This document shows, one piece after another, positions 1-64,000 of a stretch of DNA of 64,000 bases. The notes under the pieces are model-generated. The model saw only the letters and a program-made list of their open reading frames with translations, ran no database searches and was not told the DNA's origin. How positions within the stretch are numbered: the stretch's first letter is position 1; each line of letters begins with the position of its first letter. Origin of the DNA: Nocardia bhagyanarayanae (GTDB lineage Bacteria; Actinomycetota; Actinomycetes; Mycobacteriales; Mycobacteriaceae); NCBI RefSeq assembly GCF_006716565.1, contig NZ_VFPG01000001.1:4960001-5024000 (forward strand), written 5' to 3'. The translations under genes were made by a program, and so were the position numbers.

Positions 1-699
1 GCTGCCGATCGAGGCCGCGATTCCTTCGGCGGCAAGGGTTTCCGCGAACCTGATCGAGGTGTATTGCGATCCCGCGTCGCTGTGATGGATCAGTCCTTCG
101 TCGACGGCGTGACCATCGTGGTCGCGCCGCCACAGCGCCATCCTCAGTGCGGTGGTGACCATAACGGTGTCCTTGATCGTGGCGGTCTGCCATCCCACGA
201 TGGAACGGGAGAAGCAGTCGATCACGAACGCCACATATACGAACCCCGACCAGGTGAGCACGTAAGTAAAGTCGGTGACCCACTTGCGATTTGGCTCGGC
301 TGCGGTGAAGTCGCGGTCGACCAGGTCCGGGGCGCGGCGATGACCGGCGCCTTTCCCTGCGATCGTGGTGCGGTGTTTGCCGCCGCGGACCACGCCCGAC
401 AGGCCTTCGTCACGCATGAGTCGGTCGACGGTGCCGATCCCGATCTGGTGGCCTTGGCGGCGCAGATACGGGGCCATCTTGCGGCGCCCATACATTCCTT
501 CGGGCGTGCCGATGGTGGCCAGCAGGGCGTCGGTCAGATAGGCGTCGGTCACTGTCCGCGCCGAGGGCGGGGCGGTTTTCCAGTTCCGATAGGTGCGTCC
601 GGCGACCTGCACGCCCTGCTCGGTGAGCACGCGGCAAATCGGATCGACCCGGTAACCCTGCGCACGCATCTGATCGATGAACTGGCAGATCAACGGCGG
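1..699 (-). CDS. IS3-family transposase OrfB (integrase core), partial at the left edge
   Basis: DDE transposase catalytic subunit, normally made as an OrfAB fusion by -1 frameshifting. Reading the minus strand in the frame one base back from OrfA gives the IS3 order: QMRAQGYRVDP, the HTH_21-type region YGRRKMAPYLRRQGHQIG, then an rve integrase core with KWVTDFTYV carrying the first catalytic Asp and HSDAGSQYTS carrying the second. The third catalytic residue (Glu) is off the window. The upstream boundary is approximate: the frame enters from OrfA, and the first internal ATG is at 669. Confidence 0.8.
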
Positions 700-1001
700 C
701 GCGGGTCGATCTCCCGCGCGAAGAAAATCGAGGCCGCTTTCAGAATCTCGTTGGCCTCCTTCAGATCTCGGACTTCTCGTTCGAGTTCTTTGATCCGCGC
801 CTGCTCGGCACTGGTCACCCCGGAAGCCTTCCCGGTGTCGACTTGGGCCTGTTTCACCCAGACACGCAGCGTCTCGGCGTGGATGCCGAGTTTCGGGGCG
901 AGCGCCTGGCAGGCGGCATACGCCGACGGATACCCGTCGATTCGATCCAGCACCATCTTCACCGCACGCTCACGCTGCTCGATCGGATAACGCTTGGGCA
1001 T
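690..1001 (-). CDS. IS3-family transposase OrfA (helix-turn-helix)
   Basis: DNA-binding subunit of the IS. The 103-residue protein starts MPKRYPIEQRERAVKMV, typical of IS3-family OrfA, has a helix-turn-helix around residues 10-50 (HAETLRVWVKQ) and ends with a leucine-zipper-like helix (ELEREVRDLKEANEIL) that mediates OrfA/OrfAB contacts in the family. I chose the ATG at 1001 because GGAGG lies nine bases upstream; the in-frame ATG at 1010 sits directly on that Shine-Dalgarno sequence. Confidence 0.85.
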   Translation of the reverse strand: MPKRYPIEQRERAVKMVLDRIDGYPSAYAACQALAPKLGIHAETLRVWVKQAQVDTGKASGVTSAEQARIKELEREVRDLKEANEILKAASIFFAREIDPRRR

Positions 1002-1031
1002 GGCCCACATCCTCCACAGAGAAGGAAGCGG

Positions 1032-1052
1032 CCGGAAAGTCGGGGCGGTTCA
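1032..1052. repeat. Putative terminal inverted repeat of the IS3-family element
   Basis: The minus strand reads TGAACCGCCCCGACTTTCC from 1052. It begins with the TG dinucleotide usual for IS3-family ends and lies about 30 bases outside the OrfA start. The partner repeat is not in the window, so this remains inferred. Confidence 0.5.
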
Positions 1053-1311
1053 GAACCCGGAAGGCCGTGATGACGATTGGCCTTCCTGACATGAAACACC
1101 TTTAGGTAGACGGCGTCGAGCCTTTCGTCTGCCGAGCGGGTGAATCGTCAGGTGTCGGTGGTCGAAGGCAAGCCTGCCAATCGCAGTGGCTACGGCCGCG
1201 TTTGCGAAACCTGCCGTCTGTTTGTGTCGCGATGACCACATGCTGTGTGTAAGGAACGATTTGGTCTGGGGTTGTGGCGAGATCGATTGTTGTGCCCTAG
1301 ATGTGAGGAGG

Positions 1312-2082
1312 TTAGAGCCACGTCTCGCCGAGATCCGTCTGTACGGCGGTGAGGAGGTGTATCTCGTGCGTGGGGTCGGTGGGGGAGATGGTGAGGGTGT
1401 AGGCGGTGGTGTTTCCGGTGTCGTCGCGTAGGCGCACGGGGGTCTCGGTGGGGCGGATGAAGGTGACGTCGATGGTGGTGTGCCAGCGTTCGCGGAACTC
1501 GGGGTTGTTGCGCAGCCGACCGAAGATCTCGCGGACCTGTAAGGAGCCGCGGAATCGGCCGGAGACGCCGCGGACGGAGGAGACCGCGATGTGGGCTTCG
1601 GCGTCATAGTCGGCGAGGACTGATCTTCCTGCACGGCTGAACACCCACACCGGCACCGATCCTTGTTCGTCGAGCCCGGGGTTGGCTGTCCGGAACAAGC
1701 CGTTGGAGAAGAGGATGGTCCAGGTCGGATCGACGTAGGCCGCGAGCACTCCCCGTCGCTCGAGGTCCAGTAGATGGGTGGCCAGCCTTGGGGATTCAAG
1801 GATTTTCGCGCGCAGTACATCGGGTGGGTCGAGGTGATGCGGGGTGCCGCGCAAGTTGTGGAGGTACTCGGCTTGCGTCGGATCGAGGCGGTAGCCGCGG
1901 ATGAGGTCATCGAGTAGCGGGGGACTGGGGGTCTTGTCGTCCCGTTCGATGTTTTTGAGGTGGCTGACGCTCACTCTTGTGTGGGCGTAGGCGGCTTCGC
2001 GCGATAGGCCGAGGTACTCGCGGATCTGGCGCAATGCCGTGCCGAGGGTAGGTGGCTGAGGTGGATGGCGTTGGTGGGTCAT
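1312..2082 (-). CDS. XRE-family transcriptional regulator with MmyB-like ligand-binding domain
   Basis: A 256-residue regulator. Residues about 10-65 form an XRE helix-turn-helix (LGTALRQIREYLGLSREAAY, then HLKNIERDDKTPSP). The rest matches the PAS-like MmyB ligand-binding domain (YVDPTWTILFSNGLFRTANP; FSRAGRSVLADYDAEAHIAV). It is divergent from the operon beginning at 2524, so it is a reasonable candidate regulator of it (inference). ATG 2082 has no close Shine-Dalgarno sequence. An in-frame GTG at 2118, just behind a G-rich stretch, would add 12 residues and is a real alternative. Confidence 0.8.
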   Translation of the reverse strand: MTHQRHPPQPPTLGTALRQIREYLGLSREAAYAHTRVSVSHLKNIERDDKTPSPPLLDDLIRGYRLDPTQAEYLHNLRGTPHHLDPPDVLRAKILESPRLATHLLDLERRGVLAAYVDPTWTILFSNGLFRTANPGLDEQGSVPVWVFSRAGRSVLADYDAEAHIAVSSVRGVSGRFRGSLQVREIFGRLRNNPEFRERWHTTIDVTFIRPTETPVRLRDDTGNTTAYTLTISPTDPTHEIHLLTAVQTDLGETWL

Positions 2083-2523
2083 CGAACGGCGGCGATGGCG
2101 AGCGGGAACACGGTGCACGGCTCCCCCCTTTCCTTTCTGATGTCTTCCATACGTGACTATCTCCGCGTTAGCATGAACGGTTGCCCCCAAGAACCTTGGT
2201 TTATTTCCTACCAGACTGGGTAGCGTGCGGCAAGCATGAAGACTGCCGGATCGCTCGATGTTAGCGACGCGCAATTACTCAACCCCGAGACGCCTTAACT
2301 GCAGCTGCGCGCTGAATCATGTTGCCGCTCAGTAGGTTTCGGAACTTCACGGAAGGGACCCTCGCAGCAACCTTTTTGTTGTGAACCCGCTGCGTAATCA
2401 ATATTTCGGGTAGGGACGTCCGAAGTGCTGGCACAATTTTGGCCCCTCGCTGGGGTGGCGCAGAGGTGCATTTCGGGCTTTGGATGGTGGGGTCCATCAA
2501 ACCGAACAAGGAAGGGATTACGG
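2083..2523. promoter_or_regulatory. Divergent intergenic region with two inverted repeats
   Basis: No convincing gene was found. The region separates the XRE regulator (minus) from the plus-strand operon and should hold both promoters. Two short perfect inverted repeats are visible: CCAAG-aac-CTTGG at 2187-2199 and CTACC-agactg-GGTAG at 2208-2223. Both lie 100-140 bases upstream of the regulator start and are candidate operators. I could not assign -10/-35 boxes with confidence. Confidence 0.4.
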
Positions 2524-2631
2524 ATGGATCCGTTCGCAATTCTCGGACTCGCCAATGGCGTTTTGTCGGCGTTGTCCAACGGCGTTTATCTCGTCGGTCA
2601 GGTGCTGTCTCTGGTGCTGCCGTTCATCTGA
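2524..2631 (+). CDS. Small hydrophobic peptide (35 aa), possible leader
   Basis: The frame encodes MDPFAILGLANGVLSALS followed by NGVYLVGQVLSLVLPFI, a strongly apolar peptide with no charge after Asp2, likely membrane-associated. The Shine-Dalgarno sequence GAAGGG lies about eight bases before ATG 2524. It is the first plus-strand gene after the divergent regulator and is followed 18 bases later by a perfect 11-bp hairpin. It could be an independent small membrane protein, a toxin-like peptide or an attenuation leader; the sequence does not decide. No family was recognised. Confidence 0.5.
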   Translation: MDPFAILGLANGVLSALSNGVYLVGQVLSLVLPFI

Positions 2632-2649
2632 TCGCACCGCGCTGGGAGT

Positions 2650-2683
2650 GGTCTCCTAGCTGCGAAGATGTGGCTAGGAGACC
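2650..2683 (+). terminator. Strong stem-loop downstream of the 35-aa peptide gene
   Basis: GGTCTCCTAGC at 2650-2660 pairs perfectly with GCTAGGAGACC at 2673-2683 around a 12-nt loop. There is no T-run, as is common for actinobacterial terminators. It lies between the peptide gene and the exported protein at 2763, so it may terminate or attenuate transcription into the operon. Confidence 0.65.
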
Positions 2684-2762
2684 GCGTGGCCGTGCGTTGT
2701 CGGCCGAGTCATTCCAGCAAATTACCGTGGTTTTTCCTCCTTCATCGAAGGGTCTACTTGGC

Positions 2763-3695
2763 ATGCCGAAATCGAGAAATTGCGCCCCAACGGGCTTCCC
2801 ATTACGAGCGCGGTATTCGTCCGGTCGGGCGGGCGCGGGGCGGCATCGGGTGAGCGCGAGCATAAGGCGTGGCGGCCGGGCGTTGGTGGCGGGCGCAGTG
2901 CCGGTGGTGGTGATCCTGTCGGCAGGCGCGGCAGAGGCCGCCGCACCCGCCGGGGTGATCGCCGACCAGCCGGGCGTCACGGGCCCCGCGCAGCCGGGGA
3001 CCGTCCCGCCGGCACCGCAGCAGCCGGTGCCGGATCCGGAACCTGCTGCGCCGCAACCTGCTCCGCCGGTGTACTACGTGCAGCCGCCGGAGGTGCGTAA
3101 CGCGGCGCCGAGCCGCCCCGCGCCCCGGGTGGATGTCCCCGCGCCGCCGATTCGGATCGAGGAGCTGCACCTGCCGGAGCCGGTCGCACCGGTTGCGCCG
3201 ATCGAAGCGCCGCCGAATGTGATCCGGGTTGGGCAGTGGCAGACGCCGAGCCCGGAATGGTTGCCGCCGGAGTGCCGAGACCTGATCAACAACACTGCCG
3301 CCGGACTCGAGGCGCAGGTCGCCACCGCGCTGGACAGCGTCGGGATCCCGGCCGGGCGTTCTGACCGAGTGTCGGGCGCCACACTGGCTGGCGCCGGAAT
3401 CGGCGGCGCGGCAGGCGCGGTCGTAGCTGGTACGCCGGTCGCGGCGGCCGGAGCGGTCGTTGGCGGGTTGATCGGTGGAACCATCGGCGGGATCGCGGGA
3501 GCTGCGCTGGGAACGGTAGTGCCGGTACCTGTGATCGGCACTGTCACCAGCGGTGTCGCCGGAACCGCGATCGGCGCGGCCGCTGGTGCTGCGGCGGGGG
3601 CCGCGGTCGTGGGTGTGCCCGCCGCGGCGATGGGTGCGGTGGCTGGAGGAACGGTGGGCGCGGGCTTTGGCGCCGGGGTGGGAGTGGGCCAGTGA
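2763..3695 (+). CDS. Exported Pro/Ala-rich protein with Gly/Ala-rich membrane-like C-terminal domain
   Basis: A 310-residue unrecognised protein. A basic N-terminus is followed by a hydrophobic segment ending in AAEAAA (residues about 36-60), which looks like a signal peptide. Residues about 65-150 are Pro-rich (QPVPDPEPAAPQPAPPVYYV). A short conserved-looking stretch (SPEWLPPECRDLINN) follows, then about 120 residues of Gly/Ala/Val repeats resembling glycine-zipper membrane segments. ATG 2763 has GAAGGG 13 bases upstream; the GTG at 2850 starts closer to the signal peptide and could be the true start. Its stop overlaps the cutinase start at 3692, so it is translationally coupled to a secreted hydrolase and probably acts at the cell envelope. 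Confidence 0.65.
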   Translation: MPKSRNCAPTGFPLRARYSSGRAGAGRHRVSASIRRGGRALVAGAVPVVVILSAGAAEAAAPAGVIADQPGVTGPAQPGTVPPAPQQPVPDPEPAAPQPAPPVYYVQPPEVRNAAPSRPAPRVDVPAPPIRIEELHLPEPVAPVAPIEAPPNVIRVGQWQTPSPEWLPPECRDLINNTAAGLEAQVATALDSVGIPAGRSDRVSGATLAGAGIGGAAGAVVAGTPVAAAGAVVGGLIGGTIGGIAGAALGTVVPVPVIGTVTSGVAGTAIGAAAGAAAGAAVVGVPAAAMGAVAGGTVGAGFGAGVGVGQ

Positions 3696-4921
3696 CCACG
3701 ATGAGAGGCAGGCGTATCGCTGCCGCTGCCGCGGCGACGGTGTGCGGCACCGTCGCGGCGAACGTCATGCTCGGCGCGTCGACCGCGTGGTCTGTGCCGA
3801 TCGGTCCGGGCTGCCCAGCGCTGTATGTGATTGGTGTCCAAGGAACGGGTCAGTCGGCACCGAACGCTGACCCGCTGGCCGACACCGGGGTCGTGGGCGC
3901 GCTGATCGCGCCTGTGGTCTCTGCGGTGCCGCATCTAGTGCAGCGCAGCTACATTCCCTACGGCGCCGGTTTCGGCGGCATCGTGCCCGGCGGCGGTCCT
4001 GACCCTTATGTGGCGTCGGTGACCGACGGGCGTACCAAGCTCGACGCCGCAGCCGCCGAGATCGTTGCGGCCTGCCCGTCGACGCTGATCGCCGCGGTCG
4101 GGTTTTCCCAGGGGGCGCAGGCAGTGTCGAGTTTCGCGCGCGACGTGGGTGCGGGAGCCGGGCCGGTCCCTGCGGACAAGATCGCGGGGGTCGCGCTCTA
4201 CTCAAACCCGGATCGGGCACCCGGCGCGGGTGTGCTCCCGGGCCGACCCGGCCAACTGACGCCGGACCCGGCACCCGGAACGGCCGGCGCCGCGATTGCG
4301 GGGGTGCGGATCGCGAACCCGCCGGCGGCGGGAAGTGGAATCGCCGGTGCCGCCGATTTCGGAGCGTTGACCGGACGTGTGGCCGACATCTGCACCGACG
4401 GCGATCTGGCCTGCTCGGCACCGGACCGGGCCGCGGTCTTGCGATTCGCTGCGATCATCGGCGCCCAGGCCGATCTGGCTAACCCGCTGGCCGCGCTGGG
4501 CTCGATCAACGCCAGCTTGTCGGGGGCACTCGGGGAGGCATGGAACACAGTGCTGGCCAACGATTTCCGCGTCGGCCACGGGGTGGTGGACTATGCTCCG
4601 ACCGCGAGCCTGGCGCAGCGACTGATCGAGGCCGCCGATCCGCGGATCACCCCTGCCGACCCAGGGCTCGCAGCGGCGCGCTGGGGCGAGATCATCGCAG
4701 CGATCACGGTGAACCCCCTAGAACTCGGCAAGCTGTTTGGTCAGCTGGCCGGTGCGTGGGGTCAGCTGGCCGACGACAACGCCGACCTGGTCAATCCGCT
4801 CATTTGGGCGCGCTACCTTGACACGGTCAATCGGCACAACAACTACGCGCTCGGCCAACTGGACTCGGGCATCGCTTGGTTGATCGCGCTGGCCCACGAC
4901 CTCGCCGGGAGTCGGCGATGA
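3692..4921 (+). CDS. Cutinase-family secreted esterase
   Basis: Cutinase/Culp family serine esterases hydrolyse esters outside the cell. The 409-residue precursor has an N-terminal signal segment (residues 1-34, ending STAWS). Catalytic landmarks are intact: nucleophile motif GFSQG at 137-141 (Ser139), the Cys-bracketed CTDGDLAC with Asp238, and His296 in VGHGVVDY. The C-terminal extension of about 110 residues exceeds a minimal cutinase. GTG 3692 overlaps the previous stop; ATG 3701 is an alternative. It is coupled by ATGA to the lipase-like gene at 4918. Of the four hydrolase-fold proteins in this region it alone clearly keeps the serine. Confidence 0.85.
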   Translation: MTTMRGRRIAAAAAATVCGTVAANVMLGASTAWSVPIGPGCPALYVIGVQGTGQSAPNADPLADTGVVGALIAPVVSAVPHLVQRSYIPYGAGFGGIVPGGGPDPYVASVTDGRTKLDAAAAEIVAACPSTLIAAVGFSQGAQAVSSFARDVGAGAGPVPADKIAGVALYSNPDRAPGAGVLPGRPGQLTPDPAPGTAGAAIAGVRIANPPAAGSGIAGAADFGALTGRVADICTDGDLACSAPDRAAVLRFAAIIGAQADLANPLAALGSINASLSGALGEAWNTVLANDFRVGHGVVDYAPTASLAQRLIEAADPRITPADPGLAAARWGEIIAAITVNPLELGKLFGQLAGAWGQLADDNADLVNPLIWARYLDTVNRHNNYALGQLDSGIAWLIALAHDLAGSRR

Positions 4922-6030
4922 ACGATGTGGCCGACGAGTTCTACCGGGGGCCGATCCTGGATTACGAGATCCGGCGCGGAGAACTGCTGCGCCGCCGCCG
5001 CGTCCGAGTTCCCCAGCTCGACGGCGGGGTCGCAGAAGCGTGGCAGATCGTCTACGCCTCCAGGTCGGCGTTCGGCGCCGCGATCGCAGCCTCGGGCATC
5101 GTGATAGCACCCGACCAGAAGCAAACGCCGACGGCAATCCTGGTGTACTGCCCGGCGTTCCACGGGCTCGGTGGCACAGAGAACGCGCCCTCACAGCGCT
5201 TGGCGGCGGGCACCGCACTCGACACCGAAGCGATTGGGGCGGCGCTCGAACGCGGATGGGTCGTGGTGGTCCCCGACGGCCAAGGCATGGGATTGACCGG
5301 CCTGGGTCCGATGCGATTCCTGGCCCGAGCGGCCGGTGCTCGCGCCGCGCTGGACGCGATTCGCGCAGTCGGGGGCCTGCAGGACGTGGACTGGCCGCCG
5401 CTGCCAGCGCTGGCATGGGGGTACGCCGACGGCGGACGGACCGCCGTGTCGGTCGCCGAGCACCGGACACGCTACGCACCCGAAGTCGACCTACGTGGCG
5501 TTGCTGCCGGAGCGGTGGTCAGCGACCTGCGGGACCTGGTGCAGACCCACGATGGCGGCCCGTGGTCGGGGCTTGGCTTGGCCGGGATGGTTGGTCTGTC
5601 TCGCGCCTACAGCCACCTGCCGCTGCGGCACATCCTGTCTGCAGCGGGCTATGAGGCGGTCGAGGCCGCCGAGCATCTGGGCGTCGAAGACATCCGCCGC
5701 AGTTTCCCCGCACCGCTGGACCACTGGTGTGTGCGACCGGATCCGTGGAACGACCCACTGTGGCGCTACGTCCTCGAATCCGAACGCACTGCCCACGAAT
5801 CGGCACCGCAGGTTCCGGTCCACCTGTATCACGGCACCGAAGACGTCCTGGTGCCGATCACCCAGGGCCGCAATCTCTTCGGCGCCTACCGCGCGATGGC
5901 GGTGGACCTGAGCTGGCGCGAATACACCACCGGTCACGCCCGCGCGGCCCGCGCCGGACAACCCGAAGCTCTCGCCCAGCTGGAGGCGTTCCTGCACCGC
6001 AAACCCCGCGACGCGGGCCGAGCTACCTGA
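4918..6030 (+). CDS. Secretory-lipase-like alpha/beta-hydrolase lacking the nucleophile serine
   Basis: A 370-residue protein resembling the LIP secretory lipase family by its order of motifs: VYCPAFHGLGGTENAPSQ, VVVVPDGQGMGLTG, a nucleophile-elbow position, then Asp309 (HGTEDVLVP) and His340 (YTTGHARAAR). At the elbow the sequence is GYADGG, so the expected serine is Ala170. No N-terminal signal peptide is visible, unlike family members that are exported. With Ser lost and Asp/His retained it is probably a non-catalytic, binding or structural relative (inference). The start overlaps the cutinase stop (ATGA). Confidence 0.7.
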   Translation: MNDVADEFYRGPILDYEIRRGELLRRRRVRVPQLDGGVAEAWQIVYASRSAFGAAIAASGIVIAPDQKQTPTAILVYCPAFHGLGGTENAPSQRLAAGTALDTEAIGAALERGWVVVVPDGQGMGLTGLGPMRFLARAAGARAALDAIRAVGGLQDVDWPPLPALAWGYADGGRTAVSVAEHRTRYAPEVDLRGVAAGAVVSDLRDLVQTHDGGPWSGLGLAGMVGLSRAYSHLPLRHILSAAGYEAVEAAEHLGVEDIRRSFPAPLDHWCVRPDPWNDPLWRYVLESERTAHESAPQVPVHLYHGTEDVLVPITQGRNLFGAYRAMAVDLSWREYTTGHARAARAGQPEALAQLEAFLHRKPRDAGRAT

Positions 6031-6035
6031 ATCGG

Positions 6036-6073
6036 CCCCGCCCGGCCACCACCGGGAATCGAGTCGGGCGGGG
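6036..6073 (+). terminator. GC-rich hairpin after the lipase-like gene
   Basis: CCCCGCCCG (6036-6044) pairs perfectly with CGGGCGGGG (6065-6073) five bases after the stop at 6030. No U-tract follows. It is probably a terminator or transcript-processing structure separating the first three genes from the gene at 6129. Confidence 0.55.
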
Positions 6074-6128
6074 TCACACCACGCCACAACACACCGTCCC
6101 TGACCATCCATGGAAGACGTGCAAGGCC

Positions 6129-7709
6129 ATGCAGCACAAATTCGTTCATCCGCGACGGAGTATCGGCCGCCGTGTCTGGCTCGCGGCCGTGCTCACCGCC
6201 GCGACGCTGGTGGGGGCTGTGAGTACAGCTGTGGCCGAGCCGGACCGATCAACCCCTCTGAGCGCGACGTGCCCGTTGCTATACGCGCTCGGTGTCCAGG
6301 GCACCGAGGAGTCCTCACCTGATGCATCAGTCGGGGTGGACACCGGTGTCCTCGGGCTGGTGCTGGGCCCGCTGAAGTCGGGCACCGATCGTGTCGAACG
6401 CGCCTACGTGCCATACGGATACGACGACTCCATGAAGCGATTGCCCTACGAAGAGGCGGCCGCGGCGGCCGAGGAGCGCCTCGAGCAGATGGCGAACGAA
6501 ATTCTCGAGCGGTGCTCGGACACCCGGATCGCCGCTGTCGGATACGCCCACGGCGCGCCCCCGGTGCAGCGGTGGGCCCACCGCGTCGGTGCGAGCCAAT
6601 CCCGCGTCCCCGCCGACCGGGTAGCGGCCGTGGCACTGCTGGCCAATCCCGATCGCGCACCACGAACACCGGTGCTGCCGGGTCGGCCGAACGCCACGAC
6701 ACCGGCCGCGGTGCCCGGAACCGCCGGTGCGGCGGTAGGCGCCATCACCCTGCTCGGTTCGGCGACCACCGGTGCCGGAATCACCGCGACCGCCTCATCG
6801 GCCGCCGCGACGGCGACCGGGTACGGGGCACTGACGGGCAGGGTAGGGGACTGGTGCGCCGCCGGAGACGCCACCTGCGACACGCCACCGCAGTCTCCGC
6901 TGGCTGCCACCGTGGCCAACATCGCCGCCCGCTCGAACCTCGGTGACCCGATCGCCGCGATCACCACCATCGCGCAAGCCCTCGCCTCGACCACATTCAC
7001 CGCAGCGACCACCGTGATCAACGAGGACCTGCACGGCACGACCCTCGACGAGCTGACCTACCAACCACAAGCCAGCCTCGGGCAGCGGCTCGTCGAGGCG
7101 TCGAACCCGGACACCCCCGCGCCTGAAGGCCGCGACGTGCTGGCCGCCTTGGCGAAACTCGGCGGCATCGGATTCCACGCCGTTGTCGCCGTCGCGCGGG
7201 AAGTGCTGACCCCGGCCACCATCGCCGAACTCGCGACCGTCGGCATGGCCAGCCCATGGGCGGCCGTCGGCGCGCTGGGCGCGAAAGTCGCTGGCGCGGT
7301 GGCGAACCTGGTACCACCACAAACCGCGTCGCGATGGATCAACGACACGTTCGAGGCGATCACCTCCACGGTCACCGATCCCGGTGAGTTGTATGCGCTC
7401 GCTGGGACCGCCCGCTACAGCGACACCCACGGCCGCACCGGTGCCTACCGCCGCACCCCGGCCACACCCGACGGCGACTCCACCCTGACCACAGTGACCA
7501 ATTGGCTCGCCGCCGCCGCGGACGACCTCGCTGCGGCTACGCCGACCACCAAAACACCGGTTACCCGAACCACAACCGCCGTCCCGAACTCGACCGGCCC
7601 GCGCGGCAGCAGCACTCGCACGCCACCGGCACCGCGACCCGACACACCCACACCAGGAATGACGAGCGGCGCGAGGACATCGACCTCCGGCACCGATGCC
7701 GGACCCTGA
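6129..7709 (+). CDS. Exported cutinase-like protein with Ser-to-Ala change and Thr/Pro-rich tail
   Basis: A 526-residue precursor with signal peptide (VWLAAVLTAATLVG, cleavage likely after AVA at 36) and a cutinase fold homologous to the gene at 3692: LYALGVQGTEESSP, Cys243-AAGDAT-Cys250 with Asp247, and His302. The nucleophile motif is GYAHG at 138-142, with Ala140 in place of serine, so esterase activity is unlikely. The last 65 or so residues are Thr/Pro/Ser-rich, like a wall-spanning or glycosylated linker. It looks like a diverged duplicate of the 3692 cutinase kept for a non-enzymatic envelope role (inference). ATG 6129 is preceded by a weak GGAAGAC. Confidence 0.7.
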   Translation: MQHKFVHPRRSIGRRVWLAAVLTAATLVGAVSTAVAEPDRSTPLSATCPLLYALGVQGTEESSPDASVGVDTGVLGLVLGPLKSGTDRVERAYVPYGYDDSMKRLPYEEAAAAAEERLEQMANEILERCSDTRIAAVGYAHGAPPVQRWAHRVGASQSRVPADRVAAVALLANPDRAPRTPVLPGRPNATTPAAVPGTAGAAVGAITLLGSATTGAGITATASSAAATATGYGALTGRVGDWCAAGDATCDTPPQSPLAATVANIAARSNLGDPIAAITTIAQALASTTFTAATTVINEDLHGTTLDELTYQPQASLGQRLVEASNPDTPAPEGRDVLAALAKLGGIGFHAVVAVAREVLTPATIAELATVGMASPWAAVGALGAKVAGAVANLVPPQTASRWINDTFEAITSTVTDPGELYALAGTARYSDTHGRTGAYRRTPATPDGDSTLTTVTNWLAAAADDLAAATPTTKTPVTRTTTAVPNSTGPRGSSTRTPPAPRPDTPTPGMTSGARTSTSGTDAGP

Positions 7710-7711
7710 GC

Positions 7712-7799
7712 CCCTTCGGGCGCACGCGCGCCTGTCATCCAGCACTCTTACCCAGCCGTGCTGGCTGACCCTCTATCCCTTGACGCGTCGCCCGAAGGG
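7712..7799 (+). promoter_or_regulatory. Nested inverted repeats in the leader of the conjugation operon
   Basis: CCCTTCGGGCG at 7712-7722 is an exact inverted copy of CGCCCGAAGGG at 7789-7799. Inside, CCAGCAC (7739-7745) pairs with GTGCTGG (7758-7764). The RNA could fold as a long stem enclosing a hairpin just upstream of the strong ribosome-binding site at 7827-7837. Possible roles are termination of the preceding gene or control of the operon leader; neither is shown. Confidence 0.45.
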
Positions 7800-7842
7800 C
7801 CCGGACCACCACCACAACGCACCGCCGAAGGAGGTGACGACC

Positions 7843-8565
7843 ATGAGCGACAACCCGTCCCCCCGCCCCGAGGACGCCCACGGCTGGCAATGGCTCGACA
7901 CCGTCGATCCCGTTGCGGCACAACCGATCAACCACCTCAGCGAATCCGTCGACCGACGCGAGTCCGACCCTTGGCAGTGGCTCGGTGAGAACCCGCACCC
8001 CCAGCCCACCGCCACATCAGCTCCGCGGGCCTGGCACCGCGGCCGGGCGAGGGTGATCGCGGCTGCACTGGGCACGACCGCCGTAATCGGCGCCGTCGCG
8101 GTGACCCTCACCGACGTACCTGACTCCGAATCCAGCGGCGCATCCGCACCAACCACCCTGGCAGCCATCACCCAACCGTCGACGACAACCGGGCCGAGGG
8201 CTCCCGCCTGCACCGGCCTGGACGCCCCTGTGGTAACCGACACGGACAGCGCCGACACCGACCTTCCCGGAGCGATCGCGGCCTTCCAATACGCCTACTA
8301 CGCGCGCCGCGACGCGGGCGCCGCACTGGCCGTGGTCACCGAGGACGCCGGACTGGACCCCGCAGCGCTCGCCGACGCTGTCGCGGCGATCCCCGCCGGG
8401 ACGACGCACTGTGTCGGCATCACACCGATCACCGCGACCGCGGCCCAGGTGCATCTGGTCGAACTGCACCTCGACGGCCGCCGCCTGGACTACCTCCAAC
8501 TCGTCAACGGCCGCCCCGCCGAACCCGGCCCACGGACCCTGATCACGAACATCCAGAGGCGGTGA
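7843..8565 (+). CDS. Membrane-anchored NTF2/VirB8-like conjugation protein
   Basis: A 240-residue protein: about 55 cytoplasmic residues with a duplicated DxWQWL-type motif (HGWQWLDTVD, SDPWQWLGENP), one transmembrane helix (VIAAALGTTAVIGAVAVTL), a Ser/Thr/Pro linker and an extracytoplasmic domain (GAIAAFQYAYYARRDA to the end) with the compact alpha/beta pattern of VirB8/NTF2-like domains in Gram-positive T4SS. ATG 7843 has an excellent Shine-Dalgarno sequence (AAGGAGGTGA). First gene of the long coupled operon. The VirB8-like role is inferred from architecture and context. Confidence 0.6.
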   Translation: MSDNPSPRPEDAHGWQWLDTVDPVAAQPINHLSESVDRRESDPWQWLGENPHPQPTATSAPRAWHRGRARVIAAALGTTAVIGAVAVTLTDVPDSESSGASAPTTLAAITQPSTTTGPRAPACTGLDAPVVTDTDSADTDLPGAIAAFQYAYYARRDAGAALAVVTEDAGLDPAALADAVAAIPAGTTHCVGITPITATAAQVHLVELHLDGRRLDYLQLVNGRPAEPGPRTLITNIQRR

Positions 8566-8569
8566 AGTG

Positions 8570-9226
8570 ATGACCGCAGCACTGCACCTGGTCCGACACG
8601 ACCACGATTCGCGCCGACTGCCCGACGGCGGGGTCCAACCACCGCCACCGCAACGGCGCGCACCCCTCAGAGACGAACCACTCCCCATCACTGGGCCTTT
8701 CCCGCCGCTGTGGGCGGTCCTCGGAGCCCACGGCGGTGCAGGAACGACGACGCTGGCACGCTGGTGGGCTCCCGCAGCCGACAGCGGTCTGGCCTGGCCC
8801 GCCTCGCCGCGCACGACCCAACAGGTGATCATCGCCGCACGGGTATGCATGTCCGGCCTCGCCGCGGCGGCCGACCGCCTGCGCGAATGGCACGCCGGAC
8901 TCGCCCCCGACGGCGTCGAGGTCATCGGGCTGGTACTGACTCCCACCCGCCCCGGCGCCGTGCCCGCGCCGGTCCGCCGCTACCGCAGCATCGTCACCGA
9001 CTTGATCGAGGACGTCTACGACATCGCCTGGCACGACCAGCTTCTCACCCTGGAATCGGGCGACTTGGCGCAGTTCACCCCCGGCGACCCACCACCCCCA
9101 CGGCGCCTCCGACTCCACACCAACGTGCCCCCCGATGTCCACCAAGCCGGTTCCGACATCCTCCAACGGCTCGCTGTCGCGAAGAAAACCCTTGCACACA
9201 AACATGTTTCGGAGAAGAAGCCATGA
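8570..9226 (+). CDS. P-loop-like protein of the conjugation operon (degenerate Walker A)
   Basis: A 218-residue soluble protein. Residues about 45-60 read WAVLGAHGGAGTTTLARWW, which resembles the deviant Walker A of ParA/MinD-like ATPases (GGxGKT), but the lysine is replaced by threonine. A Rossmann-like pattern follows (VIGLVLTPTRPG). Proteins of this kind occur in actinobacterial conjugation operons; I associate it with the DUF6668 type from memory, without certainty. Nucleotide hydrolysis is doubtful without the lysine. A start at GTG 8567 is equally possible. The stop overlaps the next start (ATGA at 9223). Confidence 0.55.
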   Translation: MTAALHLVRHDHDSRRLPDGGVQPPPPQRRAPLRDEPLPITGPFPPLWAVLGAHGGAGTTTLARWWAPAADSGLAWPASPRTTQQVIIAARVCMSGLAAAADRLREWHAGLAPDGVEVIGLVLTPTRPGAVPAPVRRYRSIVTDLIEDVYDIAWHDQLLTLESGDLAQFTPGDPPPPRRLRLHTNVPPDVHQAGSDILQRLAVAKKTLAHKHVSEKKP

Positions 9227-9540
9227 CAGTCGCGCACACAATGCTGAGCGAGCTGAACGAAGCATTCGCATTCCTCGCGCAAGACACCATCGACCCGGGC
9301 GAGATCAAACCGGTGTCCCCACCCGGATCGAACCGCTTGATCACCCTCGTCAACTGGCTCCGGTATCTGGTCAACCTCGCCGGCATCGCCGCCATCATCT
9401 ACGGCGGCGGAAGGTTTGGCTGGGAACGATTCCACGGCGGCACCGTGGAATCGCCGAAGATCATCTCCGCCGCCATCATCGGCGGGGTCGTGGCGGCAAT
9501 GTCCGCGCGGATCATGGGCGAAGTGGTGGCCCCCGAATGA
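9223..9540 (+). CDS. Small two-helix membrane protein, VirB2/TrbC-like candidate
   Basis: A 105-residue protein with two predicted transmembrane helices, about residues 42-62 (YLVNLAGIAAIIYGGG) and 77-97 (IISAAIIGGVVAAMSARI), separated by a short loop. Size, two closely spaced helices and a Gly-rich turn resemble VirB2/TrbC pilin-like subunits, and it sits in the T4SS operon, but no diagnostic motif or cleaved leader is seen. Shine-Dalgarno sequence GGAGAAGAAG; ATGA coupling on both sides. Confidence 0.5.
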   Translation: MTVAHTMLSELNEAFAFLAQDTIDPGEIKPVSPPGSNRLITLVNWLRYLVNLAGIAAIIYGGGRFGWERFHGGTVESPKIISAAIIGGVVAAMSARIMGEVVAPE

Positions 9541-10337
9541 GCCCGACACCACATCGCCACGAATCCGCCGGCCGAGCCGGCACGGAACCTGTTCTCGTGC
9601 AGCAAATTACGCGTCGGCCGGGTTGTGCACCTGGTGAAGCTCCGGACTGGACGGCCCAGGACAGAGGTGTGGGCTGCGTGCACCGATCAGGCGCCACGAA
9701 CGCACCAGCGACCGTGGTGTACCTCCAGCGCGGCGATTTGCGGTCCTGGCACCCGATCACGACCGGGCTGCACGCACGCCTCGGCGGAGGGATCGCACAG
9801 ATCAGCTACCACCGGCACGAGCCCGGCCCTCGACGAACCAACCGCGGCAACGGCCCCCAATACCGGCCGGGGCCTGCCGATATCGACGAAGTCGTGGCTG
9901 CGGCCGCGGGGTCGATCATCCTGGTCGCGACCGGGCCGATGTGCGCGCTGGCGCAGTCCTGGGCCGCTGCCCGATGCCGCGGCGACGCGCAGGCCGTCAG
10001 CGGCATCGTGATGCTGAACCCGCAGAGCTGGACACCGGGTGCGCTACGTGCTGGGGGCGAGGTAGGACCACAACCCCGCAGCGGCGGAACGACTTTCGCC
10101 GCCCCGGAGGTGGCGGTGCTGCGCGAGATACCGACGTGGGTCATGGCCGGCGCAGCTGCCGGAGCCACGGCGCGCGGGTACGCCAGCGGGCTCGCGGCAT
10201 CGCTGTGGGCCGACTACATCACGGTCCCCGAATCCGGGACCGCGGTCGAGGTCAGCCACCCCAGCCGGGTCGTCGACACGATCCTGACCGCCCTGGACGT
10301 GGCCTATCGCAGCCACCGCTACGGAAGCCCGACATGA
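9537..10337 (+). CDS. Alpha/beta-hydrolase-like protein without a GxSxG motif
   Basis: A 266-residue cytoplasmic-looking protein. The strand order VVYLQRGDLRSWHP, SIILVATGPMCALAQSW, AVSGIVMLNPQSW, then IPTWVMAGAAAG and a C-terminal VSHPSRVVDTIL looks like an alpha/beta-hydrolase core with late His. At the expected nucleophile elbow the sequence is VATGPMC, with no GxSxG. If the fold call is right, this is the third hydrolase-like protein in this region lacking the serine. It is not recognised as a named family. ATGA coupling with both neighbours places it firmly in the T4SS operon. Confidence 0.45.
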   Translation: MSPTPHRHESAGRAGTEPVLVQQITRRPGCAPGEAPDWTAQDRGVGCVHRSGATNAPATVVYLQRGDLRSWHPITTGLHARLGGGIAQISYHRHEPGPRRTNRGNGPQYRPGPADIDEVVAAAAGSIILVATGPMCALAQSWAAARCRGDAQAVSGIVMLNPQSWTPGALRAGGEVGPQPRSGGTTFAAPEVAVLREIPTWVMAGAAAGATARGYASGLAASLWADYITVPESGTAVEVSHPSRVVDTILTALDVAYRSHRYGSPT

Positions 10338-10564
10338 CCACACCGATGCCCTCGAACGTGATCGAACCCTTGATGGAACTGCTCGGCTACCTGTGCTGGC
10401 TGGTTCTGCTGCTCTGTATCGCCCGCGCCATCTGGATCGCCGGGCAACTGGCGGTCCGGGTCTATCGCGACGAAGCGATCGAAGGATTCGTCGGTGCGCT
10501 CGCGGCCGCTGCCCTTACCGGATCGGCCAGCGGAATCGCCATCGCGGTCCTACCGACACAGTGA
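10334..10564 (+). CDS. Small two-helix membrane protein
   Basis: A 76-residue protein with helix 1 at about residues 15-36 (GYLCWLVLLLCIARAIWIAG) and helix 2 at about 51-70 (FVGALAAAALTGSASGIAI), joined by a short charged loop (RVYRDEAIE). It is comparable to the 9223 product in layout. The two may be paired minor pilin, VirB3-like or channel subunits, but no family signature is visible. Starts in ATGA overlap with the previous gene; its TGA overlaps the next ATG. Confidence 0.55.
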   Translation: MTTPMPSNVIEPLMELLGYLCWLVLLLCIARAIWIAGQLAVRVYRDEAIEGFVGALAAAALTGSASGIAIAVLPTQ

Positions 10565-11238
10565 TGAGGAGCCCAGACGTGAAAGTGCCACGTACACAAT
10601 CGATCACTAACGACCCTACCGTGAACAGGCTAGCGGTCCTGGCGTGCTGCGGCCCGATCGCGGCCACAGCGCTGCTGGGCTGCGACGCGGCCACGGCGCC
10701 CTCGACGGCGACGCCGACCGCGACCTGGGCGACGAGGACGCCGCCCACCGGCACCTACTGGCAGCGCTACCAAGGCATCGACCTACCGGTGACCGATCAG
10801 GGACCTCGCCGAGTGATCGACCCGATCGTTAGCGGGTTCGATCGCAACCCCGCCGGAGCGGCGGTGGCCGCGATCCACGCCAGCGTCCGGATGTCGGTCG
10901 CCAGCGATCGCGACTGGGCCCAGGTCGGGCAGCAGATGCTCGTCGCCGGTTCCGGACGCGACCAATGGGCGATACTGCGCGCCCAGATTTCGATCACCGA
11001 GCCCGTCCGCGAGGGCGCACCGGTGATCCTCGGCTACCAGATCACCCGCTACACCCTCGACGCCGCTGACGTCGAGATCTACAGCCGCCACAGCGACGAC
11101 TCGATCACCGGACACCGCACCCAGGTCGTGTGGCGAGGCGACGGGTGGCGACTGCTCATGCCCGAGCGCCCTGACCACGCCACCGTCGCAGCGGTCACCA
11201 CGCCACCAGCCGACATGGTCATCCTCCCTCGGCCATAA
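10564..11238 (+). CDS. VirB8-like conjugation lipoprotein
   Basis: A 224-residue putative lipoprotein with a hydrophobic segment ending ATALLGC, a lipobox-like sequence. The secreted part contains TPPTGTYWQRYQGIDLPV and FDRNPAGAAVAAIHASVRMS, a pattern shared with the gene at 11257 (YVTATPARLEWQRGW, FARTPQGAVLAALDAAAR). That suggests two paralogous extracytoplasmic domains of the VirB8/TcpC type. ATG 10564 overlaps the preceding TGA; GTG 10579 is a possible alternative. Role assigned by similarity to its neighbour and by operon context. Confidence 0.55.
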   Translation: MRSPDVKVPRTQSITNDPTVNRLAVLACCGPIAATALLGCDAATAPSTATPTATWATRTPPTGTYWQRYQGIDLPVTDQGPRRVIDPIVSGFDRNPAGAAVAAIHASVRMSVASDRDWAQVGQQMLVAGSGRDQWAILRAQISITEPVREGAPVILGYQITRYTLDAADVEIYSRHSDDSITGHRTQVVWRGDGWRLLMPERPDHATVAAVTTPPADMVILPRP

Positions 11239-11256
11239 ACCAGAGGACTCAGAAAC

Positions 11257-12084
11257 ATGAAAGGCACTCGCTCCTACCGGCTCGCCGCCGGACTGCTCAC
11301 CGTCATCGCCCTCATCGTGGCGGGCGCGTTCGCGATGACCATGAACCGCGACGAACCCCGCGAGCAGCTAGCTGATTCAGCAACGACGACTGCGGAGCCG
11401 CCCACCAGAACCGACATCGCACCGTCCTCGCGGGCACCGCGGCCACCCGCGGTGGACCTCTACGGTGCGCGGCTCGAGGTGGTCGACACCGACAGCGGAA
11501 CAGCGCTGGCGCAGAACCCCGCTGACCGGATCGACCCCGCACGCCCGGACTACGTGACCGCTACACCGGCCCGGCTCGAGTGGCAGCGAGGCTGGGGCGG
11601 GGCCGCGCTACCGATGTCGGGTGCGGACGGTCCCACCCGGATCGAGGAAGGCGTTGCGACCGGGTTCGCGCGCACGCCGCAAGGGGCTGTGTTGGCCGCG
11701 CTCGACGCCGCCGCGCGGGCGTTGGCAGCACCGGAGGGGGTCTGGGAACAAGTTGTGCAGCAACGTTTCTACGGGGAGGCGAAGCTGACCGACCGGCTCG
11801 TCGCCCGCTACAGCCTCGCGCGAGCACGAACTCCTGACGCCGCCCGCTTCGTCGTCGTACCCGACGGCGTGCGGCTGCTGCCCGGCTACGACGGGGAGCT
11901 GGCGGTGATAGAGGCCGCCACCCGCGACGGCAGCGGCGGCTACAGCGTGTCGAGCTGGGCGATGGTGTGGATCGGCGGCGACTGGCGCGTCCGCATCCCC
12001 GACAACATCGAAACGCTCTGGGCTCCACCACGTCACATCACGAACTTGACCGGTTTCGGTGTGTGGAAGGGCAGCCCGCGATGA
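11257..12084 (+). CDS. VirB8-like membrane-anchored conjugation protein
   Basis: A 275-residue protein with one N-terminal transmembrane helix (LLTVIALIVAGAFAMTMNR, about residues 13-33), a Pro-rich linker and an extracytoplasmic domain containing LEWQRGWGGAALPMSGADGP and TGFARTPQGAVLAALDAA. Proteins with this pattern are regular members of actinobacterial conjugation loci. Paralogous to the 10564 product. The stop overlaps the VirB6-like start at 12081 (ATGA). Confidence 0.6.
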   Translation: MKGTRSYRLAAGLLTVIALIVAGAFAMTMNRDEPREQLADSATTTAEPPTRTDIAPSSRAPRPPAVDLYGARLEVVDTDSGTALAQNPADRIDPARPDYVTATPARLEWQRGWGGAALPMSGADGPTRIEEGVATGFARTPQGAVLAALDAAARALAAPEGVWEQVVQQRFYGEAKLTDRLVARYSLARARTPDAARFVVVPDGVRLLPGYDGELAVIEAATRDGSGGYSVSSWAMVWIGGDWRVRIPDNIETLWAPPRHITNLTGFGVWKGSPR

Positions 12085-13403
12085 CCGCCCGGGAACAAAT
12101 CATCCCCTTCTGCGACATCCCTGGCCTGGCCGGCGCTGCCTGCGCGGCCCAAGAAATCCCTGGAGCAGTAGCGAAATCGGCGCTGGACGACCTCACCGAG
12201 TGGATGGGTGAGGCATTTGCCTGGCTTTTGACACATGCACTGGCGTGGTGGACACAGTTCCCGTCGCCAGAGCTGGCGACCAGCGAGGGCGGGTTGGCGC
12301 CGGTACTCGACGATATCCGCTCCTACACCAGCCAACTCCAAGTGCTGATGCTGATCGCGGGCCTGCTGTTCGCTGGTGCACGGTTGACGCTGGCCCAGCG
12401 CGGCGGACTCGCGGGCGAGGCGCAAGAGACGGTCCTCATGCTGGCGCGGGCGATCCTGGCGTCGATGGCGTTTGCCACCGTGATCACCGCAGGCACTCGT
12501 GCCGGTGACGCGTTCGCCGAATGGGTGATCTACGACGTCACGAGCAGCGACGTGGAAGCGTTCGGCACGGGATTCGTGCGCGGATTTCTCGCGGCAACCG
12601 GTGGGATGAATCCGGGTGCGCTGTTCCTGCTCTTCGCGGCATGCGCGATCAGCATGCTGGTGCAGTTGGTGATGCTGGTGGTGCGCCAGGCGTTGCTGAT
12701 CGTGGTCGTGGCGGTGCTGCCGATCGCCGCCGCGTCTTCAGGCACCGGCCCCGGTTCCCAGGCCTACAAGCGGCTGCTGGCCTGGTCTTTGGCGGCTGTG
12801 TTGTGGAAGCCGGTGGGCTCACTTGTGTACGCGATGGCGTTCACCGCGGCGGGGGATCCGCAAGACAGCAACATGGCGTTGCTGGGGCTGATCCTGCTGG
12901 CGATGTCGGTGATCGTGCTGCCCGCGCTGATCCGGCTGGTGGCGCCAGCGGTGGCGACGCTGGGCGGTGGCGGTGGTGCGGCGGCGACCGTGGCTGGTGG
13001 TTTGATCGGGGTCGGGATGGCTGGCGCGTCGGCGCGTCGTGAGGGCCGTCGGGTCGGACAAGCGGGTGCAGGCGGCGGCGGCCAAGGCGCAGCTCCCCCG
13101 CCACCACCGCTCGGTGGCGGGGCAGGCGGAGGCGGAGGCCGACCAATGCCTAGCGGTGGCGCAGGCAGTTCTACCAGTGGCTCCGGGGCTGGCTTGGGCA
13201 AAGGATCTGGTGGCGGCGGCGCATCGCCACAGCAGGCGCCTAGCGTGCCACCGGCCGGGGCAGGGGGCAAGGCCGCAGCAGCGGCGTCGGCAGCGCCGCA
13301 GCTGGCGAAAGGCGCCAGCTCCCTGGCCGGATCGCAGGGGAGCCGACCGGCTGCTTCGGGGCCCGACCAGGCGCAGCCGGGGTCGCTGGAGGTGCGGCGA
13401 TGA
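12081..13403 (+). CDS. VirB6/TrbL-like multi-spanning conjugation channel protein
   Basis: A 440-residue protein with about six to eight transmembrane helices (for example LQVLMLIAGLLFAGARL, LVMLVVRQALLIVVVAVLPI, LLGLILLAMSVIVLPALIRL), followed by a Gly/Pro/Ala-rich low-complexity cytoplasmic tail of about 120 residues. Helix density and the central motif VRQALLIVVVAVLPIAAASS followed by KRLLAWSLAAVLWKPVGSLV are typical of TrbL/VirB6-type proteins that form the inner membrane pore. ATGA-coupled on both sides. Confidence 0.75.
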   Translation: MTAREQIIPFCDIPGLAGAACAAQEIPGAVAKSALDDLTEWMGEAFAWLLTHALAWWTQFPSPELATSEGGLAPVLDDIRSYTSQLQVLMLIAGLLFAGARLTLAQRGGLAGEAQETVLMLARAILASMAFATVITAGTRAGDAFAEWVIYDVTSSDVEAFGTGFVRGFLAATGGMNPGALFLLFAACAISMLVQLVMLVVRQALLIVVVAVLPIAAASSGTGPGSQAYKRLLAWSLAAVLWKPVGSLVYAMAFTAAGDPQDSNMALLGLILLAMSVIVLPALIRLVAPAVATLGGGGGAAATVAGGLIGVGMAGASARREGRRVGQAGAGGGGQGAAPPPPPLGGGAGGGGGRPMPSGGAGSSTSGSGAGLGKGSGGGGASPQQAPSVPPAGAGGKAAAAASAAPQLAKGASSLAGSQGSRPAASGPDQAQPGSLEVRR

Positions 13404-14872
13404 GTACCCGCATGTACGGGCGGTGGGAAAAGCCGCGCAGCGCCGGGTTTTTCGGCCTCACATGGGGCGTATCGATGCTCGGGCTCGGGCTGATCGTCGC
13501 GATCATGGTCGCCTTCATGGTGTGGCAGTCGCTGTCGGTGGCCGGTGCGGTGGCCGTGGCGGCGGCGGTGGTGTTCGTGCCGATGGCCGTCACCTACCGC
13601 GGCCGCACCGGCTGGGAACTCGTGGCGTTGCACGGCCAGTACGCGCTGGCACGCGCGGCCGGGGAGACCATCTATCGCGCAGGCCGCTTCTCGCGTCTGC
13701 CCGGACGGGCGAAACTCCCTGGGCTGCTGGCGGATTCGCGGCTGAGTGAATACGAGACGGCAGGTGGGCGGCGGTTCGCGATGCTGCACATCCGCCGCAG
13801 CGACCATTACGCGGTAGTGCTGCGGGTGATGCCGCGCGGTCAGGAGTTGGTGGACCAGTCGGCCATCGATACCTGGGTGGAGGAGTACGGACATTTCCTC
13901 GCGGCGCAAAGCCGCAGCGGCGAGGTTGTCGCGGTCACCGCGGTGCTGGAAAGCGTGGTGGAGACCCGGCTGCGCCAGCAGCGGGAAGTGACCGAACTCG
14001 TGCGCCGCGACGCGCCGGACTACGCCCAAGCGGTGATGCGCGAAGCGGCCGCCGACACCGGCGGTTCCGGGGTGCGGGTGGAAGCGCGAATCGCGGTCAC
14101 CTACCGACCGATCGGGCGAGGCCGCATCCGTCGCGACGAAGCCGAGCAGGCCCGCGAAATCGGACGCCGCCTGCAAACGGTCGTCTCGCAACTCGCGCGC
14201 GCAGGCCTGCCCGCGACACCGATGCGAGCGGGGGAACTGATGGCGCTGGTCCGCTCCCGCTACGACCTGGCTTCTCAGCGTGATGTCGAACTGGCCGGAG
14301 AGTCGATCACCGACACCCAGAGCTGGGGCAGTGTCGGCCCAGTCGCGCACGAGGACCGCTGGGACCACCTCATCCACGACGGGGGACGCTCGATCACCTG
14401 GGAGATGGACGGGGCCCCGCGAGGCGCGGTCAACGAGCGGGTCCTCGACGAACTCTTGCGACCGCGGCTCGACGTGCCCCGCAAACGAGTCGCCATCTTC
14501 TACCGCCTGCACTCAGCGGCCGAGGCAACCACCTTGGTGGACAACGATTTCCGTGACGCGATCGCCGCTGAGCAGACCGAACGGGGGATCGCCAGCGCCT
14601 CGGCGCGGATCCGGGTCACCAACACCCAGGCATCCCGGGAGGAGCAGGCACGAGGCGCCGGGCTGACACGGGTGGGGCTGCTGGTGACCGTGACCGACCG
14701 CCTCAACGCCGACATGCCGGGAATCGAGGCATCGCTGCGGGGAATGACCGCAGCCAGCCGGCTGGGGGTGCGCCGCTGCTACGCCACGCAAGCCAGCACG
14801 TTCGCCGCGTCGCTGGGCATCGGTGTGGTCCTGCCCGAGCATGCGTCCATCCCGAAGCGGGTCACAGCATGA
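13400..14872 (+). CDS. SCO6880-like conjugation protein (VirB3/VirB4 N-terminal-like)
   Basis: A 490-residue protein with two closely spaced helices near the N-terminus (about residues 22-60: LTWGVSMLGLGLIVAIMVAF; VAVAAAVVFVPMAVTY) and a large soluble domain. The opening YGRWEKPRSAGFFGLTWG and the pairing with a downstream ATPase match the SCO6880 family found in actinobacterial T4SS. In function it may supply the VirB3 part and the N-terminal half of VirB4, the ATPase half being encoded next door (inference). It ends in ATGA overlap with that gene. Confidence 0.75.
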   Translation: MSTRMYGRWEKPRSAGFFGLTWGVSMLGLGLIVAIMVAFMVWQSLSVAGAVAVAAAVVFVPMAVTYRGRTGWELVALHGQYALARAAGETIYRAGRFSRLPGRAKLPGLLADSRLSEYETAGGRRFAMLHIRRSDHYAVVLRVMPRGQELVDQSAIDTWVEEYGHFLAAQSRSGEVVAVTAVLESVVETRLRQQREVTELVRRDAPDYAQAVMREAAADTGGSGVRVEARIAVTYRPIGRGRIRRDEAEQAREIGRRLQTVVSQLARAGLPATPMRAGELMALVRSRYDLASQRDVELAGESITDTQSWGSVGPVAHEDRWDHLIHDGGRSITWEMDGAPRGAVNERVLDELLRPRLDVPRKRVAIFYRLHSAAEATTLVDNDFRDAIAAEQTERGIASASARIRVTNTQASREEQARGAGLTRVGLLVTVTDRLNADMPGIEASLRGMTAASRLGVRRCYATQASTFAASLGIGVVLPEHASIPKRVTA

Positions 14873-16608
14873 AACAACCACGCAGGCAACGGGTTCAGCG
14901 TACGACCGTGGTAGGCGGGGTGCGGGTGCTGTCCGAGGACGCGCGCGCGAGCATGGAGGCAGCGGCCCGCCGTGGGGGAGTGCGCGGCTGGTGGGCGCGG
15001 CTGATGTTGTCCAGCGACGACCATCGCCGCGCCAACGCCGCCCGCCGCGCCGACTCCGACGAGGACACCTCGGTAGAAGGCAGCGAGGTCGCGGCACCGC
15101 GGCTGACCGACCGCGGCTATCGGGGCCGGGGAGGCGGCCGCGCGTCGGTGGTGGCGGCGACACCGGAGTGGCGGGCCACCACCACCCAAGTGGCCGGGCT
15201 GTGGCCGTTCGCGGTTGGTGCGTCGGCCCCGATCGTGGGAACCCCCATCGGCACCCACTACGTCACCGGCGCGCCGGTCCATTTCGACCCGATGAGCTGG
15301 TTCTTGAAGCGGATCATCACCGCACCGACCGCTTTTGTCTTGGCGCTCAACGGTTTCGGAAAATCCTCGCTGATCAGGCGGATCATCACCGGCCGGGTCG
15401 CGGCCGGGGACACGGTGCTGGCCGTCGGGGACACCAAACCCGACTACCGCGAACTGGTGCACGTGCTCGGCGGGCAGGTGATCTCGGTTGGGTACGGGCA
15501 GTCGGTGATCAATCCACTCGACGTCGGCGCGCTGGGGCAGGTGATCAGCGAACTCGACGATCCAGCGCACCGCCGCCAAATCGCCGCCCGCGTGCAGGCG
15601 GCCCAAGTGACCATCGTCGCCGGGCTCATCGAGCTAGTGCGCGGCGCGCGGGTGGCCGACTACGAAGAGGTGCTGCTCGCCGCCGCGCTGAGGGTGCTCT
15701 ACGACCCGGACGGCGGCGGCTTCACCCACCGGCGACCGCCGGTTCTGTCGGATCTACTGACCGTCATCAGCACCGGCAGCGACAGCTTGGCCGCCTACGC
15801 CGAGGAAGACAGCGCCGCCGCCTACCGCGAAACAACCAAGCCTCTACGCCGGTCGCTGCGCGCCCTCATCCAGGGCCCGTTCGGAGAGGTGTTCGACGGA
15901 CCATCCAGCGTTCCGCTGGACTTGACGCGCCCGGCTGTATGCATCGACGTATCCGGCGTGCCCGAGGGCGACACCAAACTCTTGGCCGCGGTGCTGATGG
16001 TGTGCTGGTCGACCGGGTTCGGTGCGATCGCCGCCGCGCATACCCGCTCCGACGCTGGACTTGCCCCGCCACGGTTGTTCGGGCTGGTCATGGACGAGAT
16101 CTGGCGGGTGCTGTCCGCGGGCGGGGACTACATGGTCGATCGGGTCGACGCCCTGACCCGGCTGCAACGTGAGCTTGGCACCTGGCTGATCATGTGCAGC
16201 CACACCCTGCGAGATCTCCAATCGTTCAACAGCGCCTCCTCCCAGGCCAAGGGCATCGGGCTGTTCGACCGGGCACGGGCGAAGATCATCGGACCGGTCG
16301 GACCGGACGAGATCGACCGCATCCGCGGATCGATCGGAATCACCGAAACCGCGAAACTACTCGTCACCTCCTGGGCCGCGCCCCGGCCACCCGGTGAGGA
16401 CGACTTCGCGGGCGGCTATGACGACACCCCACCCGGCATGGGCTGCTTTTTGATCATGACCGGCGAATCGTCGGCCGATGCCGCCGGTATCCCGGTGCAT
16501 CTCGAATTCACCGCCAGCGAACGTCGCGCCGAAATCCACAACACAAACCGCCGGTTCGACCACGAACTGCGTCGCCTCCCCGGGCAGGTGACCAGCGATG
16601 CCGAATGA
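14869..16608 (+). CDS. VirB4-like conjugation ATPase
   Basis: A 579-residue cytoplasmic ATPase that would energise the secretion channel. Walker A is NGFGKSSLIRR at about residues 160-170; Walker B is LFGLVMDEIWRV near 401-412; a downstream LIMCSHTLRDL matches the motif after Walker B in VirB4/TraC proteins. It is shorter than full VirB4 (about 800 residues) and lacks the N-terminal half, consistent with a split arrangement with the preceding gene. Overlaps the next start by 11 bases. Confidence 0.8.
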   Translation: MKQPRRQRVQRTTVVGGVRVLSEDARASMEAAARRGGVRGWWARLMLSSDDHRRANAARRADSDEDTSVEGSEVAAPRLTDRGYRGRGGGRASVVAATPEWRATTTQVAGLWPFAVGASAPIVGTPIGTHYVTGAPVHFDPMSWFLKRIITAPTAFVLALNGFGKSSLIRRIITGRVAAGDTVLAVGDTKPDYRELVHVLGGQVISVGYGQSVINPLDVGALGQVISELDDPAHRRQIAARVQAAQVTIVAGLIELVRGARVADYEEVLLAAALRVLYDPDGGGFTHRRPPVLSDLLTVISTGSDSLAAYAEEDSAAAYRETTKPLRRSLRALIQGPFGEVFDGPSSVPLDLTRPAVCIDVSGVPEGDTKLLAAVLMVCWSTGFGAIAAAHTRSDAGLAPPRLFGLVMDEIWRVLSAGGDYMVDRVDALTRLQRELGTWLIMCSHTLRDLQSFNSASSQAKGIGLFDRARAKIIGPVGPDEIDRIRGSIGITETAKLLVTSWAAPRPPGEDDFAGGYDDTPPGMGCFLIMTGESSADAAGIPVHLEFTASERRAEIHNTNRRFDHELRRLPGQVTSDAE

Positions 16609-17752
16609 TCGACACCCCTGGCTGGTGACCGCGCTGCTGGCTCCGGTGGTGCTGATGGTCGCCCTGCTGATGGCCGTGGCGGTGCGACCGGAGGGCAGCG
16701 ACTGCTCGTCGCCGGTGCGCGGCGACGAGTCTGGGATGTCCGGCGCGACAGGGCATTTGGTGGCGGGGCTTTCGGAACGGCAGCTGCAACTGGCCCGTGA
16801 CGGAGTCGCGATCGGCAAACGCCGCGGGATGCCCGCCGCTGTCATCATCTCCGAACTCGCCGCTCAAGCAACAGAATCGACCTTCCGCAACCTCGCCAAC
16901 CCGGTCGTCCCGGAGTCGCTGAACTATCCCCACGACGGCCTTGGCTACGACCACGACTCCGTCGGCCCCCACCAAATGCGTTACAGCGTCTGGGGTTCGG
17001 TCGGCATCGCGGCGCTGATGAACAGCGACTACCAGATCAACTGGTTTTACGACAAAACCGAAGCACTCGGCGCGGACGCCCGGGAAATGTCACCGACCGC
17101 GTTGGCCCAGGAGATTGAACGCTCCACCTACCCCGACGCCTACGCCCGCCACCTCGACCTCGCCCGCCAGCTCTACGCGAGATTCGCCGACCTCGACGTC
17201 GGCCCCATCCCGGACGACCGCGAACCGACCGAACCCCGCCCGGACGAGCGCCCGGTAATCACCGGGTGCAGCTCGCCGACCACACCACCGGATATCGTCC
17301 CCGCCAGCGACTTCGGCTTGGCGGTCATCGCGCACGCCCAGCGATGGATGGGCACATCCTACGTCTGGGGCGGTGGCGACATCCACGGACCCACCAACGG
17401 CGGATTCGACTGCAGCGGATTGACTCTGTATGCGATCTACCACGCCTCCGGCGGGCAGATACGGCTGCCGCACTACACCCAAGCCCAGCAAGACCATCCG
17501 ACGGCTCGGCCCGTGCCGAACGAGCAACGCGCTCCTGGGGACTTGATCTTTTTCACCTACCCCGGAGATACCGACTCCCATCATGTCGGCGTCTATACCG
17601 GTCGCGACGAGCACGGCACCGAGATGCTCCTGCACGCGCCCCAGACGGGACAGGTCGTGACGTTGACGCCACTGAGCGCATGGGACGGCGAACGCATGGA
17701 TGTGCGCCGATACGGAGGCACCAACTCTCGCGGAGATTCCGATGCCGTGTGA
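16598..17752 (+). CDS. Bifunctional cell-wall hydrolase: lysozyme-like plus NlpC/P60 domain
   Basis: A 384-residue VirB1-type wall-opening enzyme. A transmembrane/signal anchor lies at about residues 9-29. A lysozyme-like domain (about 60-190) contains ATESTFRNLANP and HDSVGPHQMRYSVWG, with Glu92 or so as candidate catalytic residue. The NlpC/P60 endopeptidase domain occupies about 245-375: Cys near 271 in GGFDCSGLTLYA, His near 329 in DSHHVGVYTG, and a third polar residue at LLHAPQTG. This two-enzyme arrangement is typical of Gram-positive conjugation systems, cutting peptidoglycan to let the channel through. Confidence 0.85.
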   Translation: MPNDRHPWLVTALLAPVVLMVALLMAVAVRPEGSDCSSPVRGDESGMSGATGHLVAGLSERQLQLARDGVAIGKRRGMPAAVIISELAAQATESTFRNLANPVVPESLNYPHDGLGYDHDSVGPHQMRYSVWGSVGIAALMNSDYQINWFYDKTEALGADAREMSPTALAQEIERSTYPDAYARHLDLARQLYARFADLDVGPIPDDREPTEPRPDERPVITGCSSPTTPPDIVPASDFGLAVIAHAQRWMGTSYVWGGGDIHGPTNGGFDCSGLTLYAIYHASGGQIRLPHYTQAQQDHPTARPVPNEQRAPGDLIFFTYPGDTDSHHVGVYTGRDEHGTEMLLHAPQTGQVVTLTPLSAWDGERMDVRRYGGTNSRGDSDAV

Positions 17753-17863
17753 CTCGACGACCCCCACACCTCCCAGACCCGATCCGGACCCAGGCCCGGC
17801 GGGGACGCGATCGCGCCCCGGCTCGGCATTGAACCACCCCGCCACAGCGAGGAGGAGAACACG

Positions 17864-17971
17864 ATGACCACAACAGCACACCGTGACCTCGGGATGCGGA
17901 TCGATGATCCGGCGCCCGACAAGTCAGGCCCAGATGTGGTTGGTGCACCGAAAGGGAAGCACCCGCTATGA
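17864..17971 (+). CDS. Small ORF (35 aa) bridging to the next gene
   Basis: The frame starts at ATG 17864 after a strong Shine-Dalgarno sequence (GAGGAGGAGAAC) and encodes MTTTAHRDLGMRIDDPAPDK and 15 more polar residues. Its TGA overlaps the ATG of the gene at 17968. The ribosome-binding site clearly belongs to this small ORF, so it is probably translated and couples translation into the next gene. No family recognised. Confidence 0.6.
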   Translation: MTTTAHRDLGMRIDDPAPDKSGPDVVGAPKGKHPL

Positions 17972-18753
17972 GACTCACCAGCCCAGCCACGAAAACGGTG
18001 GTATGCCAGGAACGCCGGGATCGCCGCGGTGCGGCGCGGCAGAAGTACCCGCTGCCGGCAGCGCGCGTGGCTGGCGAGTACGCCGCCGAACTGCGGGAGC
18101 GACCTAGTACCGCCAGGATCGATGAGATCGCCCGCTCCTACGGGCTGGCCGGCGACCCGAAGCGCTACGACCGGTTCCTGAGCGAGCTGCTGCAGCGCGG
18201 TGTGGACTACGAAGGTATCCGGCAAAGTGAGCTGCTGCGTGGACGGGTCTACATTCGACTGTTCGACCGGGCGCGCACCGCGCCATCGATCACACTGTGG
18301 GTGGCGGCGATGTTCGGTCGGTTCGCCGTGTGCCGTGCCGATGGCACCGTAATCTCACGCGGCGAGATTCCAGTCCACCTACGCGGCGAGGACACCGACG
18401 ACACCGTCGACACCATCCCCATCGACGACGACACCGGCGCCGACGGCATCGGTGCCGCCTACGCCGCCGCGCAAGCCGAGGCCGCCTCGATACACGCGGT
18501 CCGGCTGGCCGGAAGCGCCCGCGCCGCTACCAGATCCAGCGCGGCCAGACTGCGGCTGATCGTGGCGCGCCGCCACGGCTTGCGCGTCGCGCGGCTGCGC
18601 TACGTCGCGACCAGCGAATCGCTGGTCCTGCACCTGGTAACCGACGCCCACGGCAGCCCCGCAGCTGCCGCATGCCTGGAACCGACACCGGTGCGCTGGC
18701 AGCGAAGCGACCTGGCAGCCCTGCTGCAACCATGCCGGGGAGCATCCAGATGA
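17968..18753 (+). CDS. Hypothetical protein of the conjugation operon
   Basis: A 261-residue soluble protein. The N-terminal 120 residues are helical and basic (RIDEIARSYGLAGDPKRYDR) and could bind nucleic acid. The middle is acidic (EDTDDTVDTIPIDDDTGADG). The C-terminal 80 residues (RLRLIVARRHGLRVARLRYV) are again basic. No known domain was recognised. Coupled upstream to the 35-aa ORF and downstream by ATGA to the lipoprotein at 18750. Confidence 0.6.
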   Translation: MRLTSPATKTVVCQERRDRRGAARQKYPLPAARVAGEYAAELRERPSTARIDEIARSYGLAGDPKRYDRFLSELLQRGVDYEGIRQSELLRGRVYIRLFDRARTAPSITLWVAAMFGRFAVCRADGTVISRGEIPVHLRGEDTDDTVDTIPIDDDTGADGIGAAYAAAQAEAASIHAVRLAGSARAATRSSAARLRLIVARRHGLRVARLRYVATSESLVLHLVTDAHGSPAAAACLEPTPVRWQRSDLAALLQPCRGASR

Positions 18754-19334
18754 CAGCGCGCACAACCAGTTCAACTCCGACGCGGCATCGGCTTACCCGG
18801 GCAGCCGCGGCATCGACCGCGATCACCACCATCCTCACCGCGAGCGCGTGCACTCAACACGACCCATCCAGGGTTGACCATCCACTCACCAGCGCATCAG
18901 CCTGCGGCGCAACAACTTTCGCGCCGCCGTTTGCGGAAGTGGATCCCTGCTCGGTGCCAGCGGTGCTTACCGCCGCAGTCGGTGCGGCGTTGGAATACCA
19001 GGGCGGGGATCCCGACCAGCGGGCGGCGCTGCGGCGTGCGCGGCCACTGCTGACCGAGGAGTTCGCCGCGCTCGCCGACACTGCGGCACTGGTGTGGCTG
19101 CCGGTCCCAGTCGCGACCTGGCATCGGTGGCAGAACAAACCACCCACCACCGCAGTGCGGGTCACCGCCGACGACCATCCCCCCGACACCTCCACCCGGG
19201 CCCAGCGTGTTCTCGCCGTCACCGTCCACCCGCATGACGCGCCACCGCTGGACCTGGCCGTCTACGCCCACGTCGAACGCGACCGCGCTCCATCGAGCGC
19301 GTGGCGGCTGTCTTGGCTGGAGGTGACGCCGTGA
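18750..19334 (+). CDS. Putative lipoprotein, VirB8/NTF2-like
   Basis: A 194-residue protein with a signal segment and a lipobox-like Cys near residue 34 (TILTASAC). The mature part (LLTEEFAALADTAALVWLPV; RAQRVLAVTVHPHD; WRLSWLEVTP) has the strand pattern of NTF2/VirB8-like extracytoplasmic domains. It would be the fourth such domain in the operon. The stop overlaps the GTG at 19331. Assignment is by pattern only. Confidence 0.5.
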   Translation: MTARTTSSTPTRHRLTRAAAASTAITTILTASACTQHDPSRVDHPLTSASACGATTFAPPFAEVDPCSVPAVLTAAVGAALEYQGGDPDQRAALRRARPLLTEEFAALADTAALVWLPVPVATWHRWQNKPPTTAVRVTADDHPPDTSTRAQRVLAVTVHPHDAPPLDLAVYAHVERDRAPSSAWRLSWLEVTP

Positions 19335-20347
19335 GCGATGACCCGGCTGGTGAAGCGAGCCAGGCAGTTCGACAGGGCTTCATCCAAGGCATGCAGACCG
19401 CGCAGATGACCGCCGGAATGATCCGCGGTTTCGGCGCAGATGGGCGCTCCCGCCAGGCCCACCGACAGGCAATGGACCTGGCGCAAAGCAAAGAGCAGCG
19501 GTCGATCGTCGAGCACATGTGGCGGTTGGTCAAGTTGGGCGATGAGATACGAGCCAACGCCGAGTTGAACACCAAGCGCGGCGATGAGATCGATGAACGT
19601 CGCGCACAGAACAAGGCGAAGGCGCGGCTGGAGCGTCGGGAGATCCGTGCGCGGATGGGGCGTGGCGACAAGGATCTGATACGCCGGGATCAGGAGTCCG
19701 AGCGCAAAGAGACCCGGGACAAGGCTCTGCATGAGCCGCAGCTGGACCTGGCTAACGCGCGGGTAAGGCACGAGCAGGAACTGTTCGAGCTCGATAGAGA
19801 CATCAAGACCATGCGCTTGGAGGCGGCCAAGCGCGCAGCGGGATTCAGTGATCGCCTGCAGTCCAGCCAGTCGCCGGCAGACACGGCGGCGATGCGGTCG
19901 GCGGCGGCATTCGCCGCGGCAGACGCGAGCGAAGGTTTGTCGCAGACACACGCCGGTGAGGCGGCCGCCTTCAGGGAACGGTTCGCCGAGGACACCGGGC
20001 GCGGGTTCGGCGACACCGAGTTCGCTGCAACATCGCCCACGTTCACGACCACGGCGACAGGACGAGCAGCCCGCGAGTGGTATCAGGCCGTTGACCTGGC
20101 CGCGGCGCTGACCGTGACACGGCATTTCGAGCATTTCTTCGGTGACCCCGAATTCGATGAGGAGCTCGGTCGGCCATCCGGTAGCGACCCCGAGCCGGCG
20201 CCGGGCGCAGCGACGGGGGCGGCGATCGCGTCGGCGGGTTTGACCCGCACCGACGCCACCGAGGCCGAGACCGAACCGATCGTCATCGACGTGGAACCGC
20301 TATCGGTGCTCGACGTCCCCCTGACCAGAGCGGAGCTCGAACCATGA
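19331..20347 (+). CDS. Coiled-coil protein with shared C-terminal tail motif
   Basis: A 338-residue protein starting at GTG 19331 in overlap with the preceding stop. Residues about 45-180 are highly charged and helical (EIDERRAQNKAKARLERREI), predicted coiled coil. The C-terminus carries GAAIASAGLTRTDAT (from residue 296), the tail motif seen also in the 24177, 25336, 29468 and 30063 products, followed by an acidic Pro-containing end. No catalytic motif. Possibly a structural or substrate protein of the T4SS (inference). Confidence 0.6.
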   Translation: MSDDPAGEASQAVRQGFIQGMQTAQMTAGMIRGFGADGRSRQAHRQAMDLAQSKEQRSIVEHMWRLVKLGDEIRANAELNTKRGDEIDERRAQNKAKARLERREIRARMGRGDKDLIRRDQESERKETRDKALHEPQLDLANARVRHEQELFELDRDIKTMRLEAAKRAAGFSDRLQSSQSPADTAAMRSAAAFAAADASEGLSQTHAGEAAAFRERFAEDTGRGFGDTEFAATSPTFTTTATGRAAREWYQAVDLAAALTVTRHFEHFFGDPEFDEELGRPSGSDPEPAPGAATGAAIASAGLTRTDATEAETEPIVIDVEPLSVLDVPLTRAELEP

Positions 20348-20374
20348 ACGAGCTGAGCTGGCGGTGATCGGGCG

Positions 20375-21241
20375 ATGCATACCCCAACCTCCCTTCAACG
20401 ACGCCTGCTGGGTGCGATTCACCATGCGGCAGAGGTGGAAGCCGACCTGCGCGGTGACCCCGAGGCAAAAGGGACCGACGTGCGGCGGGTGAGCGACCAT
20501 GTCGACCGGCTCGCCGAAATCGCCGCCATGGTGGGCCTGCCCGCGCAGTGGATCCAGTACGAACGCGCGGCCGGTGCGCGCGGCTCAGGCTGGGATCCGC
20601 AGCAGGAATACCTCGGAGCCGCGCATATCGACCGCGACGCCCTCGTGCGCGGGTTCACGACCCGCATCGCCGAACTGCAGGAATGGGCGGTTCTGCAAGC
20701 CACCGCCGATGCCAGCGGCCTGCTCCGCGGAGCCGACGCGCACGAAGCGCGTGAGGCGTTCGGCCGCACCATGGGACAAGCCTGGGAGCTGGCCGGAGCG
20801 GTCGGACACGCACTCGAACTCACCGACGTCGAGGTGCGAGGAGCCTGGGACAAAGTGGGTCATCGACTCGCCCACTACAGCGATCAGCTGTCCGACTACA
20901 CCCGCAGTTGCCTGCACCTGGCGTTCCACAGGGTGAGCCAAGTCGACTTTCACCGCGACGGCATCGTGTGGCTGGTCCTCAAAGAAGCGGGCGTCACCCA
21001 CGAAGACGTGTCCCGGGTGATGCTGTCGACCCCGGATCAGATGATCGCCGCCGCCCGCACGTACCTCGAAAACCACTCCGGTGCAAGGGGACACATCGAA
21101 GCCGCCGAGCCCGGCCACCTGATCGGTGAAGCGATCCGGACGGCCACGAACACCGCCGCAGAAGTCGGCGCAGCACACAACGATGACTGGTCGGGCGTCG
21201 ACGCGCAACCATCGACGCCCGAGCCGGGGGTGGAGCCATGA
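20375..21241 (+). CDS. Paralog-family member 1, function unknown
   Basis: A 288-residue, mostly helical protein. Family motif at residues 54-73: GLPAQWIQYERAAGARGSGW. It then has LQEWAVLQATADASGLLRG, then DVEVRGAWDKVGHRLAHYSD. The tail holds LIGEAIRTATNTAAEVGAA and an acidic end PSTPEPGVEP. These blocks recur in the same order in the genes at 21252, 22253, 23261, 24177, 30063 and 31068, so this is the first of a tandem, highly diverged array inside the conjugation operon. No membrane segment and no known domain. Confidence 0.65.
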   Translation: MHTPTSLQRRLLGAIHHAAEVEADLRGDPEAKGTDVRRVSDHVDRLAEIAAMVGLPAQWIQYERAAGARGSGWDPQQEYLGAAHIDRDALVRGFTTRIAELQEWAVLQATADASGLLRGADAHEAREAFGRTMGQAWELAGAVGHALELTDVEVRGAWDKVGHRLAHYSDQLSDYTRSCLHLAFHRVSQVDFHRDGIVWLVLKEAGVTHEDVSRVMLSTPDQMIAAARTYLENHSGARGHIEAAEPGHLIGEAIRTATNTAAEVGAAHNDDWSGVDAQPSTPEPGVEP

Positions 21242-21251
21242 GGAGTTCGAC

Positions 21252-22184
21252 ATGACCCTCCGCGACGACATGGCCGACATGGCGAGCTGGCAGACACGAC
21301 TGCTCGAGCAGATCCAGAACCTGGCCGCGGACTACCGACGCCTCGCCCTCCACGGGCCCACTGATCACGACGCGAGCGCGCACACCGTCGTCGACATGGG
21401 CTTGACACGGTGGCGCGCCGGGCTCAGCGACCGCCTCCACGAGCGTCGAGAGCTGGAAGCGCAAGCGTACGTGGTCGGCGTCCCGCCGCGGCTGGTTGAT
21501 ACCGCGCGTGAGCACGGCTTGGCCGGAATCCACTGGAATGACGGCGAACTGGTCCGGCTGTCGCGAACCGGTGGGCGTTCGGCGTCAAGGGATGGTGCGC
21601 TCGAGCGCATCCGCGAACAGGTGTACCAGCTGCAACGCAGTGCGATGCTCGCTGCGGCAACACCCACGAGTTGGCATGCTGGCGAGGTTGGCGTCACCGA
21701 TCAGCTGACACGAAATATGCAGGGGCGCTGGCGATTAGCGGAAGCGCTCGGATTCGTGGCCTCGACCAGCGCCCCGGAACATGCCCGATTGTGGGACGAC
21801 ACGCGCTGGCGTTGGCAGCGGCTGGCCGAGACCACCGTCTCTGGCAGCACAGCCCTGGATCTGCACATCGAACTGGTCGCCGCCGCGCGGCCCAGCGTCG
21901 AAGAACTCGCCGACCACGCGCTGAGCCTGCTCGAAAGACGGGCGCAACTGCATGGTCGATCGGGTAGGTGGGCCGACGCACCACAGTTTTTGATCGCCGA
22001 TGCCTCGGCAGCGATCACGACGCTCGCAGATCCAGGACCGCAGTGGGCAGCGACACGCGCCGCTATCGACCTCATTACCACTTCCTCCGAACCGTCGCAG
22101 GAATGGCAGGAGAGGGACGCCGATTCCTCTGCGGCACAGCAAGGTCCGTACTTCGGCCCAGATACCGAACCCGATTTCCGATAG
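21252..22184 (+). CDS. Paralog-family member 2, function unknown
   Basis: A 310-residue helical protein. Family blocks: GVPPRLVDTAREHGLAGIHW, VYQLQRSAMLAAATPTSW, then APEHARLWDDTRWRWQRLAE. It ends QGPYFGPDTEPDFR, an acidic EP-containing tail. ATG 21252 lies ten bases after the previous stop. Overall identity to its neighbours is low outside these blocks, indicating old or fast-diverging duplication. Unknown role; soluble. Confidence 0.65.
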   Translation: MTLRDDMADMASWQTRLLEQIQNLAADYRRLALHGPTDHDASAHTVVDMGLTRWRAGLSDRLHERRELEAQAYVVGVPPRLVDTAREHGLAGIHWNDGELVRLSRTGGRSASRDGALERIREQVYQLQRSAMLAAATPTSWHAGEVGVTDQLTRNMQGRWRLAEALGFVASTSAPEHARLWDDTRWRWQRLAETTVSGSTALDLHIELVAAARPSVEELADHALSLLERRAQLHGRSGRWADAPQFLIADASAAITTLADPGPQWAATRAAIDLITTSSEPSQEWQERDADSSAAQQGPYFGPDTEPDFR

Positions 22185-22205
22185 CGACAGAAGGACAACA
22201 CCACT

Positions 22206-22256
22206 ATGCGCACCACACGAATCGGCCACCGCCAGCCAAGGGCTGGTCTGGGATGA
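22206..22256 (+). CDS. Bridging micro-ORF (16 aa)
   Basis: ATG 22206 follows AGAAGGA at a suitable distance and encodes MRTTRIGHRQPRAGLG. The TGA overlaps the ATG of the next gene at 22253. The only good Shine-Dalgarno sequence in this junction belongs to the micro-ORF, so the downstream gene is probably translated by coupling. Confidence 0.45.
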   Translation: MRTTRIGHRQPRAGLG

Positions 22257-23140
22257 GCGAGCTACCACAGCTGCGGGACTGGCAGTGGCGGCTCACCCGC
22301 CGCGTGTACCAGCTGCGGGTGGATTACTACAACGCTCTGTATCGGGGATACCCACAACCACGCGAAACCGACTACAGCTTCGGTGAACTCGACATCCTCA
22401 ACTGGCGAGCACATTTGTGGGAGATCAACCTCGCTGACAAGGACTTGAGCGCACGTGCCGTTGGCCAAGGCGTGCCCGAGAACCTGTTGATCGACATCGA
22501 CCGGCGCGCGACAACCTGCGACGTCGACCGCGAATGGATACCCGACGGGGAACCGAGCCCTGAACTCCGGACCCGCGAAGCCGCCTACGACCTGATCGCC
22601 GCCGACGCCTGGCAGTTGGCGACCATGGCCGCTGTCGAGGCCGATCACCACTACCTCGCCCGCGACCTGCCAGTGCCGCTGCGCGACCAGTTCGAGGAGA
22701 ACATGAACCTGGTGCGTGAACGCGCCGTCGTCGCCGCGTCGGCGGCAGCACTCGACATCGAAGACCTGGCCGCAATGATCCCGCGAACCCCCGCCGACCT
22801 CCTGCAGGTCGTCGACCTCACCGTCAACACCTACACCATCACCGAACTGCAAGAACGGTTCCGAGTGCTGGCCTGGCCAGGAATCGCGGTGCATGCCCGC
22901 CGAGACATTACCGAGTGGGCGTCACACACAAGCCACGTCGTGAGCGACGCATCCGACACGCTGTTTCCGTCAGTCCAGCATCTGCGCGCCGCTGCGGCGG
23001 CAGCACTCGGCGAGGACCCCTCTGGCCAGGCAGTCCCGGGGGCCGACCTCGGAATTGGTCGGGACGGGCTCGATCCCGAGCCCGCCGCCGAACACGGTGT
23101 CGGCCAGAGCACCCCGCAAGCCGGATACAGCGTCGAGTAG
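22253..23140 (+). CDS. Paralog-family member 3, function unknown
   Basis: A 295-residue helical protein starting MSELPQLRDWQWRLTRRVYQ, where DWQWRL resembles the WQxxL opening of members 2, 4 and 5. Family blocks: GVPENLLIDIDRRATTCDVD (with Trp following), DAWQLATMAAVEADHHYL, and LREAAAAALGED-like helices near the end. Tail acidic with DPEP. Start is coupled to the 16-aa micro-ORF. No known domain. Confidence 0.6.
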   Translation: MSELPQLRDWQWRLTRRVYQLRVDYYNALYRGYPQPRETDYSFGELDILNWRAHLWEINLADKDLSARAVGQGVPENLLIDIDRRATTCDVDREWIPDGEPSPELRTREAAYDLIAADAWQLATMAAVEADHHYLARDLPVPLRDQFEENMNLVRERAVVAASAAALDIEDLAAMIPRTPADLLQVVDLTVNTYTITELQERFRVLAWPGIAVHARRDITEWASHTSHVVSDASDTLFPSVQHLRAAAAAALGEDPSGQAVPGADLGIGRDGLDPEPAAEHGVGQSTPQAGYSVE

Positions 23141-23162
23141 TTCGGATGAGAAGGGAGATCAG

Positions 23163-23264
23163 GTGTCCAGCAATATTTTTCAGCCGATTAACGAGTACGC
23201 ACACCATGGCGCCGCCTATCAACCACTTGGCTGTGGCGCGGCTGTCCGGAGTAGATCGCTATGA
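23163..23264 (+). CDS. Bridging small ORF (33 aa)
   Basis: GTG 23163 follows GAGAAGGGAGATCAG, a strong Shine-Dalgarno sequence. The product begins MSSNIFQPINEYAHHGAAYQ and is 33 residues. Its TGA overlaps the ATG of the gene at 23261, as in the other bridging ORFs of this operon. No function assignable. Confidence 0.5.
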   Translation: MSSNIFQPINEYAHHGAAYQPLGCGAAVRSRSL

Positions 23265-24166
23265 GTGACCATGACCAGTGGCCGGGCTGGAAGCAACGCC
23301 TACTGGCCGCCTACCAGAACACGATCGTGATCGCCAGCAACGTTGCCTTCACCCGTTATCCAGATACCACGCAGCCGGGCTATCGCCCGGAGGCGTACGA
23401 GGCGTGGGTAGCAGAGCTCAATGGCCTGCTCCGACATCGTGATGCGCTGCGCCAGATCGGCTTGTCGGTGGGGATTCCCGTTGCGGCGTTCGAGCGCGCC
23501 GAGTGGTATGGGATGCGTGGCGTGCCGTGGGAAGAGCTGCATGGGACGGTGATCACGCCCGGTGAGTCGATAGAGCGGATCGGGATCGTCGACGAGATCG
23601 TGCGCGATGTCGGAGATCTCACACAGATGGCGATACTGGCCGCCGAGCACGCCGTCGAGCCGTTCCCGAGCGGGAGTTCGGACATCGTGGCCGGTTTGGC
23701 GGCGAACATGCAGATCATGTGGTCGCAGGTCAACGCGGCGATGCGAGACATCGGACTGAGTGTGGCCGAGCGAGACTCGCTGTGGCAACGCGATGGCGCA
23801 AGCCTCGCGACAGCGATCGAAGTCCTCACGACGACCTCGACCCGCTCCGAACGCGAAACACAGTGGGCGATCTTCAGCCACCCCGAGGACATCGGCGATC
23901 GCGACGACAGCAGGTCGAGCACCGCGGCGAACGAACATATCCCCACCCGAGCACTGGTGGAGGAAGCCACGCGAGCGTGGCGGGACTACCGCTATGGGCC
24001 CCAGCACGATCCCGTTGAGACAGCGGCCAACCGTATGACCTTGCCCATGGGCGCCATGTGGCTGTCAGAGCCGGATCCGGTGCCAGAGGACCAGGACCCG
24101 AATGCCGCCGCTGGTCCCGACGTGCCGGACCGGCGGCCGGACCCCTCGGCCGGTTTCGAGCTGTGA
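23261..24166 (+). CDS. Paralog-family member 4, function unknown
   Basis: A 301-residue protein. Opening WPGWKQRLLAAYQN; family motif GIPVAAFERAEWYGMRGVPW; second block VGDLTQMAILAAEHAVEP; third block GLSVAERDSLWQRDGASLAT. The tail is long, acidic and Pro-rich (WLSEPDPVPEDQDPNAAAGP). Soluble and helical. Translation probably depends on the upstream 33-aa ORF. Confidence 0.65.
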   Translation: MSDHDQWPGWKQRLLAAYQNTIVIASNVAFTRYPDTTQPGYRPEAYEAWVAELNGLLRHRDALRQIGLSVGIPVAAFERAEWYGMRGVPWEELHGTVITPGESIERIGIVDEIVRDVGDLTQMAILAAEHAVEPFPSGSSDIVAGLAANMQIMWSQVNAAMRDIGLSVAERDSLWQRDGASLATAIEVLTTTSTRSERETQWAIFSHPEDIGDRDDSRSSTAANEHIPTRALVEEATRAWRDYRYGPQHDPVETAANRMTLPMGAMWLSEPDPVPEDQDPNAAAGPDVPDRRPDPSAGFEL

Positions 24167-24176
24167 GGGGGCGGTG

Positions 24177-25133
24177 ATGGCCGAATCCGAACAGCCGATC
24201 GCGCAGTGGCAGGCACAGCTACTGCGAACGGTGATGCATTGGGCGCGAGTCGAAGCAGCCGAACTGGCTAGCGGCGCACAGAAGTATGACCTGGCGGCCG
24301 ACGCCGAGTACCCGGCGTTTGTCATCTTCGCCGCCAATCTCGATGCGATCCGCACCCAGCGCGAGAACGCCGAAGCCATGGCTGTCGAGGCAGGTATCGA
24401 CGCCGCATGGGTCCGGGATGTCCGTGAGGCTGCACTGAGTGGATCGGCACAGCTACCAGCTCCGATGATCGTGCCGGATCGCTTGTCGCGCACCAACGAT
24501 GTCGAAAGGTTCATCGCTGATTTGCTGCTGGTCGATCTGCATCAGCTCGAACGGATGGTCGTAGTCACCGCGGCGATCGAAGACCGCCAGGCCACGGGGC
24601 GATGGAGCATGACGTTCGGTCCGGAGAAGGTACAGCAGTTCACGGACAACCTGGTGTTGCGACATCAGCGTGTTCAAGCGCATGCCCACGGTGCGGCGAT
24701 TACCGCCGCGGAGGGAGAGCGGCTGTGGGGCAGCGCAGCGCAGGCGGTGCGCCGCCAACACGCGGTGTGGGCGCTCGCGGCCACTGAAACCGACTTGGCC
24801 GCATCCTATTTGACATTCGCCAGGATCACTCCAGAACGGCCGGTCCCGCCGTATATCGACATCGACCCGGTGACCGGAGCTCCGTTGCGTAGGGCTCAGT
24901 CCCTCTTGCCGAGTCCGGCGGCGATGCTGGTCGAGGCCCGCGCCACCTTGCGTGCGGAGTTCGTCACCGCAGCACTCGCCGACAGCACGCCCGACGCCGG
25001 CCTCGACACCGGTGTCGCGATCACGGCGGCACTTCCCTCGATGCACAGCGGCAACATCGCCGCGGACCAGGTCTCGCTGCCGGAGCCCAATCCGGACAGA
25101 GGCCCCGACCAGGAGCACGACATGGGCCCGTAG
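24177..25133 (+). CDS. Paralog-family member 5, with C-terminal tail motif
   Basis: A 318-residue protein. Opening IAQWQAQLLRTVMHWARVEA; family motif GIDAAWVRDVREAALSGSA; second block LHQLERMVVVTAAIEDRQ; third block ITAAEGERLWGSAAQAVRRQ. From residue 279 the tail reads GVAITAALPSMHSGNIAADQ and then LPEPNPDRGPD, matching the GxAIxAA tail element of neighbours. ATG 24177, Shine-Dalgarno sequence GAGGGGG. Unknown function. Confidence 0.65.
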   Translation: MAESEQPIAQWQAQLLRTVMHWARVEAAELASGAQKYDLAADAEYPAFVIFAANLDAIRTQRENAEAMAVEAGIDAAWVRDVREAALSGSAQLPAPMIVPDRLSRTNDVERFIADLLLVDLHQLERMVVVTAAIEDRQATGRWSMTFGPEKVQQFTDNLVLRHQRVQAHAHGAAITAAEGERLWGSAAQAVRRQHAVWALAATETDLAASYLTFARITPERPVPPYIDIDPVTGAPLRRAQSLLPSPAAMLVEARATLRAEFVTAALADSTPDAGLDTGVAITAALPSMHSGNIAADQVSLPEPNPDRGPDQEHDMGP

Positions 25134-25249
25134 CCGCACGCAGAGGCATCGGACTCCACACCCCTCAGCGGTGTGGAGCGGCAAACAGCAGCATTGCAGC
25201 AATTCTCAATGGTGACCATCGTTCACACCGGCTACGGGTAAGAGCCGGG

Positions 25250-25339
25250 ATGCTCGCCCCGACAGGCGCAAGGGACCTCCATCCGCCCCCGCACAACGCG
25301 GTGAGCGGCTCTCGTTTACAACGGAGGTCGGCCACGTGA
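25250..25339 (+). CDS. Bridging small ORF (29 aa)
   Basis: ATG 25250 begins a 29-residue frame (MLAPTGARDLHPPPHNAVSG and nine more) whose TGA overlaps the GTG start at 25336. The downstream gene has its own ACGGAGGT Shine-Dalgarno sequence, so coupling here is less certain. Included because of the repeated pattern in this operon. Confidence 0.35.
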   Translation: MLAPTGARDLHPPPHNAVSGSRLQRRSAT

Positions 25340-26454
25340 GTGCACGATCCGATTCCTCGGCGACCCAGGCGTTCGCCGAAGAAGTAGCCGAGGCTGATGT
25401 TCGTTCCGCCTTCACTCAGCACCTGAGGCTGCGGGAGATCGCCCGCTTCGCCGAAAGCGCCGAACAAGCCGCGGATATGGAATCGGCCTCGCGGGCGCTG
25501 GCGAAACGTTACGGCACCCATCCGGTGTGGGACGAACTGTCCGGGGCGTTCGCGGTATGGCGAACCAACCCCGCGTGGGCCGCACGGATGTTGGCTGCGG
25601 TCGAGGCCGCGGCAGCCGGGGTTCCTGATGCCGCAGCAGCGATGCTGCGCAGCCTGCGCCAGGCTGCCGAGATCACCGGCAGGCGCGATCCGGTCATCGA
25701 GAACAACGGTCAGGATGCGGCGCGATGGCGCCCTCCACCGTCGCGCAGCATCGGTGCCGCCACCGGCCAAGAGTCGGGGAAAGTGTTGGACCGCCTTTTC
25801 GGGCCCGACAGCACCTCGCTCGATATGGACGCAGTCGAGGCGATCATCGCCACCACCGACGAGCTGCTGGACGAACAAGACGACCAGGGAGACCGCTCGA
25901 GCGGCCGCGATGACCCGATACGACAGGTGGATCCCGCGAAGCGCAGCACTCCGGTCGCCGTCGAAGGCGACAGCCGAGATCGCGAACTGGCCGCCCGCCT
26001 GTCCGCACTGCGGGTCCTGCGTGACGTGGTGGCGGAGCACACCCGGCTGGCGGAGAACTGGGATCGGGATCCGCGCCACGAGCAGGAGCACATTGGACGT
26101 CTCGAGTCGCTGATGGACGACGTACGCACGGCCAAACAGCTGGCCGCCGCGGCCGGTGCCAGCGAAGAGGATCTGCACGCCGTCTACCGTGGCGCACTCA
26201 CCGGGACCCGCTGGTCAGAACTTGCCACCCACCTCACCGTCGCAGGGAATCGACTCGACCTGCCTAGCGTGCCGGCGGGCTTGGAGACCACCGCCGCGGC
26301 TGTACCGGACCGCGCGCCGCCGGGCCACTCGATCGGTGCCGCGATCGGTGCCGCTCTGCCTCCCGAAGCCAATATCGACGGGTGGTCGCCCGAGCCGGAC
26401 CCGCCGATGACCGTCCCCGATCCCGACTCGCTCGGCTACGGCGCTGATGACTGA
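25336..26454 (+). CDS. Operon protein with paralog motif near the C-terminus
   Basis: A 372-residue helical protein starting at GTG 25336 (GGAGG upstream). The first 240 residues are distinct, with an acidic centre (ELLDEQDDQGDRSS). Near residues 276-297 it has AAGASEEDLHAVYRGALTGT followed by RW, which fits the family motif. From residue 334 it has GAAIGAALPPEANIDGW and an EPDPP acidic end. It is therefore a divergent or fused relative of the tandem family. It lies directly before the VirD4-like gene. Confidence 0.6.
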   Translation: MSARSDSSATQAFAEEVAEADVRSAFTQHLRLREIARFAESAEQAADMESASRALAKRYGTHPVWDELSGAFAVWRTNPAWAARMLAAVEAAAAGVPDAAAAMLRSLRQAAEITGRRDPVIENNGQDAARWRPPPSRSIGAATGQESGKVLDRLFGPDSTSLDMDAVEAIIATTDELLDEQDDQGDRSSGRDDPIRQVDPAKRSTPVAVEGDSRDRELAARLSALRVLRDVVAEHTRLAENWDRDPRHEQEHIGRLESLMDDVRTAKQLAAAAGASEEDLHAVYRGALTGTRWSELATHLTVAGNRLDLPSVPAGLETTAAAVPDRAPPGHSIGAAIGAALPPEANIDGWSPEPDPPMTVPDPDSLGYGADD

Positions 26455-26502
26455 AACCAACTGTGGCTCAACGTAATCAACCGCAACTATGGAGGTGTCG
26501 CG

Positions 26503-28410
26503 ATGTTCGCGTCCCGAGAAACCCGCCGCCGCACCAAAGGCGGACTCAGTGAGGAAACCACGCTCCTGCCGTTGACCGGCGTGCTGATTGCGCTGATCGC
26601 CGGTGGATGGGTAGCGCTCACGATCGGCAGCTGGCTGGCCGGACTCCCGGCGACCGGCGACCCGGTCTCCGCGCTCCTGGATGCCGCACTCGGGACCAGA
26701 CCTTGGCCATGGCAGTCCAGCGTCATCGCCGTGATCCTGCTGGCCGCTGCAACGGTCACGGGGCGGGGATTGTGGCGATCGGTCAGCGGTGTAAGCGAGG
26801 TCGACGCCGCCGCGCGGACCATGGCGCGCCCCTCCACGATCACTCTGGCCCGCGAAGCTGACAACCTCGCCGCCAACAAACGGCTGTTGGCGGCCGCACC
26901 GCCCGACATGCAGACCAAGCCGGGCCCGTTCCTGGGGGAGACGGTCGTCGGCAGGGTCGGGCTGTATCTGCCTGCAGAACTGGGATGCACCATCTGCGCG
27001 GGAACCCGTACCGGCAAAACGATGGTGTGGGCGATCCCGTTCCTACTGGATGCGTGGGGGCCGAGCTTGGCCACGAGCAACAAGCCCGACCTGTACCGGC
27101 ACACCCTGGCCGAGCGAGAACGACGCGGCCGGATCTGGCTGTGCGACCTGCAAGCAGTGACTGGCACAGCGCAACTCGGGTTCTGGGTGAACCTGCTCGC
27201 CTCGGTTGACACCCTGCCCGCGGCCCGCAAGCTGGCCAGCTTCTTCATCTCCGCATCCTCGGGGACAGCAGCTCAGGCCGCCAATGCCCGCGTCGACTCC
27301 TACTTCGACGGCGGCGCACAAGAATTGCTGAGCTTGTATTTGCTGGCGGCGGCGAGCGCGCGCGGAGATCTGCTGCACGTCGCGGAATGGCTTGGCAGAG
27401 ACCAGGATCAGACGCCTGTGCTGATCCTGCGTCACGCCGGGCACGACCGCGCCGCTGACCGGGTCCTGGAATCGCAAGCGCTCTACGCCCGCCAGCGGGA
27501 CGGCCTCTACGACATGGCCCGCCGATTCCTGAACACGCTATCGGATGAGGGGTATGCGCGGTTGGTTACCCCGCCGCGGCGTCGGCGCCTGCGGGCACGG
27601 GAAGCTGACCTGCCTGGCACGGGGACGACGAGGATCGTTGTGGATTCCGAGCTCGACGACGAAGTTGTTCACTCGCTGCCGGAGTTCAAGCCGGTCGAAT
27701 TCGTGCGATCCGACGGCGACACCCTGTATGCGCTGTCGATGAGCGGCGCCGACAGCGCCACTCCGCTGACCGCGGCGCTAGTCGGACAGATTCTTGAAGC
27801 TGGACTACAGATCGCGCGAGCCCGCCCCGACGGGCGGCTACGCATCCCGCTGACCGCCGTGCTCGACGAAGCCGCGAACTGCGCCCGCATCGGTGAACTC
27901 CCGTCCTACTACACCTACGCCGGTGGCTGTGGAATCATGCTGATCACAATTCTGCAGGTCATCGAACAAGGCGAAGACCTCTGGGGTGTCAACGGATTGC
28001 GCACGATGCGCGCCCAGTCGATCGAGATCTACGGTGGGGGCATCGCCGTACTCGACTACCTCGAGCAGTGGTCGAAATTCACCGGGGACCATGACGTCGC
28101 CGACAGGTCCCGTAGCCGCGGACCCGGAGGCGTTCAGCGCAGCCTCAGCTGGCGCGCCGAACCGATCCTCTCCGTCGCCGAACTGGCGGCGCTCCCGAAA
28201 GACCGAGCACTGGTCCGGCTTCCCGGGCACAAACCACTGCTGGTGCGCAAACGCTGGTGGACCGACAGCCAACACGCCGGGGTCATTACCGAATCGCTGG
28301 CCCGATTCGAAAACCAACCCGACCCCGAGGAGGCCACCACATTGTCTGTCGCGGACACAGCCGACACCGACAGCGAAGGAGACAGCGGGGAAGGGGAGCG
28401 GGGATGGTAA
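26503..28410 (+). CDS. VirD4/TraG-like type IV coupling protein
   Basis: A 635-residue ATPase that recruits the relaxosome and protein substrates to the secretion channel. Two N-terminal transmembrane helices (about residues 22-46 and 72-90). Walker A GTRTGKT at 167-173; Walker B LTAVLDEAAN near 450; a TraG-like downstream region (YYTYAGGCGIMLITILQVIE). Shine-Dalgarno sequence GGAGGTGTCGCG before ATG 26503. It overlaps the next start by seven bases. The proteins encoded on both sides are plausible substrates or partners. Confidence 0.85.
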   Translation: MFASRETRRRTKGGLSEETTLLPLTGVLIALIAGGWVALTIGSWLAGLPATGDPVSALLDAALGTRPWPWQSSVIAVILLAAATVTGRGLWRSVSGVSEVDAAARTMARPSTITLAREADNLAANKRLLAAAPPDMQTKPGPFLGETVVGRVGLYLPAELGCTICAGTRTGKTMVWAIPFLLDAWGPSLATSNKPDLYRHTLAERERRGRIWLCDLQAVTGTAQLGFWVNLLASVDTLPAARKLASFFISASSGTAAQAANARVDSYFDGGAQELLSLYLLAAASARGDLLHVAEWLGRDQDQTPVLILRHAGHDRAADRVLESQALYARQRDGLYDMARRFLNTLSDEGYARLVTPPRRRRLRAREADLPGTGTTRIVVDSELDDEVVHSLPEFKPVEFVRSDGDTLYALSMSGADSATPLTAALVGQILEAGLQIARARPDGRLRIPLTAVLDEAANCARIGELPSYYTYAGGCGIMLITILQVIEQGEDLWGVNGLRTMRAQSIEIYGGGIAVLDYLEQWSKFTGDHDVADRSRSRGPGGVQRSLSWRAEPILSVAELAALPKDRALVRLPGHKPLLVRKRWWTDSQHAGVITESLARFENQPDPEEATTLSVADTADTDSEGDSGEGERGW

Positions 28411-29312
28411 GCACCGCGCGGACGGGGTCCGGGCGCGGTGGCGCTGCTACCGCACCGCAGTTCCGGGATTTCGTGCAGTTCGCCGAGCAGTGGTTGCTGC
28501 CGATGATCAACGTCCGTCTCGCCGAGGCCCGCCGCGAGCAAACCTACACCTGGTGCACCCAATGGTGGGCGCATCGTCCCGTGGCGGTCCGGATCGCGCA
28601 CCTGCACACCGCATTCGAAGCCACCCGACGGTCCCGCGCCGGATCGGCAATGAGCAGCTACCTGTCCGGCCACGTCGACGCCCACTTCCGCACCATCCTG
28701 GACGCCGCCAACGGACCACTACACCGCTGCACCCGCGCGGTCCACGTCCCACTGGCGTCACTGCCCTTCGACCCCGTCCCGTTCAACTACTTCGGGACTG
28801 CCCTGGCCCCGCCACCTCGTCAGCCCGCACCCGCCACAGCGGACCCCGACACCGACAGTGGAGGCGACGACAGCGAGCGGAAGCCGCCACCACCACGATT
28901 CGGTGATTTCGTGCAGTTCGTCGAGCAGTGGCTGTTGCCTACGACCGCCGTCCGGATCGCCGCCAACTCCCGAGAAGGCCAGTACACCTGGTGTCAACGA
29001 TGGTGGGAACACCGCGCCGTGGCAATACGATTCGCCGCACTACATCGAGGATTCGAAGCCGCACTGCGCGCCGAGGACAAGACCGCGATGTCGGGCTACA
29101 TCGTCCGCCACCTCGACCCCCACCTCCGGTCGATCCTCGACGCCGCCAACGGACCCCTACACCGCTGCCGACCTGACGAACACGTCAGTGTGCCGGGCCT
29201 GCCGTTCAGCACACCTCCACGCGACTGGTTCGCAACGCCCGGAATCGCGACTCCCACCGAGGATCTCGGGTTCGGCCCCGACTTCCGCGCCCTGCGGGCA
29301 GTCGACCAATAG
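28404..29312 (+). CDS. Protein with two tandem DUF4913-type domains
   Basis: A 302-residue protein formed by an internal duplication. Repeat 1 (about residues 15-110) has FVQFAEQWLLPMINVRL, TWCTQWWAHRPVAVRIAHLH and ILDAANGPLHRC. Repeat 2 (about 165-260) has FVQFVEQWLLPTTAVRI, TWCQRWWEHRAVAIRFAALH and ILDAANGPLHRC. The WxxxWWxH...HLDxH...GPLHRC pattern matches DUF4913, normally a single-domain protein of actinobacterial mobile elements. It directly follows and overlaps the coupling-protein gene, so a role in substrate processing or DNA transfer is plausible but unproven. Confidence 0.7.
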   Translation: MVSTARTGSGRGGAATAPQFRDFVQFAEQWLLPMINVRLAEARREQTYTWCTQWWAHRPVAVRIAHLHTAFEATRRSRAGSAMSSYLSGHVDAHFRTILDAANGPLHRCTRAVHVPLASLPFDPVPFNYFGTALAPPPRQPAPATADPDTDSGGDDSERKPPPPRFGDFVQFVEQWLLPTTAVRIAANSREGQYTWCQRWWEHRAVAIRFAALHRGFEAALRAEDKTAMSGYIVRHLDPHLRSILDAANGPLHRCRPDEHVSVPGLPFSTPPRDWFATPGIATPTEDLGFGPDFRALRAVDQ

Positions 29313-29340
29313 CTGAAACGAGGACGAGGAGCCAAATTCG

Positions 29341-29475
29341 ATGAAACGTCCTGCACAGCCCCCAGAGCGACGCACAGTCCTGTCGCCTTGGCGGGCCGAA
29401 GGCTACGACACCGCGCTCGCAATCAGCCGATTGCTGCTGGGGCAGCAGCGCACCGCCGAGGTGGGCGATGGATGA
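29341..29475 (+). CDS. Bridging small ORF (44 aa)
   Basis: ATG 29341 follows GAGGAGCC and encodes a basic 44-residue peptide (MKRPAQPPERRTVLSPWRAE at its start, then ALAISRLLLGQQRTAEVGDG). Its end overlaps the start of the 29468 gene by eight bases. It is the best-formed of the bridging ORFs: good Shine-Dalgarno sequence, amphipathic helix, coding-like composition. Confidence 0.6.
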   Translation: MKRPAQPPERRTVLSPWRAEGYDTALAISRLLLGQQRTAEVGDG

Positions 29476-29902
29476 CTGGATGCGCCGAGCCCGTGACCTG
29501 CTGATGCGGTTCGGGCGATGGGTGATGTTCGACGACCTGAAGTCGCGCGGCCCAGACGGCTCGCTGGCCGACGACGATGCGGTGCTGATGACGACGTTGC
29601 CGCCCGAGAAATGGCCGCACCACCTGCGTGCCAAACCCTCCGCCAATGCCAAGCCGCTCTCACCACCATCGACTGCGTCGAACGATCACGACGGCGATCG
29701 CGACAAAGGCGGAGCGCAGTTGCGTGATGGCAATCCCACGGTGCGAGGCGCTCTTTCGGCCGCGAATCTACTCGACGCGCCAGCCACGACGGTCGATCGG
29801 GGCCAAGGACAGGCAGCGCAGGAACGGGAGATCGACGACGGCGCCGGGGCCGCACCGCCGGACGACTCACCCGAGATCGCAGAGGGTGAGGGCCTGCTGT
29901 GA
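29468..29902 (+). CDS. Hypothetical acidic protein with shared tail motif
   Basis: A 144-residue protein. N-terminal helix (MDDWMRRARDLLMRFGRWVM), then disordered, acidic sequence. From residue 94 it has GALSAANLLDAPATTVDRGQ, closely similar to GTAIAAANLTRAPAAGVESD in the 30063 product. It therefore seems to share the tail module without the paralog core. GTGA overlap leads into the 20-aa ORF at 29899. Confidence 0.5.
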   Translation: MDDWMRRARDLLMRFGRWVMFDDLKSRGPDGSLADDDAVLMTTLPPEKWPHHLRAKPSANAKPLSPPSTASNDHDGDRDKGGAQLRDGNPTVRGALSAANLLDAPATTVDRGQGQAAQEREIDDGAGAAPPDDSPEIAEGEGLL

Positions 29903-29961
29903 CCAGCTCGAGAGTCTTCACCGAGATCGACGAATGCGACGCCTGCCCGCTGTTGAACTAA
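29899..29961 (+). CDS. Micro-ORF with CxxC (20 aa)
   Basis: GTG 29899 overlaps the preceding TGA and has GAGGGTGAGGG upstream. The 20-residue product TSSRVFTEIDECDACPLLN (after the initiator) carries CDAC. It ends about 100 bases before the next gene, so it does not bridge. Short enough to be chance. Confidence 0.3.
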   Translation: MTSSRVFTEIDECDACPLLN

Positions 29962-30062
29962 CCGGCGCGCATCTGCCCACCTCAGCCCACGCTGATGGGT
30001 GATGCCCCGCGCCTCGCCGGTGCGCTGGTGACCCATTCTCCGACTGAAAAGGAGCCTCACTG

Positions 30063-30995
30063 ATGCGTAAACCAACCGCGTTGGAAAAGAAGGTGTTGCA
30101 GACACTGCAGGATCTGACCGCGGAGAACACCGCTATCAGCGCTTCCGGCCGAGAGCCCGTGCCCACCGCGACCGAACCCCAGCTGTCGGTGACGAGAGAG
30201 GAGTGGGACGACCGGGTGGCGATGGCCGAAGCGCTGAAGCAGGCCGCACTCGCCGGGGGAATCCCCTCATCGTGGGTCGCGCACGTCACCGAGCGCGGCG
30301 AAAAGGGACGCTACTGGCATCCGGATTTGTGGTTGCGGCCCGCAGAACAACCGGTCGATCGCGCTCAGATACTGGCCGGTCTGCGCGCCGACGCAGACCT
30401 TCTGCGGTCGATCACGGGACTGCAGGCTGCCGCATGGCATTTCGACCTGCACCGCGCCGACGAGGAGACCTCCAGCACGGTGGATCTCGTGATGGATCTG
30501 ATGTGGCAGCGCATGGTGTCGGTGGCCCGCCTGGCCGCAGTCACGGCCCAGGAAGCTCGAGGAGTCTGGGGTGATGCCCAAACCTGGGCGCGCAGTGCCG
30601 TCACCGACCTCGGTGCCCTGGACCGCGCCCGCGTCGCCGCTGCGTGGAGTGAAGCGGCGAGGCTGAACGCTTGGAGCTACGGCTGGCAAGCCATCGGCCT
30701 GGCCGAGGCCGGTGTGAAACCCAAAGCCCTCCAGCGGTTCACCCCACCACCGAAGCCGACCGACCTTGTCGAACTCATCCAGGATGAACTCGCTGTAACC
30801 GGCACTGGTGCCGGCACCGCGATCGCCGCGGCCAACCTTACTCGAGCTCCCGCTGCTGGCGTCGAAAGCGACAGCGGTGCAGCCTTGTTCAGCGACAGCT
30901 CCGGCAGCGCGGAAGCCGGCACGGACACCTACGCCGAATACGCGGACTGGCCGACTGAGCCGACATTCAGCGACACCGACGGGCGGTCGCTGTGA
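30063..30995 (+). CDS. Paralog-family member 6, with C-terminal tail motif
   Basis: A 310-residue protein. Family blocks: GIPSSWVAHVTERGEKGRYW; LRSITGLQAAAWHFDLHRA; TAQEARGVWGDAQTWARSA. From residue 251: GTAIAAANLTRAPAAGVESD, then an acidic end (ADWPTEPTFSDTDGRSL). ATG 30063 with AAAGGAGCC. Resumes the family after the coupling-protein segment, so the array is split by VirD4 and the DUF4913 gene rather than being one block. Confidence 0.65.
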   Translation: MRKPTALEKKVLQTLQDLTAENTAISASGREPVPTATEPQLSVTREEWDDRVAMAEALKQAALAGGIPSSWVAHVTERGEKGRYWHPDLWLRPAEQPVDRAQILAGLRADADLLRSITGLQAAAWHFDLHRADEETSSTVDLVMDLMWQRMVSVARLAAVTAQEARGVWGDAQTWARSAVTDLGALDRARVAAAWSEAARLNAWSYGWQAIGLAEAGVKPKALQRFTPPPKPTDLVELIQDELAVTGTGAGTAIAAANLTRAPAAGVESDSGAALFSDSSGSAEAGTDTYAEYADWPTEPTFSDTDGRSL

Positions 30996-31075
30996 TCCGC
31001 GAACAGACACCCGAACTCGGCAGAGGCCTGAGACCGCGAGACGACGACGCCATAGTGAGCGACGCCCATGAGTAG
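30992..31075 (+). CDS. Bridging small ORF (27 aa)
   Basis: GTG 30992 overlaps the stop of the 30063 gene and the frame runs 27 codons (MIREQTPELGRGLRPRDDDA at its start) to a TAG at 31073-31075, overlapping the next ATG (31068) by eight bases. It exactly joins two family members. No separate Shine-Dalgarno sequence is evident for the downstream gene. Confidence 0.45.
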   Translation: MIREQTPELGRGLRPRDDDAIVSDAHE

Positions 31076-32003
31076 GGGAAGCGTCGCGTCGTCGGTGCGA
31101 GGCCGCGATCTGCCGATCCGGCAGGCTACCGCGCTACGTCGCGTCCAAGACCTAGCCGCCGACGCCGCGCGGGTGCGGAAGACGATCGAAACCGCGGAGG
31201 CGACCAATCCGCGGGCCGCCGCGCAACTCGACCGAACCGTCCATGCCCGCCAAGAAGCCGAGTACGACGCGGTGCGGGCCGGGGCACCGCGTGCATGGAT
31301 CGCTCTGGCACGGGAGTGGGGCCGCACCGGCCGGTGCTGGTCGCAGCGCAATATGTTCCCACCGATGCCGTGGGACCCACAGCGGCAGACACCGTCGCGG
31401 ATCAGCACCGACCGCGGCTCGATGATCGAGATGGTCGCACTCACCGTCGTCCGCGAGCATCGCCTCGCTGCCCGAGGCATCACCACCGAACCCGATCCCG
31501 CTGCAGCTGAAGGGCTTCGCCGCAACCTCAACGCGCTGTGGAGCCGTGCCCACATCAGCGCTGCTGTGCAGGCCATGCACGCCGGACGCGAGCGGCCGCC
31601 CCCATGGCGGATTAGCGACGGGACATGGCGAGCTGCGATCGAGAAGTACCGCGACTACAACCTCCAAGACCTCGACGCGCTCTGGCGCGACTACACCACC
31701 CCACGCATCGCCGATCGTGTCCGCAACTCGATGGCAAGCCTGCGACGCGCTGCACGCGCCGCGGCGGTCCCACCACTTGGACAAGATCCGTCGCCGGCCA
31801 ACGTCTTGTTCGGGCGAGCACGCTACATTGCTTACGAGACCTTGTCCTCGCCAACCGAAGACGGTATCGGCACCGCGAACGCCATCCACGCCGCGTGGCT
31901 CGGCCCCGACACCTGCACCGCGTGGGACGAACCCGAAATACCGGACACCGAAACGTCCCAAACCGGCGTGCACTACGAATGCGCATCAGGCGCGGAGCGC
32001 TGA
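31068..32003 (+). CDS. Paralog-family member 7, function unknown
   Basis: A 311-residue protein. Opening LRRVQDLAADAARVRKTIET; family motif GAPRAWIALAREWGRTGRCW; second block MVALTVVREHRLAARGI; third region LQDLDALWRDYTTPRI. The tail includes DGIGTANAIHAAWLGPD followed by WDEPEIPDTET. Last clear member of the array and the last sizeable gene of the plus-strand conjugation operon. Confidence 0.6.
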   Translation: MSRGSVASSVRGRDLPIRQATALRRVQDLAADAARVRKTIETAEATNPRAAAQLDRTVHARQEAEYDAVRAGAPRAWIALAREWGRTGRCWSQRNMFPPMPWDPQRQTPSRISTDRGSMIEMVALTVVREHRLAARGITTEPDPAAAEGLRRNLNALWSRAHISAAVQAMHAGRERPPPWRISDGTWRAAIEKYRDYNLQDLDALWRDYTTPRIADRVRNSMASLRRAARAAAVPPLGQDPSPANVLFGRARYIAYETLSSPTEDGIGTANAIHAAWLGPDTCTAWDEPEIPDTETSQTGVHYECASGAER

Positions 32004-32134
32004 CTCCGCAGCATCTGCCGTTGGCCCTGCGGGGCGAGCGGCCGCCCCGCGACACCACGCCCCAGGACGTCCGCCGCTGCCGATGTGCGGACGATCTCGG
32101 ACTGCCACCCAGCCGGATGGTCGAAGCATCGTAG
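31979..32134 (+). CDS. Possible small Cys-containing protein (51 aa)
   Basis: ATG 31979 lies inside the end of the previous gene (25-base overlap). The product MRIRRGALTPQHLPLALRGE... ends VRRCRCADDLGLPPSRMVEA plus Ser, basic with CRC. It continues past the preceding stop, suggesting a coupled terminal gene. Support is compositional only. Confidence 0.35.
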   Translation: MRIRRGALTPQHLPLALRGERPPRDTTPQDVRRCRCADDLGLPPSRMVEAS

Positions 32135-32607
32135 AAGCGCTGGCTCGCCAGTCCTCATCAGGACCCGCGTTCTGCGGATCCACGCGTGTGGCTACGTGGT
32201 GAATTTCGACGTCGATCATCGGTGAACCACGACGTGTCACCAGCTAGCGTGTTCCCACGCTCGGGCGCGTCCGCCGAACGCGCGGAAATGGCGATTTCAC
32301 GTTGTGTCAGCTGCGCTCAAGCCAAGACGTCAGTCAGCCGGGCGATACGCCGGATACGGATCGAAGAAGGAGATCCCAGGTCTGGGGCAGCGCAGATTCG
32401 AGGCTGCGCCCTCGCCAAGCAGAACCCGGGTAGAGCAGATACCGCGTCGCGATTCGCTGCCAGCCACTACACCGAGGCGAGCACCACACCCGTTGGTGGC
32501 GGCAGTAGCCCCGGTGATGCCCGTTCTGCGGGTCGCGCAGAGAATTAAGCGGTGCACTCACACAGACAGACGCGGTCGTCGGGGATCGACGTCGGGCGGG
32601 GCCGGCG
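32135..32607. other. Intergenic region without a supported gene
   Basis: Between the end of the conjugation operon and the predicted nuclease. Open frames here have no family resemblance, no good ribosome-binding site and poor composition. I see no hairpin strong enough to call a terminator. It presumably contains the promoter for the nuclease gene. Confidence 0.4.
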
Positions 32608-33627
32608 ATGAGCAAGGCAAGCGAGGCAGTAGCAGCCGCTGGCGGCTGGAGGGCATGGTTCGGTGCTGCCCACACGCTTCCGTCGAGCGCGACGAAGGAA
32701 GAGAAGGCAAACCGGGGCCGGGAGTTCGAAGCAGCGCTCATCGAGATGTTCACCGAAGCTGATCTAGATCCGCGATCGAGCTATCGACCGCTAGGAGAGG
32801 AGATTGACGGTTCGATTTGGTTAGACGGGCGGACATATCTGTTCGAAGCGAAATGGACCACCGCAGTCCATCCGGCCTCAAGCCTCTACCAGTTCAAAGG
32901 CAAGGTCGAAGGCAAACTCACCGGCACTATCGGCCTGTTCTTCAGCATGAGCGGTTACAGCACCGACGCCGTCGAGGCCTTGGTCGCGGGTAAAGAGCTG
33001 AACATAGTGCTTTTCGACGGCGCTGACGTGGGACTCGTTGTCGAAGACCAGATCGATATCGCGAAGGCGATTCGCTGGAAGCTTCGCGCCGCAGCGGAAT
33101 CCGGCACTCCCTACCTGCCACTGAACGATCTTCTGAGGAGTGCGCGCCTCGGGACAACGGTCGGGCTCCCGCCGCGCACAGTCTTCGTCGAAGGGCGATT
33201 CGACGAGTTGGTTTTCGAGTATTGGCGCGACGTCCGAAACGCCGTGCAGCCAGTTCAACTTATGGCTACTGCTGGGCCCGGGAACATGGCACGCATGATC
33301 GATGCGGTACTCCAGATAGCCGGGGAAGACATGCCGTTTACCGCCATCCTTGAGGAAGACCCGGCCGGACGCCGATCAGGTCGGGAGGTTCAAGAGCTGG
33401 TCGATCAGACCAACGCCGCGGGTGGTCACGCCCGGCTGCTGTGGATCCCAGGATCGTTGGAAGAGTGCATGGGGCTCAATGATTCCGGCGGCCGCCCGAG
33501 TTGGCGGTTGCGTCGTGATCAACTTGTCCAACGTCTGGAACAGGTCGACCTCGACGAGCGAGTCAGGCTTCACCCCGAACTGGCGCCCGTACTCGACGCC
33601 GTGGGGATTCCGGTGCCGAGGCCCTAG
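32608..33627 (+). CDS. Predicted two-domain nuclease: restriction-type PD-(D/E)XK plus TOPRIM-like
   Basis: A 339-residue protein. The N-terminal domain has restriction-endonuclease landmarks: RGREFEAALIEMF (conserved Glu), GEEIDGSIWLDG (Asp), YLFEAKWT (ExK), then SLYQFKGKVEGKL and TIGLFFSMSGYS, as in Mrr-like domains. The C-terminal part looks TOPRIM-like: TVFVEGRFDELVFEYW (Glu), PFTAILEEDPAGR (acidic pair) and IPGSLEECMGL, as in OLD-type nucleases. Both calls are by motif recognition. It lies next to AbiTii genes, so anti-phage or anti-plasmid defence is the likely role (inference). The ribosome-binding site is weak. Confidence 0.6.
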   Translation: MSKASEAVAAAGGWRAWFGAAHTLPSSATKEEKANRGREFEAALIEMFTEADLDPRSSYRPLGEEIDGSIWLDGRTYLFEAKWTTAVHPASSLYQFKGKVEGKLTGTIGLFFSMSGYSTDAVEALVAGKELNIVLFDGADVGLVVEDQIDIAKAIRWKLRAAAESGTPYLPLNDLLRSARLGTTVGLPPRTVFVEGRFDELVFEYWRDVRNAVQPVQLMATAGPGNMARMIDAVLQIAGEDMPFTAILEEDPAGRRSGREVQELVDQTNAAGGHARLLWIPGSLEECMGLNDSGGRPSWRLRRDQLVQRLEQVDLDERVRLHPELAPVLDAVGIPVPRP

Positions 33628-33636
33628 CCCTCCCAG

Positions 33637-34017
33637 TTGAAGCCCTGTTCGGGCGCCTCGGCGCGGTCATCCTGCTGCTGGCCTCGGGTGGTCAGTCCTC
33701 GCGCGCCAGATCGCGGGCCTGCGCCCGCGCGAAGTCGCCGTCACCTCCAGCGGGGTTCGCATCGGCGCCCAACCGCTGCTTCGCTTGCCTGCCAACGGAA
33801 ACCCGCAAACATGTGCGGTCGCGATGTTCGAGCGCTGGCAGCTGGTCCTAGCCCACGCTCCCGACCCTTTCAGGCACCTGCGCCTGGAAACCCTGCTCGC
33901 CGACCTCGACGGTACCGAACTCGATGATGCTGGACCACAGCGTGCACCGGTCGCCCTCTGCTCGACGAACTGCTCGACCGCTTCGACCACATCGCGGCGG
34001 ACTTGGGAATTCGGTAG
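33637..34017 (+). pseudogene. Decayed gene remnant with at least two frameshifts
   Basis: Coding-like segments continue across frames: EALFGRLGAVILLLASGG, then VLARQIAGLRPREVAVTSSG and CAVAMFERWQLVLAHAPDPF to LLADLDGTELDD, then RPLLDELLDRFDHIAADLGI ending at TAG 34015-34017. Each stretch looks like real protein, but no single frame carries it. The family is not recognised. Confidence 0.5.
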
Positions 34018-34088
34018 CTAGGTCGCGACCGCCCCGTGCACGCTGGCGTTGCCGTCTATCGATGCGGGTTATGTCGGAGGTGTCTGCC

Positions 34089-35024
34089 ATGCTGGTCACC
34101 ATGGCGGATGCAGATCTGCTTCGAGACCTCCGTGCGCGAGTCCTCGATGAAAACGAGCCCCTCGCGGGTTTGCTGCGCACATGCCTGGCGCTGGGCGCGA
34201 TCACGAAGTCCACGGAGCTACGACGGTGGGCGACTCAGGAATTGAAGGGCTACGGCCCCGAAGAGAAGGTTCCGGACTACCGCGAATTGTCCCTTCCGCT
34301 GTTCGTCGATTCGACCAGCGGCAATACATTCCTACAGGGGCAGAACATCGCGAGATTGGCCGCGCCGCCGGATGCGCAGGAGTTCATCGCGGAAACCATC
34401 GCGTTCCGGCAACCGGTCGAAGACCTCGCGGCCATGAACGGCAGCCATCGAATCGGGTTTGCCGGACTGAGCTTCGCGGCCTCCGTCTGGAACAAGAAGC
34501 TGCCGTTCGCACAGAAGATCGTCCAGCTCTACTACATGACCTCCGACTCGACCGTCCCCGGCCTGCTCGGCACAATCCGCACGACCCTGCTGGAGATGGT
34601 GCTCGACATGACCCAAGACCTGCCTCTCGATCAGCTGCCGACACGCAACCAGGTCGACGCGGCCGTGCAGGTCCACGTCCACGGGGGAACCCATGAGCAG
34701 TACAACGTCGAGGTCGGCACCAACCACGGTGTGATCGGCCAAGGCACCGCGTCGGCCCAAGCCCAGCACAACGGCACAAACTCGACTCCGGAGGCGGCCC
34801 TCGCGGCGATCCGGGCGGCGCTGGCAGAAATCGACGATCCCGACGATCGCGCCGTCCTCGCCCAATCGGTCGACGACTTCGAAGAAGCTGTCGCTCACGG
34901 TGATCCGGAGACAATGCGCCGCCGGGGCGGGATGCTCAGCCGGTTGGCCGCCGGCATCGGGAACGTGGCGCTCACCGCCGCCGTAAGCGAAGGCGTTCAA
35001 GCAGCGGTAGGAGCGCTCACCTAG
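34089..35024 (+). CDS. AbiTii-domain protein 1
   Basis: A 311-residue protein. Residues 8-100 fit the AbiTii domain (abortive-infection-associated): LRARVLDENEPLAGLLRTCL, ALGAITKSTELRRWATQELK, GYGPEEKVPDYRELSLPLFV. A central helical part (LLEMVLDMTQDLPLDQLPTR) precedes QYNVEVGTNHGVIGQGTASA, an element conserved in all three tandem copies, and a C-terminal helix with DDPDDRAVLAQSVDDFEEAV and a hydrophobic end. GGAGG eight bases before ATG 34089 fixes the start. Role in defence is inferred from domain and context. Confidence 0.7.
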   Translation: MLVTMADADLLRDLRARVLDENEPLAGLLRTCLALGAITKSTELRRWATQELKGYGPEEKVPDYRELSLPLFVDSTSGNTFLQGQNIARLAAPPDAQEFIAETIAFRQPVEDLAAMNGSHRIGFAGLSFAASVWNKKLPFAQKIVQLYYMTSDSTVPGLLGTIRTTLLEMVLDMTQDLPLDQLPTRNQVDAAVQVHVHGGTHEQYNVEVGTNHGVIGQGTASAQAQHNGTNSTPEAALAAIRAALAEIDDPDDRAVLAQSVDDFEEAVAHGDPETMRRRGGMLSRLAAGIGNVALTAAVSEGVQAAVGALT

Positions 35025-35026
35025 CG

Positions 35027-35961
35027 ATGTCTACCAGTTACGTGATGGAGAACCTCCGGCGGCGTGTGATCGACGAGTCCGAACCCTTGGCCGGGCTCTT
35101 GGGCACGTGCCTGCTACTCGGCACCGAAACCGGCTCGGATGCCCTGCGCGCCTGGGCAAGTGCCGAACTGCACGGTTACGACGCGCAGGACGAGGTGCCG
35201 AAATATCGGCGGCTCCAGATGTCGCTGACGGTCGACGGCTGGATCGGCGCCATGCCGAGGCACAGATACTCCGTCGCGGTGTGGCACCTCAGGAAGACCG
35301 CGAGAGGCTCCAGGCGATGAAGGTCTCACAGTCCGTCGAGGAACTGGAGAGCTTGGCAACGTCGATCAAGCCTCGCCAGCACCGCCATAATGGCTTGTTG
35401 GCGGCGGCCAGAAGAGCTGAAGGCATTCCCTTCACACGAGTCGAGCAAGCGTATTGTCTGACCTCGCCTGCGGCAATGGCGGGGATTGTCGGAAAGATCC
35501 GGACGACACTGGTGGAGATGGTGGCTGACATGACGAGAGACGTTCCCTTCGACGGGCTGCCCCCGCGCAACCAGGTCGATTCCGCGGTGCAAGTAAACCT
35601 GCACGGCTCCCGGGATCAGTACCACATCAAGGTCGGTACTAACTCCGGCGTCATCGGCCAGGGCCCCGGTTCTTCGCAGACGCAGCACGTCACGAACACG
35701 GGCCAGGAGCTGGCCGATCTGCTCGAGCGACTGCGAACCGCGGTCGCCGAGATCGGTGATGACGACGATCGTGCCGATGCCGCACGGACCGTCGACGACT
35801 TCGAAGAAGCAGTGTGCCAGGACAATCCGGAACCCGAAGCGGTCCGCAGCCGCTGGCGAGCCCTCCAACGTATGGGCGCTGTGTTCGGTGGTGCGTTCGG
35901 TGGCGCCGTTGCTTCCGAGACGGCCTCTGCGGTGGTCGGCGCGATCACCTCGGCGATGTGA
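35027..35961 (+). pseudogene. AbiTii-domain gene 2, frameshifted (or split)
   Basis: The first part (35027-35320) encodes the AbiTii domain (VIDESEPLAGLLGTCLLLGT, LHGYDAQDEVPKYRRLQMSL). The remainder continues in another frame from about 35281 (VAPQEDRERLQAMKVSQSVE), through LVEMVADMTRDVPFDGLPPR and QYHIKVGTNSGVIGQGPGSS, to 35961. Aligning with its neighbours places the frameshift near 35280. The first frame ends in TGA at 35318-35320, overlapping an ATG at 35317 that could start a separate 214-residue C-terminal protein. So it is either a pseudogene, a sequencing error or two coupled polypeptides. Confidence 0.65.
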
Positions 35962-35992
35962 CGCGTCGCCGAAGAGGATGGCGTGACCTGGG

Positions 35993-36739
35993 ATGGTGGC
36001 CGATGCCGAACTGCTCCGCGATCTTCGTGAACGAGTTCTCGACGAGAGCGAATCCTTGGCGGGACTTCTGCGCACGTGCCTAGCGCTCGGAGCGGTCACC
36101 GGATCCGAGGTGCTACGTTCGTGGGCATCCAGCGAGCTCAAAGGATACGAGGGCCGTGCCGAGGTCCCGGACTACCGGAAACTCCGGTTACCGCTCTACC
36201 TCGATTCCATGTCCATCTCCCAGGTCTACGTGCGGGGATACTCTGTCTCCCGGTACATGGCCCCGGCCGACGCCAGGGATCTCATCCCCGAATTGGTGTC
36301 GTTTAGGGCACCGATCGAGGATCTCGCTGGCATGGCCGACAGCAAGGAAACGCACCAGATTCGGTTGGAGAGCCTCAAGTTCGCTGCGTGGCGGTGGAAC
36401 TGCGCGCGGAAGGATGGCGACCCCTGGATCGCCGATCTCTACTACAGGGTTTCGTCGGTATCCCTGGCAGGTGTGCTCAGTGTTGTCCGGACCACGCTCG
36501 TCGAGATGGTGATGGACATGGCCGAGCACGTGCCGCTCGACCAGCTACCGACTCGGCGACAAGCCGACGCGGCCGTTCACGTGCATGTGAACGGCTCACG
36601 CGACGAGTACCACGTGAACGTCGAGAACAATACTGGTGTCATCGGCCAAGGCCCAGCCGGCACGCAGGCCCAATACGCGCCCTCCCTCTCCGGCGAACCA
36701 TGGCAGCAACGATGGCGGAGCTGGTTCAGGCGGCCGTGA
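35993..36739 (+). CDS. AbiTii-domain protein 3 (short)
   Basis: A 248-residue protein with the same order as copy 1: LRERVLDESESLAGLLRTCL, ELKGYEGRAEVPDYRKLRLP, LVEMVMDMAEHVPLDQLPTR, then EYHVNVENNTGVIGQGPAGT. It stops about 60 residues earlier, lacking the C-terminal helical/hydrophobic part of copies 1 and 2. ATG 35993. It is the third tandem copy; divergence between copies suggests old duplication or selection for variety. Confidence 0.7.
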   Translation: MVADAELLRDLRERVLDESESLAGLLRTCLALGAVTGSEVLRSWASSELKGYEGRAEVPDYRKLRLPLYLDSMSISQVYVRGYSVSRYMAPADARDLIPELVSFRAPIEDLAGMADSKETHQIRLESLKFAAWRWNCARKDGDPWIADLYYRVSSVSLAGVLSVVRTTLVEMVMDMAEHVPLDQLPTRRQADAAVHVHVNGSRDEYHVNVENNTGVIGQGPAGTQAQYAPSLSGEPWQQRWRSWFRRP

Positions 36740-36750
36740 CGCGACATGTA

Positions 36751-36909
36751 CTACGGCGACGGCTTGAAAAGCTTTGTGCCAGAATAAGATAGGGTGCCGC
36801 ACCGCTGGTCAGGCTGCCGGCAGCAAACAGAAGCCTCAACCGGTGCGCCGCAGACCACGCACGTAGGACATTTCACCAGCCCCCATTTCGGCCCCAGATA
36901 GTGTGTCAT
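36751..36909 (-). CDS. Possible small Cys-rich protein (52 aa)
   Basis: The frame starts MTHYLGPKWGLVKCPTCVVC and continues GAPVEASVCCRQPDQRCGTL, giving six cysteines with CPTC and VVCGAP, resembling a compact zinc-binding protein. AAGGAGG lies upstream, but 12 bases from ATG 36909, slightly long. It is convergent with the third AbiTii gene. No family was identified. Confidence 0.4.
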   Translation of the reverse strand: MTHYLGPKWGLVKCPTCVVCGAPVEASVCCRQPDQRCGTLSYSGTKLFKPSP

Positions 36910-37040
36910 TTGTCCGGGCGACCTCCTTACCGATTTTCCACCGAGTTGGACAGATCTCACCGGAAACCGGTCCACGCGAACGACTCTCACAAAACCTGAG
37001 GACCCCGGCGTGACACCAGGGGTCTCAGCATCACGCAGGA

Positions 37041-37166
37041 TCAGTCGTCGTCTTCGTTGTGGTCTAGCTCCGCGGCTTGCTCATCGAACCGTGACTGCGC
37101 GGTCGGAAAATCAGGATCGCTCGGCCGACCGGGCTCCAGTCGAACCAAGAACGGTCCGACTTCCAT
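37041..37166 (-). CDS. Possible small acidic protein (41 aa)
   Basis: MEVGPFLVRLEPGRPSDPDF then an acidic helix (FDEQAAELDHNEDDD). Its ATG (37166-37164) overlaps the TGA of the 24-aa ORF at 37166-37240 (TGATG). Coding-like composition but very short. It lies downstream of the XRE-TPR regulator on the same strand. Confidence 0.4.
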   Translation of the reverse strand: MEVGPFLVRLEPGRPSDPDFPTAQSRFDEQAAELDHNEDDD

Positions 37167-37240
37167 CAGCACTTCGAACTCGGCATGTGCGGACGCCCTT
37201 TCGGTATCCCTGCCGCCACTTCCCCCGAAAGTTCAGTCAT
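37166..37240 (-). CDS. Possible bridging micro-ORF (24 aa)
   Basis: MTELSGEVAAGIPKGRPHMP followed by SSKC and a stop that overlaps the next ATG. It resembles the bridging ORFs of the conjugation operon. No ribosome-binding site stands out. Confidence 0.3.
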   Translation of the reverse strand: MTELSGEVAAGIPKGRPHMPSSKC

Positions 37241-37538
37241 GTGGTGCGATCGGATGCGGCGCAGAACGCCCTGTATTGCCGCTGGGCGCTCGGTCGGGGA
37301 CCCCGACCGTGACGTCACCTTTCGCCGATGCCGCATTCTGCTCGTCCGTGGCCACGCCAGAATTCGCCGATGAACGGCGTCACGGTTCACCGATCTAGCC
37401 ACGCGTGCTGTTGCGGCTAGCCCCGCGCATAGGAGAACCGTGTGGTCGGTGCGCGCGAAACCGAATGCGCCGAGATCGCGTTTCGATACGCCTGCAAGCT
37501 CCTGGCCGCAGCCTGTACACGTTGGTGGGTCTGACGCG

Positions 37539-38744
37539 CTACACCAGCTCAGGTGCTCGGCGTCGTATACGTTTGAGAGCGCCGTCGGCGCGAGTCGACT
37601 GCAGGGTCTTCAGTATCGGGACGGCCGAGGCCCAGGCTTCTAGAGCCCCACTGTGGTCGCCGTATTCCCAGCGTGCGACGCCGACGTCGGCGATGGTGCG
37701 GCCCCACACCCGCCGGTGCTGGGATGGATCCCAGAATGACGCGGCTTCGAGGTGGTGTGCTTCGGCTTCGCGCCATTCACTCAGGGCGCGAAAGGCTTTC
37801 GCTGTCTGGTTGTGGGCGGTGGCTTTGTCGCCGCACCACCATGCACACCATGGGGGGACCGCCGCCACATGGTCGGTGTGGATGCCGGGTTCGGCGGCAG
37901 TCAGCACGGTGCGGGCCTGTTCGTGCTGGCCGGTTTCGGCATGGCAGCGTGCGAGCGCCACCGTGAATACGGCCTCGGTGGCTGTGTCGACCCTTCCGCG
38001 TACCCGTCGGACGGCTTCTTCGGCTAGGTCGACACAGAATCGGCGTTGCCCGAGGTCTGCGCCTTGGAGTGCGAGGATACGGAACACCCATCCGTCGTGG
38101 CCGGGTATGCCGGATTCGGTGGCCAGCTCGAGCGCGGTGAGGTAGTAGCGTTGCGCAAGGCCGTGGTGTCCGGCGTCGTGGGCTTTGAATCCGGCGAGAT
38201 ATGCCAGCTCAGCGGCGGCTGAGAAAGCTTGCGCGCGAACGCTACCGGAGGCGTGGCGGGCGCGGAGCATGTCGGTGACGTCGGTGGCCAGCAGTTCGGC
38301 GACCGCGGTGCGGCCGACACCGCCGCCGCGATGTTCGTCGAGCCGCGCGAATGCGTCGATCACGTGCCGCAAGGCCTGCACTTCGCCTATTCCGACCAGA
38401 CGGGTGTCGTCGGTGGCAATGAGGCGCTGGACCGGTTCGGCGGGCAACGCCAAGGCGCTGGCGCTGGTCGCGGCGGAGTAGGCGGCGCGACGCAGGAACG
38501 AACGTCTGTCCACGTCATTCCTCCCAAGGGTGCTCATCGCGGTCACAGGGTCGATCGCAGCTTTGAAGAGTCGTTCGTAGCAGGAGATCACATCGGCGTT
38601 CGGTGTGCGCCTGCCGGTCTCGAAATGGCCGAGGGCGGCTTTGCTCCAGGAGGTTCGGGCCGCGACAGCATCCAGCGACATGCCCGCCGCTTCCCGTGCC
38701 GCCCGCAACCGTGCACCGACCATCGCGGAATCCGGCGTCGTCAT
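37539..38744 (-). CDS. XRE-family regulator with C-terminal TPR-like repeats
   Basis: A 401-residue regulator. Helix-turn-helix at residues about 10-65 (VGARLRAAREAAGMSLDAVA, TSWSKAALGHFETGRRTPN), then helical TPR-like repeats (AQRYYLTALELATESGIPGH, ALARCHAETGQHEQARTVLT). This is the common actinobacterial signal-sensing XRE-TPR type. ATG 38744 was chosen as the start of the helix-turn-helix domain; the frame stays open further upstream without domain support. Divergent from the NDP-sugar cluster at 38838 and probably its regulator (inference). Confidence 0.75.
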   Translation of the reverse strand: MTTPDSAMVGARLRAAREAAGMSLDAVAARTSWSKAALGHFETGRRTPNADVISCYERLFKAAIDPVTAMSTLGRNDVDRRSFLRRAAYSAATSASALALPAEPVQRLIATDDTRLVGIGEVQALRHVIDAFARLDEHRGGGVGRTAVAELLATDVTDMLRARHASGSVRAQAFSAAAELAYLAGFKAHDAGHHGLAQRYYLTALELATESGIPGHDGWVFRILALQGADLGQRRFCVDLAEEAVRRVRGRVDTATEAVFTVALARCHAETGQHEQARTVLTAAEPGIHTDHVAAVPPWCAWWCGDKATAHNQTAKAFRALSEWREAEAHHLEAASFWDPSQHRRVWGRTIADVGVARWEYGDHSGALEAWASAVPILKTLQSTRADGALKRIRRRAPELV

Positions 38745-38764
38745 TCTCCGATGGTAGGAGTAGG

Positions 38765-38782
38765 TGTAGACGGCTGTAGACG
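38765..38782. promoter_or_regulatory. Direct repeat TGTAGACG x2, candidate operator
   Basis: TGTAGACG occurs at 38765-38772 and 38775-38782, ten bases apart (one helical turn), in the 93-bp gap between the divergent XRE-TPR regulator and the sugar cluster. Position and spacing fit a binding site for the regulator. Confidence 0.4.
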
Positions 38783-38837
38783 ATTCCGATCTTTGGTGCC
38801 CACACCATCGAATGCATCCCACTCTCAGGAGGCATTC

Positions 38838-39818
38838 GTGAGCAGAATCCTGGTCACCGGCGGAGCCGGTTTCATTGGCTCCCACTATGTTCGGCATCTG
38901 CTGGATGCCGATGACGTCGAACAGATCACCGTGCTCGACGCCCTGACTTACGCCGGTCACGCGGAGAACCTGGGTTCTGCGCTGCTGTCACCGCGCGTGC
39001 GACTGGTGGTTGGTTCGATCCTTGATATCGAACTGGTGTCCGGGCTGGTCGAAAACCACGATCAGATCGTGCATTTGGCCGCCGAATCGCATGTCGATCA
39101 CTCGCTGCGTGACGCCGGGCGATTCGTCGGGACCAACGTCTCGGGCACGCAGGTGCTGTTGGATGCGGCTCGCCACCGGGGCGTCGACCGGTTCGTGCAC
39201 GTGTCCACGGATGAGGTGTACGGGCCGCTGCAGACCGGGGCCGCGAGCGAGGACGCACCACTGGCGCCTACGGTGCCGTATGCGGCGTCGAAGGCCGCCG
39301 CGGACCTGCTGGCGCTGTCGTATCACCGCACCTATGGTGTCCCGGTGTGCGTGACGCGCTCGAGCAACAATTTCGGTCCCCGTCAGCACCCGGAGAAGAT
39401 CATTCCCGCTCACATCACCCGCCTGATCCGGGGCGAGAAGGTCGTTCTGCACGGCGACGGCCGCCATGTCCGCAACTGGCTGCACGTCGCCGACAACTGC
39501 GCCGGACTGGAGTTGGTGCGTCGCGCCGGGACGCCGGGGCAGGTGTACAACCTCGGTGGTGGCACAGACCTGACCAACGCCGAGCTCACCAAGCTGCTGC
39601 TGGAGGCGTTCGGTGTCGGATGGGATCGAGTGCAGCGGACACCGGATCGTCAATGCAACGACCGCCGGTACGCGATGAGCATCGACAAGGCCGCCGCGCT
39701 GGGCTACCGGCCGCGCCGCGACATCCGGGAAGGGCTGGCGGAGACCATCGTCTGGTATCAGCAGCGTCCGGACCGGTGGGCACCGATGCTGGCTGGTGCA
39801 CGGACGGTGGTCGCATGA
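38838..39818 (+). CDS. NDP-sugar 4,6-dehydratase (RmlB-like SDR)
   Basis: A 326-residue extended short-chain dehydrogenase that would convert an NDP-hexose to its 4-keto-6-deoxy form. NAD-binding GGAGFIGSHYVRHLL at the N-terminus; catalytic STDEVYG (Thr, Asp, Glu), YAASKA (Tyr, Lys), and SSNNFGPRQHPEKIIP, all as in dTDP-glucose 4,6-dehydratases. GTG 38838 has AGGAGG seven bases upstream. Overlaps the ATP-grasp gene by ATGA. Not necessarily the chromosomal rhamnose enzyme: its neighbours suggest a specialised pathway. Confidence 0.85.
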   Translation: MSRILVTGGAGFIGSHYVRHLLDADDVEQITVLDALTYAGHAENLGSALLSPRVRLVVGSILDIELVSGLVENHDQIVHLAAESHVDHSLRDAGRFVGTNVSGTQVLLDAARHRGVDRFVHVSTDEVYGPLQTGAASEDAPLAPTVPYAASKAAADLLALSYHRTYGVPVCVTRSSNNFGPRQHPEKIIPAHITRLIRGEKVVLHGDGRHVRNWLHVADNCAGLELVRRAGTPGQVYNLGGGTDLTNAELTKLLLEAFGVGWDRVQRTPDRQCNDRRYAMSIDKAAALGYRPRRDIREGLAETIVWYQQRPDRWAPMLAGARTVVA

Positions 39819-40804
39819 CCGCCCGCGACCCACGGGTCTTGGTGACCGGAATCGGCGGTCAGCCTGGATTCGACTCCGCCCGCCGACTGCAGGAGCTTGG
39901 GTGCACAGTGGTCGGGGTCGACGCCGACGCCTATGCCAACGGCCTGCGCCTGCCCGGTCTGATACCGCGGGTGTGCGCGCCGGTCGGACACGCTGACTAC
40001 ACCAAGCGGCTGCTCGAGGTGTGCCGCGAACAGCGGGTCGATGCCTTGATCTCGACCGTGCAACAGGAACTGCCGCAGCTTGTTTCACTCGTGCCTGCCC
40101 TGGACCGTGTCGGGGTGGCAACGTGGTTGCCGCCGCTGCAATCGATCACCGCCTGTACCGACAAGGCCGCCTTCCATCGTGTCGTCACCGTTGCGGGGCT
40201 ACCGACACCGGCCACGTGGCTTCCCGACCAGCTCGACACCGTGCCCGCCGATGCGGAACTGGTGGTCAAGCCCCGCCACGGGCACGGCTCGCAAGGGGTG
40301 ATCTTCTGCCGCGGTCGAGAACAAGCGCAAGCCGCGTGTCTGGTGGTGGCCGACCCGATCGTGCAGGCCCGTGCCCGTGGACGTGAGTTCACTGCGGACT
40401 GCCTGGTCGGGCGCGACGGCCGGACCTCGGTGATCCTGCGCGAGCGGTTGCTGACCAAGGGCGGCCTCGCGTTCGTGACCCGCACCATCACCGACGGCCA
40501 CACTGACTCTGTGGTCCGGGCGACTCTGACCGCGGTCGAGGCGACCGGCCTGGTCTGCGTCCAAGGCTTCCTCGCCGATCACACACCCGACCGGGTGCTG
40601 GTCACCGAGGTCAACCTCCGCCCGGCAGGGGCGTTCCTGGCCGCCGAAGCCGCGGGCGCCGACCTGATCGGACAGCTGCTCGCCGGTCTGCTCGCTGGAG
40701 CGGTCGACCATTCCCGGCTCACCTATCGACCAGGGGTGACCCTCACGAAGTACATCGACACTCTCGTCGTAACCAATGGAGCCAATCATGCTGTCTCGCA
40801 GTGA
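39815..40804 (+). CDS. ATP-grasp ligase (CarB-like)
   Basis: A 329-residue protein with the ATP-grasp layout: Rossmann-like N-terminus (VLVTGIGGQPGFDSARRLQE), preATP-grasp DALISTVQQELP, ATP-binding AELVVKPRHGHGSQGVIF and the metal-binding VLVTEVNLRPAG. Such enzymes join a carboxylate to an amine or similar nucleophile using ATP. Substrate unknown; with the sugar dehydratase and aminotransferase it could acylate or peptidylate an amino sugar (inference). It extends past the aminotransferase start by 17 bases. Confidence 0.75.
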   Translation: MTARDPRVLVTGIGGQPGFDSARRLQELGCTVVGVDADAYANGLRLPGLIPRVCAPVGHADYTKRLLEVCREQRVDALISTVQQELPQLVSLVPALDRVGVATWLPPLQSITACTDKAAFHRVVTVAGLPTPATWLPDQLDTVPADAELVVKPRHGHGSQGVIFCRGREQAQAACLVVADPIVQARARGREFTADCLVGRDGRTSVILRERLLTKGGLAFVTRTITDGHTDSVVRATLTAVEATGLVCVQGFLADHTPDRVLVTEVNLRPAGAFLAAEAAGADLIGQLLAGLLAGAVDHSRLTYRPGVTLTKYIDTLVVTNGANHAVSQ

Positions 40805-41921
40805 CATCGGGCCCGCCTACGCACGCAACGCTGCCCCGTTCCTGCACGGCCCGGAGATCGAGGCGATGACCGCGGCGTTGATGGCCGGCCAGTACGGTCA
40901 CCACACGGAAACCGAGCAGTTCGAGGCCGAACTAGCTGCCTTCCTCGGCGTGCCCGACGTGGTGGCCGTCTCCCGCTGCACCGCTGCCCTCCATCTGGCG
41001 TTGCTGGCGGCCGGTATCGGACGCGGTGATGATGTGGTGGTGCCCGCGCAAACGTTCTGCGCCACCGTGCACGCCATCCGAGCCGTCGGCGCGGTCCCCA
41101 GGTTCGCCGACGTCGACCCGCACACCCAATGTGTCACCGCCGACACCGTCGCCGCGGCGATCACCGACGACACCAGAGCCGTGCTGCCAGTGCACTACGG
41201 AGGTCGCGCCGTCGATCTAAGGGCCCTCGCCCCGGAGCTGGCGGAACACCGAATCACGGTCGTCGAAGACGCCGCACACGCTTTCGGGTCACGACACCGT
41301 GACGGCAGGCTCGTCGGAACGACCGGGGCACTTACCTGTTTCAGCTTCGGCCCCATCAAGACCATCACCAGCATCGAAGGCGGTGCCATCGTCCCGCGTG
41401 ACCGGCGCGAAGCCGAACGGCTGCGCACCCTGCGGCTACTCGGCATCCGTGCCAAACAGGCCGAACGGATCCGCAGCACCGACTACCTGGTCGACGGAAC
41501 TGGGCTGCCGTATCACCTGTCCGCTGTGCACGCCGCGGTCGGACGAGTTCAGCTGCGCCATCATCACATCGTCGCCGAGCGTCGGGTGACCCTGTGGCGC
41601 GCCTACGCCCGCGCGCTCGTCGACATCGACAACGTCGAGCTGATCGACGTCGATATCGACTACACGATCCCGTTCAACGCGGTGGTCCGGGTGCCAGATC
41701 GTGACGTGGTGTTCGCCCGGATGAAGGAAGCCGGGATCGGTGTCGGTGTGCACTACCCGCCCAACCACACTCAACCGGCGTTTCGGCGGTGGACCCGACA
41801 CCGGCCACTACCGGCGACCGAAGCCACCGCCAGTGAGCTGCTGTCGCTGCCGTTTCATCCCGCGATGACCGAACACGACGTCACCACCGTCACATCGACC
41901 CTGACCGCGATTTTGTCCTGA
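40788..41921 (+). CDS. DegT/DnrJ/EryC1/StrS-family PLP aminotransferase
   Basis: A 377-residue sugar aminotransferase. Landmarks: GQYGHHTETEQFEAELAAFL, VPAQTFCATVHAIRAVGA, VVEDAAHAFGSRH, and SFGPIKTITSIEGGAIV with the probable PLP lysine. It would transaminate the keto-sugar made by the RmlB-like enzyme. ATG 40788 is chosen over 40776 because GGAG lies between them at the right spacing. Convergent with the MurG-like gene seven bases away. Confidence 0.85.
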   Translation: MLSRSDIGPAYARNAAPFLHGPEIEAMTAALMAGQYGHHTETEQFEAELAAFLGVPDVVAVSRCTAALHLALLAAGIGRGDDVVVPAQTFCATVHAIRAVGAVPRFADVDPHTQCVTADTVAAAITDDTRAVLPVHYGGRAVDLRALAPELAEHRITVVEDAAHAFGSRHRDGRLVGTTGALTCFSFGPIKTITSIEGGAIVPRDRREAERLRTLRLLGIRAKQAERIRSTDYLVDGTGLPYHLSAVHAAVGRVQLRHHHIVAERRVTLWRAYARALVDIDNVELIDVDIDYTIPFNAVVRVPDRDVVFARMKEAGIGVGVHYPPNHTQPAFRRWTRHRPLPATEATASELLSLPFHPAMTEHDVTTVTSTLTAILS

Positions 41922-41927
41922 CCGAAA

Positions 41928-43091
41928 TCACCGCCGGGCCGCTGGAACCGCTCCCGCGGCCTGGACCACCACATCGGTCAGCGCCGCCGCGGCGTCCGGA
42001 CGACCGAGCTTGCGCGCCCGCGCCGCAATCGCCTCCCGCCGAGCAGGATCAGCCAGCAACAGCTCCACCGCAGCCTGCACTGCCTCCGCCGTGATCCCCT
42101 CGCTCACAGTGACCGCTGCTCCCGACTCCGACAGCAGCCGTGCCGCTTTGGCTTGCTCACCCCCAGCCGAGGACGCCAACGGCAACAGCACCGCAGCCCG
42201 GCCGACCGCGGTCAGCTCGGCGAGGGTTCCCGCGCCGCTGCGGCTGATCACCACATCGGCCAACGCCAGCACATCAGCCACCAGATCACCGGAGACGAAC
42301 CCACACAGGTGATATCGGGCGGACAACTCGGCGGGCAGACCAGCGACGGCCACCGACAGTGCCTCCACGTTGGACGGCCCTGCCTGATGAATCACATTGG
42401 AGCGCATTAACATCCACGGCAGCAACTCGGCAACCACACTGTTGATCTCCCGCGAACCTTGGGCGCCGCCAGTGACATAGACCGTCGGCAACCCGGGATC
42501 GAACCCAGTCCCGAGCTGTGTTCGCGCCCGCGCGGGTTCTCCGCCGAGAATCGATGCGCGCACCGGGTTTCCGGTGACGATCGCGCGAGCGCGTAGACGC
42601 GGTCCCAGCAGCGCGATGCTGGCTTCGGCCGTCAACGCGATCCTGGCCGCGCCCTTGGCCAATACTCGGTTCGCCAGCCCAAGACCGACCGTCTGTTCGT
42701 GCACGACCAGCGGGACGCGCAATAGCCGTGCCGCCAAGCCAACGGGCAGCGCTACGAACCCACCGGTGGCCAGCACCACATCGGGTTTGAACCCAGCCAC
42801 CGCCCGTATGGCCTGCAGCGCACCCACCGGGACACGACCCAGATCGGTGAGGTTCGCGCGGTTGAGCATCGCCAGCGGGTTACGGTCACGGCGAAGCTTG
42901 CCCACCTGCACCGAAGCAAAAGCTATACCTTCAGTTTCGGCGGTTCGCTGCTCGAGCGACCCGGCCTGACCGATCCACAACAACTCAATCGGACCGGCCA
43001 ACTCACGCAGCTGGCGTGCCACTGCCAGAGCAGGAAACACATGGCCACCGGTTCCACCGCCGGTGAGCACGACCCGAAGCTTGTCAGTCAC
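41928..43091 (-). CDS. MurG-like glycosyltransferase (GT28)
   Basis: A 387-residue GT-B glycosyltransferase. GGGTGGHVFPALAVAR at the N-terminus, ATGGFVALPVGLAARLLRVP, VHEQTVGLGLANRVLAKGA, VTGGAQGSREINSVVAELLP and VISRSGAGTLAELTAVGRAA are MurG signatures with deviations (HEQTVG where MurG usually has HEQN, and GGEQAKAARLL where MurG has the DDHQ motif). It could be an extra MurG or a glycosyltransferase recruited to the adjacent sugar pathway. GTG 43091 directly precedes the core; no strong Shine-Dalgarno sequence, and the frame is open to 43160. Confidence 0.75.
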   Translation of the reverse strand: MTDKLRVVLTGGGTGGHVFPALAVARQLRELAGPIELLWIGQAGSLEQRTAETEGIAFASVQVGKLRRDRNPLAMLNRANLTDLGRVPVGALQAIRAVAGFKPDVVLATGGFVALPVGLAARLLRVPLVVHEQTVGLGLANRVLAKGAARIALTAEASIALLGPRLRARAIVTGNPVRASILGGEPARARTQLGTGFDPGLPTVYVTGGAQGSREINSVVAELLPWMLMRSNVIHQAGPSNVEALSVAVAGLPAELSARYHLCGFVSGDLVADVLALADVVISRSGAGTLAELTAVGRAAVLLPLASSAGGEQAKAARLLSESGAAVTVSEGITAEAVQAAVELLLADPARREAIAARARKLGRPDAAAALTDVVVQAAGAVPAARR

Positions 43092-43247
43092 GCCCGTGAT
43101 CGTAGGGGCATCGCCATGCCATCGAACGCGACGGGCTGGGATAAAACCGCATCGATCCAATGAGCGCCCCGTTCAGCGCCGAAAATCGCCGAACGGAAGC
43201 GCCCCAACGCCGCCACTGAGCGGGGCACTGCTTGTCTCCCCCGCCCG

Positions 43248-43436
43248 CTACGCCGAGCACGCCTGGATGGCCGCTCGGTCGAGTTCGGCGCGCAGACCGG
43301 ACAGCCTGGCGTGCAGCAGCTCGCGATCAGCGCTGGTCGGAATCGCCAGGACCTGCTTTTCGCTCAGCAGAGCATCGCTGGTGTTGGGGTTGGCGCGCTG
43401 GCGCGCGAGGAGGTCGGTTTCGGTGGTGGTGTCCAT
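43248..43436 (-). CDS. Small hypothetical protein (62 aa)
   Basis: MDTTTETDLLARQRANPNTS, then a helical C-terminal half (DRELLHARLSGLRAELDRAA) ending QACSA. AGGAGC lies eight bases before ATG 43436, a good start signal. It precedes the MurG-like gene on the same strand by 157 bases. No family recognised. Confidence 0.6.
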   Translation of the reverse strand: MDTTTETDLLARQRANPNTSDALLSEKQVLAIPTSADRELLHARLSGLRAELDRAAIQACSA

Positions 43437-43549
43437 GAGGGTGCTCCTGGTAAGCGATGGTCGTAGCGGCGGGGTTGGCGCGGCGATGGAGAGGCTGGCA
43501 AGACGAACGGCCGGTGCGCCGAAGTCGTTGCGCCGTTTGCGTTCTGTTC

Positions 43550-44167
43550 TCAGAGTTGAGCGGTGCGCAGGATGAGCTCGATGTGGGGTCTGATGCCGGA
43601 GATCGTTGTGTCGATGCCGTTGTCGTGTTGCACGCTCATGCCGATGACGACGGTGAATAGGAACGTCACCACCAGGTCGACATCGATCCTGGGTCCGGAA
43701 GTGTCGAATGTGGTGGCGGTGAGCAGTTCGGTGAGCGCGTCGCCGATGACGCCGACTCGGTCGCTGACTTCGGTGCGGCTGGTGTCGTCGAGGGCGGCGA
43801 GTGCGAATTCCAGCGATACCCATCCGGGTCTGGTCGCCAGGATGCTCGCCCAGATGGCGAGGGTGGTGATGAGGTGGTCGGTGTCGCGGGGGATGGTCCG
43901 TGAGATGCGGTGGGTCGCGCGGGTGGCGAGGGTGTCGGCGACTTCGTGGGCGATGTGGCGTTTGCGGCCGAAGTAGTGGGTGAAGGTGCTGTAGCTTGTC
44001 CCGGCGGCTCGGCAGATCCTGTGGATGTTGGTGTCGGCGTAGCCGCGGGTCAGCAGCAACTCGGTTGCCGCGCGCAGGAGACGGTCGCGGGTCGCAGTCA
44101 AAGGCAGCTGGGCGTCGGTGTCCGCGGCGCCCAGCACGCAGTCGATGGGTTGGTGATCGACGTTCAC
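43550..44167 (-). CDS. TetR-family transcriptional regulator
   Basis: A 205-residue repressor-type protein. Helix-turn-helix at about residues 26-70: TRDRLLRAATELLLTRGYAD, IHRICRAAGTSYSTFTHYFG, RKRHIAHEVADTL, the classic TetR N-terminal pattern. The C-terminal helices would bind a ligand. GTG 44167 overlaps the stop of the cold-shock gene (GTGA), so both are co-translated. Confidence 0.8.
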   Translation of the reverse strand: MNVDHQPIDCVLGAADTDAQLPLTATRDRLLRAATELLLTRGYADTNIHRICRAAGTSYSTFTHYFGRKRHIAHEVADTLATRATHRISRTIPRDTDHLITTLAIWASILATRPGWVSLEFALAALDDTSRTEVSDRVGVIGDALTELLTATTFDTSGPRIDVDLVVTFLFTVVIGMSVQHDNGIDTTISGIRPHIELILRTAQL

Positions 44168-44364
44168 AGCGGCTGAACCTGCTGTGCGGCAGCGCCTTTC
44201 GGGCCCTTGCCTCGGACGAACTGGACGCGCTGTCCCTCGTCGAGGGAGCGCCAGCCGTCGGTCTGGATTTCGGAGTGGTGGACGAAGATGTCGCCGCCGG
44301 TATCGCTGGCGATGAATCCGAAGCCTTTGGCCTCGTCGAACCATTTGACTGTGCCGGTTTCCAT
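44164..44364 (-). CDS. Cold-shock protein (CspA family)
   Basis: A 66-residue single cold-shock domain: GTVKWFDEAKGFGFIASD with RNP-1 (KGFGFIA) and RNP-2 (DIFVHHSEI), ending GPKGAAAQQVQPL. Binds single-stranded RNA/DNA. Start ATG 44364, Shine-Dalgarno sequence GAGGAA. Length and motifs are standard. Coupled to the TetR gene. Confidence 0.9.
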   Translation of the reverse strand: METGTVKWFDEAKGFGFIASDTGGDIFVHHSEIQTDGWRSLDEGQRVQFVRGKGPKGAAAQQVQPL

Positions 44365-44698
44365 GGGTTCCTCGAAATTGGTTGTGATTCGGGATGGGGA
44401 GAGGGTTCGGTTGGTGGTGTTCGATGTCAGTGGCTGTCGCGGTGATCGGCGTCGTAGCCGCTGAGGACGTTGCGGTGGGGCCGTGAGAGCGCGGCGGCGG
44501 ATGATCGTGGTGATCAGCTCGCCGATGACGAGGGCGATGGCCGAGTAGTCCAGGACGGTCACGAAGAAGCGCAACCGCGGCCGCTCGGTTCTCGTGGTGT
44601 CGCACTGGGCGCTGAGCATCGCCGCTGCGGCCTGCCCGCGCTCGGCGTCCGGACGCATGCACGACTTCCCGGTCGCGCTCGTCCGATCACTATTGTCC
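44365..44698. other. Region upstream of the cold-shock gene, possible 5' leader
   Basis: No supported gene. The cold-shock frame stays open upstream and includes a hydrophobic stretch (FFVTVLDYSAIALVIGELIT) on the minus strand, but it has no ribosome-binding site of its own and would fuse to the cold-shock protein. A structured leader is known for some cold-shock genes; I cannot show one here. Confidence 0.3.
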
Positions 44699-45139
44699 TC
44701 ACCGCCAGGGCAGCAGACGTTCGGCGCGATGACTGTAGGCACGCTGAGCGTCCGACAATGCAGCGCGGGCAAGATCGTCGTGGGACCGTTCGGCGTACGT
44801 CACCCACTGCGCGGCCACCGTCGAGACCAACGTGCCCATTCCGAGCTCGGCGGCGGCGAGGTCAACGATCGGCGCCAGTTTCCGGTCGATCGTGCGGACG
44901 ATCCACGAGATCTCATCATCGAGGGCCTCCAGGTCGGCGCCCGCGAGCCGGGAGCGGCGAGGATGCGCCTCGATCAGCGGTGCCGAAAGCATCGCCATCC
45001 AGTCCGGTGTGGACGACTGTTCATGGGCGGGTGCCCACGCTGCGAAAAGGGCGAGCCAATCCTTGGCTTGCGGCAGCCCGGCCAAGCTCGGGTCATGCGA
45101 GTCCACCGGCATTGTTACTCCTGTTCTGGTGATGGTCAT
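44699..45139 (-). CDS. Hypothetical protein coupled to the DUF4254 gene
   Basis: A 146-residue helical protein (PQAKDWLALFAAWAPAHEQS; LEALDDEISWIVRTIDRKLA; ALSDAQRAYSHRAERLLPWR). No family recognised. ATG 45139 overlaps the upstream TGA (ATGA) and has AAGGAC in front. Last gene of the four-gene minus-strand operon beginning at 46827. Confidence 0.6.
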   Translation of the reverse strand: MTITRTGVTMPVDSHDPSLAGLPQAKDWLALFAAWAPAHEQSSTPDWMAMLSAPLIEAHPRRSRLAGADLEALDDEISWIVRTIDRKLAPIVDLAAAELGMGTLVSTVAAQWVTYAERSHDDLARAALSDAQRAYSHRAERLLPWR

Positions 45140-45636
45140 GTCCTTGGGGTCCCGGTGATGCCGCGCCAGCCCAGCGGCAGCTCGATTCGGCGGGCATAGA
45201 GGTCGTTGACGAGATCGGCGTAGGCCTCGTGGACTTGACCGAGGTGGAACCACGCCTCATGCCGCAGTTCGGGTTGCTCTTCGCTGGTGTGCAGCACCGT
45301 CCACCACGCCTCGGCATAGGTCTTGGCGACATGGCTGATCACTTCGCCGAGGGTGTGGGTGTGCTTGCGTGCGCCCGCCGCCGCGCGAGGCAGAACGAAC
45401 ACCGTCCACGAATCGATCTCACCGATCACTTCGCTGATCCGACTGCGCAACACCATCTCGTCGAAGTCCGCAGGCCGTCGAGCCGGATTGAGCCAACCGG
45501 TCAACAGCGTCGCGTGCAGGTCGCCCAGCTCGCGCGCCCACCCAATCAACGGCGAACCCGCTTGGTCATCGAGATGACCGGCGATCGCGGCCTGAAGATG
45601 GTCCGACGACAACAACGCGGTCGGATTGGTCGGCAC
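45136..45636 (-). CDS. DUF4254-family protein
   Basis: A 166-residue protein with the DUF4254 pattern: GWARELGDLHATLL, RISEVIGEIDSWTVFVLPRA, AGARKHTHTLGEVISHVAKT, LRHEAWFHLGQVHEAYADLV ending ELPLGW. This family is common in Nocardia-like genomes, often near unknown small genes; biochemical role unknown. GTG 45636 has TGAGGAAGG upstream. An ATG at 45696 overlapping the previous stop would add 20 residues. Confidence 0.65.
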   Translation of the reverse strand: MPTNPTALLSSDHLQAAIAGHLDDQAGSPLIGWARELGDLHATLLTGWLNPARRPADFDEMVLRSRISEVIGEIDSWTVFVLPRAAAGARKHTHTLGEVISHVAKTYAEAWWTVLHTSEEQPELRHEAWFHLGQVHEAYADLVNDLYARRIELPLGWRGITGTPRT

Positions 45637-45695
45637 GCCTTCCTCACAGCGCGACGGCCGCCGGTGCCTCCGACTCGCCTGCGCCGCGCCGCCCA

Positions 45696-46607
45696 TCACC
45701 GTTCACCTCGGCATCCGACCGACAACGCGGTTGACTCGGGCGAGAGCTCCGAGGCCAACGTGCACCGGGTGAACGTGCGTCCCTGCTCGGTGTACCGGTC
45801 GGCCTGCGCGCACAGCGCGGACAGGGCTGGGCTGGGTTCATCGACTCGGGGGCGGGACTCGTCCAGCTCGACCACCAGGAGCCCGTCATCGCGTTGAAGC
45901 AGCCGGATGACACCATCCGCACCGCCTGGGCCGAACGCGACAACACCGACAGCTTCGGCCGCAGCCACGGCGTCGTTCACCAACGCCAGATACAACGCGT
46001 CAACCGGGGCCATCATCTCCGGCCAGCCACGGCGAGACAGCTCATACAGTGCATCGAGCCTGGCCACCGCCGGTATTGCTCCGACACGTGATTCGACGAG
46101 CACGCGCTCGCCTTGGCGTATTTCGGGGAAGCGGGCATCTTCGGAGTCGGTCAGCGGCGCGAGAAGGTCCCGGTCGACCGGCTCGAGGAAGTAGAGATCG
46201 GCGTTGGTAGTCCGGGTAAAGCGCTGGAGGACTGCCTGTCCGGACGGACCGAGACTGGTCAGATGTTGCCGTGACGGCACGATCAGGTGACCACCGGCCG
46301 CGCCCTCGATGGCGTCCATGATCTTCCACAGCGCTTGGGTGCGTGGAGAATCGGCGTCGAACACCCGTCGCAGGTCGATATCCCACGATCGAGCGACCTG
46401 GTGTAATCGCGTCATCACCGCAGCAGCCGGTTCTCGGCGATCAACCTCGGCGAGCATGTCCCGCAGTACCTGCTCCGGTGCTGTCGGCTCGATGATCACC
46501 TCACCGGAGCCGAAGCCGAAATAGTCCGCGTACTCGTGCATTGCGCGCCGAACGGCACCGCGTACCTGCATGGGCAGCAATTCCGAACGGGCATACCCGA
46601 ACCACAT
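45696..46607 (-). CDS. Hypothetical protein (303 aa)
   Basis: Start ATG 46607 with AGGAGG nine bases upstream. Contains HLIVPSRQHLTSLGPSGQAV, faintly like the serine-recombinase segment after the catalytic loop, but no catalytic serine motif near the N-terminus, so I do not call it a recombinase. N-terminal half helical (YARSELLPMQVRGAVRRAMH); C-terminal half contains FGPGGADGVIRLLQRDDGLL, like an anti-sigma/ATPase-type strand pair. Function unknown. Confidence 0.55.
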   Translation of the reverse strand: MWFGYARSELLPMQVRGAVRRAMHEYADYFGFGSGEVIIEPTAPEQVLRDMLAEVDRREPAAAVMTRLHQVARSWDIDLRRVFDADSPRTQALWKIMDAIEGAAGGHLIVPSRQHLTSLGPSGQAVLQRFTRTTNADLYFLEPVDRDLLAPLTDSEDARFPEIRQGERVLVESRVGAIPAVARLDALYELSRRGWPEMMAPVDALYLALVNDAVAAAEAVGVVAFGPGGADGVIRLLQRDDGLLVVELDESRPRVDEPSPALSALCAQADRYTEQGRTFTRCTLASELSPESTALSVGCRGER

Positions 46608-46623
46608 GACAGCGAACCTCCTG

Positions 46624-46827
46624 CTAGTCGTCTTCGAGCCCAGCTGACAGAAGTGTGGCGGCCTGTGCCCACAACTCCGATGGCCCCGCAGTTGGCTGAT
46701 TGAGCACCGCCCGCGCAGTAGCAGGAGCGAGAACCTCCGGGGTCGCGGACGCGCCAATCCCCGTTGCCGTTGCCGAGCTGGCACGGGGATCCGCTGTGAT
46801 TGACGGTGACAGTGGCGTGTCGTGCAT
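46624..46827 (-). CDS. Small protein (67 aa) heading the four-gene operon
   Basis: MHDTPLSPSITADPRASSAT, then an Ala/Thr-rich middle and a helical end (SELWAQAATLLSAGLEDD). GGGAGG lies nine bases before ATG 46827. It ends 16 bases before the next gene. It is the promoter-proximal gene, facing the beta-lactamase-like gene at 47091. No family recognised. Confidence 0.55.
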   Translation of the reverse strand: MHDTPLSPSITADPRASSATATGIGASATPEVLAPATARAVLNQPTAGPSELWAQAATLLSAGLEDD

Positions 46828-47017
46828 TCGAGGGCCTCCCTGTTTTGGGCACTCGGCGCGAAAGGACTTCCAGCCTCTCGGACCTGGCGTCGTCGTGGTT
46901 GGCCGATCAGGCAGCTGGACCGTCCAGCCGCTCTGGCGCTGCGGAAGGAAACCGAACGGCTCGCGCCGAGTGCTGATGACAGCCTGGCCTGCGGCGATAC
47001 CAGGCGGAAGCCCTTTG

Positions 47018-47042
47018 CTGTGGACAAAGATCTTGTCCACAG
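47018..47042. promoter_or_regulatory. Perfect inverted repeat made of two DnaA-box-like sequences
   Basis: CTGTGGACAA at 47018-47027 and TTGTCCACAG at 47033-47042 are exact inverted copies with spacer AGATC. TTGTCCACA matches the GC-rich actinobacterial DnaA box. It lies 49 bases upstream of the gene at 47091, in the divergent promoter region. It could bind DnaA or a dimeric repressor. Confidence 0.5.
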
Positions 47043-47090
47043 GCGGTCGGCGATGGATGTGGGATCCTGGTCACGAAGGGAAGGCGACGC

Positions 47091-48395
47091 ATGGATAGTG
47101 ACTTCCAAACCGAGCTGTCAATTCGTGTGGCCGAGGCCCAGACGAACGCGCGGATCCCAAGCTTGACCGTGGCGGTCGGCCTTGGCGGAGTGCCGTGGGC
47201 AGTGGCATCGTCGGGATACGCCGACGTCGAGAACAGAGTGATGGCGGCCGGCGACAGCAGCTACAGGATCGGATCGATCACCAAAACGTTCACCGCAGCA
47301 CTGGCCCTGCTGCTTGCCGATCGTGGCATTCTTCTGCTGGACAGCCCCGTTGCGCGCTACCTGCCAGCCGTACCATTCGGGCATCTCCCGCTACGCATGC
47401 TGCTGTCGCACACGAGCGGTTTGCAACGGGAGGCGCCTACCGATATGTGGAAGACCATGCGCGGACCGTCAGGGCATGATCTTCGCGAGATGTTCTCGCG
47501 TGTGGAGTCGGTGGCTGAACCGGGACAGCGGTGGCACTATTCCAATCTTGGCTACGCGATCCTGGGCCAGATCATCGAGTCCGTCACCAACCAGCCGTGC
47601 GAAACCCTGATCGAGCACACTTTGCTCAGCCCACTCGGCCTCAACCAAACCAGTTGGGAACAACCAGCGAACGCGGTCGTTGGGTACCGGCTCGATCCTT
47701 ACATCGAGATGGTGCATCGCGAGCCGGTCATGGACCAAGCCGCCGTCGGCGTCGGAGGCCAAATGTGGTCCACAGCAGGCGATCTCCTGCGCTGGGGTCA
47801 TGCGCTAGCCGGTGGCGAACCTACCGTTCTGCCAATCCCCGTTGTTGAACAGATGCAAACGCTCCAGGTCATGGTCGACACCGCCAACTGGACTCGAGGC
47901 TGGGGTCTGGGGTTGATCCTCGAACGACGAGGCGACCACATTTTCGCCGGACACACCGGCGCGATGCCGGGCTTCCAATCCGCCCTCACACTCGAGCGCG
48001 GTTCCGGACTAACCGTCGCCGTGTTGGCCAATGCCACACGCGGAATCAAACCCGCCGATCTCGCGGCCGAAACGCTGTGCCAGGCCATTGCCGCGCAACC
48101 GCCGAAGCCGGTTCGCGAATGGCAGGCTGTTCGCTGCCCCGAACACGTCCAACCGATCCTGGGCCGTTGGTGGTCGGAGGCCGACGAGATCGTGTTCCGC
48201 TGGGAACATGACGGCCTGCACGCCAGTCTGGCCGCCGATCCTTCCGCGAGCGACACCCGATTCAGTGCAGAGGGTCCCGGTCGCTTCCGAGCTGTGGAGG
48301 GTCGCCTCCAAGGCGAGCTGCTCGAGGTCGATGAGCTGCCCGATGGTATTGAAATGTACTGGGCCACTTATCCACTCACGCGCACGCCGCGATGA
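47091..48395 (+). CDS. Beta-lactamase-family serine hydrolase (class C/esterase type)
   Basis: A 434-residue penicillin-binding-protein/beta-lactamase-fold hydrolase. Catalytic SITK in SYRIGSITKTFTAAL (residues about 58-72), Tyr motif in HYSNLGYAILGQ, and HTGAMPGF as the third motif (KTG-like). No signal peptide, so probably cytoplasmic and acting as an esterase or D-peptidase rather than a resistance beta-lactamase. A C-terminal lipocalin-like region follows (ILGRWWSEADEIVFRWEHDG). Shine-Dalgarno sequence GAAGGGAAGG before ATG 47091. Confidence 0.8.
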   Translation: MDSDFQTELSIRVAEAQTNARIPSLTVAVGLGGVPWAVASSGYADVENRVMAAGDSSYRIGSITKTFTAALALLLADRGILLLDSPVARYLPAVPFGHLPLRMLLSHTSGLQREAPTDMWKTMRGPSGHDLREMFSRVESVAEPGQRWHYSNLGYAILGQIIESVTNQPCETLIEHTLLSPLGLNQTSWEQPANAVVGYRLDPYIEMVHREPVMDQAAVGVGGQMWSTAGDLLRWGHALAGGEPTVLPIPVVEQMQTLQVMVDTANWTRGWGLGLILERRGDHIFAGHTGAMPGFQSALTLERGSGLTVAVLANATRGIKPADLAAETLCQAIAAQPPKPVREWQAVRCPEHVQPILGRWWSEADEIVFRWEHDGLHASLAADPSASDTRFSAEGPGRFRAVEGRLQGELLEVDELPDGIEMYWATYPLTRTPR

Positions 48396-49563
48396 ACCGC
48401 GCCAAACGGGCATTGGTCGTCGTCACCGCAGGATCGGGACAGCCATTCAATTTCAGTCCGATCGAGCGGAACATCCGCAATACCCTGGGGGTAATCGCCC
48501 CACTACCCACAGCGTTTATCGCCTGCTCCACCGATGTCGCCGCCGCCTCGAATTGACCCATGCGCAGCTGTGCCTCGCCCTGCTCGAGCAGCCAAATGGT
48601 TCGATTGCGCACGAAAATCGGCGCGCTGACCGAAGCTTGCTCCCGCAGCGAGTCAACGGCTTGGCCTGGCTGGCCGAGATCCAGCAGACATGACCCCCGA
48701 TGCCCGGCCAACGCTGCCTCGTCGAAGACCTCCAGCCACACTGGATCGGGTTCGTCCTTGTGGTGCCTGGACAGTTCGGCTTCCGCCTGGACCAACATCT
48801 GGGTGCACAGTTCGGCTTCGCCCATCCTGGCGTGGGCGCGAGCAGCCATAGTCGAGACAAACGCCGCCAAACGTCGGTTGCCGCTGCGGCGTGCCCAGGC
48901 CAGCGCGCCATAGGCGCGTTCGGCGCCGCCAGCTGGATCACCAGACCAGATGCTCATGAACGCAGAATTCGGTCCGCCGATGAACGCCAACAAGTCCAAC
49001 GCATCTGCCTGTTCGGCCGATTGTCGTGCGGTGGCGAAGGCCTTCTCTGCCAGTGAGACGCTACCGCGATCGAACAGCATCCAGCCTGACAGTTGGTGAG
49101 CTTCGGCGATCAGCCGCTGTACCCGCATTCGACATGCCCGGTCCGTCCGCGAGACAGCCTTTTGCGCGGCGTCGGCGTATGCGAGGACCTCCTCGAGCTG
49201 TGCTGCTGCCATCGTGTGATCCGCTGCGCGCACTTGCGTAAGCAGCTCGCGGAGAGTGGACTCGGCGGAGTCTGGCTCGAGCGCAACACGTCGCAGCGGG
49301 CACCTGGCGAGGTTTATGAATGGTGTTGCGAGCCGCGCGAGTTCACCACTGGCATCGAGGACACGGTCAAGTCGGTCGACCACGTCAGGCTGTGGACGGC
49401 GTTGCGCCTTCTCGATCCTTGCCAGCAAGTCATGGCTGATCAAAACCAGCGGTGCCAGCTGACGCAGTGATAGCCCAGCTTCGACCCGTCGACGGCGAAG
49501 TTCGGCGCCGAACAACGCTTCGGCTGTATCCCGTGGATCGAGTCGGCGAGTGGCTGGTCCCAC
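48376..49563 (-). CDS. XRE-family regulator with TPR-like helical domain
   Basis: A 395-residue regulator. Helix-turn-helix at about residues 20-75 (FGAELRRRRVEAGLSLRQLA, SHDLLARIEKAQRRPQPDVV), then helical repeats (LAEKAFATARQSAEQADALD; QAEAELSRHHKDEPDPVWLE). Same class as the 37539 regulator but a separate lineage. Convergent with the hydrolase gene, ends overlapping by 20 bases. GTG 49563 starts just before the helix-turn-helix; an in-frame ATG at 49641 is an alternative. Confidence 0.7.
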   Translation of the reverse strand: MGPATRRLDPRDTAEALFGAELRRRRVEAGLSLRQLAPLVLISHDLLARIEKAQRRPQPDVVDRLDRVLDASGELARLATPFINLARCPLRRVALEPDSAESTLRELLTQVRAADHTMAAAQLEEVLAYADAAQKAVSRTDRACRMRVQRLIAEAHQLSGWMLFDRGSVSLAEKAFATARQSAEQADALDLLAFIGGPNSAFMSIWSGDPAGGAERAYGALAWARRSGNRRLAAFVSTMAARAHARMGEAELCTQMLVQAEAELSRHHKDEPDPVWLEVFDEAALAGHRGSCLLDLGQPGQAVDSLREQASVSAPIFVRNRTIWLLEQGEAQLRMGQFEAAATSVEQAINAVGSGAITPRVLRMFRSIGLKLNGCPDPAVTTTNARLARFIAACA

Positions 49564-49794
49564 GGCGCAATTATTGCCCTGGCGGACTCGACACACCAGA
49601 GAACGCGAGCGGTGCTTCTCATCGCTACACGGCAAGGGCATCGGTATCCGTGGGCGGCTCGGAACTTTTGCGCCACGGCTGCCGCCACCTGCATGTGGTT
49701 CTTGGACCTTATGTCTTCGGTCAAGTTGCAGCACGGTAACGGCTGCCTGCTGTCGCAAAGGTCGAGGACATCCCAGCCGCGATAAGCCAGGCAG

Positions 49795-50405
49795 ATGAGG
49801 TGGCACGTGCGGTTCTTGGCAGCGGCGGCCGGGTCGGTACTCGCGACTCTGGGTGTGGCCGGGCACGTGATGAGCAGGAGTCTCGCCCAACTGATCTCAA
49901 CCTTTGGTGGTCGTGCCGCGCGATTGCACCTACTGAATCATGAGGCAATGCGGCGCTAGGTGAAGCCGCGGCTGCAGCGGTTGGCCAGTGCGCAAGCCGC
50001 GGCGCTGACTGCCGGACGACGCGGGGAACCGCCGATCGGACATGGCGGGGCGCTGCGGACTTTGGGGGGTCGGCGGGTGCCCTGGTAGGCCTGCTCGATC
50101 ACGTCGGTGACCGTTTCGGGGTGGCTCCCCAAGGGCGTCCAGCCATGGCCGCCTGCATCGACCGCGGCGGCCGTTCGGTCATCGGCATCGAGGAGGAAGC
50201 GACGGGCACGGCATTCACTGAAGTCGCGTCCCTCGGATGGATTACGAAGAATGAGTCGTTTACGTGCTCGGCTTCGAAGCGAGTCAAACCGTATATGTAG
50301 GAATGCGGCATCGAGATCCGCTCGGGGGAGCATTCTACGTTCGTGATTCGACCGAAATGGGGGACCGTCATCGCCGAGTTCGATCCCACCCGCGGAAGTA
50401 AGTGA
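49795..50405 (+). pseudogene. Decayed gene remnants
   Basis: Protein-like pieces appear in three plus frames in order: a 54-codon frame at 49795-49959 (FLAAAAGSVLATLGVAGHVM), a frame from GTG 49961 (LQRLASAQAAALTAGRRGEP), and a third frame with LVGLLDHVGDRFGVAPQGRP and SVIGIEEEATGTAFTEVASL to TAG 50298-50300, continuing in the same frame with IRSGEHSTFVIRPKWGTVIA to TGA 50405. They suggest a gene broken by frameshifts and a nonsense codon. No family recognised; the rest of 49564-50598 has nothing else I can support. Confidence 0.4.
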
Positions 50406-50598
50406 GACGCCAGCCCCCGCCGCGTGCAGGACGAGTTTTATCGTCATGTGATCGCTTGAGAGGTGCCGCGTACTGTCCGCAACACTCGGAGTCGTGAAAG
50501 CGCCGCGGCTTGTGGGCAACTTGCCGCCGAAGGTTAACCCGTACGCCTCGGCTGAGCGGGCAGATGTGCGGTCCGGTAGGGGCGCGGGTCGATGACAT

Positions 50599-51717
50599 CT
50601 ACCGGAGATCGTTGTGCCAGTTCTGGGTGCGGGCGAGATGACGTGTGCCGACCCATTCCTGAGCGATGCGTCTGCCCGAGGTCAGCAGATCCGCTGCCGC
50701 GTCACGGTGCTCGGCAGGAAGCCAGCGGGTCAGCTCGTGAGCGGTGGCGTCGGTGCACGGCTTTTCAGCGCCGCGCCAGGATTTCCCGATAGCTAACAAG
50801 TCGGTGTAGAGACCAATCGCGGGAACGACCGGGATGTGCGCCTTTGCGGCGGCATCGGTGGGGATGAACAGGCCGCTCCTGTCGAGGTCGCCGAAGTAGC
50901 GGATTTCGGTGATCTCCTGATTGGCTTCGATGGCACGGACCGAGGCGATGAAGCTGGCGCCCAGGCCCCAGGCGACGTGCCCGACATTGTGGGTCGGCGG
51001 CATGTTCTCCACGATTGACCACCAGGTGGCGCTGTTCTCCACGACGATGAGCAGACTGCCGTCACCGACGCGGCGCAGTTGCCCTGCGTCCAGCTCGTCG
51101 AGTGGTTGATGGCTCAGCAGCGGCGGCGGTCTGGGAATGGCGCGCATGACTGCCAGCAGCCGGTCCTGGTCGCCGAACAGCGGCCCGGTTTTCCAGTCGT
51201 CGAGGGCCTTCTCGGGGAACGCGAAGTCGGTTTCGGTGCCGTAGGTCGCGAAGATTTCGAGGGCCCGCTCCCGAAACGGCACCGTGATCTGGTCGGGGTC
51301 GCTGAGCAACCAGCGGTTGATGGCTTGGTAGCGCTGGCGCCGCGCGTTGCCGGCCGTGGCCCACACTGCGGCCAGGTCGAATAGTTCGCGGTGCCAATGT
51401 GGTTGGGGCGGTACCGTGCTGGTCTTCTTAGCCGCGACAGCCGCGAGAGTGACCTTGAGTGGTAGCGCGACTTTCTCCTGGTCGGTCTTGGCCGAGCACG
51501 TGATGAGCCTCTGCGCGGCCAGCGCCTGCAGGCAGTCGCGGATCATGGTCGATCGGTCGGGATCTGCGCTGCGCGGGGTATATGCGCGGGCGAAGCATGT
51601 GCGAACGGTGTCGATTCCGACCGTGCGGCCGGTCGTCCTCAGCCAGCCGTTCGCGCAGGCGGTGGCGAGCAGCTGCTCATACAGCTGCGCAGCCAGGTCC
51701 TCGATGCGGCCGCTCAT
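50599..51717 (-). CDS. jetD: Wadjet nuclease subunit JetD
   Basis: A 372-residue TOPRIM nuclease that nicks or cleaves DNA bound by the JetABC condensin, destroying small circular plasmids. The N-terminal half is the winged-helix-like DUF3322 region. The C-terminal DUF2220 TOPRIM domain has the glutamate in LLIVVENSATWW and the DxD pair in YFGDLDRSGLFIP. Starts in ATGA overlap with JetC, last gene of the operon. Length is normal for the family. Confidence 0.9.
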   Translation of the reverse strand: MSGRIEDLAAQLYEQLLATACANGWLRTTGRTVGIDTVRTCFARAYTPRSADPDRSTMIRDCLQALAAQRLITCSAKTDQEKVALPLKVTLAAVAAKKTSTVPPQPHWHRELFDLAAVWATAGNARRQRYQAINRWLLSDPDQITVPFRERALEIFATYGTETDFAFPEKALDDWKTGPLFGDQDRLLAVMRAIPRPPPLLSHQPLDELDAGQLRRVGDGSLLIVVENSATWWSIVENMPPTHNVGHVAWGLGASFIASVRAIEANQEITEIRYFGDLDRSGLFIPTDAAAKAHIPVVPAIGLYTDLLAIGKSWRGAEKPCTDATAHELTRWLPAEHRDAAADLLTSGRRIAQEWVGTRHLARTQNWHNDLR

Positions 51718-54700
51718 CGGTGGCGCTCGGGCAGCAGTGTGCGGGCGGCGGTGAGGATGCCGCCGCCATCGGCGTCGGGTAACTCGTCGAGAATCGCTTC
51801 GATGCGGGCGTCGACGGAGAGGTATTTGCGTCCGGCGCGTAGGTCGGCGTCATTGCGTAGCCGGATGATCAACGGGAACCCGCCGAGCGCTTCGGCGTCG
51901 AACAAGCCGGTGGTGTAGACCAGCTGCACCCCGAGCGCGGCGGCGACCCCTCGCTGCAGGTCTAGCAGATAGCCCGCCGAGGCGCGCCCGATCGGGTTGT
52001 CGAGGAACAACACTCCCGAGTGACGATGGTGCACGCGGCCTTGCTCGTTGGCGCGCAGCCCGGCCAGAGTGCAGTACAAAATGATCGCCGCGGTCAAATG
52101 CTGGCCGCCGGAGAACACATCTCGGACCTGCGCGATGCGGACCCGTTCGGTGCGCAGCGCCGCATCGGGTTTGAGGATTGTGACCTTGAACCCTTTGGGC
52201 ACTGCGGCACGGACACTGCGCAGTACGATGCCGACGCCATCGCGTTTACCGTTGCCCAGATAGCGTTGTACCTCGTCGTCGAGTACCTGCCCGAGATGGT
52301 ATTCGAGCAGTTCGCCTTCTGCGGGGGTGAACCCGATCCGCAGGAACTCATGACCGGCCCACGACTCGAGTGTGTCCGGCAGCTTCGAGAGCCGTTGCGC
52401 TGCACGCAATGTTCGCACCGACACATCGACGATGCTGCGCAGGTTGCCCAGGATCATGGCGCGGTGGCGATTGGCGTGCTCGAGGTCCTGGGCCAGCGAT
52501 TTGACCCGTGGTGTGAGTTGCTCGATCCAGTCTGCTGCGTGCGCAGGCAGCTGCGCCTGCGCAACGCTGCGAATCTGGACGCGGACCGCACTGTCGAGGG
52601 ATTCGAAGCGCGGCTGGGCGACGAACCGTGCCAGCCGGTCAGCCAGCCGACCCAGCGCGGCGACCTCATTCGCGCTTGTCTGATGCGCGGTCTGCTCGTG
52701 GCCGCGCAGTTCGTGGTAGCGCGAGCGTGCCTGCTCGACGTCGGCGGGGTAGGGCTGGACGCTGTCGGGATCGATCACCGGGCGGTCCTTGCCGGCGTAG
52801 GCCATCTCGACTATCGACTCGAACGCCGCAGCGACCGCGCGGGCCTCCTCATACTCACGCCGAACGGCGGCGAGTTCGGCGATCTTGGTGTCGTGGGCCT
52901 GGACGGCGATCGTGACCTGTGCGGCGGCGGTGTCAATGAGCTGGTGTGCGTGCTCGAGACTGATCGGATACCGCGAGGGTTCGAGCGGGGGATGCGGTGC
53001 TGGGAGCCGTTTCAGGTCGCTCTCACAGAAGCCGGTGTGTTTCTGCGCAGCCCCGAGTTCGTCGGTGACAGTGGCCAGTTCGGTACGTGCACGGGTGGTC
53101 GCGGTGCTGCGGGAGGCCGCGTCGGCGCCGGCGCCGGAATCGAGCAGCCCTGTCGCGGTCTCACGGACGTCGTTGGCGAGGTCCTCCCAATCCTGCTGGG
53201 CTTCTTCGGCCTGCCGGCGGGCGGCGTCGAGTTCTTTGAGCTGGTCATCGCCGACCTGGGCCTTGTCCAGGGCGCGTTGGGTGTGATGCAACCGGGCGCG
53301 CAGCACCGCCACCGGCTGATCGGGGACGGGATCGCCGACGTGAGCCTGGGTGTGGGCAGGGATTTCGGTGATGTCGGCTTTGGTGCGCTCGGCCAACGCA
53401 CGGTGCTCGACCGCGCTGGCGCTGTGCGCTGTGCACGCGAGGTCGAGCTTTTCGATATCGACCGCGAGCTCGGCGGCTTTACGGCGGCGGGTGGCGGCGG
53501 TGTCGAGGTGTCGTTGGCGCTGGCGCTGCCATGTCAGGACCCGCTCGGCCCGCCCGGCCAGGTGTTTGAGCACTCGTGCACGTTCACGCAGGTCGTCAAG
53601 GTCCCCCCGGGCGCGGTGCAGGTCCTCGCGCAGCCGCTCAGCGGTCGCACGCAGCTGCTGCTGTGCGGTAGTGGCGGCCTCAACTGCGATGCTAGCGACG
53701 GACACTGCGGACATTGCGGACTTCACGGCCTGGTCGAGTTCGAGGATCTTCCCGGGAGGATAGTCGTTGCGCCACGCTGTGATTCGGGCGTGCAACTCGC
53801 TGTCGGCGTGGTAGCAGGCATCGAGGCCGCTCAGCTCTCCAAGGCGCAGGGCGTGCTCGGCGAGCAACCGCACCCGTTCACCCGCTGCCGCCGTGGGGTC
53901 GTATAGGGCGGGGTTGGGGGGCACCACGAATCCGGTCTCGGCGTCGATGCCCAGATCGAGGTGCGCGGCCACAGTTCGGTCGAACGATTGTGTGCTGGCC
54001 ACGAACACGACACCGTTGGGACGGATAGGTGATTCGGTCAAGATCTCGCGGGCACGGTCGAGATCGGCCAAGTCGTTGAGGATCAACCCGCCAGCCAGAT
54101 GCGGGAGCCGGCCCACGATCTCGCGGCGCACCGTCTCGTTGGGACGTACGGCCAGCAGATCCCAGCCGGTCCAGCACAGGATCTGGGCTTGCTCGAGTTG
54201 TTGGCACAGTGCGCGAAGCTCGTGTGGCGCCGTCAACAGCGCCTCGGGGTCTTCGCCCCAAGCGATGCGGGCAGGCTCGTCGGCGGCATCGGCGATCTTG
54301 ATCGCGGTGCGTGCCCGGTCACTGTGATCTAGGGCGTTCAACAGCTGCTCGAGCAGCGTCTCGGCATCCAGATCCAGCACCACAGTGTCACTGTCGAGCA
54401 GTTCGGCCAGGCGGGGGAGGGCTTCGAGCTGACCGGCACTGTCGTGGGCGCGCTGTACGGCCCGCTGGGCAGTGTCGAGGCGGCCTTTGGTGACGGTGAG
54501 CTCGGTGCTGGCGACCAGTAGTTGTGCCCCTGCCTGGTCGATCTCGGTCTCGAGGTCGGTCAACCGGGCCTGGCTGGCCTCGACCGCGCCGGAGTGTTCT
54601 TCGACGCACCGGCCCGCCGCTACGGCTGCCGCGTCGAGACCAGTCCTCGACTCGATGAGCCCGTCTGTCTGTGCCGTCTCGAGCTCGGCGTCGACCTCGG

Positions 54701-56147
54701 CGATCAGGTTCGACAAAGAGGTGGCATGGGCGTCTTCGGTCGCAGCTTCCTCGACTGCGGTCTCCCACAACCGTCGCTGTTCAAGCATCTGACGCTTACA
54801 GGTGTCAGCGTCTCGTTGCTCGCGCTCGGCATCGGCGGTGGCGGCCTGCAGGATCACCAGCAGCGCTCGTGCCAGCGCTGCGCCTGCGTCGTCGCGGGCG
54901 TTCATCGCGGTGTGGGCGCGATTCTGCTGCGCGGCCACCACCGTCGCCAGGGCCGTAGCTTTCTCAACGGTGGAGCCGAGGCGGATCAGTGCCGGGATCG
55001 CCTCCCAGCCGCGCACTTTGAGCTCGGCCCGCTGTGCGCGGGCGCGCAGCGCCTTCTCATCAGTGATGGCCTGGTGCAGCCTCATCGAGGCCGCCGCGTG
55101 CACGAGCGCTCCATGTCTGGCTTGGGCGCCGAAGCTCGCGTGTTCGCTGGCGGCGACCTGGTCGACGAGGTGCTCGATCGCGGCGGCGTGCTGGTTATGC
55201 AGCAGTTTTTCCTGATCGGCGCGCGCGGCCACTTGCGCCAGGAACGCCTCGACATGTGTGCTCGCCCGGGCGGCCGCCGCTGCCGCTGACACCGTGAGGA
55301 TGTGCTGGTGGGCCAGCGGATCCAAGCGCTCGAGCGTCTCGCTCAGGAAGACACGTTCGAGTTCGAGCTCCTCGCGTTGTCCGAGCTTGCTGGCGTGCTC
55401 AGCGATGGATTCGGCGATGTCGCGGCTTTCCTGCTGTGGCAGCACCGCCCGCAGCAGGAACTCGACGAACGCGTCATCGCTGGCGAACGTGAACGCGTCG
55501 GCGGCGGCGCCTTCGCCGGCGTTCATGGCGCGCTGATAGCTGAACAGTTCGGTATCAAGACCCAAGCTCGCCAACCGGTCGGACCATTCCTTGTGGACCT
55601 TGTAGGAATCCAGTTCCAGGTGCGGGTCCTCGGCGTCGAGGTTCTCGAGCCGGCGCCGGTAGGCCACGGCGTCGAGATTGTGGCCGTCCTCGGCAAAAGG
55701 CAGCGTGGTGATCTCGAGGCTGCCATGCGGGCGCAGGCTGTACCACAGCTCGGCGAGAGTGTCGGTGTCGGCGCCAGATCGCCAGTCGGAGACCTTCCCA
55801 GTCAGCAACAGCCGACCGGTCCGACTGTGCATCCACTCAAGGACCACGTGCGAGACGTCGTTGCGCGCCACGAAGTTCTCCAGCAGCTTGCTGTTTGTAG
55901 AGCCGACCACCTGACGGCGGCCCGGCAGCATCACCGAGAAGATCAGTTTGATCAGTACCGACTTGCCACCTCCGTTCTCGAGGAACAGGATCGTGGCCGG
56001 CGAGGGGCGGCGCAGCTCGGGCGCTCCGAGCATCAGTTGCTGCTCGCGAACCGGCTCTCCGGCCCCCGACAAGTTCAGCAGCACGTCTTCGTAGCGCGCG
56101 CCGACCGGGCCGACCGAGTACAGCCGCACCCGCGAAAGTTCATACAT
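51714..56147 (-). CDS. jetC: Wadjet SMC-like ATPase JetC
   Basis: A 1477-residue MukB/SMC-like motor. Walker A at residues 57-63 (ENGGGKS); ABC signature VFSGGQHLTAAIIL and Walker B GVLFLDNPIGRA in the last 130 residues; between them about 1200 residues of coiled coil with a central hinge-like region (around 640-760). DNA loop extrusion by JetABC senses small circular DNA. The complete head domains and uninterrupted frame suggest it is functional. ATG 56147, 32 bases after the JetB stop. Confidence 0.93.
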   Translation of the reverse strand: MYELSRVRLYSVGPVGARYEDVLLNLSGAGEPVREQQLMLGAPELRRPSPATILFLENGGGKSVLIKLIFSVMLPGRRQVVGSTNSKLLENFVARNDVSHVVLEWMHSRTGRLLLTGKVSDWRSGADTDTLAELWYSLRPHGSLEITTLPFAEDGHNLDAVAYRRRLENLDAEDPHLELDSYKVHKEWSDRLASLGLDTELFSYQRAMNAGEGAAADAFTFASDDAFVEFLLRAVLPQQESRDIAESIAEHASKLGQREELELERVFLSETLERLDPLAHQHILTVSAAAAAARASTHVEAFLAQVAARADQEKLLHNQHAAAIEHLVDQVAASEHASFGAQARHGALVHAAASMRLHQAITDEKALRARAQRAELKVRGWEAIPALIRLGSTVEKATALATVVAAQQNRAHTAMNARDDAGAALARALLVILQAATADAEREQRDADTCKRQMLEQRRLWETAVEEAATEDAHATSLSNLIAEVDAELETAQTDGLIESRTGLDAAAVAAGRCVEEHSGAVEASQARLTDLETEIDQAGAQLLVASTELTVTKGRLDTAQRAVQRAHDSAGQLEALPRLAELLDSDTVVLDLDAETLLEQLLNALDHSDRARTAIKIADAADEPARIAWGEDPEALLTAPHELRALCQQLEQAQILCWTGWDLLAVRPNETVRREIVGRLPHLAGGLILNDLADLDRAREILTESPIRPNGVVFVASTQSFDRTVAAHLDLGIDAETGFVVPPNPALYDPTAAAGERVRLLAEHALRLGELSGLDACYHADSELHARITAWRNDYPPGKILELDQAVKSAMSAVSVASIAVEAATTAQQQLRATAERLREDLHRARGDLDDLRERARVLKHLAGRAERVLTWQRQRQRHLDTAATRRRKAAELAVDIEKLDLACTAHSASAVEHRALAERTKADITEIPAHTQAHVGDPVPDQPVAVLRARLHHTQRALDKAQVGDDQLKELDAARRQAEEAQQDWEDLANDVRETATGLLDSGAGADAASRSTATTRARTELATVTDELGAAQKHTGFCESDLKRLPAPHPPLEPSRYPISLEHAHQLIDTAAAQVTIAVQAHDTKIAELAAVRREYEEARAVAAAFESIVEMAYAGKDRPVIDPDSVQPYPADVEQARSRYHELRGHEQTAHQTSANEVAALGRLADRLARFVAQPRFESLDSAVRVQIRSVAQAQLPAHAADWIEQLTPRVKSLAQDLEHANRHRAMILGNLRSIVDVSVRTLRAAQRLSKLPDTLESWAGHEFLRIGFTPAEGELLEYHLGQVLDDEVQRYLGNGKRDGVGIVLRSVRAAVPKGFKVTILKPDAALRTERVRIAQVRDVFSGGQHLTAAIILYCTLAGLRANEQGRVHHRHSGVLFLDNPIGRASAGYLLDLQRGVAAALGVQLVYTTGLFDAEALGGFPLIIRLRNDADLRAGRKYLSVDARIEAILDELPDADGGGILTAARTLLPERHR

Positions 56148-56179
56148 GACAGTGCTTCCCGTGGTCGCGTGCGAACAGA

Positions 56180-56971
56180 TCAGTGGTCGGTGCGCAGCTG
56201 CAGCGACGGTGACCGCGCATCCAGCGACGGCACAACACCCAACGCCAGCAGCTCATCCAGCGCGGTCTGAGAAGCCAACTGCCGCACAAGGATCTGATAA
56301 CGACCCGTGGTGCGGAACACCTCGTCGGATTGCTCCCCGACCGGCTGCAGCAACCCGCGATCGGCCAGCCAGCCCAATGCACGCCGGACCACACCGCGAG
56401 TGGTGTCGGCGTTGTGTCGGCCGTCCTTGGTCTCCGCGACCGATGGACGGCGCACATACACCCGCCACAGCCGCTCCAGCTCGAGCTCATCAGCGCCCGG
56501 ATCGGAGAGGTCGCCGCGGCGTTCGGCGCGTTGTTCGAGCACCCGGCAGGTCTCGCGGACTACCGTGTCGACCAGTTCGACCGAGACCCGTCCCGGATAG
56601 AAGTCGTTGGCCAGGTCATCGGCACGCGGAAAGGCCAGCGCCGCGATCGCGAGATGCGCCAGACCGTGCAGGACCCGCTCGGTGTCGCGGCGCCCGGGCA
56701 TTCTCGGGCTGGCGTAGTCCTCGAGTTTGAGTTCGAACACTGACCCCGCCTCGGCGGCAAGCACGATCCCGCTGCGCTGATCGACCTCCAACACCACCAG
56801 CCCTAGTCCCGCGGCCACGGCGGCGACCATCGCCGCGAACTCCTCCTCGTGACGATAGCGGTGCACGAGGTCGCGGTAGGCGGTGTCACGGGCGGGTACC
56901 TGCTTGCCTCGCAACCCCCACGCCACTAGTTGCGCGGCCTGCTCGGCATCGATTCTGTCGCCGACGCTCAC
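56180..56971 (-). CDS. jetB: Wadjet MukE-like subunit JetB
   Basis: A 263-residue DUF4194 protein, the kite-type winged-helix partner of the kleisin. Typical segments: YRDLVHRYRHEEEFAAMVAA near the start, TERVLHGLAHLAIAALAFPR, and a C-terminal winged helix (RRALGWLADRGLLQPVGEQS; FRTTGRYQILVRQLAS). GTG 56971 overlaps the JetA stop. Confidence 0.88.
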   Translation of the reverse strand: MSVGDRIDAEQAAQLVAWGLRGKQVPARDTAYRDLVHRYRHEEEFAAMVAAVAAGLGLVVLEVDQRSGIVLAAEAGSVFELKLEDYASPRMPGRRDTERVLHGLAHLAIAALAFPRADDLANDFYPGRVSVELVDTVVRETCRVLEQRAERRGDLSDPGADELELERLWRVYVRRPSVAETKDGRHNADTTRGVVRRALGWLADRGLLQPVGEQSDEVFRTTGRYQILVRQLASQTALDELLALGVVPSLDARSPSLQLRTDH

Positions 56972-58620
56972 CGGATCTCCTCATGCGCGGACTCGACGAC
57001 GATGTCGTCGGATTCGGTCAATACCGCTGTGGTCAGCAGCAATTCATCACCCTCGATTCGGGCCACCGGCCCAGCCAACCCTGCACCGGTCGGTACGGCC
57101 ACCACCACCAAGGAGTCGCGGCGCTGGCGCGCGTTCGTCAATGCGGGCGCTAGGGCATACAGGGCCCGCAACGCGAGCAGCACCGGCAGATCGTCATCGA
57201 AATCGGCGGCCTCGGCCAGCAGCGAGGTCAAACTCCGCACCCGCCCAGTCAGGTTCAGCAACTCATCGCTGCGCCGCCAATGCTCATCGGTGAACCGTGA
57301 ATCATCCACGCGCGCAGCAAGATCAGGCACAACGACCGGGCGCGAGTCGTCGGGGGCATCGACCGGTGGCCGCAGCAATGTCGACACCAGCAACGGCAGC
57401 GACAACGCATCGGGCACTCCCACTCCTGACGCCGAGGAGAAAAACGCTGCCACCGGCGCGGCCGCTTGTGCCACCGACAACCCCAGCGCCGGCACCAGCA
57501 GCTGGCGATGCAGATTCATCGCCGACCGCTGCGGCGGGCCCGCGAACTGCTGGCGGTCCTGCTCGGCGCGGAACATCCCCCGCGCGGATTGCAGACGGTT
57601 CTGCAACTGGGTGTGACGGCTCAAGCAATCGCGCATGATCTCCACGAGTTCCGCGGCACGACGCTTCTGGACTGGGTCGTCGGTCTTGTCGCGGGTCTGG
57701 GCGATATTGCTCAAAATGCTGTGCTCGACCTCGAAGCGCTGCTCGATGTGACCCAGCGCCGTGTCGAGCAGAGCGGGCATTTCCTCATCCCAGTCGACCA
57801 GTCGCACGTCACGCCGGGTCGCTTCGAGGCGGTGCCGCAACTTTTCCCCGTACTGGACGGTGCGATAGCGGTGCTGTTCGGCTTCGAGGCGCGCGTCGGC
57901 GAGCAGCCCCCGGTCGATCAGATTCGCGAGTTTGACTTCGGCGGCGATCTGCGCGGACTCTACATCGGTATCCAATGCGCCGACCAGCACGTTGATCGCT
58001 TCGTCGGTAGCACGCAGAAAGATCCCGCCACGCGCACCGGGGACCTCGCGCAGCAAGTGGAAGGTGAACATCTTTCGCTGATAGGAGCCATCGGGCCCGA
58101 TCTCCCCATACACCCGGTGAAAGCCACGATCGACGATCCCGACGTTGATCAGCTTCTCGAGCACCCACCGTGCCACCCGCCGATGCTCGGCCGAGCTACG
58201 CTCGCGAGCTTGGGCAGCCACGAACGGCAGTACCCGCTCGACCACCTCATCGTGTTTGGCACCGGTGTCGAAATCCATTGCCAGAGTGATCTGATCGATG
58301 GTGTGTATCGCGATCTCGGCCATCTGATAGACCGTTGCCTCGACCCAGTCGAGCCTGGACTTGTGCACATCCATCTCGTGCAACGGAGCCGTGCACGCCA
58401 GCGCTTTGAGCCGGCGGGTCAACCCGAGATCGGCGCTGGCCGAAGGCCCCAACCCGCGAATAAGCGGCTCGTGCGCGAACGCGGGCTGAGGTTGCGGATC
58501 GGCGAACATCGACAACGTCTGATCCGAATCGGCCCCCTCGCTGTGCTCTGTCTGCTTGTGCGGTGTCTGCTGTCGGCCCTCGTGGCTGGACGCACGAGCG
58601 TCTTCCCCCACCTCATCCAC
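56968..58620 (-). CDS. jetA: Wadjet kleisin-like subunit JetA
   Basis: A 550-residue DUF3375/MukF-like kleisin that links the JetC heads. The first 50 residues are polar and probably disordered. It then has helical and winged-helix segments (RRVARWVLEKLINVGIVDRG; FHRVYGEIGPDGSYQRKMFT; IAAEVKLANLIDRGLLADAR). GTG 58620 has AGAAGGGG upstream. First gene of the jetABCD operon, about 190 bases downstream of the membrane protein gene. Confidence 0.85.
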   Translation of the reverse strand: MDEVGEDARASSHEGRQQTPHKQTEHSEGADSDQTLSMFADPQPQPAFAHEPLIRGLGPSASADLGLTRRLKALACTAPLHEMDVHKSRLDWVEATVYQMAEIAIHTIDQITLAMDFDTGAKHDEVVERVLPFVAAQARERSSAEHRRVARWVLEKLINVGIVDRGFHRVYGEIGPDGSYQRKMFTFHLLREVPGARGGIFLRATDEAINVLVGALDTDVESAQIAAEVKLANLIDRGLLADARLEAEQHRYRTVQYGEKLRHRLEATRRDVRLVDWDEEMPALLDTALGHIEQRFEVEHSILSNIAQTRDKTDDPVQKRRAAELVEIMRDCLSRHTQLQNRLQSARGMFRAEQDRQQFAGPPQRSAMNLHRQLLVPALGLSVAQAAAPVAAFFSSASGVGVPDALSLPLLVSTLLRPPVDAPDDSRPVVVPDLAARVDDSRFTDEHWRRSDELLNLTGRVRSLTSLLAEAADFDDDLPVLLALRALYALAPALTNARQRRDSLVVVAVPTGAGLAGPVARIEGDELLLTTAVLTESDDIVVESAHEEIR

Positions 58621-58809
58621 AGATAACCCCTTCTGCGAAGACAGCTTTCACCGGATCGCGTAGCTCGCTCAGCATAACTGGCCATCGCACCCGCAGTCCG
58701 GCGCGTGCTCAGCTGGCTAATGACCGAGCTCTGCACAGGTTCACTGACCGCCACGTCTTCCAAGCAGGCTGGTTGAGGTGGAAGAGGGAGGACCGATCAG
58801 CGGCTGAGG

Positions 58810-59558
58810 TCAGGCCGGGGTGCGTGCAGCGCGGAGGCGTCGTATTGCGCGCAACCGTGGTCCCGGGATCGCATCCAATTCGTCGCCGCCGACTATTCCA
58901 ATTTCCGACAGGTGCCGGTCGTCACGGGTTCCGTAGCCATTGGCTGCTGCCCAACGTGATCCGATATCCTTGAACTCGGTCTCATCCGAGCGTCGGCGCA
59001 GCAACCAGTACCGTCCGTATGACTGCAAGGGAACGGTTTCGGGCAGGGAGAAGTAGACCGAGTCGAGTAGGTGTGACACCGGGGACTGCTCCGATACCGG
59101 GACCACGATCACCCCCAGATTCTCGTCCAAGGTCGACAGGTCGACCGACACGGCAGTGCGATCCACTTCCGCCCGGGCTGAGGCAACGATCTCGGAAGCC
59201 TCCTCCGGCGAGACATGTTCGCGCTCGAGCGACCTCGTCACCGGGGCCATGACGGCGTCGGTGGTCGATGCCACAACCCGGGCGCGCGCGACCGCGCGGC
59301 TGTATTCCTCGACCGCGGCCCCGCCTCGGTATTCGCGGGGCTGTAGAACACTTGTGCGCGCGTGCTCAGCATGTAAAAGAACCCGCCGGTGACCGCGGTT
59401 GTGTACACCACCATGAAAACGGCGAACAAACCCTGAATCCACCCCGCGGTCATTCCGGTGGCGCCACCGAGGGCCAGTTCACACAACCCGAGCAGCAAGG
59501 CGATTATCCACAGCGGATTGCTTACGGCGGGAGTTGCGGTTTCACCGACCATCACCAC
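58810..59558 (-). pseudogene. Two-helix membrane protein, interrupted by a one-base frameshift
   Basis: The N-terminal frame (from about 59558) gives two transmembrane helices (NPLWIIALLLGLCELALGG; GLFAVFMVVYTTAVTGGFFY) and reaches RAQVFYSP. The sensible continuation REYRGGAAVEEYSRAVARAR, through LPETVPLQSYGRYWLLRRRS to 58810, is in another frame. Adding one C to the C4 run (plus-strand G at 59337-59340) would restore a single protein of about 248 residues. This is a homopolymer, so a sequencing error is as likely as real decay. Start is GTG 59558/59555 or ATG 59552. Family not recognised. Confidence 0.55.
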
Positions 59559-59984
59559 AGCGTAGGGCGCAGCGAACCGGCGCGCAGTGAATCGCGAAAT
59601 CTATTGTAACACACGCGCTTCTGTGACCATGGCCAACTATCGTGGGCCCGGGGAATTGGTGTCGAGTCGGGTCGATGTGCACCGCTCGACGCCGAGGCGG
59701 ATCGGCCGGAGCATCGAGGCTCGCCGTGTTATCGGTGTGCTGGAGCCTGGGCGCGGCGTTGGTTCGGCCTGTCTGGATTTGTCCGCCGAACTCGACAGAT
59801 GTGATGGTGCGCAGCGTTTGACTACGACGTTGGACACCGAGCCGTTGGGCCGATTTCGGCGGCGGGAGTCCTTCGAGCGACGCGGTTTCGCTGCCGACGC
59901 GTGCAGCGCACGGCACATGAGCAAGCCATGTGTACCCGGCAGGATGACGTTGGAGTCCGCCTGCGGATCGATCCTCGGGCCCGG
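59559..59984. other. Intergenic region without a supported gene
   Basis: Between the relaxase stop and the two-helix protein, both on the minus strand. Open frames on either strand lack family resemblance and ribosome-binding sites. An AT-rich patch (attgtaacacacg, near 59602) stands out against the GC-rich background and may mark the promoter of the minus-strand genes. Confidence 0.35.
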
Positions 59985-62900
59985 TCACAGATCCGGGTCG
60001 ATGGCGTAGCCGCTGGGAGCTTCGGTTGGTGCGTGCTCGATTTCGGTGTCGAACGCGGTGGGCTGGTGCCGATTGCGGAGTCTGGACTCGTGGTCGCGGC
60101 GTGTGGGGTCGAGTTGTGTACGGCGTTGTTGCTCGGCGCGGAGTTGGCGGAGCTCGTGGTCGATGTCGTCGACTTCGGTCGGGAGGACGTTGCTCGCAGC
60201 AATTGGCATGGATTGGTGGAGCACGGTTGCCCAGGTCTCGGGTGGTCCGGCGAGGCGGACAGCTCGTTTGTGGGTGTGGTGGGCGTGTTGGCGTGCGGTG
60301 GTGCGGGCTCGGAGGAGTCGTTGGTGGCGTGTGGTGGTGTCTTGGAGGGCTAGTTGGAGGTGTTCGCGTTCGTGGTGATGGTGTGTGGGTGTGGCGTCGA
60401 GCGCACGCTGTTGTCGGTCGAGTTCGGCGGCGGCTTCACTCATGGCGTGTTCGGCGTTGTCGCGCCGACGTTCTGCTGTGCGAGCGGCTTGGATTGCTTT
60501 GCGAACGGCGTCATCGTTGTCGGTGGTGTCGGGGTTGGTGGGGGTGTAGAGGAAGGCGTCGGTGGATGCGAGGGTGAGTTGTTGCTCGAGTTCGTTGATG
60601 CGTTGAGTGAGTTCCTGGTCGGTCAGGCGGCGTAGTGGGTGGTGTTTGGGGTGGTTGTCGATCCAGGTGAGGATCGCGATGCGGTCGCTCAGGGTCACTG
60701 CGGTGCGCCAGTCGCGTTTGAGCAGCGCGGTGACGTGCTCGGGCGGATTGATGGATGCGATGTGGTCGCAGCGGGCGGTGATGTAGTCGCGGGGGTCGTG
60801 ATCGGGGATGCCGGGCTTGTCGTCGTCGCGGCATTCGAGGCATAGGCCGTCGTCGCTGCGGCGTTTCGGGGGTCGGATCTCAGTGGCGGAGCGGTCGATT
60901 CCGCATTCCACACACGGCAGCGCGCGGTCACGGCGCACCGTGAGCTTGTCGTAGTCGGGCGGGTCGGAGTCGGCGAGGCGGTCTTCCCATCGAGCTTTTG
61001 TGTCGTAGTGGTGAGGTGCGCCGCTGCCGTCAGTCGGTAGGTGGTCGGGCTGTTCGTCGACGTGAGCGCGGTGGTCGAAGTAGTGCTGGCTGTGCTGTTG
61101 GGTGCCGATTTCGGTGCTGGTACGGGATTCGCGGCGGCGGGTGGGGTCGACGCGGCGAGCGTGCGGCTGGACGGGCTGATGCGACTTTGGAGTGTCGGGC
61201 TGGTGGGTGCGGGGGTCGGCGGTTGGGGTGCAAGCATGGATGAGGTCGGCGTGTTTGGGGTGGCGGTATTGGGCGGCCCAGGTCAGTCGTGCGACCGCGT
61301 TGGGGTACGGGTAGCGGTAGAGGGTGTCGGCGATGCGGGTGAGGATGTCGCGTTGTTCGTCGGATAGTCGTGTGGTCAGGGCAGTGAATTGTGCGCGCGC
61401 ATCGGCGATTCGTCCGTCGCGGAACAGTGTCGCGATCTCGCCGAGGACATCCTGGTGCGGGATGGCCGATGCATGGCCGGGCCTTGGTGTGTTGGTGGAG
61501 GCGGGTGTTTCAAGGTGCTGATGGTCGTCGGTGGAGGTGCGTTCGGGGTTTTCTGGGGCGGGTTCGGCGGTGGCGGGGTCGGGCATGGGTGGTTCCTCGG
61601 GCGGGGTTGGGGTGTGGAGATCGGTGCGGGTGAGGATTTCGACGCGCCAGGTGAGGGCGGTGGCGAGTTGGTGAGGGCGTAGCGGCGGGGTGTCGTGGCC
61701 GGTGGTGGTGAGCAGCAGTTCGTGGGCGGTGTAGAGGAGTTCGGTCGGGCTCCAGCCGTGGCGGGTGGCGGTGTCGATGGCGGCGACCAGGCGCGGCCAG
61801 GCAGGGTCGTTGAGGACATGCTCGGCGTTCTCGGCGCCGAGCACGGTGGTTAGGTGTGTGGTCCAGTCGGGGCGCAGCGGCGCCGTGGTGGTGTCGAGGC
61901 TGGCGGGTTCGATGTGCAGTCGCGCCCATAACGCGGTGGCGGGCAGTTCGTCGGGTAGGGGGCGTTCGAGGGCGGCGGTGGTTAGCATGTCGGTGATGGG
62001 TAGGCCGGATCGGGCTGCGGTGTCGATCTTTTCGGCGATCGATGGCCAGAATGGGTCGCTGGTGAGGCGGGGGTTGATACTGTGTGCGAGGGGCTGCCAG
62101 CGGGCAGACGGCCGGTTCGGGTCGCCGATCGCGGCGCGCACGCGCTCGTCGAGGCGCTGCTGATGGTGGCGTTCGAGGACAGGGAAGCGGCGTGGGCCGG
62201 TCGGGTTCAGGTCGTCGTCGGGCACATGTAGGGCGGCACGCCACACGGCGAGATCGGCCAAGAGTTCTGGCTTGGTGTCGAGGAACGGGCGCGCCCAGAC
62301 GGGCGCGGTGGCCGGCGTCCACGCCCGTGCGGCGACGGAAATCTGTTGCGCCAGTTCAGTGACGACGTGGCCGCGGGCGGTGATGTGGGCGAGTTCGGGG
62401 CTCGTGTTGTCGAGGTCGCGGGGTAATACGCGCGTCCAGGGCAGGGGACCGGCGCGTCCGGAGTGCGCGCCGGAGGTGTCCAGCCTCCAATCGAGCACCG
62501 CGGCAGGGTCATCGGCGCTATCCAACTCACGCGTGGCCGCCGCGGTGCGCAGGGCGGTGATGGGGTCGGTTCCGGTGAGCGCGAGCAGGGCGAGGTGCCC
62601 GCGCAGGACCGGGTAGGCCGGGGCGTGGGTGAGGCCGAGGTGGATGGCTTCGGCGGCGGTGTCGATCGCGGCGAGTGTCTCGGGTAGGACGGTGTGTTCG
62701 GCGTAGAGGGAGATGGTGTCGAGGTAGATGTCGAGGGCGCGGCCGAGCCGCCGTCGGGGGTCGAGCGCTTCGCGCAGGGTGGTGTGGGCCGATTTCGCGC
62801 GCCGGTCACGGCCCAGGATGCGGATCAGGGCCTCGACCGCGGTGCGCGGGAATGCGGCGGCGAGCGTGTATTCCTCGCCTTTACCGCCGCCCAGGGCCGT

Positions 62901-64000
62901 CGCGAGGTAGAGGTGGTTGGCGTAGCGGCCGCGGGTGAGAGCGACGTAAAGCTGTTGACGCGATTCGGTTCCGGTGAGCGCGACATGACAGGTATCGGTG
63001 GTGATGCCTTGCGCGGAGTCGATGGTGGCGGCGTAGCCGAGGTCCACGTGGGCGGCCACATACTTCGCAGACAACACGACGTGTAGGTCGGTGTCGCGGC
63101 CGGAACGCCGGTGGGTGGCGGTGATACTGCCGTCCGGATGGACGGCGGTGACGGTCCAGGTGTAGCCGTTGCGCACCCAATCCCGGTCGCCGAGGCGGAG
63201 TTTCGAGTTGTTGAGGCGGGTGCGGATGATGTCGCCGAGCGAGGCGTGACAGCCGTCGGCGAGTACGCATTCGGGCCCAGGCGCTGTGGTGGTGCGGGCG
63301 AGTCGGTCGGCGCGGGCGCGGGTGTTGAGCGCGGTGACCGCTTCGCGGGTGGCGGCGAGCATGATGGTGTCGCGCCCGGCGGTGTGGTCGGTGTGCCAGG
63401 CGGTGTAGGTGTCATCGAGGCTGGTTCCTCGGTGCCCGGCGTGCACGCGGCCGTGGTCGAGGTACCAGCCCAGTGCCGCCGGATCACCCGCACGCACACC
63501 CAAACTCGCCGTCGCTTCAAGATCGTCGGCGAACCGGACCACATGTGTCAACGTCAAGTCGGGTTCGGGGCAGGCGTCGGCCATGTCGGCATACGCGCCG
63601 CCGGCCTCTATCGCGGGGAGTTGGTGTTCGTCACCGATGCAGCGCACCGTCGACCCCGCCGCGTCGAAAAACTTCAGCAACTGCAAACGTTTCCGATCGG
63701 AGAGCAAGATATGTTCATCGACAATGACCAGGGTGTCGGGCCCGACTTCGCGGACCCATTCCGGTAGAGCGGGCGGGTGTTCGCGGTGCAGCGCCGGATT
63801 GTCCGGTCGCGGGGTGTGTTCGTTGAGGACGTGTAGGAGACGGTCGACGGTCTCAGCGCGCGCACCGATCGACTCGCTCAGCACCCCGGCCGCGGACGCG
63901 GTGGGGGCCAGGCCGAGGACCGTTCCGCCGCTGTCGTGCCAGGCGTCGGTGAGCACGTTCATGGCGGTCGTCTTGCCGGAACCGGCGGGTGCGTCGGCGG
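59985..64000 (-). CDS. traA: MobF/TraA-type relaxase-helicase, C-terminal part (runs off the right edge)
   Basis: DNA-transfer initiator: nicks oriT and unwinds the strand. The visible part (over 1330 residues) starts at the helicase Walker A (APAGSGKTTAMNVL, at the window edge). It continues with motif II (TLVIVDEHILLSDRK), IGDEHQLPAIEAGG, VVRFADDLEATASLGVRAGD and the UvrD-like C-terminal TIDSAQGITTD and LYVALTRGRYANHLYLAT, as in RecD-type helicases of TraA relaxases. Residues of the last 500 are charged and helical. The catalytic relaxase (Tyr/His) domain would be upstream, outside the window, so the MobF assignment rests on the helicase. Confidence 0.8.
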   Translation of the reverse strand, partial: ADAPAGSGKTTAMNVLTDAWHDSGGTVLGLAPTASAAGVLSESIGARAETVDRLLHVLNEHTPRPDNPALHREHPPALPEWVREVGPDTLVIVDEHILLSDRKRLQLLKFFDAAGSTVRCIGDEHQLPAIEAGGAYADMADACPEPDLTLTHVVRFADDLEATASLGVRAGDPAALGWYLDHGRVHAGHRGTSLDDTYTAWHTDHTAGRDTIMLAATREAVTALNTRARADRLARTTTAPGPECVLADGCHASLGDIIRTRLNNSKLRLGDRDWVRNGYTWTVTAVHPDGSITATHRRSGRDTDLHVVLSAKYVAAHVDLGYAATIDSAQGITTDTCHVALTGTESRQQLYVALTRGRYANHLYLATALGGGKGEEYTLAAAFPRTAVEALIRILGRDRRAKSAHTTLREALDPRRRLGRALDIYLDTISLYAEHTVLPETLAAIDTAAEAIHLGLTHAPAYPVLRGHLALLALTGTDPITALRTAAATRELDSADDPAAVLDWRLDTSGAHSGRAGPLPWTRVLPRDLDNTSPELAHITARGHVVTELAQQISVAARAWTPATAPVWARPFLDTKPELLADLAVWRAALHVPDDDLNPTGPRRFPVLERHHQQRLDERVRAAIGDPNRPSARWQPLAHSINPRLTSDPFWPSIAEKIDTAARSGLPITDMLTTAALERPLPDELPATALWARLHIEPASLDTTTAPLRPDWTTHLTTVLGAENAEHVLNDPAWPRLVAAIDTATRHGWSPTELLYTAHELLLTTTGHDTPPLRPHQLATALTWRVEILTRTDLHTPTPPEEPPMPDPATAEPAPENPERTSTDDHQHLETPASTNTPRPGHASAIPHQDVLGEIATLFRDGRIADARAQFTALTTRLSDEQRDILTRIADTLYRYPYPNAVARLTWAAQYRHPKHADLIHACTPTADPRTHQPDTPKSHQPVQPHARRVDPTRRRESRTSTEIGTQQHSQHYFDHRAHVDEQPDHLPTDGSGAPHHYDTKARWEDRLADSDPPDYDKLTVRRDRALPCVECGIDRSATEIRPPKRRSDDGLCLECRDDDKPGIPDHDPRDYITARCDHIASINPPEHVTALLKRDWRTAVTLSDRIAILTWIDNHPKHHPLRRLTDQELTQRINELEQQLTLASTDAFLYTPTNPDTTDNDDAVRKAIQAARTAERRRDNAEHAMSEAAAELDRQQRALDATPTHHHHEREHLQLALQDTTTRHQRLLRARTTARQHAHHTHKRAVRLAGPPETWATVLHQSMPIAASNVLPTEVDDIDHELRQLRAEQQRRTQLDPTRRDHESRLRNRHQPTAFDTEIEHAPTEAPSGYAIDPDL

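Follow-up and report, generated by a model that had tools for sequence, protein, structure and literature searches.

A tagged family of predicted helical proteins around the coupling-protein gene of Nocardia conjugation clusters, a candidate set of type IV secretion substrates

Results

Overview of the proposed cargo set

Seven proteins encoded around a VirD4-like coupling-protein gene in the 64,000-nucleotide stretch of Nocardia bhagyanarayanae DNA analysed here (the window) are homologous and belong to a family with slot-linked orthologues. The C-terminal tail tag of this family is found on several different protein bodies, and in 13 genomes it is restricted to such clusters. On sequence grounds, we put at about one in two the probability that the family members are protein substrates of a type IV secretion system (T4SS), marked by the C-terminal tag and exported with relaxase-bound DNA as a co-transferred payload. 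More tentatively, conjugative elements of Nocardia may inject through a dedicated type IV system a payload of about five to eleven helical paralogues together with several other bodies, using a new C-terminal code, the end part of which would also be present on the MobF relaxase. The tag is a new finding beyond the first-pass annotation, which had listed T4SS substrates beside relaxosome accessories and entry-exclusion or partner proteins.

If true, it would be the first such code recognised for a conjugation machine of actinobacteria, one that has to cross a mycolic-acid envelope, as far as literature searches show; the available text of the open-licence literature searched gave no description of substrate choice by actinobacterial conjugation machines. 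The tail can be removed, transferred onto a reporter or assayed for binding to purified coupling protein, so the substrate question is directly testable. A whole unannotated gene set is thereby named, and the tail profile may find further cargo.

Family members and their conservation

The seven open reading frames lie where the first-pass annotation had placed them, and all have a start and a stop codon. Five are upstream of the coupling gene, namely A (20375..21241, 288 aa, first after X2), B (21252..22184, 310 aa), C (22253..23140, 295 aa), D (23261..24166, 301 aa) and E (24177..25133, 318 aa, last before F). Two are downstream, I (30063..30995, 310 aa, first after the DUF4913 gene and H) and J (31068..32003, 311 aa, second after DUF4913), and all seven are on the + strand. 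The family thus occupies both sides of the VirD4-like gene, as proposed. Leave-one-out HMMs recovered 7/7 members with E-values from 2.6e-25 to 1.4e-11 (A 2.3e-14, B 2.6e-25, C 1.4e-11, D 5.7e-16, E 2.1e-18, I 1e-12 and J 3.3e-14). The best of the decoys, 336 shuffled or reversed sequences per search, reached 8.8e-4, and the claimed relatedness is confirmed by HMM. Pairwise Smith-Waterman comparisons were uneven, being clear for B and D (z 13.1) and not for C and E (z 0.7), and family members are 17-22% identical to B.

The three shared blocks described earlier are real and correspond to conserved columns of a 41-sequence alignment, in which 34 of the 41 rows came via protein search and mostly from one orthogroup. 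In B numbering these are G76, G89, G92 and W95 (block 1), L127 and M130 (block 2) and E176 and W181 (block 3). Searches with B as a single sequence gave no tblastn match in plasmids and only B itself in the protein search; the reach of the family was obtained through profile searches.

The view that the family is unnamed and lineage-specific also held. None of the seven had a Pfam or NCBIfam hit above cut-off (D came closest in NCBIfam, with 0.004, well short of the cut-off), and the family was hardly found outside Nocardia, where the searches were of limited sensitivity. Members A, B, E, I and J had no match in PADLOC and weak matches alone in PHROGs (best 0.009). AlphaFold2 models of B (pLDDT 80.7) and J (pLDDT 81.3) show one all-helical body and a disordered tail, so modelling predicts for these two members the helical character suggested before. 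When the B model was compared with PDB and BFVD for fold recognition, no useful match was returned, and the best hit of a sequence search of solved structures (E 0.11) is not meaningful. No hydropathy segment over 1.6 was seen in the seven members, C being borderline with 1.58.

Spread and slot orthology

The family was present in 57 of the 150 Nocardia genomes searched, and each positive genome had between 1 and 14 matches, scoring being capped at 15. In many of them a set usually comprises five or more diverged proteins around the predicted DNA-export motor gene. Across 40 related loci the positions of the copies relative to the coupling gene are largely constant, and the family tree contains five large, mostly slot-specific orthogroups, among them those of A (30 members in 30 loci), E (43 in 40), I (42 in 39) and J (36 in 34). 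The family thus consists mainly of old slot-linked orthologues, and recent diversification of a repeat is not the main pattern, which leaves the earlier idea of diversity kept by duplication mostly unsupported. Some elements have extra family copies, and B, C and D of the window fall outside the large orthogroups.

Orthologue identity in the family is 0.34-0.45, compared to 0.67 for the coupling protein, 0.62 for DUF4913 and 0.79 for the VirB4-like protein. The untagged X1 diverges equally fast (0.40), so speed alone is no mark of cargo. The charge of the body differs between slots: J orthologues are basic (median +5), and the other values are -14 for E, -10 for U2, -3.5 for I and -1 for A. 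Together with the predicted all-helical body, these differences suggest to us that the copies have distinct tasks or build a mixed assembly, and are not interchangeable.

Neighbouring genes

The surrounding genes, all on the + strand, are those of a conjugation operon. N (13400..14872) resembles genes of plasmid operons that are annotated as SCO6880 family, and hit Pfam EccE below cut-off (0.008). L16 (14869..16608) is a VirB4/TraG-like ATPase with a weak, below cut-off match to P-loop_TraG (0.023), and similar genes occur in plasmid conjugation operons. Q (16598..17752) encodes an NlpC/P60 cell-wall hydrolase (Pfam 8.2e-18) and X1 (17968..18753) a fast-evolving operon protein without a match to the tail HMM. 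X2 (19301..20347) has a charged body that looks coiled-coil-like by eye, carries the tag and ends in AELEP (tail HMM E 0.0074). It is outside the family by HMM (E 340) and is a relative of the plasmid protein P0002 (E 4e-6).

F (25336..26454) has a distinct N-terminal part, followed by a block-1-like region and the tag (tail HMM E 2.9e-7). The first-pass annotation had noticed block 1 near the end of this product. This stood in substance after profile iteration, where 36 F orthologues were matched in the block-1 region, and many of them in the tail too (E 4e-21 to 2e-6). The HMM of the seven gave E 150 for F, which we therefore rejected as a regular eighth member; from the iterated profile matches we accept it only as a partial relative of the family. 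F is directly upstream of the coupling gene in every locus showing both labels. The coupling protein K (26503..28410) matches TraG-D_C (6.5e-18, residues 449-566) and T4SS-DNA_transf (5e-9) in Pfam and had no tail HMM match. It is followed by the DUF4913 protein (28404..29312), which has two domain-matching stretches (Pfam 1.1e-54) and no tail HMM match, and by the small protein H (29468..29902), located before I, with an ending that is tag-like by eye and no tail HMM match. No tRNA was found in the window, and a search for integrases of Pfam family PF00589 up to 130 kb away was negative; as neither marks the borders, we infer an integrated element from gene content.

The C-terminal tail tag

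The tail is built of a short helix, an acidic linker and a GxEP-like end. Residues abundant in its consensus are Pro, Asp, Glu, Gly and Ala, and Gln is absent; within orthogroups the helix and the end are better kept than the linker. We built a profile of tails alone, the tail HMM, from 235 tails labelled as family, none of them from the window; two or more of these are probably unlabelled F-like tails (L055 and L071). In the window the tag is recognised best in E (E 5.8e-6; last 60 codons, 24951..25130, +) and in F (last 60 codons, 26272..26451, +, with an IGAAIGAALP helix and an acidic Pro-rich linker). A, which terminates in GVEP, scored 0.0015, J 0.054 and B 0.083; D (terminal GFEL, 0.13) and I (0.83) are marginal, and C has no recognisable tag (78).

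At E<=1e-3 the tail HMM matched 26/45 F and 15/49 X2 proteins, rising to 39 and 30 at E<=0.1, and it also matched a few rarer bodies. As F is partly related to the family, independent carriage of the tag is limited to X2 and the rarer bodies. The tagged bodies scanned had no named domain. Among 8323 other six-frame ORFs, most of which are not genes, there were 7 matches at E<=1e-3 and 16 at 0.1, and among shuffled decoys 0/9053 and 1, respectively. The machinery proteins K, G, Q, X1, L16 and N gave 0/217 even at E<=1. In genome-wide searches of 13 genomes, every one of the 37 matches at E<=0.01 lay inside the clusters, some of these matches being rows of the profile itself. Four non-carrier genomes had no match, and neither did the source genome, searched genome-wide at E<=0.01. 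The tails of plasmid proteins P0002-P0005 seem tag-like by eye and had no tail HMM match at E<=1.

The extreme end can be written as (G.[DE]|[DE].G)[PL]$. It was found in 108/246 family proteins, 16/40 X2 and 61/120 Nocardia relaxases, compared to 1/234 in the background, and p-values for it are overstated, since it was chosen post hoc and is counted over related proteins. When the unaltered pattern was applied to later loci, with duplicate ends taken out, it gave 30/59 for the family and 4/10 for X2. The strict ending occurred in 3/38 K proteins and then in 4/10 from later loci (one clade ending in GVEL), in only 5/37 and then 0/8 F proteins, and in none of two small orthogroups (0/11 and 0/9). 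An origin of the ending in ribosome-site or ATGA sequence was rejected, as non-overlapping family genes keep it (43/82); among genes with an ATGA overlap it is absent from G, Q, X1 and L16 (0/67), and K has it in 3/21.

The relaxase

The C-terminal two thirds of a MobF relaxase are encoded at 59985..63962 on the - strand; the gene runs off the window, its product ends in GYAIDPDL, and the protein has 1954 aa in locus L088. PF08751 is present in its relatives, most of which are named MobF, and the proximity of the relaxase gene suggests that it is part of the same element. Nocardia MobF relaxases and family tails have in common their acidity and a related glycine-containing ending. The rest of the tag was not seen in relaxases, with 0/119 matches to the tail HMM at E<=0.1 (1 at E<=1) and 0/120 for the helix, and the strict ending was present in 2/14 plasmid relaxases read. 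A more permissive ending, (G.[DEG]|[DE].G).$, fits 8/10 relaxases of other genera as judged by eye, and 8/234 of the background; it weighs little, since it was devised after seeing the relaxases and also occurs in 9/37 DUF4913 and 5/38 K proteins. The Gram-negative MobF relaxases described in the available parts of PMC8406263 and PMC10025392 have internal signals.

Discussion

In the proposed mechanism, the tag would present the family members to the coupling protein (26503), its reading would be followed by export alongside relaxase-bound DNA, and the cargo would act in the recipient or in its envelope. The accessible text of PMC6536674 provides a precedent for a VirD4 that reads C-terminal signals, and that of PMC8406263 for co-transferred conjugation proteins.

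The main rival, which we consider unlikely, is that the tagged proteins stay in the cytoplasm as fixed subunits of a coupling complex. The tag would then dock on the coupling protein or a common scaffold with no export, and the subunits would select or unfold substrates inside the donor, like DotM/N/Y/Z and IcmSW on DotL. The roughly one-per-slot conservation, the slot-specific charge and the position of the F and DUF4913 genes immediately beside the coupling gene fit such docking, as does the Dot/Icm coupling complex in the portion of PMC12857230 available. The fast divergence compared to K, the variable copy number and the like-ending relaxase suit cargo better. It is more doubtful that the paralogues are relaxosome or DNA-packaging accessories, coating or organising the transferred DNA with tails that contact the relaxase or the coupling protein. 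Their genes do belong to a transfer operon adjoining the coupling gene, and J orthologues are basic; however, most large slots (E, U2, I and A) have an acidic or neutral charge, and neither Pfam nor the fold search with the B model revealed a nucleic-acid-binding family or fold.

We regard it as improbable that the tail is mostly compositional, that is, an acidic Pro-rich disordered end shaped by a high-GC host and translational-coupling sequence and having no recognition role. The tails are indeed of low sequence complexity, with the strict motif in fewer than half of the members, but the profile is specific, the background is 1/234, residues are kept while codons vary, non-overlapping genes keep the ending, and same-operon machinery except K lacks it (0/151). 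Entry-exclusion proteins are anchored in the membrane or at the surface, and by hydropathy such anchoring was not found in the seven. Entry-exclusion or partner-specificity proteins diversified by duplication are thus a very improbable reading, disfavoured also by the multi-slot set and by large orthogroups across elements, the opposite of recent diversification, even if fast divergence would suit it.

The substrate reading can be compared with several known systems. A plasmid of Nocardia sp. NBC_01377 (locus L004, 8276-13903) similarly has three tandem paralogues of ~600 aa between an X2 relative and the coupling gene. These differ from the family in having no match to the family HMM, and the tails of the plasmid copies are unmatched by the tail HMM; a homologue in locus L050 (E 7e-23) carries the tag. 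Pfam contains a model of XVIPCD, known from X-T4SS effectors of Xanthomonadales, and the Nocardia family had no Pfam match to it. According to the available text of PMC6536674, XVIPCD is likewise a modular, VirD4-read C-terminal domain on varied N-terminal bodies, but it has ~120 residues and a Gln-rich end, unlike the short helix, acidic Pro-rich linker and GxEP-like end of the Nocardia tail. The SSB, PsiA, PsiB, ParA and ParB proteins of the F-type plasmid pED208 are also element-encoded and pass the conjugation channel; they serve plasmid maintenance and the accessible part of PMC8406263 mentions no common tail, whereas the Nocardia proteins are a paralogous set with a shared tag. Finally, in the Dot/Icm system several small proteins (DotM/N/Y/Z, IcmSW) also assemble on one coupling protein, but there, as far as the available portion of PMC12857230 describes it, the coupling protein's tail binds the subunits, while in Nocardia it is the small proteins that bear the tail.

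Family membership and distribution

The conjugation operon lies inside the window (4960001-5024000 of a 6.1-Mb contig) and runs in the order SCO6880-like gene, VirB4-like gene, NlpC/P60 gene, X1, X2, A-E, F, K, DUF4913 gene, H, I, J. The VirD4-like coupling gene K (26503-28410) stands between F (25336-26454) and the DUF4913 gene (28404-29312), and the MobF relaxase is encoded at the far end of the window from the operon. The first-pass annotation proposed that A, B, C, D, E, I and J (starting at 20375, 21252, 22253, 23261, 24177, 30063 and 31068) form one family. Leave-one-out HMMs confirmed this, placing 7/7 at E 2.6e-25 to 1.4e-11, with 336 decoys per search and a best decoy of 8.8e-4. The three sequence blocks it described are true conserved alignment columns, and identity of the members to B is 17-22 %. 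Two libraries scanned for all seven members, and two more scanned for five of the seven, gave no name for the family and weak sub-threshold matches only.

B and J (20 % identical) were both modelled from the same 41 sequences (pLDDT 80.7 and 81.3, pTM 0.64 and 0.62, respectively). Both models have helices in the same order, a disordered tail and a last short helix of low confidence, an agreement that is not fully independent because alignment rows were shared. A structural search with the B model recognised no relative, which is not proof of a new fold.

Members were found in 57 of the 150 genomes of the genus (Nocardia, going by the named relatives listed), own genome included, mostly with 5-8 matches per carrier (range 1 to 14; 15 candidates scored per genome). 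The family-level search matched 16/401 genomes, of which 15, counting the window's own, belong to the genus itself, and the order-level search of 397 genomes matched the window's own genome only; relatives may be missed at both levels because 5 candidates were scored per genome. The sole other genus matched over 71 positions (7.7e-5) on a 130-aa ORF. Five of the 15 same-genus matches comprised only an N-terminal piece, on ORFs of 183-185 aa in genomes without a full member in the same search. The ORF at 2507-3061 of locus L089 (genome G121) matches the N-terminal part, as do small ORFs in G026, G058, G124 and G125; these matches have E 3e-8 to 1e-5. The 183-185-aa ORFs are a possible origin of the N-terminal module of the body.

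Slots and divergence

We surveyed 20-kb stretches (two shorter) at 40 places in 38 genomes, hand-picked among the matches listed. With the window counted, family genes flank the K-DUF4913 pair on both sides (upstream of K, downstream of DUF4913) in 30/41 loci, and the arrangement is exactly three upstream genes, following X2, plus two downstream genes in 20/41. In eight of the 41 the stretch contains K with upstream copies only, and three stretches have no K. A tree of 237 members gave five large, mostly slot-following orthogroups (members/loci 30/30, 42/39, 36/34, 43/40 and 31/29; supports 0.997, 0.74, 0.94, 1.0 and 0.76 in the same order). At loci lacking downstream copies, I- and J-group members turn up among the upstream genes. 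A, I, J and E of the window fall into four of the five orthogroups, and B, C and D into none. Median body charge differs by group (E -14, U2 -10, I -3.5, A -1, J +5).

Between-locus identity is 34-45 % for family bodies (last 60 residues excluded), 39-40 % for X1 (17968-18753), X2 (19301-20347) and F, 62 % for DUF4913, 66 % for the NlpC/P60 protein Q, 67 % for K, 79 % for the VirB4-like and 86 % for the SCO6880-like protein. Speed of divergence alone proves nothing, because the untagged X1 is equally fast. Taken together, the slot-following orthogroups and the between-locus divergence point to an old set that keeps its order and evolves fast, and not to one made by fresh duplication.

A shared C-terminal tail

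Many members have a tail, or tag, made of a short I..A[IV].AA-like helix, which lies some 40 residues before the end, an acidic Lys/Arg-poor linker and the terminus Gly-x-Glu/Asp-Pro/Leu. Gly at -4 is conserved in 55-89 % of distinct tails of the five large orthogroups; most linker positions are not conserved. The strict helix occurs in 83/246 family proteins, 22/37 F and 8/40 X2, and is absent from machinery (0/189), relaxases (0/120, the best 120 of 1439 matches) and background ORFs (0/234). The strict ending was found in 108/246 family proteins, 16/40 X2, 61/120 relaxases, 5/37 F and 3/38 K, compared with 0/151 other machinery proteins and 1/234 background ORFs, counts for which Fisher values overstate the evidence because sequences within a group are related. 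Applied unaltered to 13 loci added later, with duplicate ends dropped, the ending pattern occurred in 30/59 family proteins, 4/10 X2 and 4/10 K, and in none of 8 F or 37 other machinery proteins. Relaxases share a related ending with the family tails, and their tails are acidic (net acid at least 4 in 105/120; machinery 16/189, background 16/234).

GxEP before TGA could be a product of a ribosome site plus ATGA overlap. This was ruled out by family genes without stop-start overlap, which retain the ending in 43/82 cases (17/23 in the J slot, with many TAA/TAG stops and varied codons), and by ATGA-overlapping genes for G (the DUF4913 protein), Q, X1 and the VirB4-like protein, which lack it (0/67). 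ATGA-overlapping K genes have it in 3/21.

A tail HMM built from family tails only, window excluded, recovers F and X2 along with a few further ORFs; it matched 0/217 machinery proteins (E ≤ 1) and 0/9053 shuffled tails (E ≤ 1e-3). In the window it gave 2.9e-7 for F, 5.8e-6 for E, 0.0015 for A and 0.0074 for X2, with weaker values for J (0.054), B (0.083), D (0.13), I (0.83) and C (78); the six machinery proteins gave no match. Other bodies matched at E ≤ 0.1 include, by eye, a small alpha/beta-looking protein (L072 1765-2307; L061, L062; first ORF of L070), an X2-like protein (L120) and block-1-only proteins (L070, L112), together with a 402-aa ORF (L064) and a 612-aa ORF (L050). Further matches are, by eye, unlabelled, cut or frame-shifted family genes. 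In 13 whole genomes (150 candidates scored per genome), 37/37 matches at E ≤ 0.01 lay inside clusters of 8 carrier genomes, a count of specificity, not sensitivity, because several matches are profile rows; the window's own genome gave no match at this threshold. H (29468-29902, 144 aa) has no relative in 40 other loci (phmmer E ≤ 1e-3); its ending looks tag-like by eye, and the tail HMM gives no match. H and nine tail-matching or similar ORFs had no clear Pfam match.

Neighbouring genes

The transfer operon and the relaxase gene are separated by a Wadjet type III set (50599-58620, - strand), so that an anti-plasmid system adjoins a conjugation operon. JetD (8.4e-106), JetC (E 0) and JetA (6.8e-175) matched; the JetB position is occupied by a 263-aa gene (56180-56971) without a match. 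Two AbiTii genes (33924-36739; PADLOC 5.5e-29 and 3.1e-27) enclose a similar-looking, apparently frame-disturbed copy (35027-35961, by eye).

Possible role and comparison with known systems

The relaxase is the one expected type IV substrate here. Most simply, the relaxase and the tagged proteins would carry a common terminal code that the coupling protein reads, and the helix would be a putative additional feature of protein cargo. We infer every step from recognition by the coupling protein through to export. The tail HMM was negative with relaxases, and the tagged proteins may instead act in the coupling complex without export. Neither family nor tag is described in the open-licence literature searched (Nocardia conjugation, C-terminal relaxase signals, MobF in Rhodococcus, DUF4913, SCO6880), where no paper on DUF4913 was found.

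On the Nocardia sp. NBC_01377 plasmid, three tandem proteins of about 600 aa (L004 8276-13903), alike by eye and without a Pfam family (two of three scanned), fill the position of A-E. The 612-aa protein of L050 is a homologue of these paralogues (E 7e-23 to P0005) and carries the Nocardia tag. A cutinase-family gene precedes the operon in the window (3692-4921; 4.9e-11) and likewise on the R. koreensis plasmid, and possibly serves in passing the mycolic-acid layer. In other systems, type IV substrates have C-terminal signals that VirD4 proteins recognise, with no single consensus (PMC10025392, PMC6536674), and conjugation systems transport proteins other than the relaxase too (PMC8406263).
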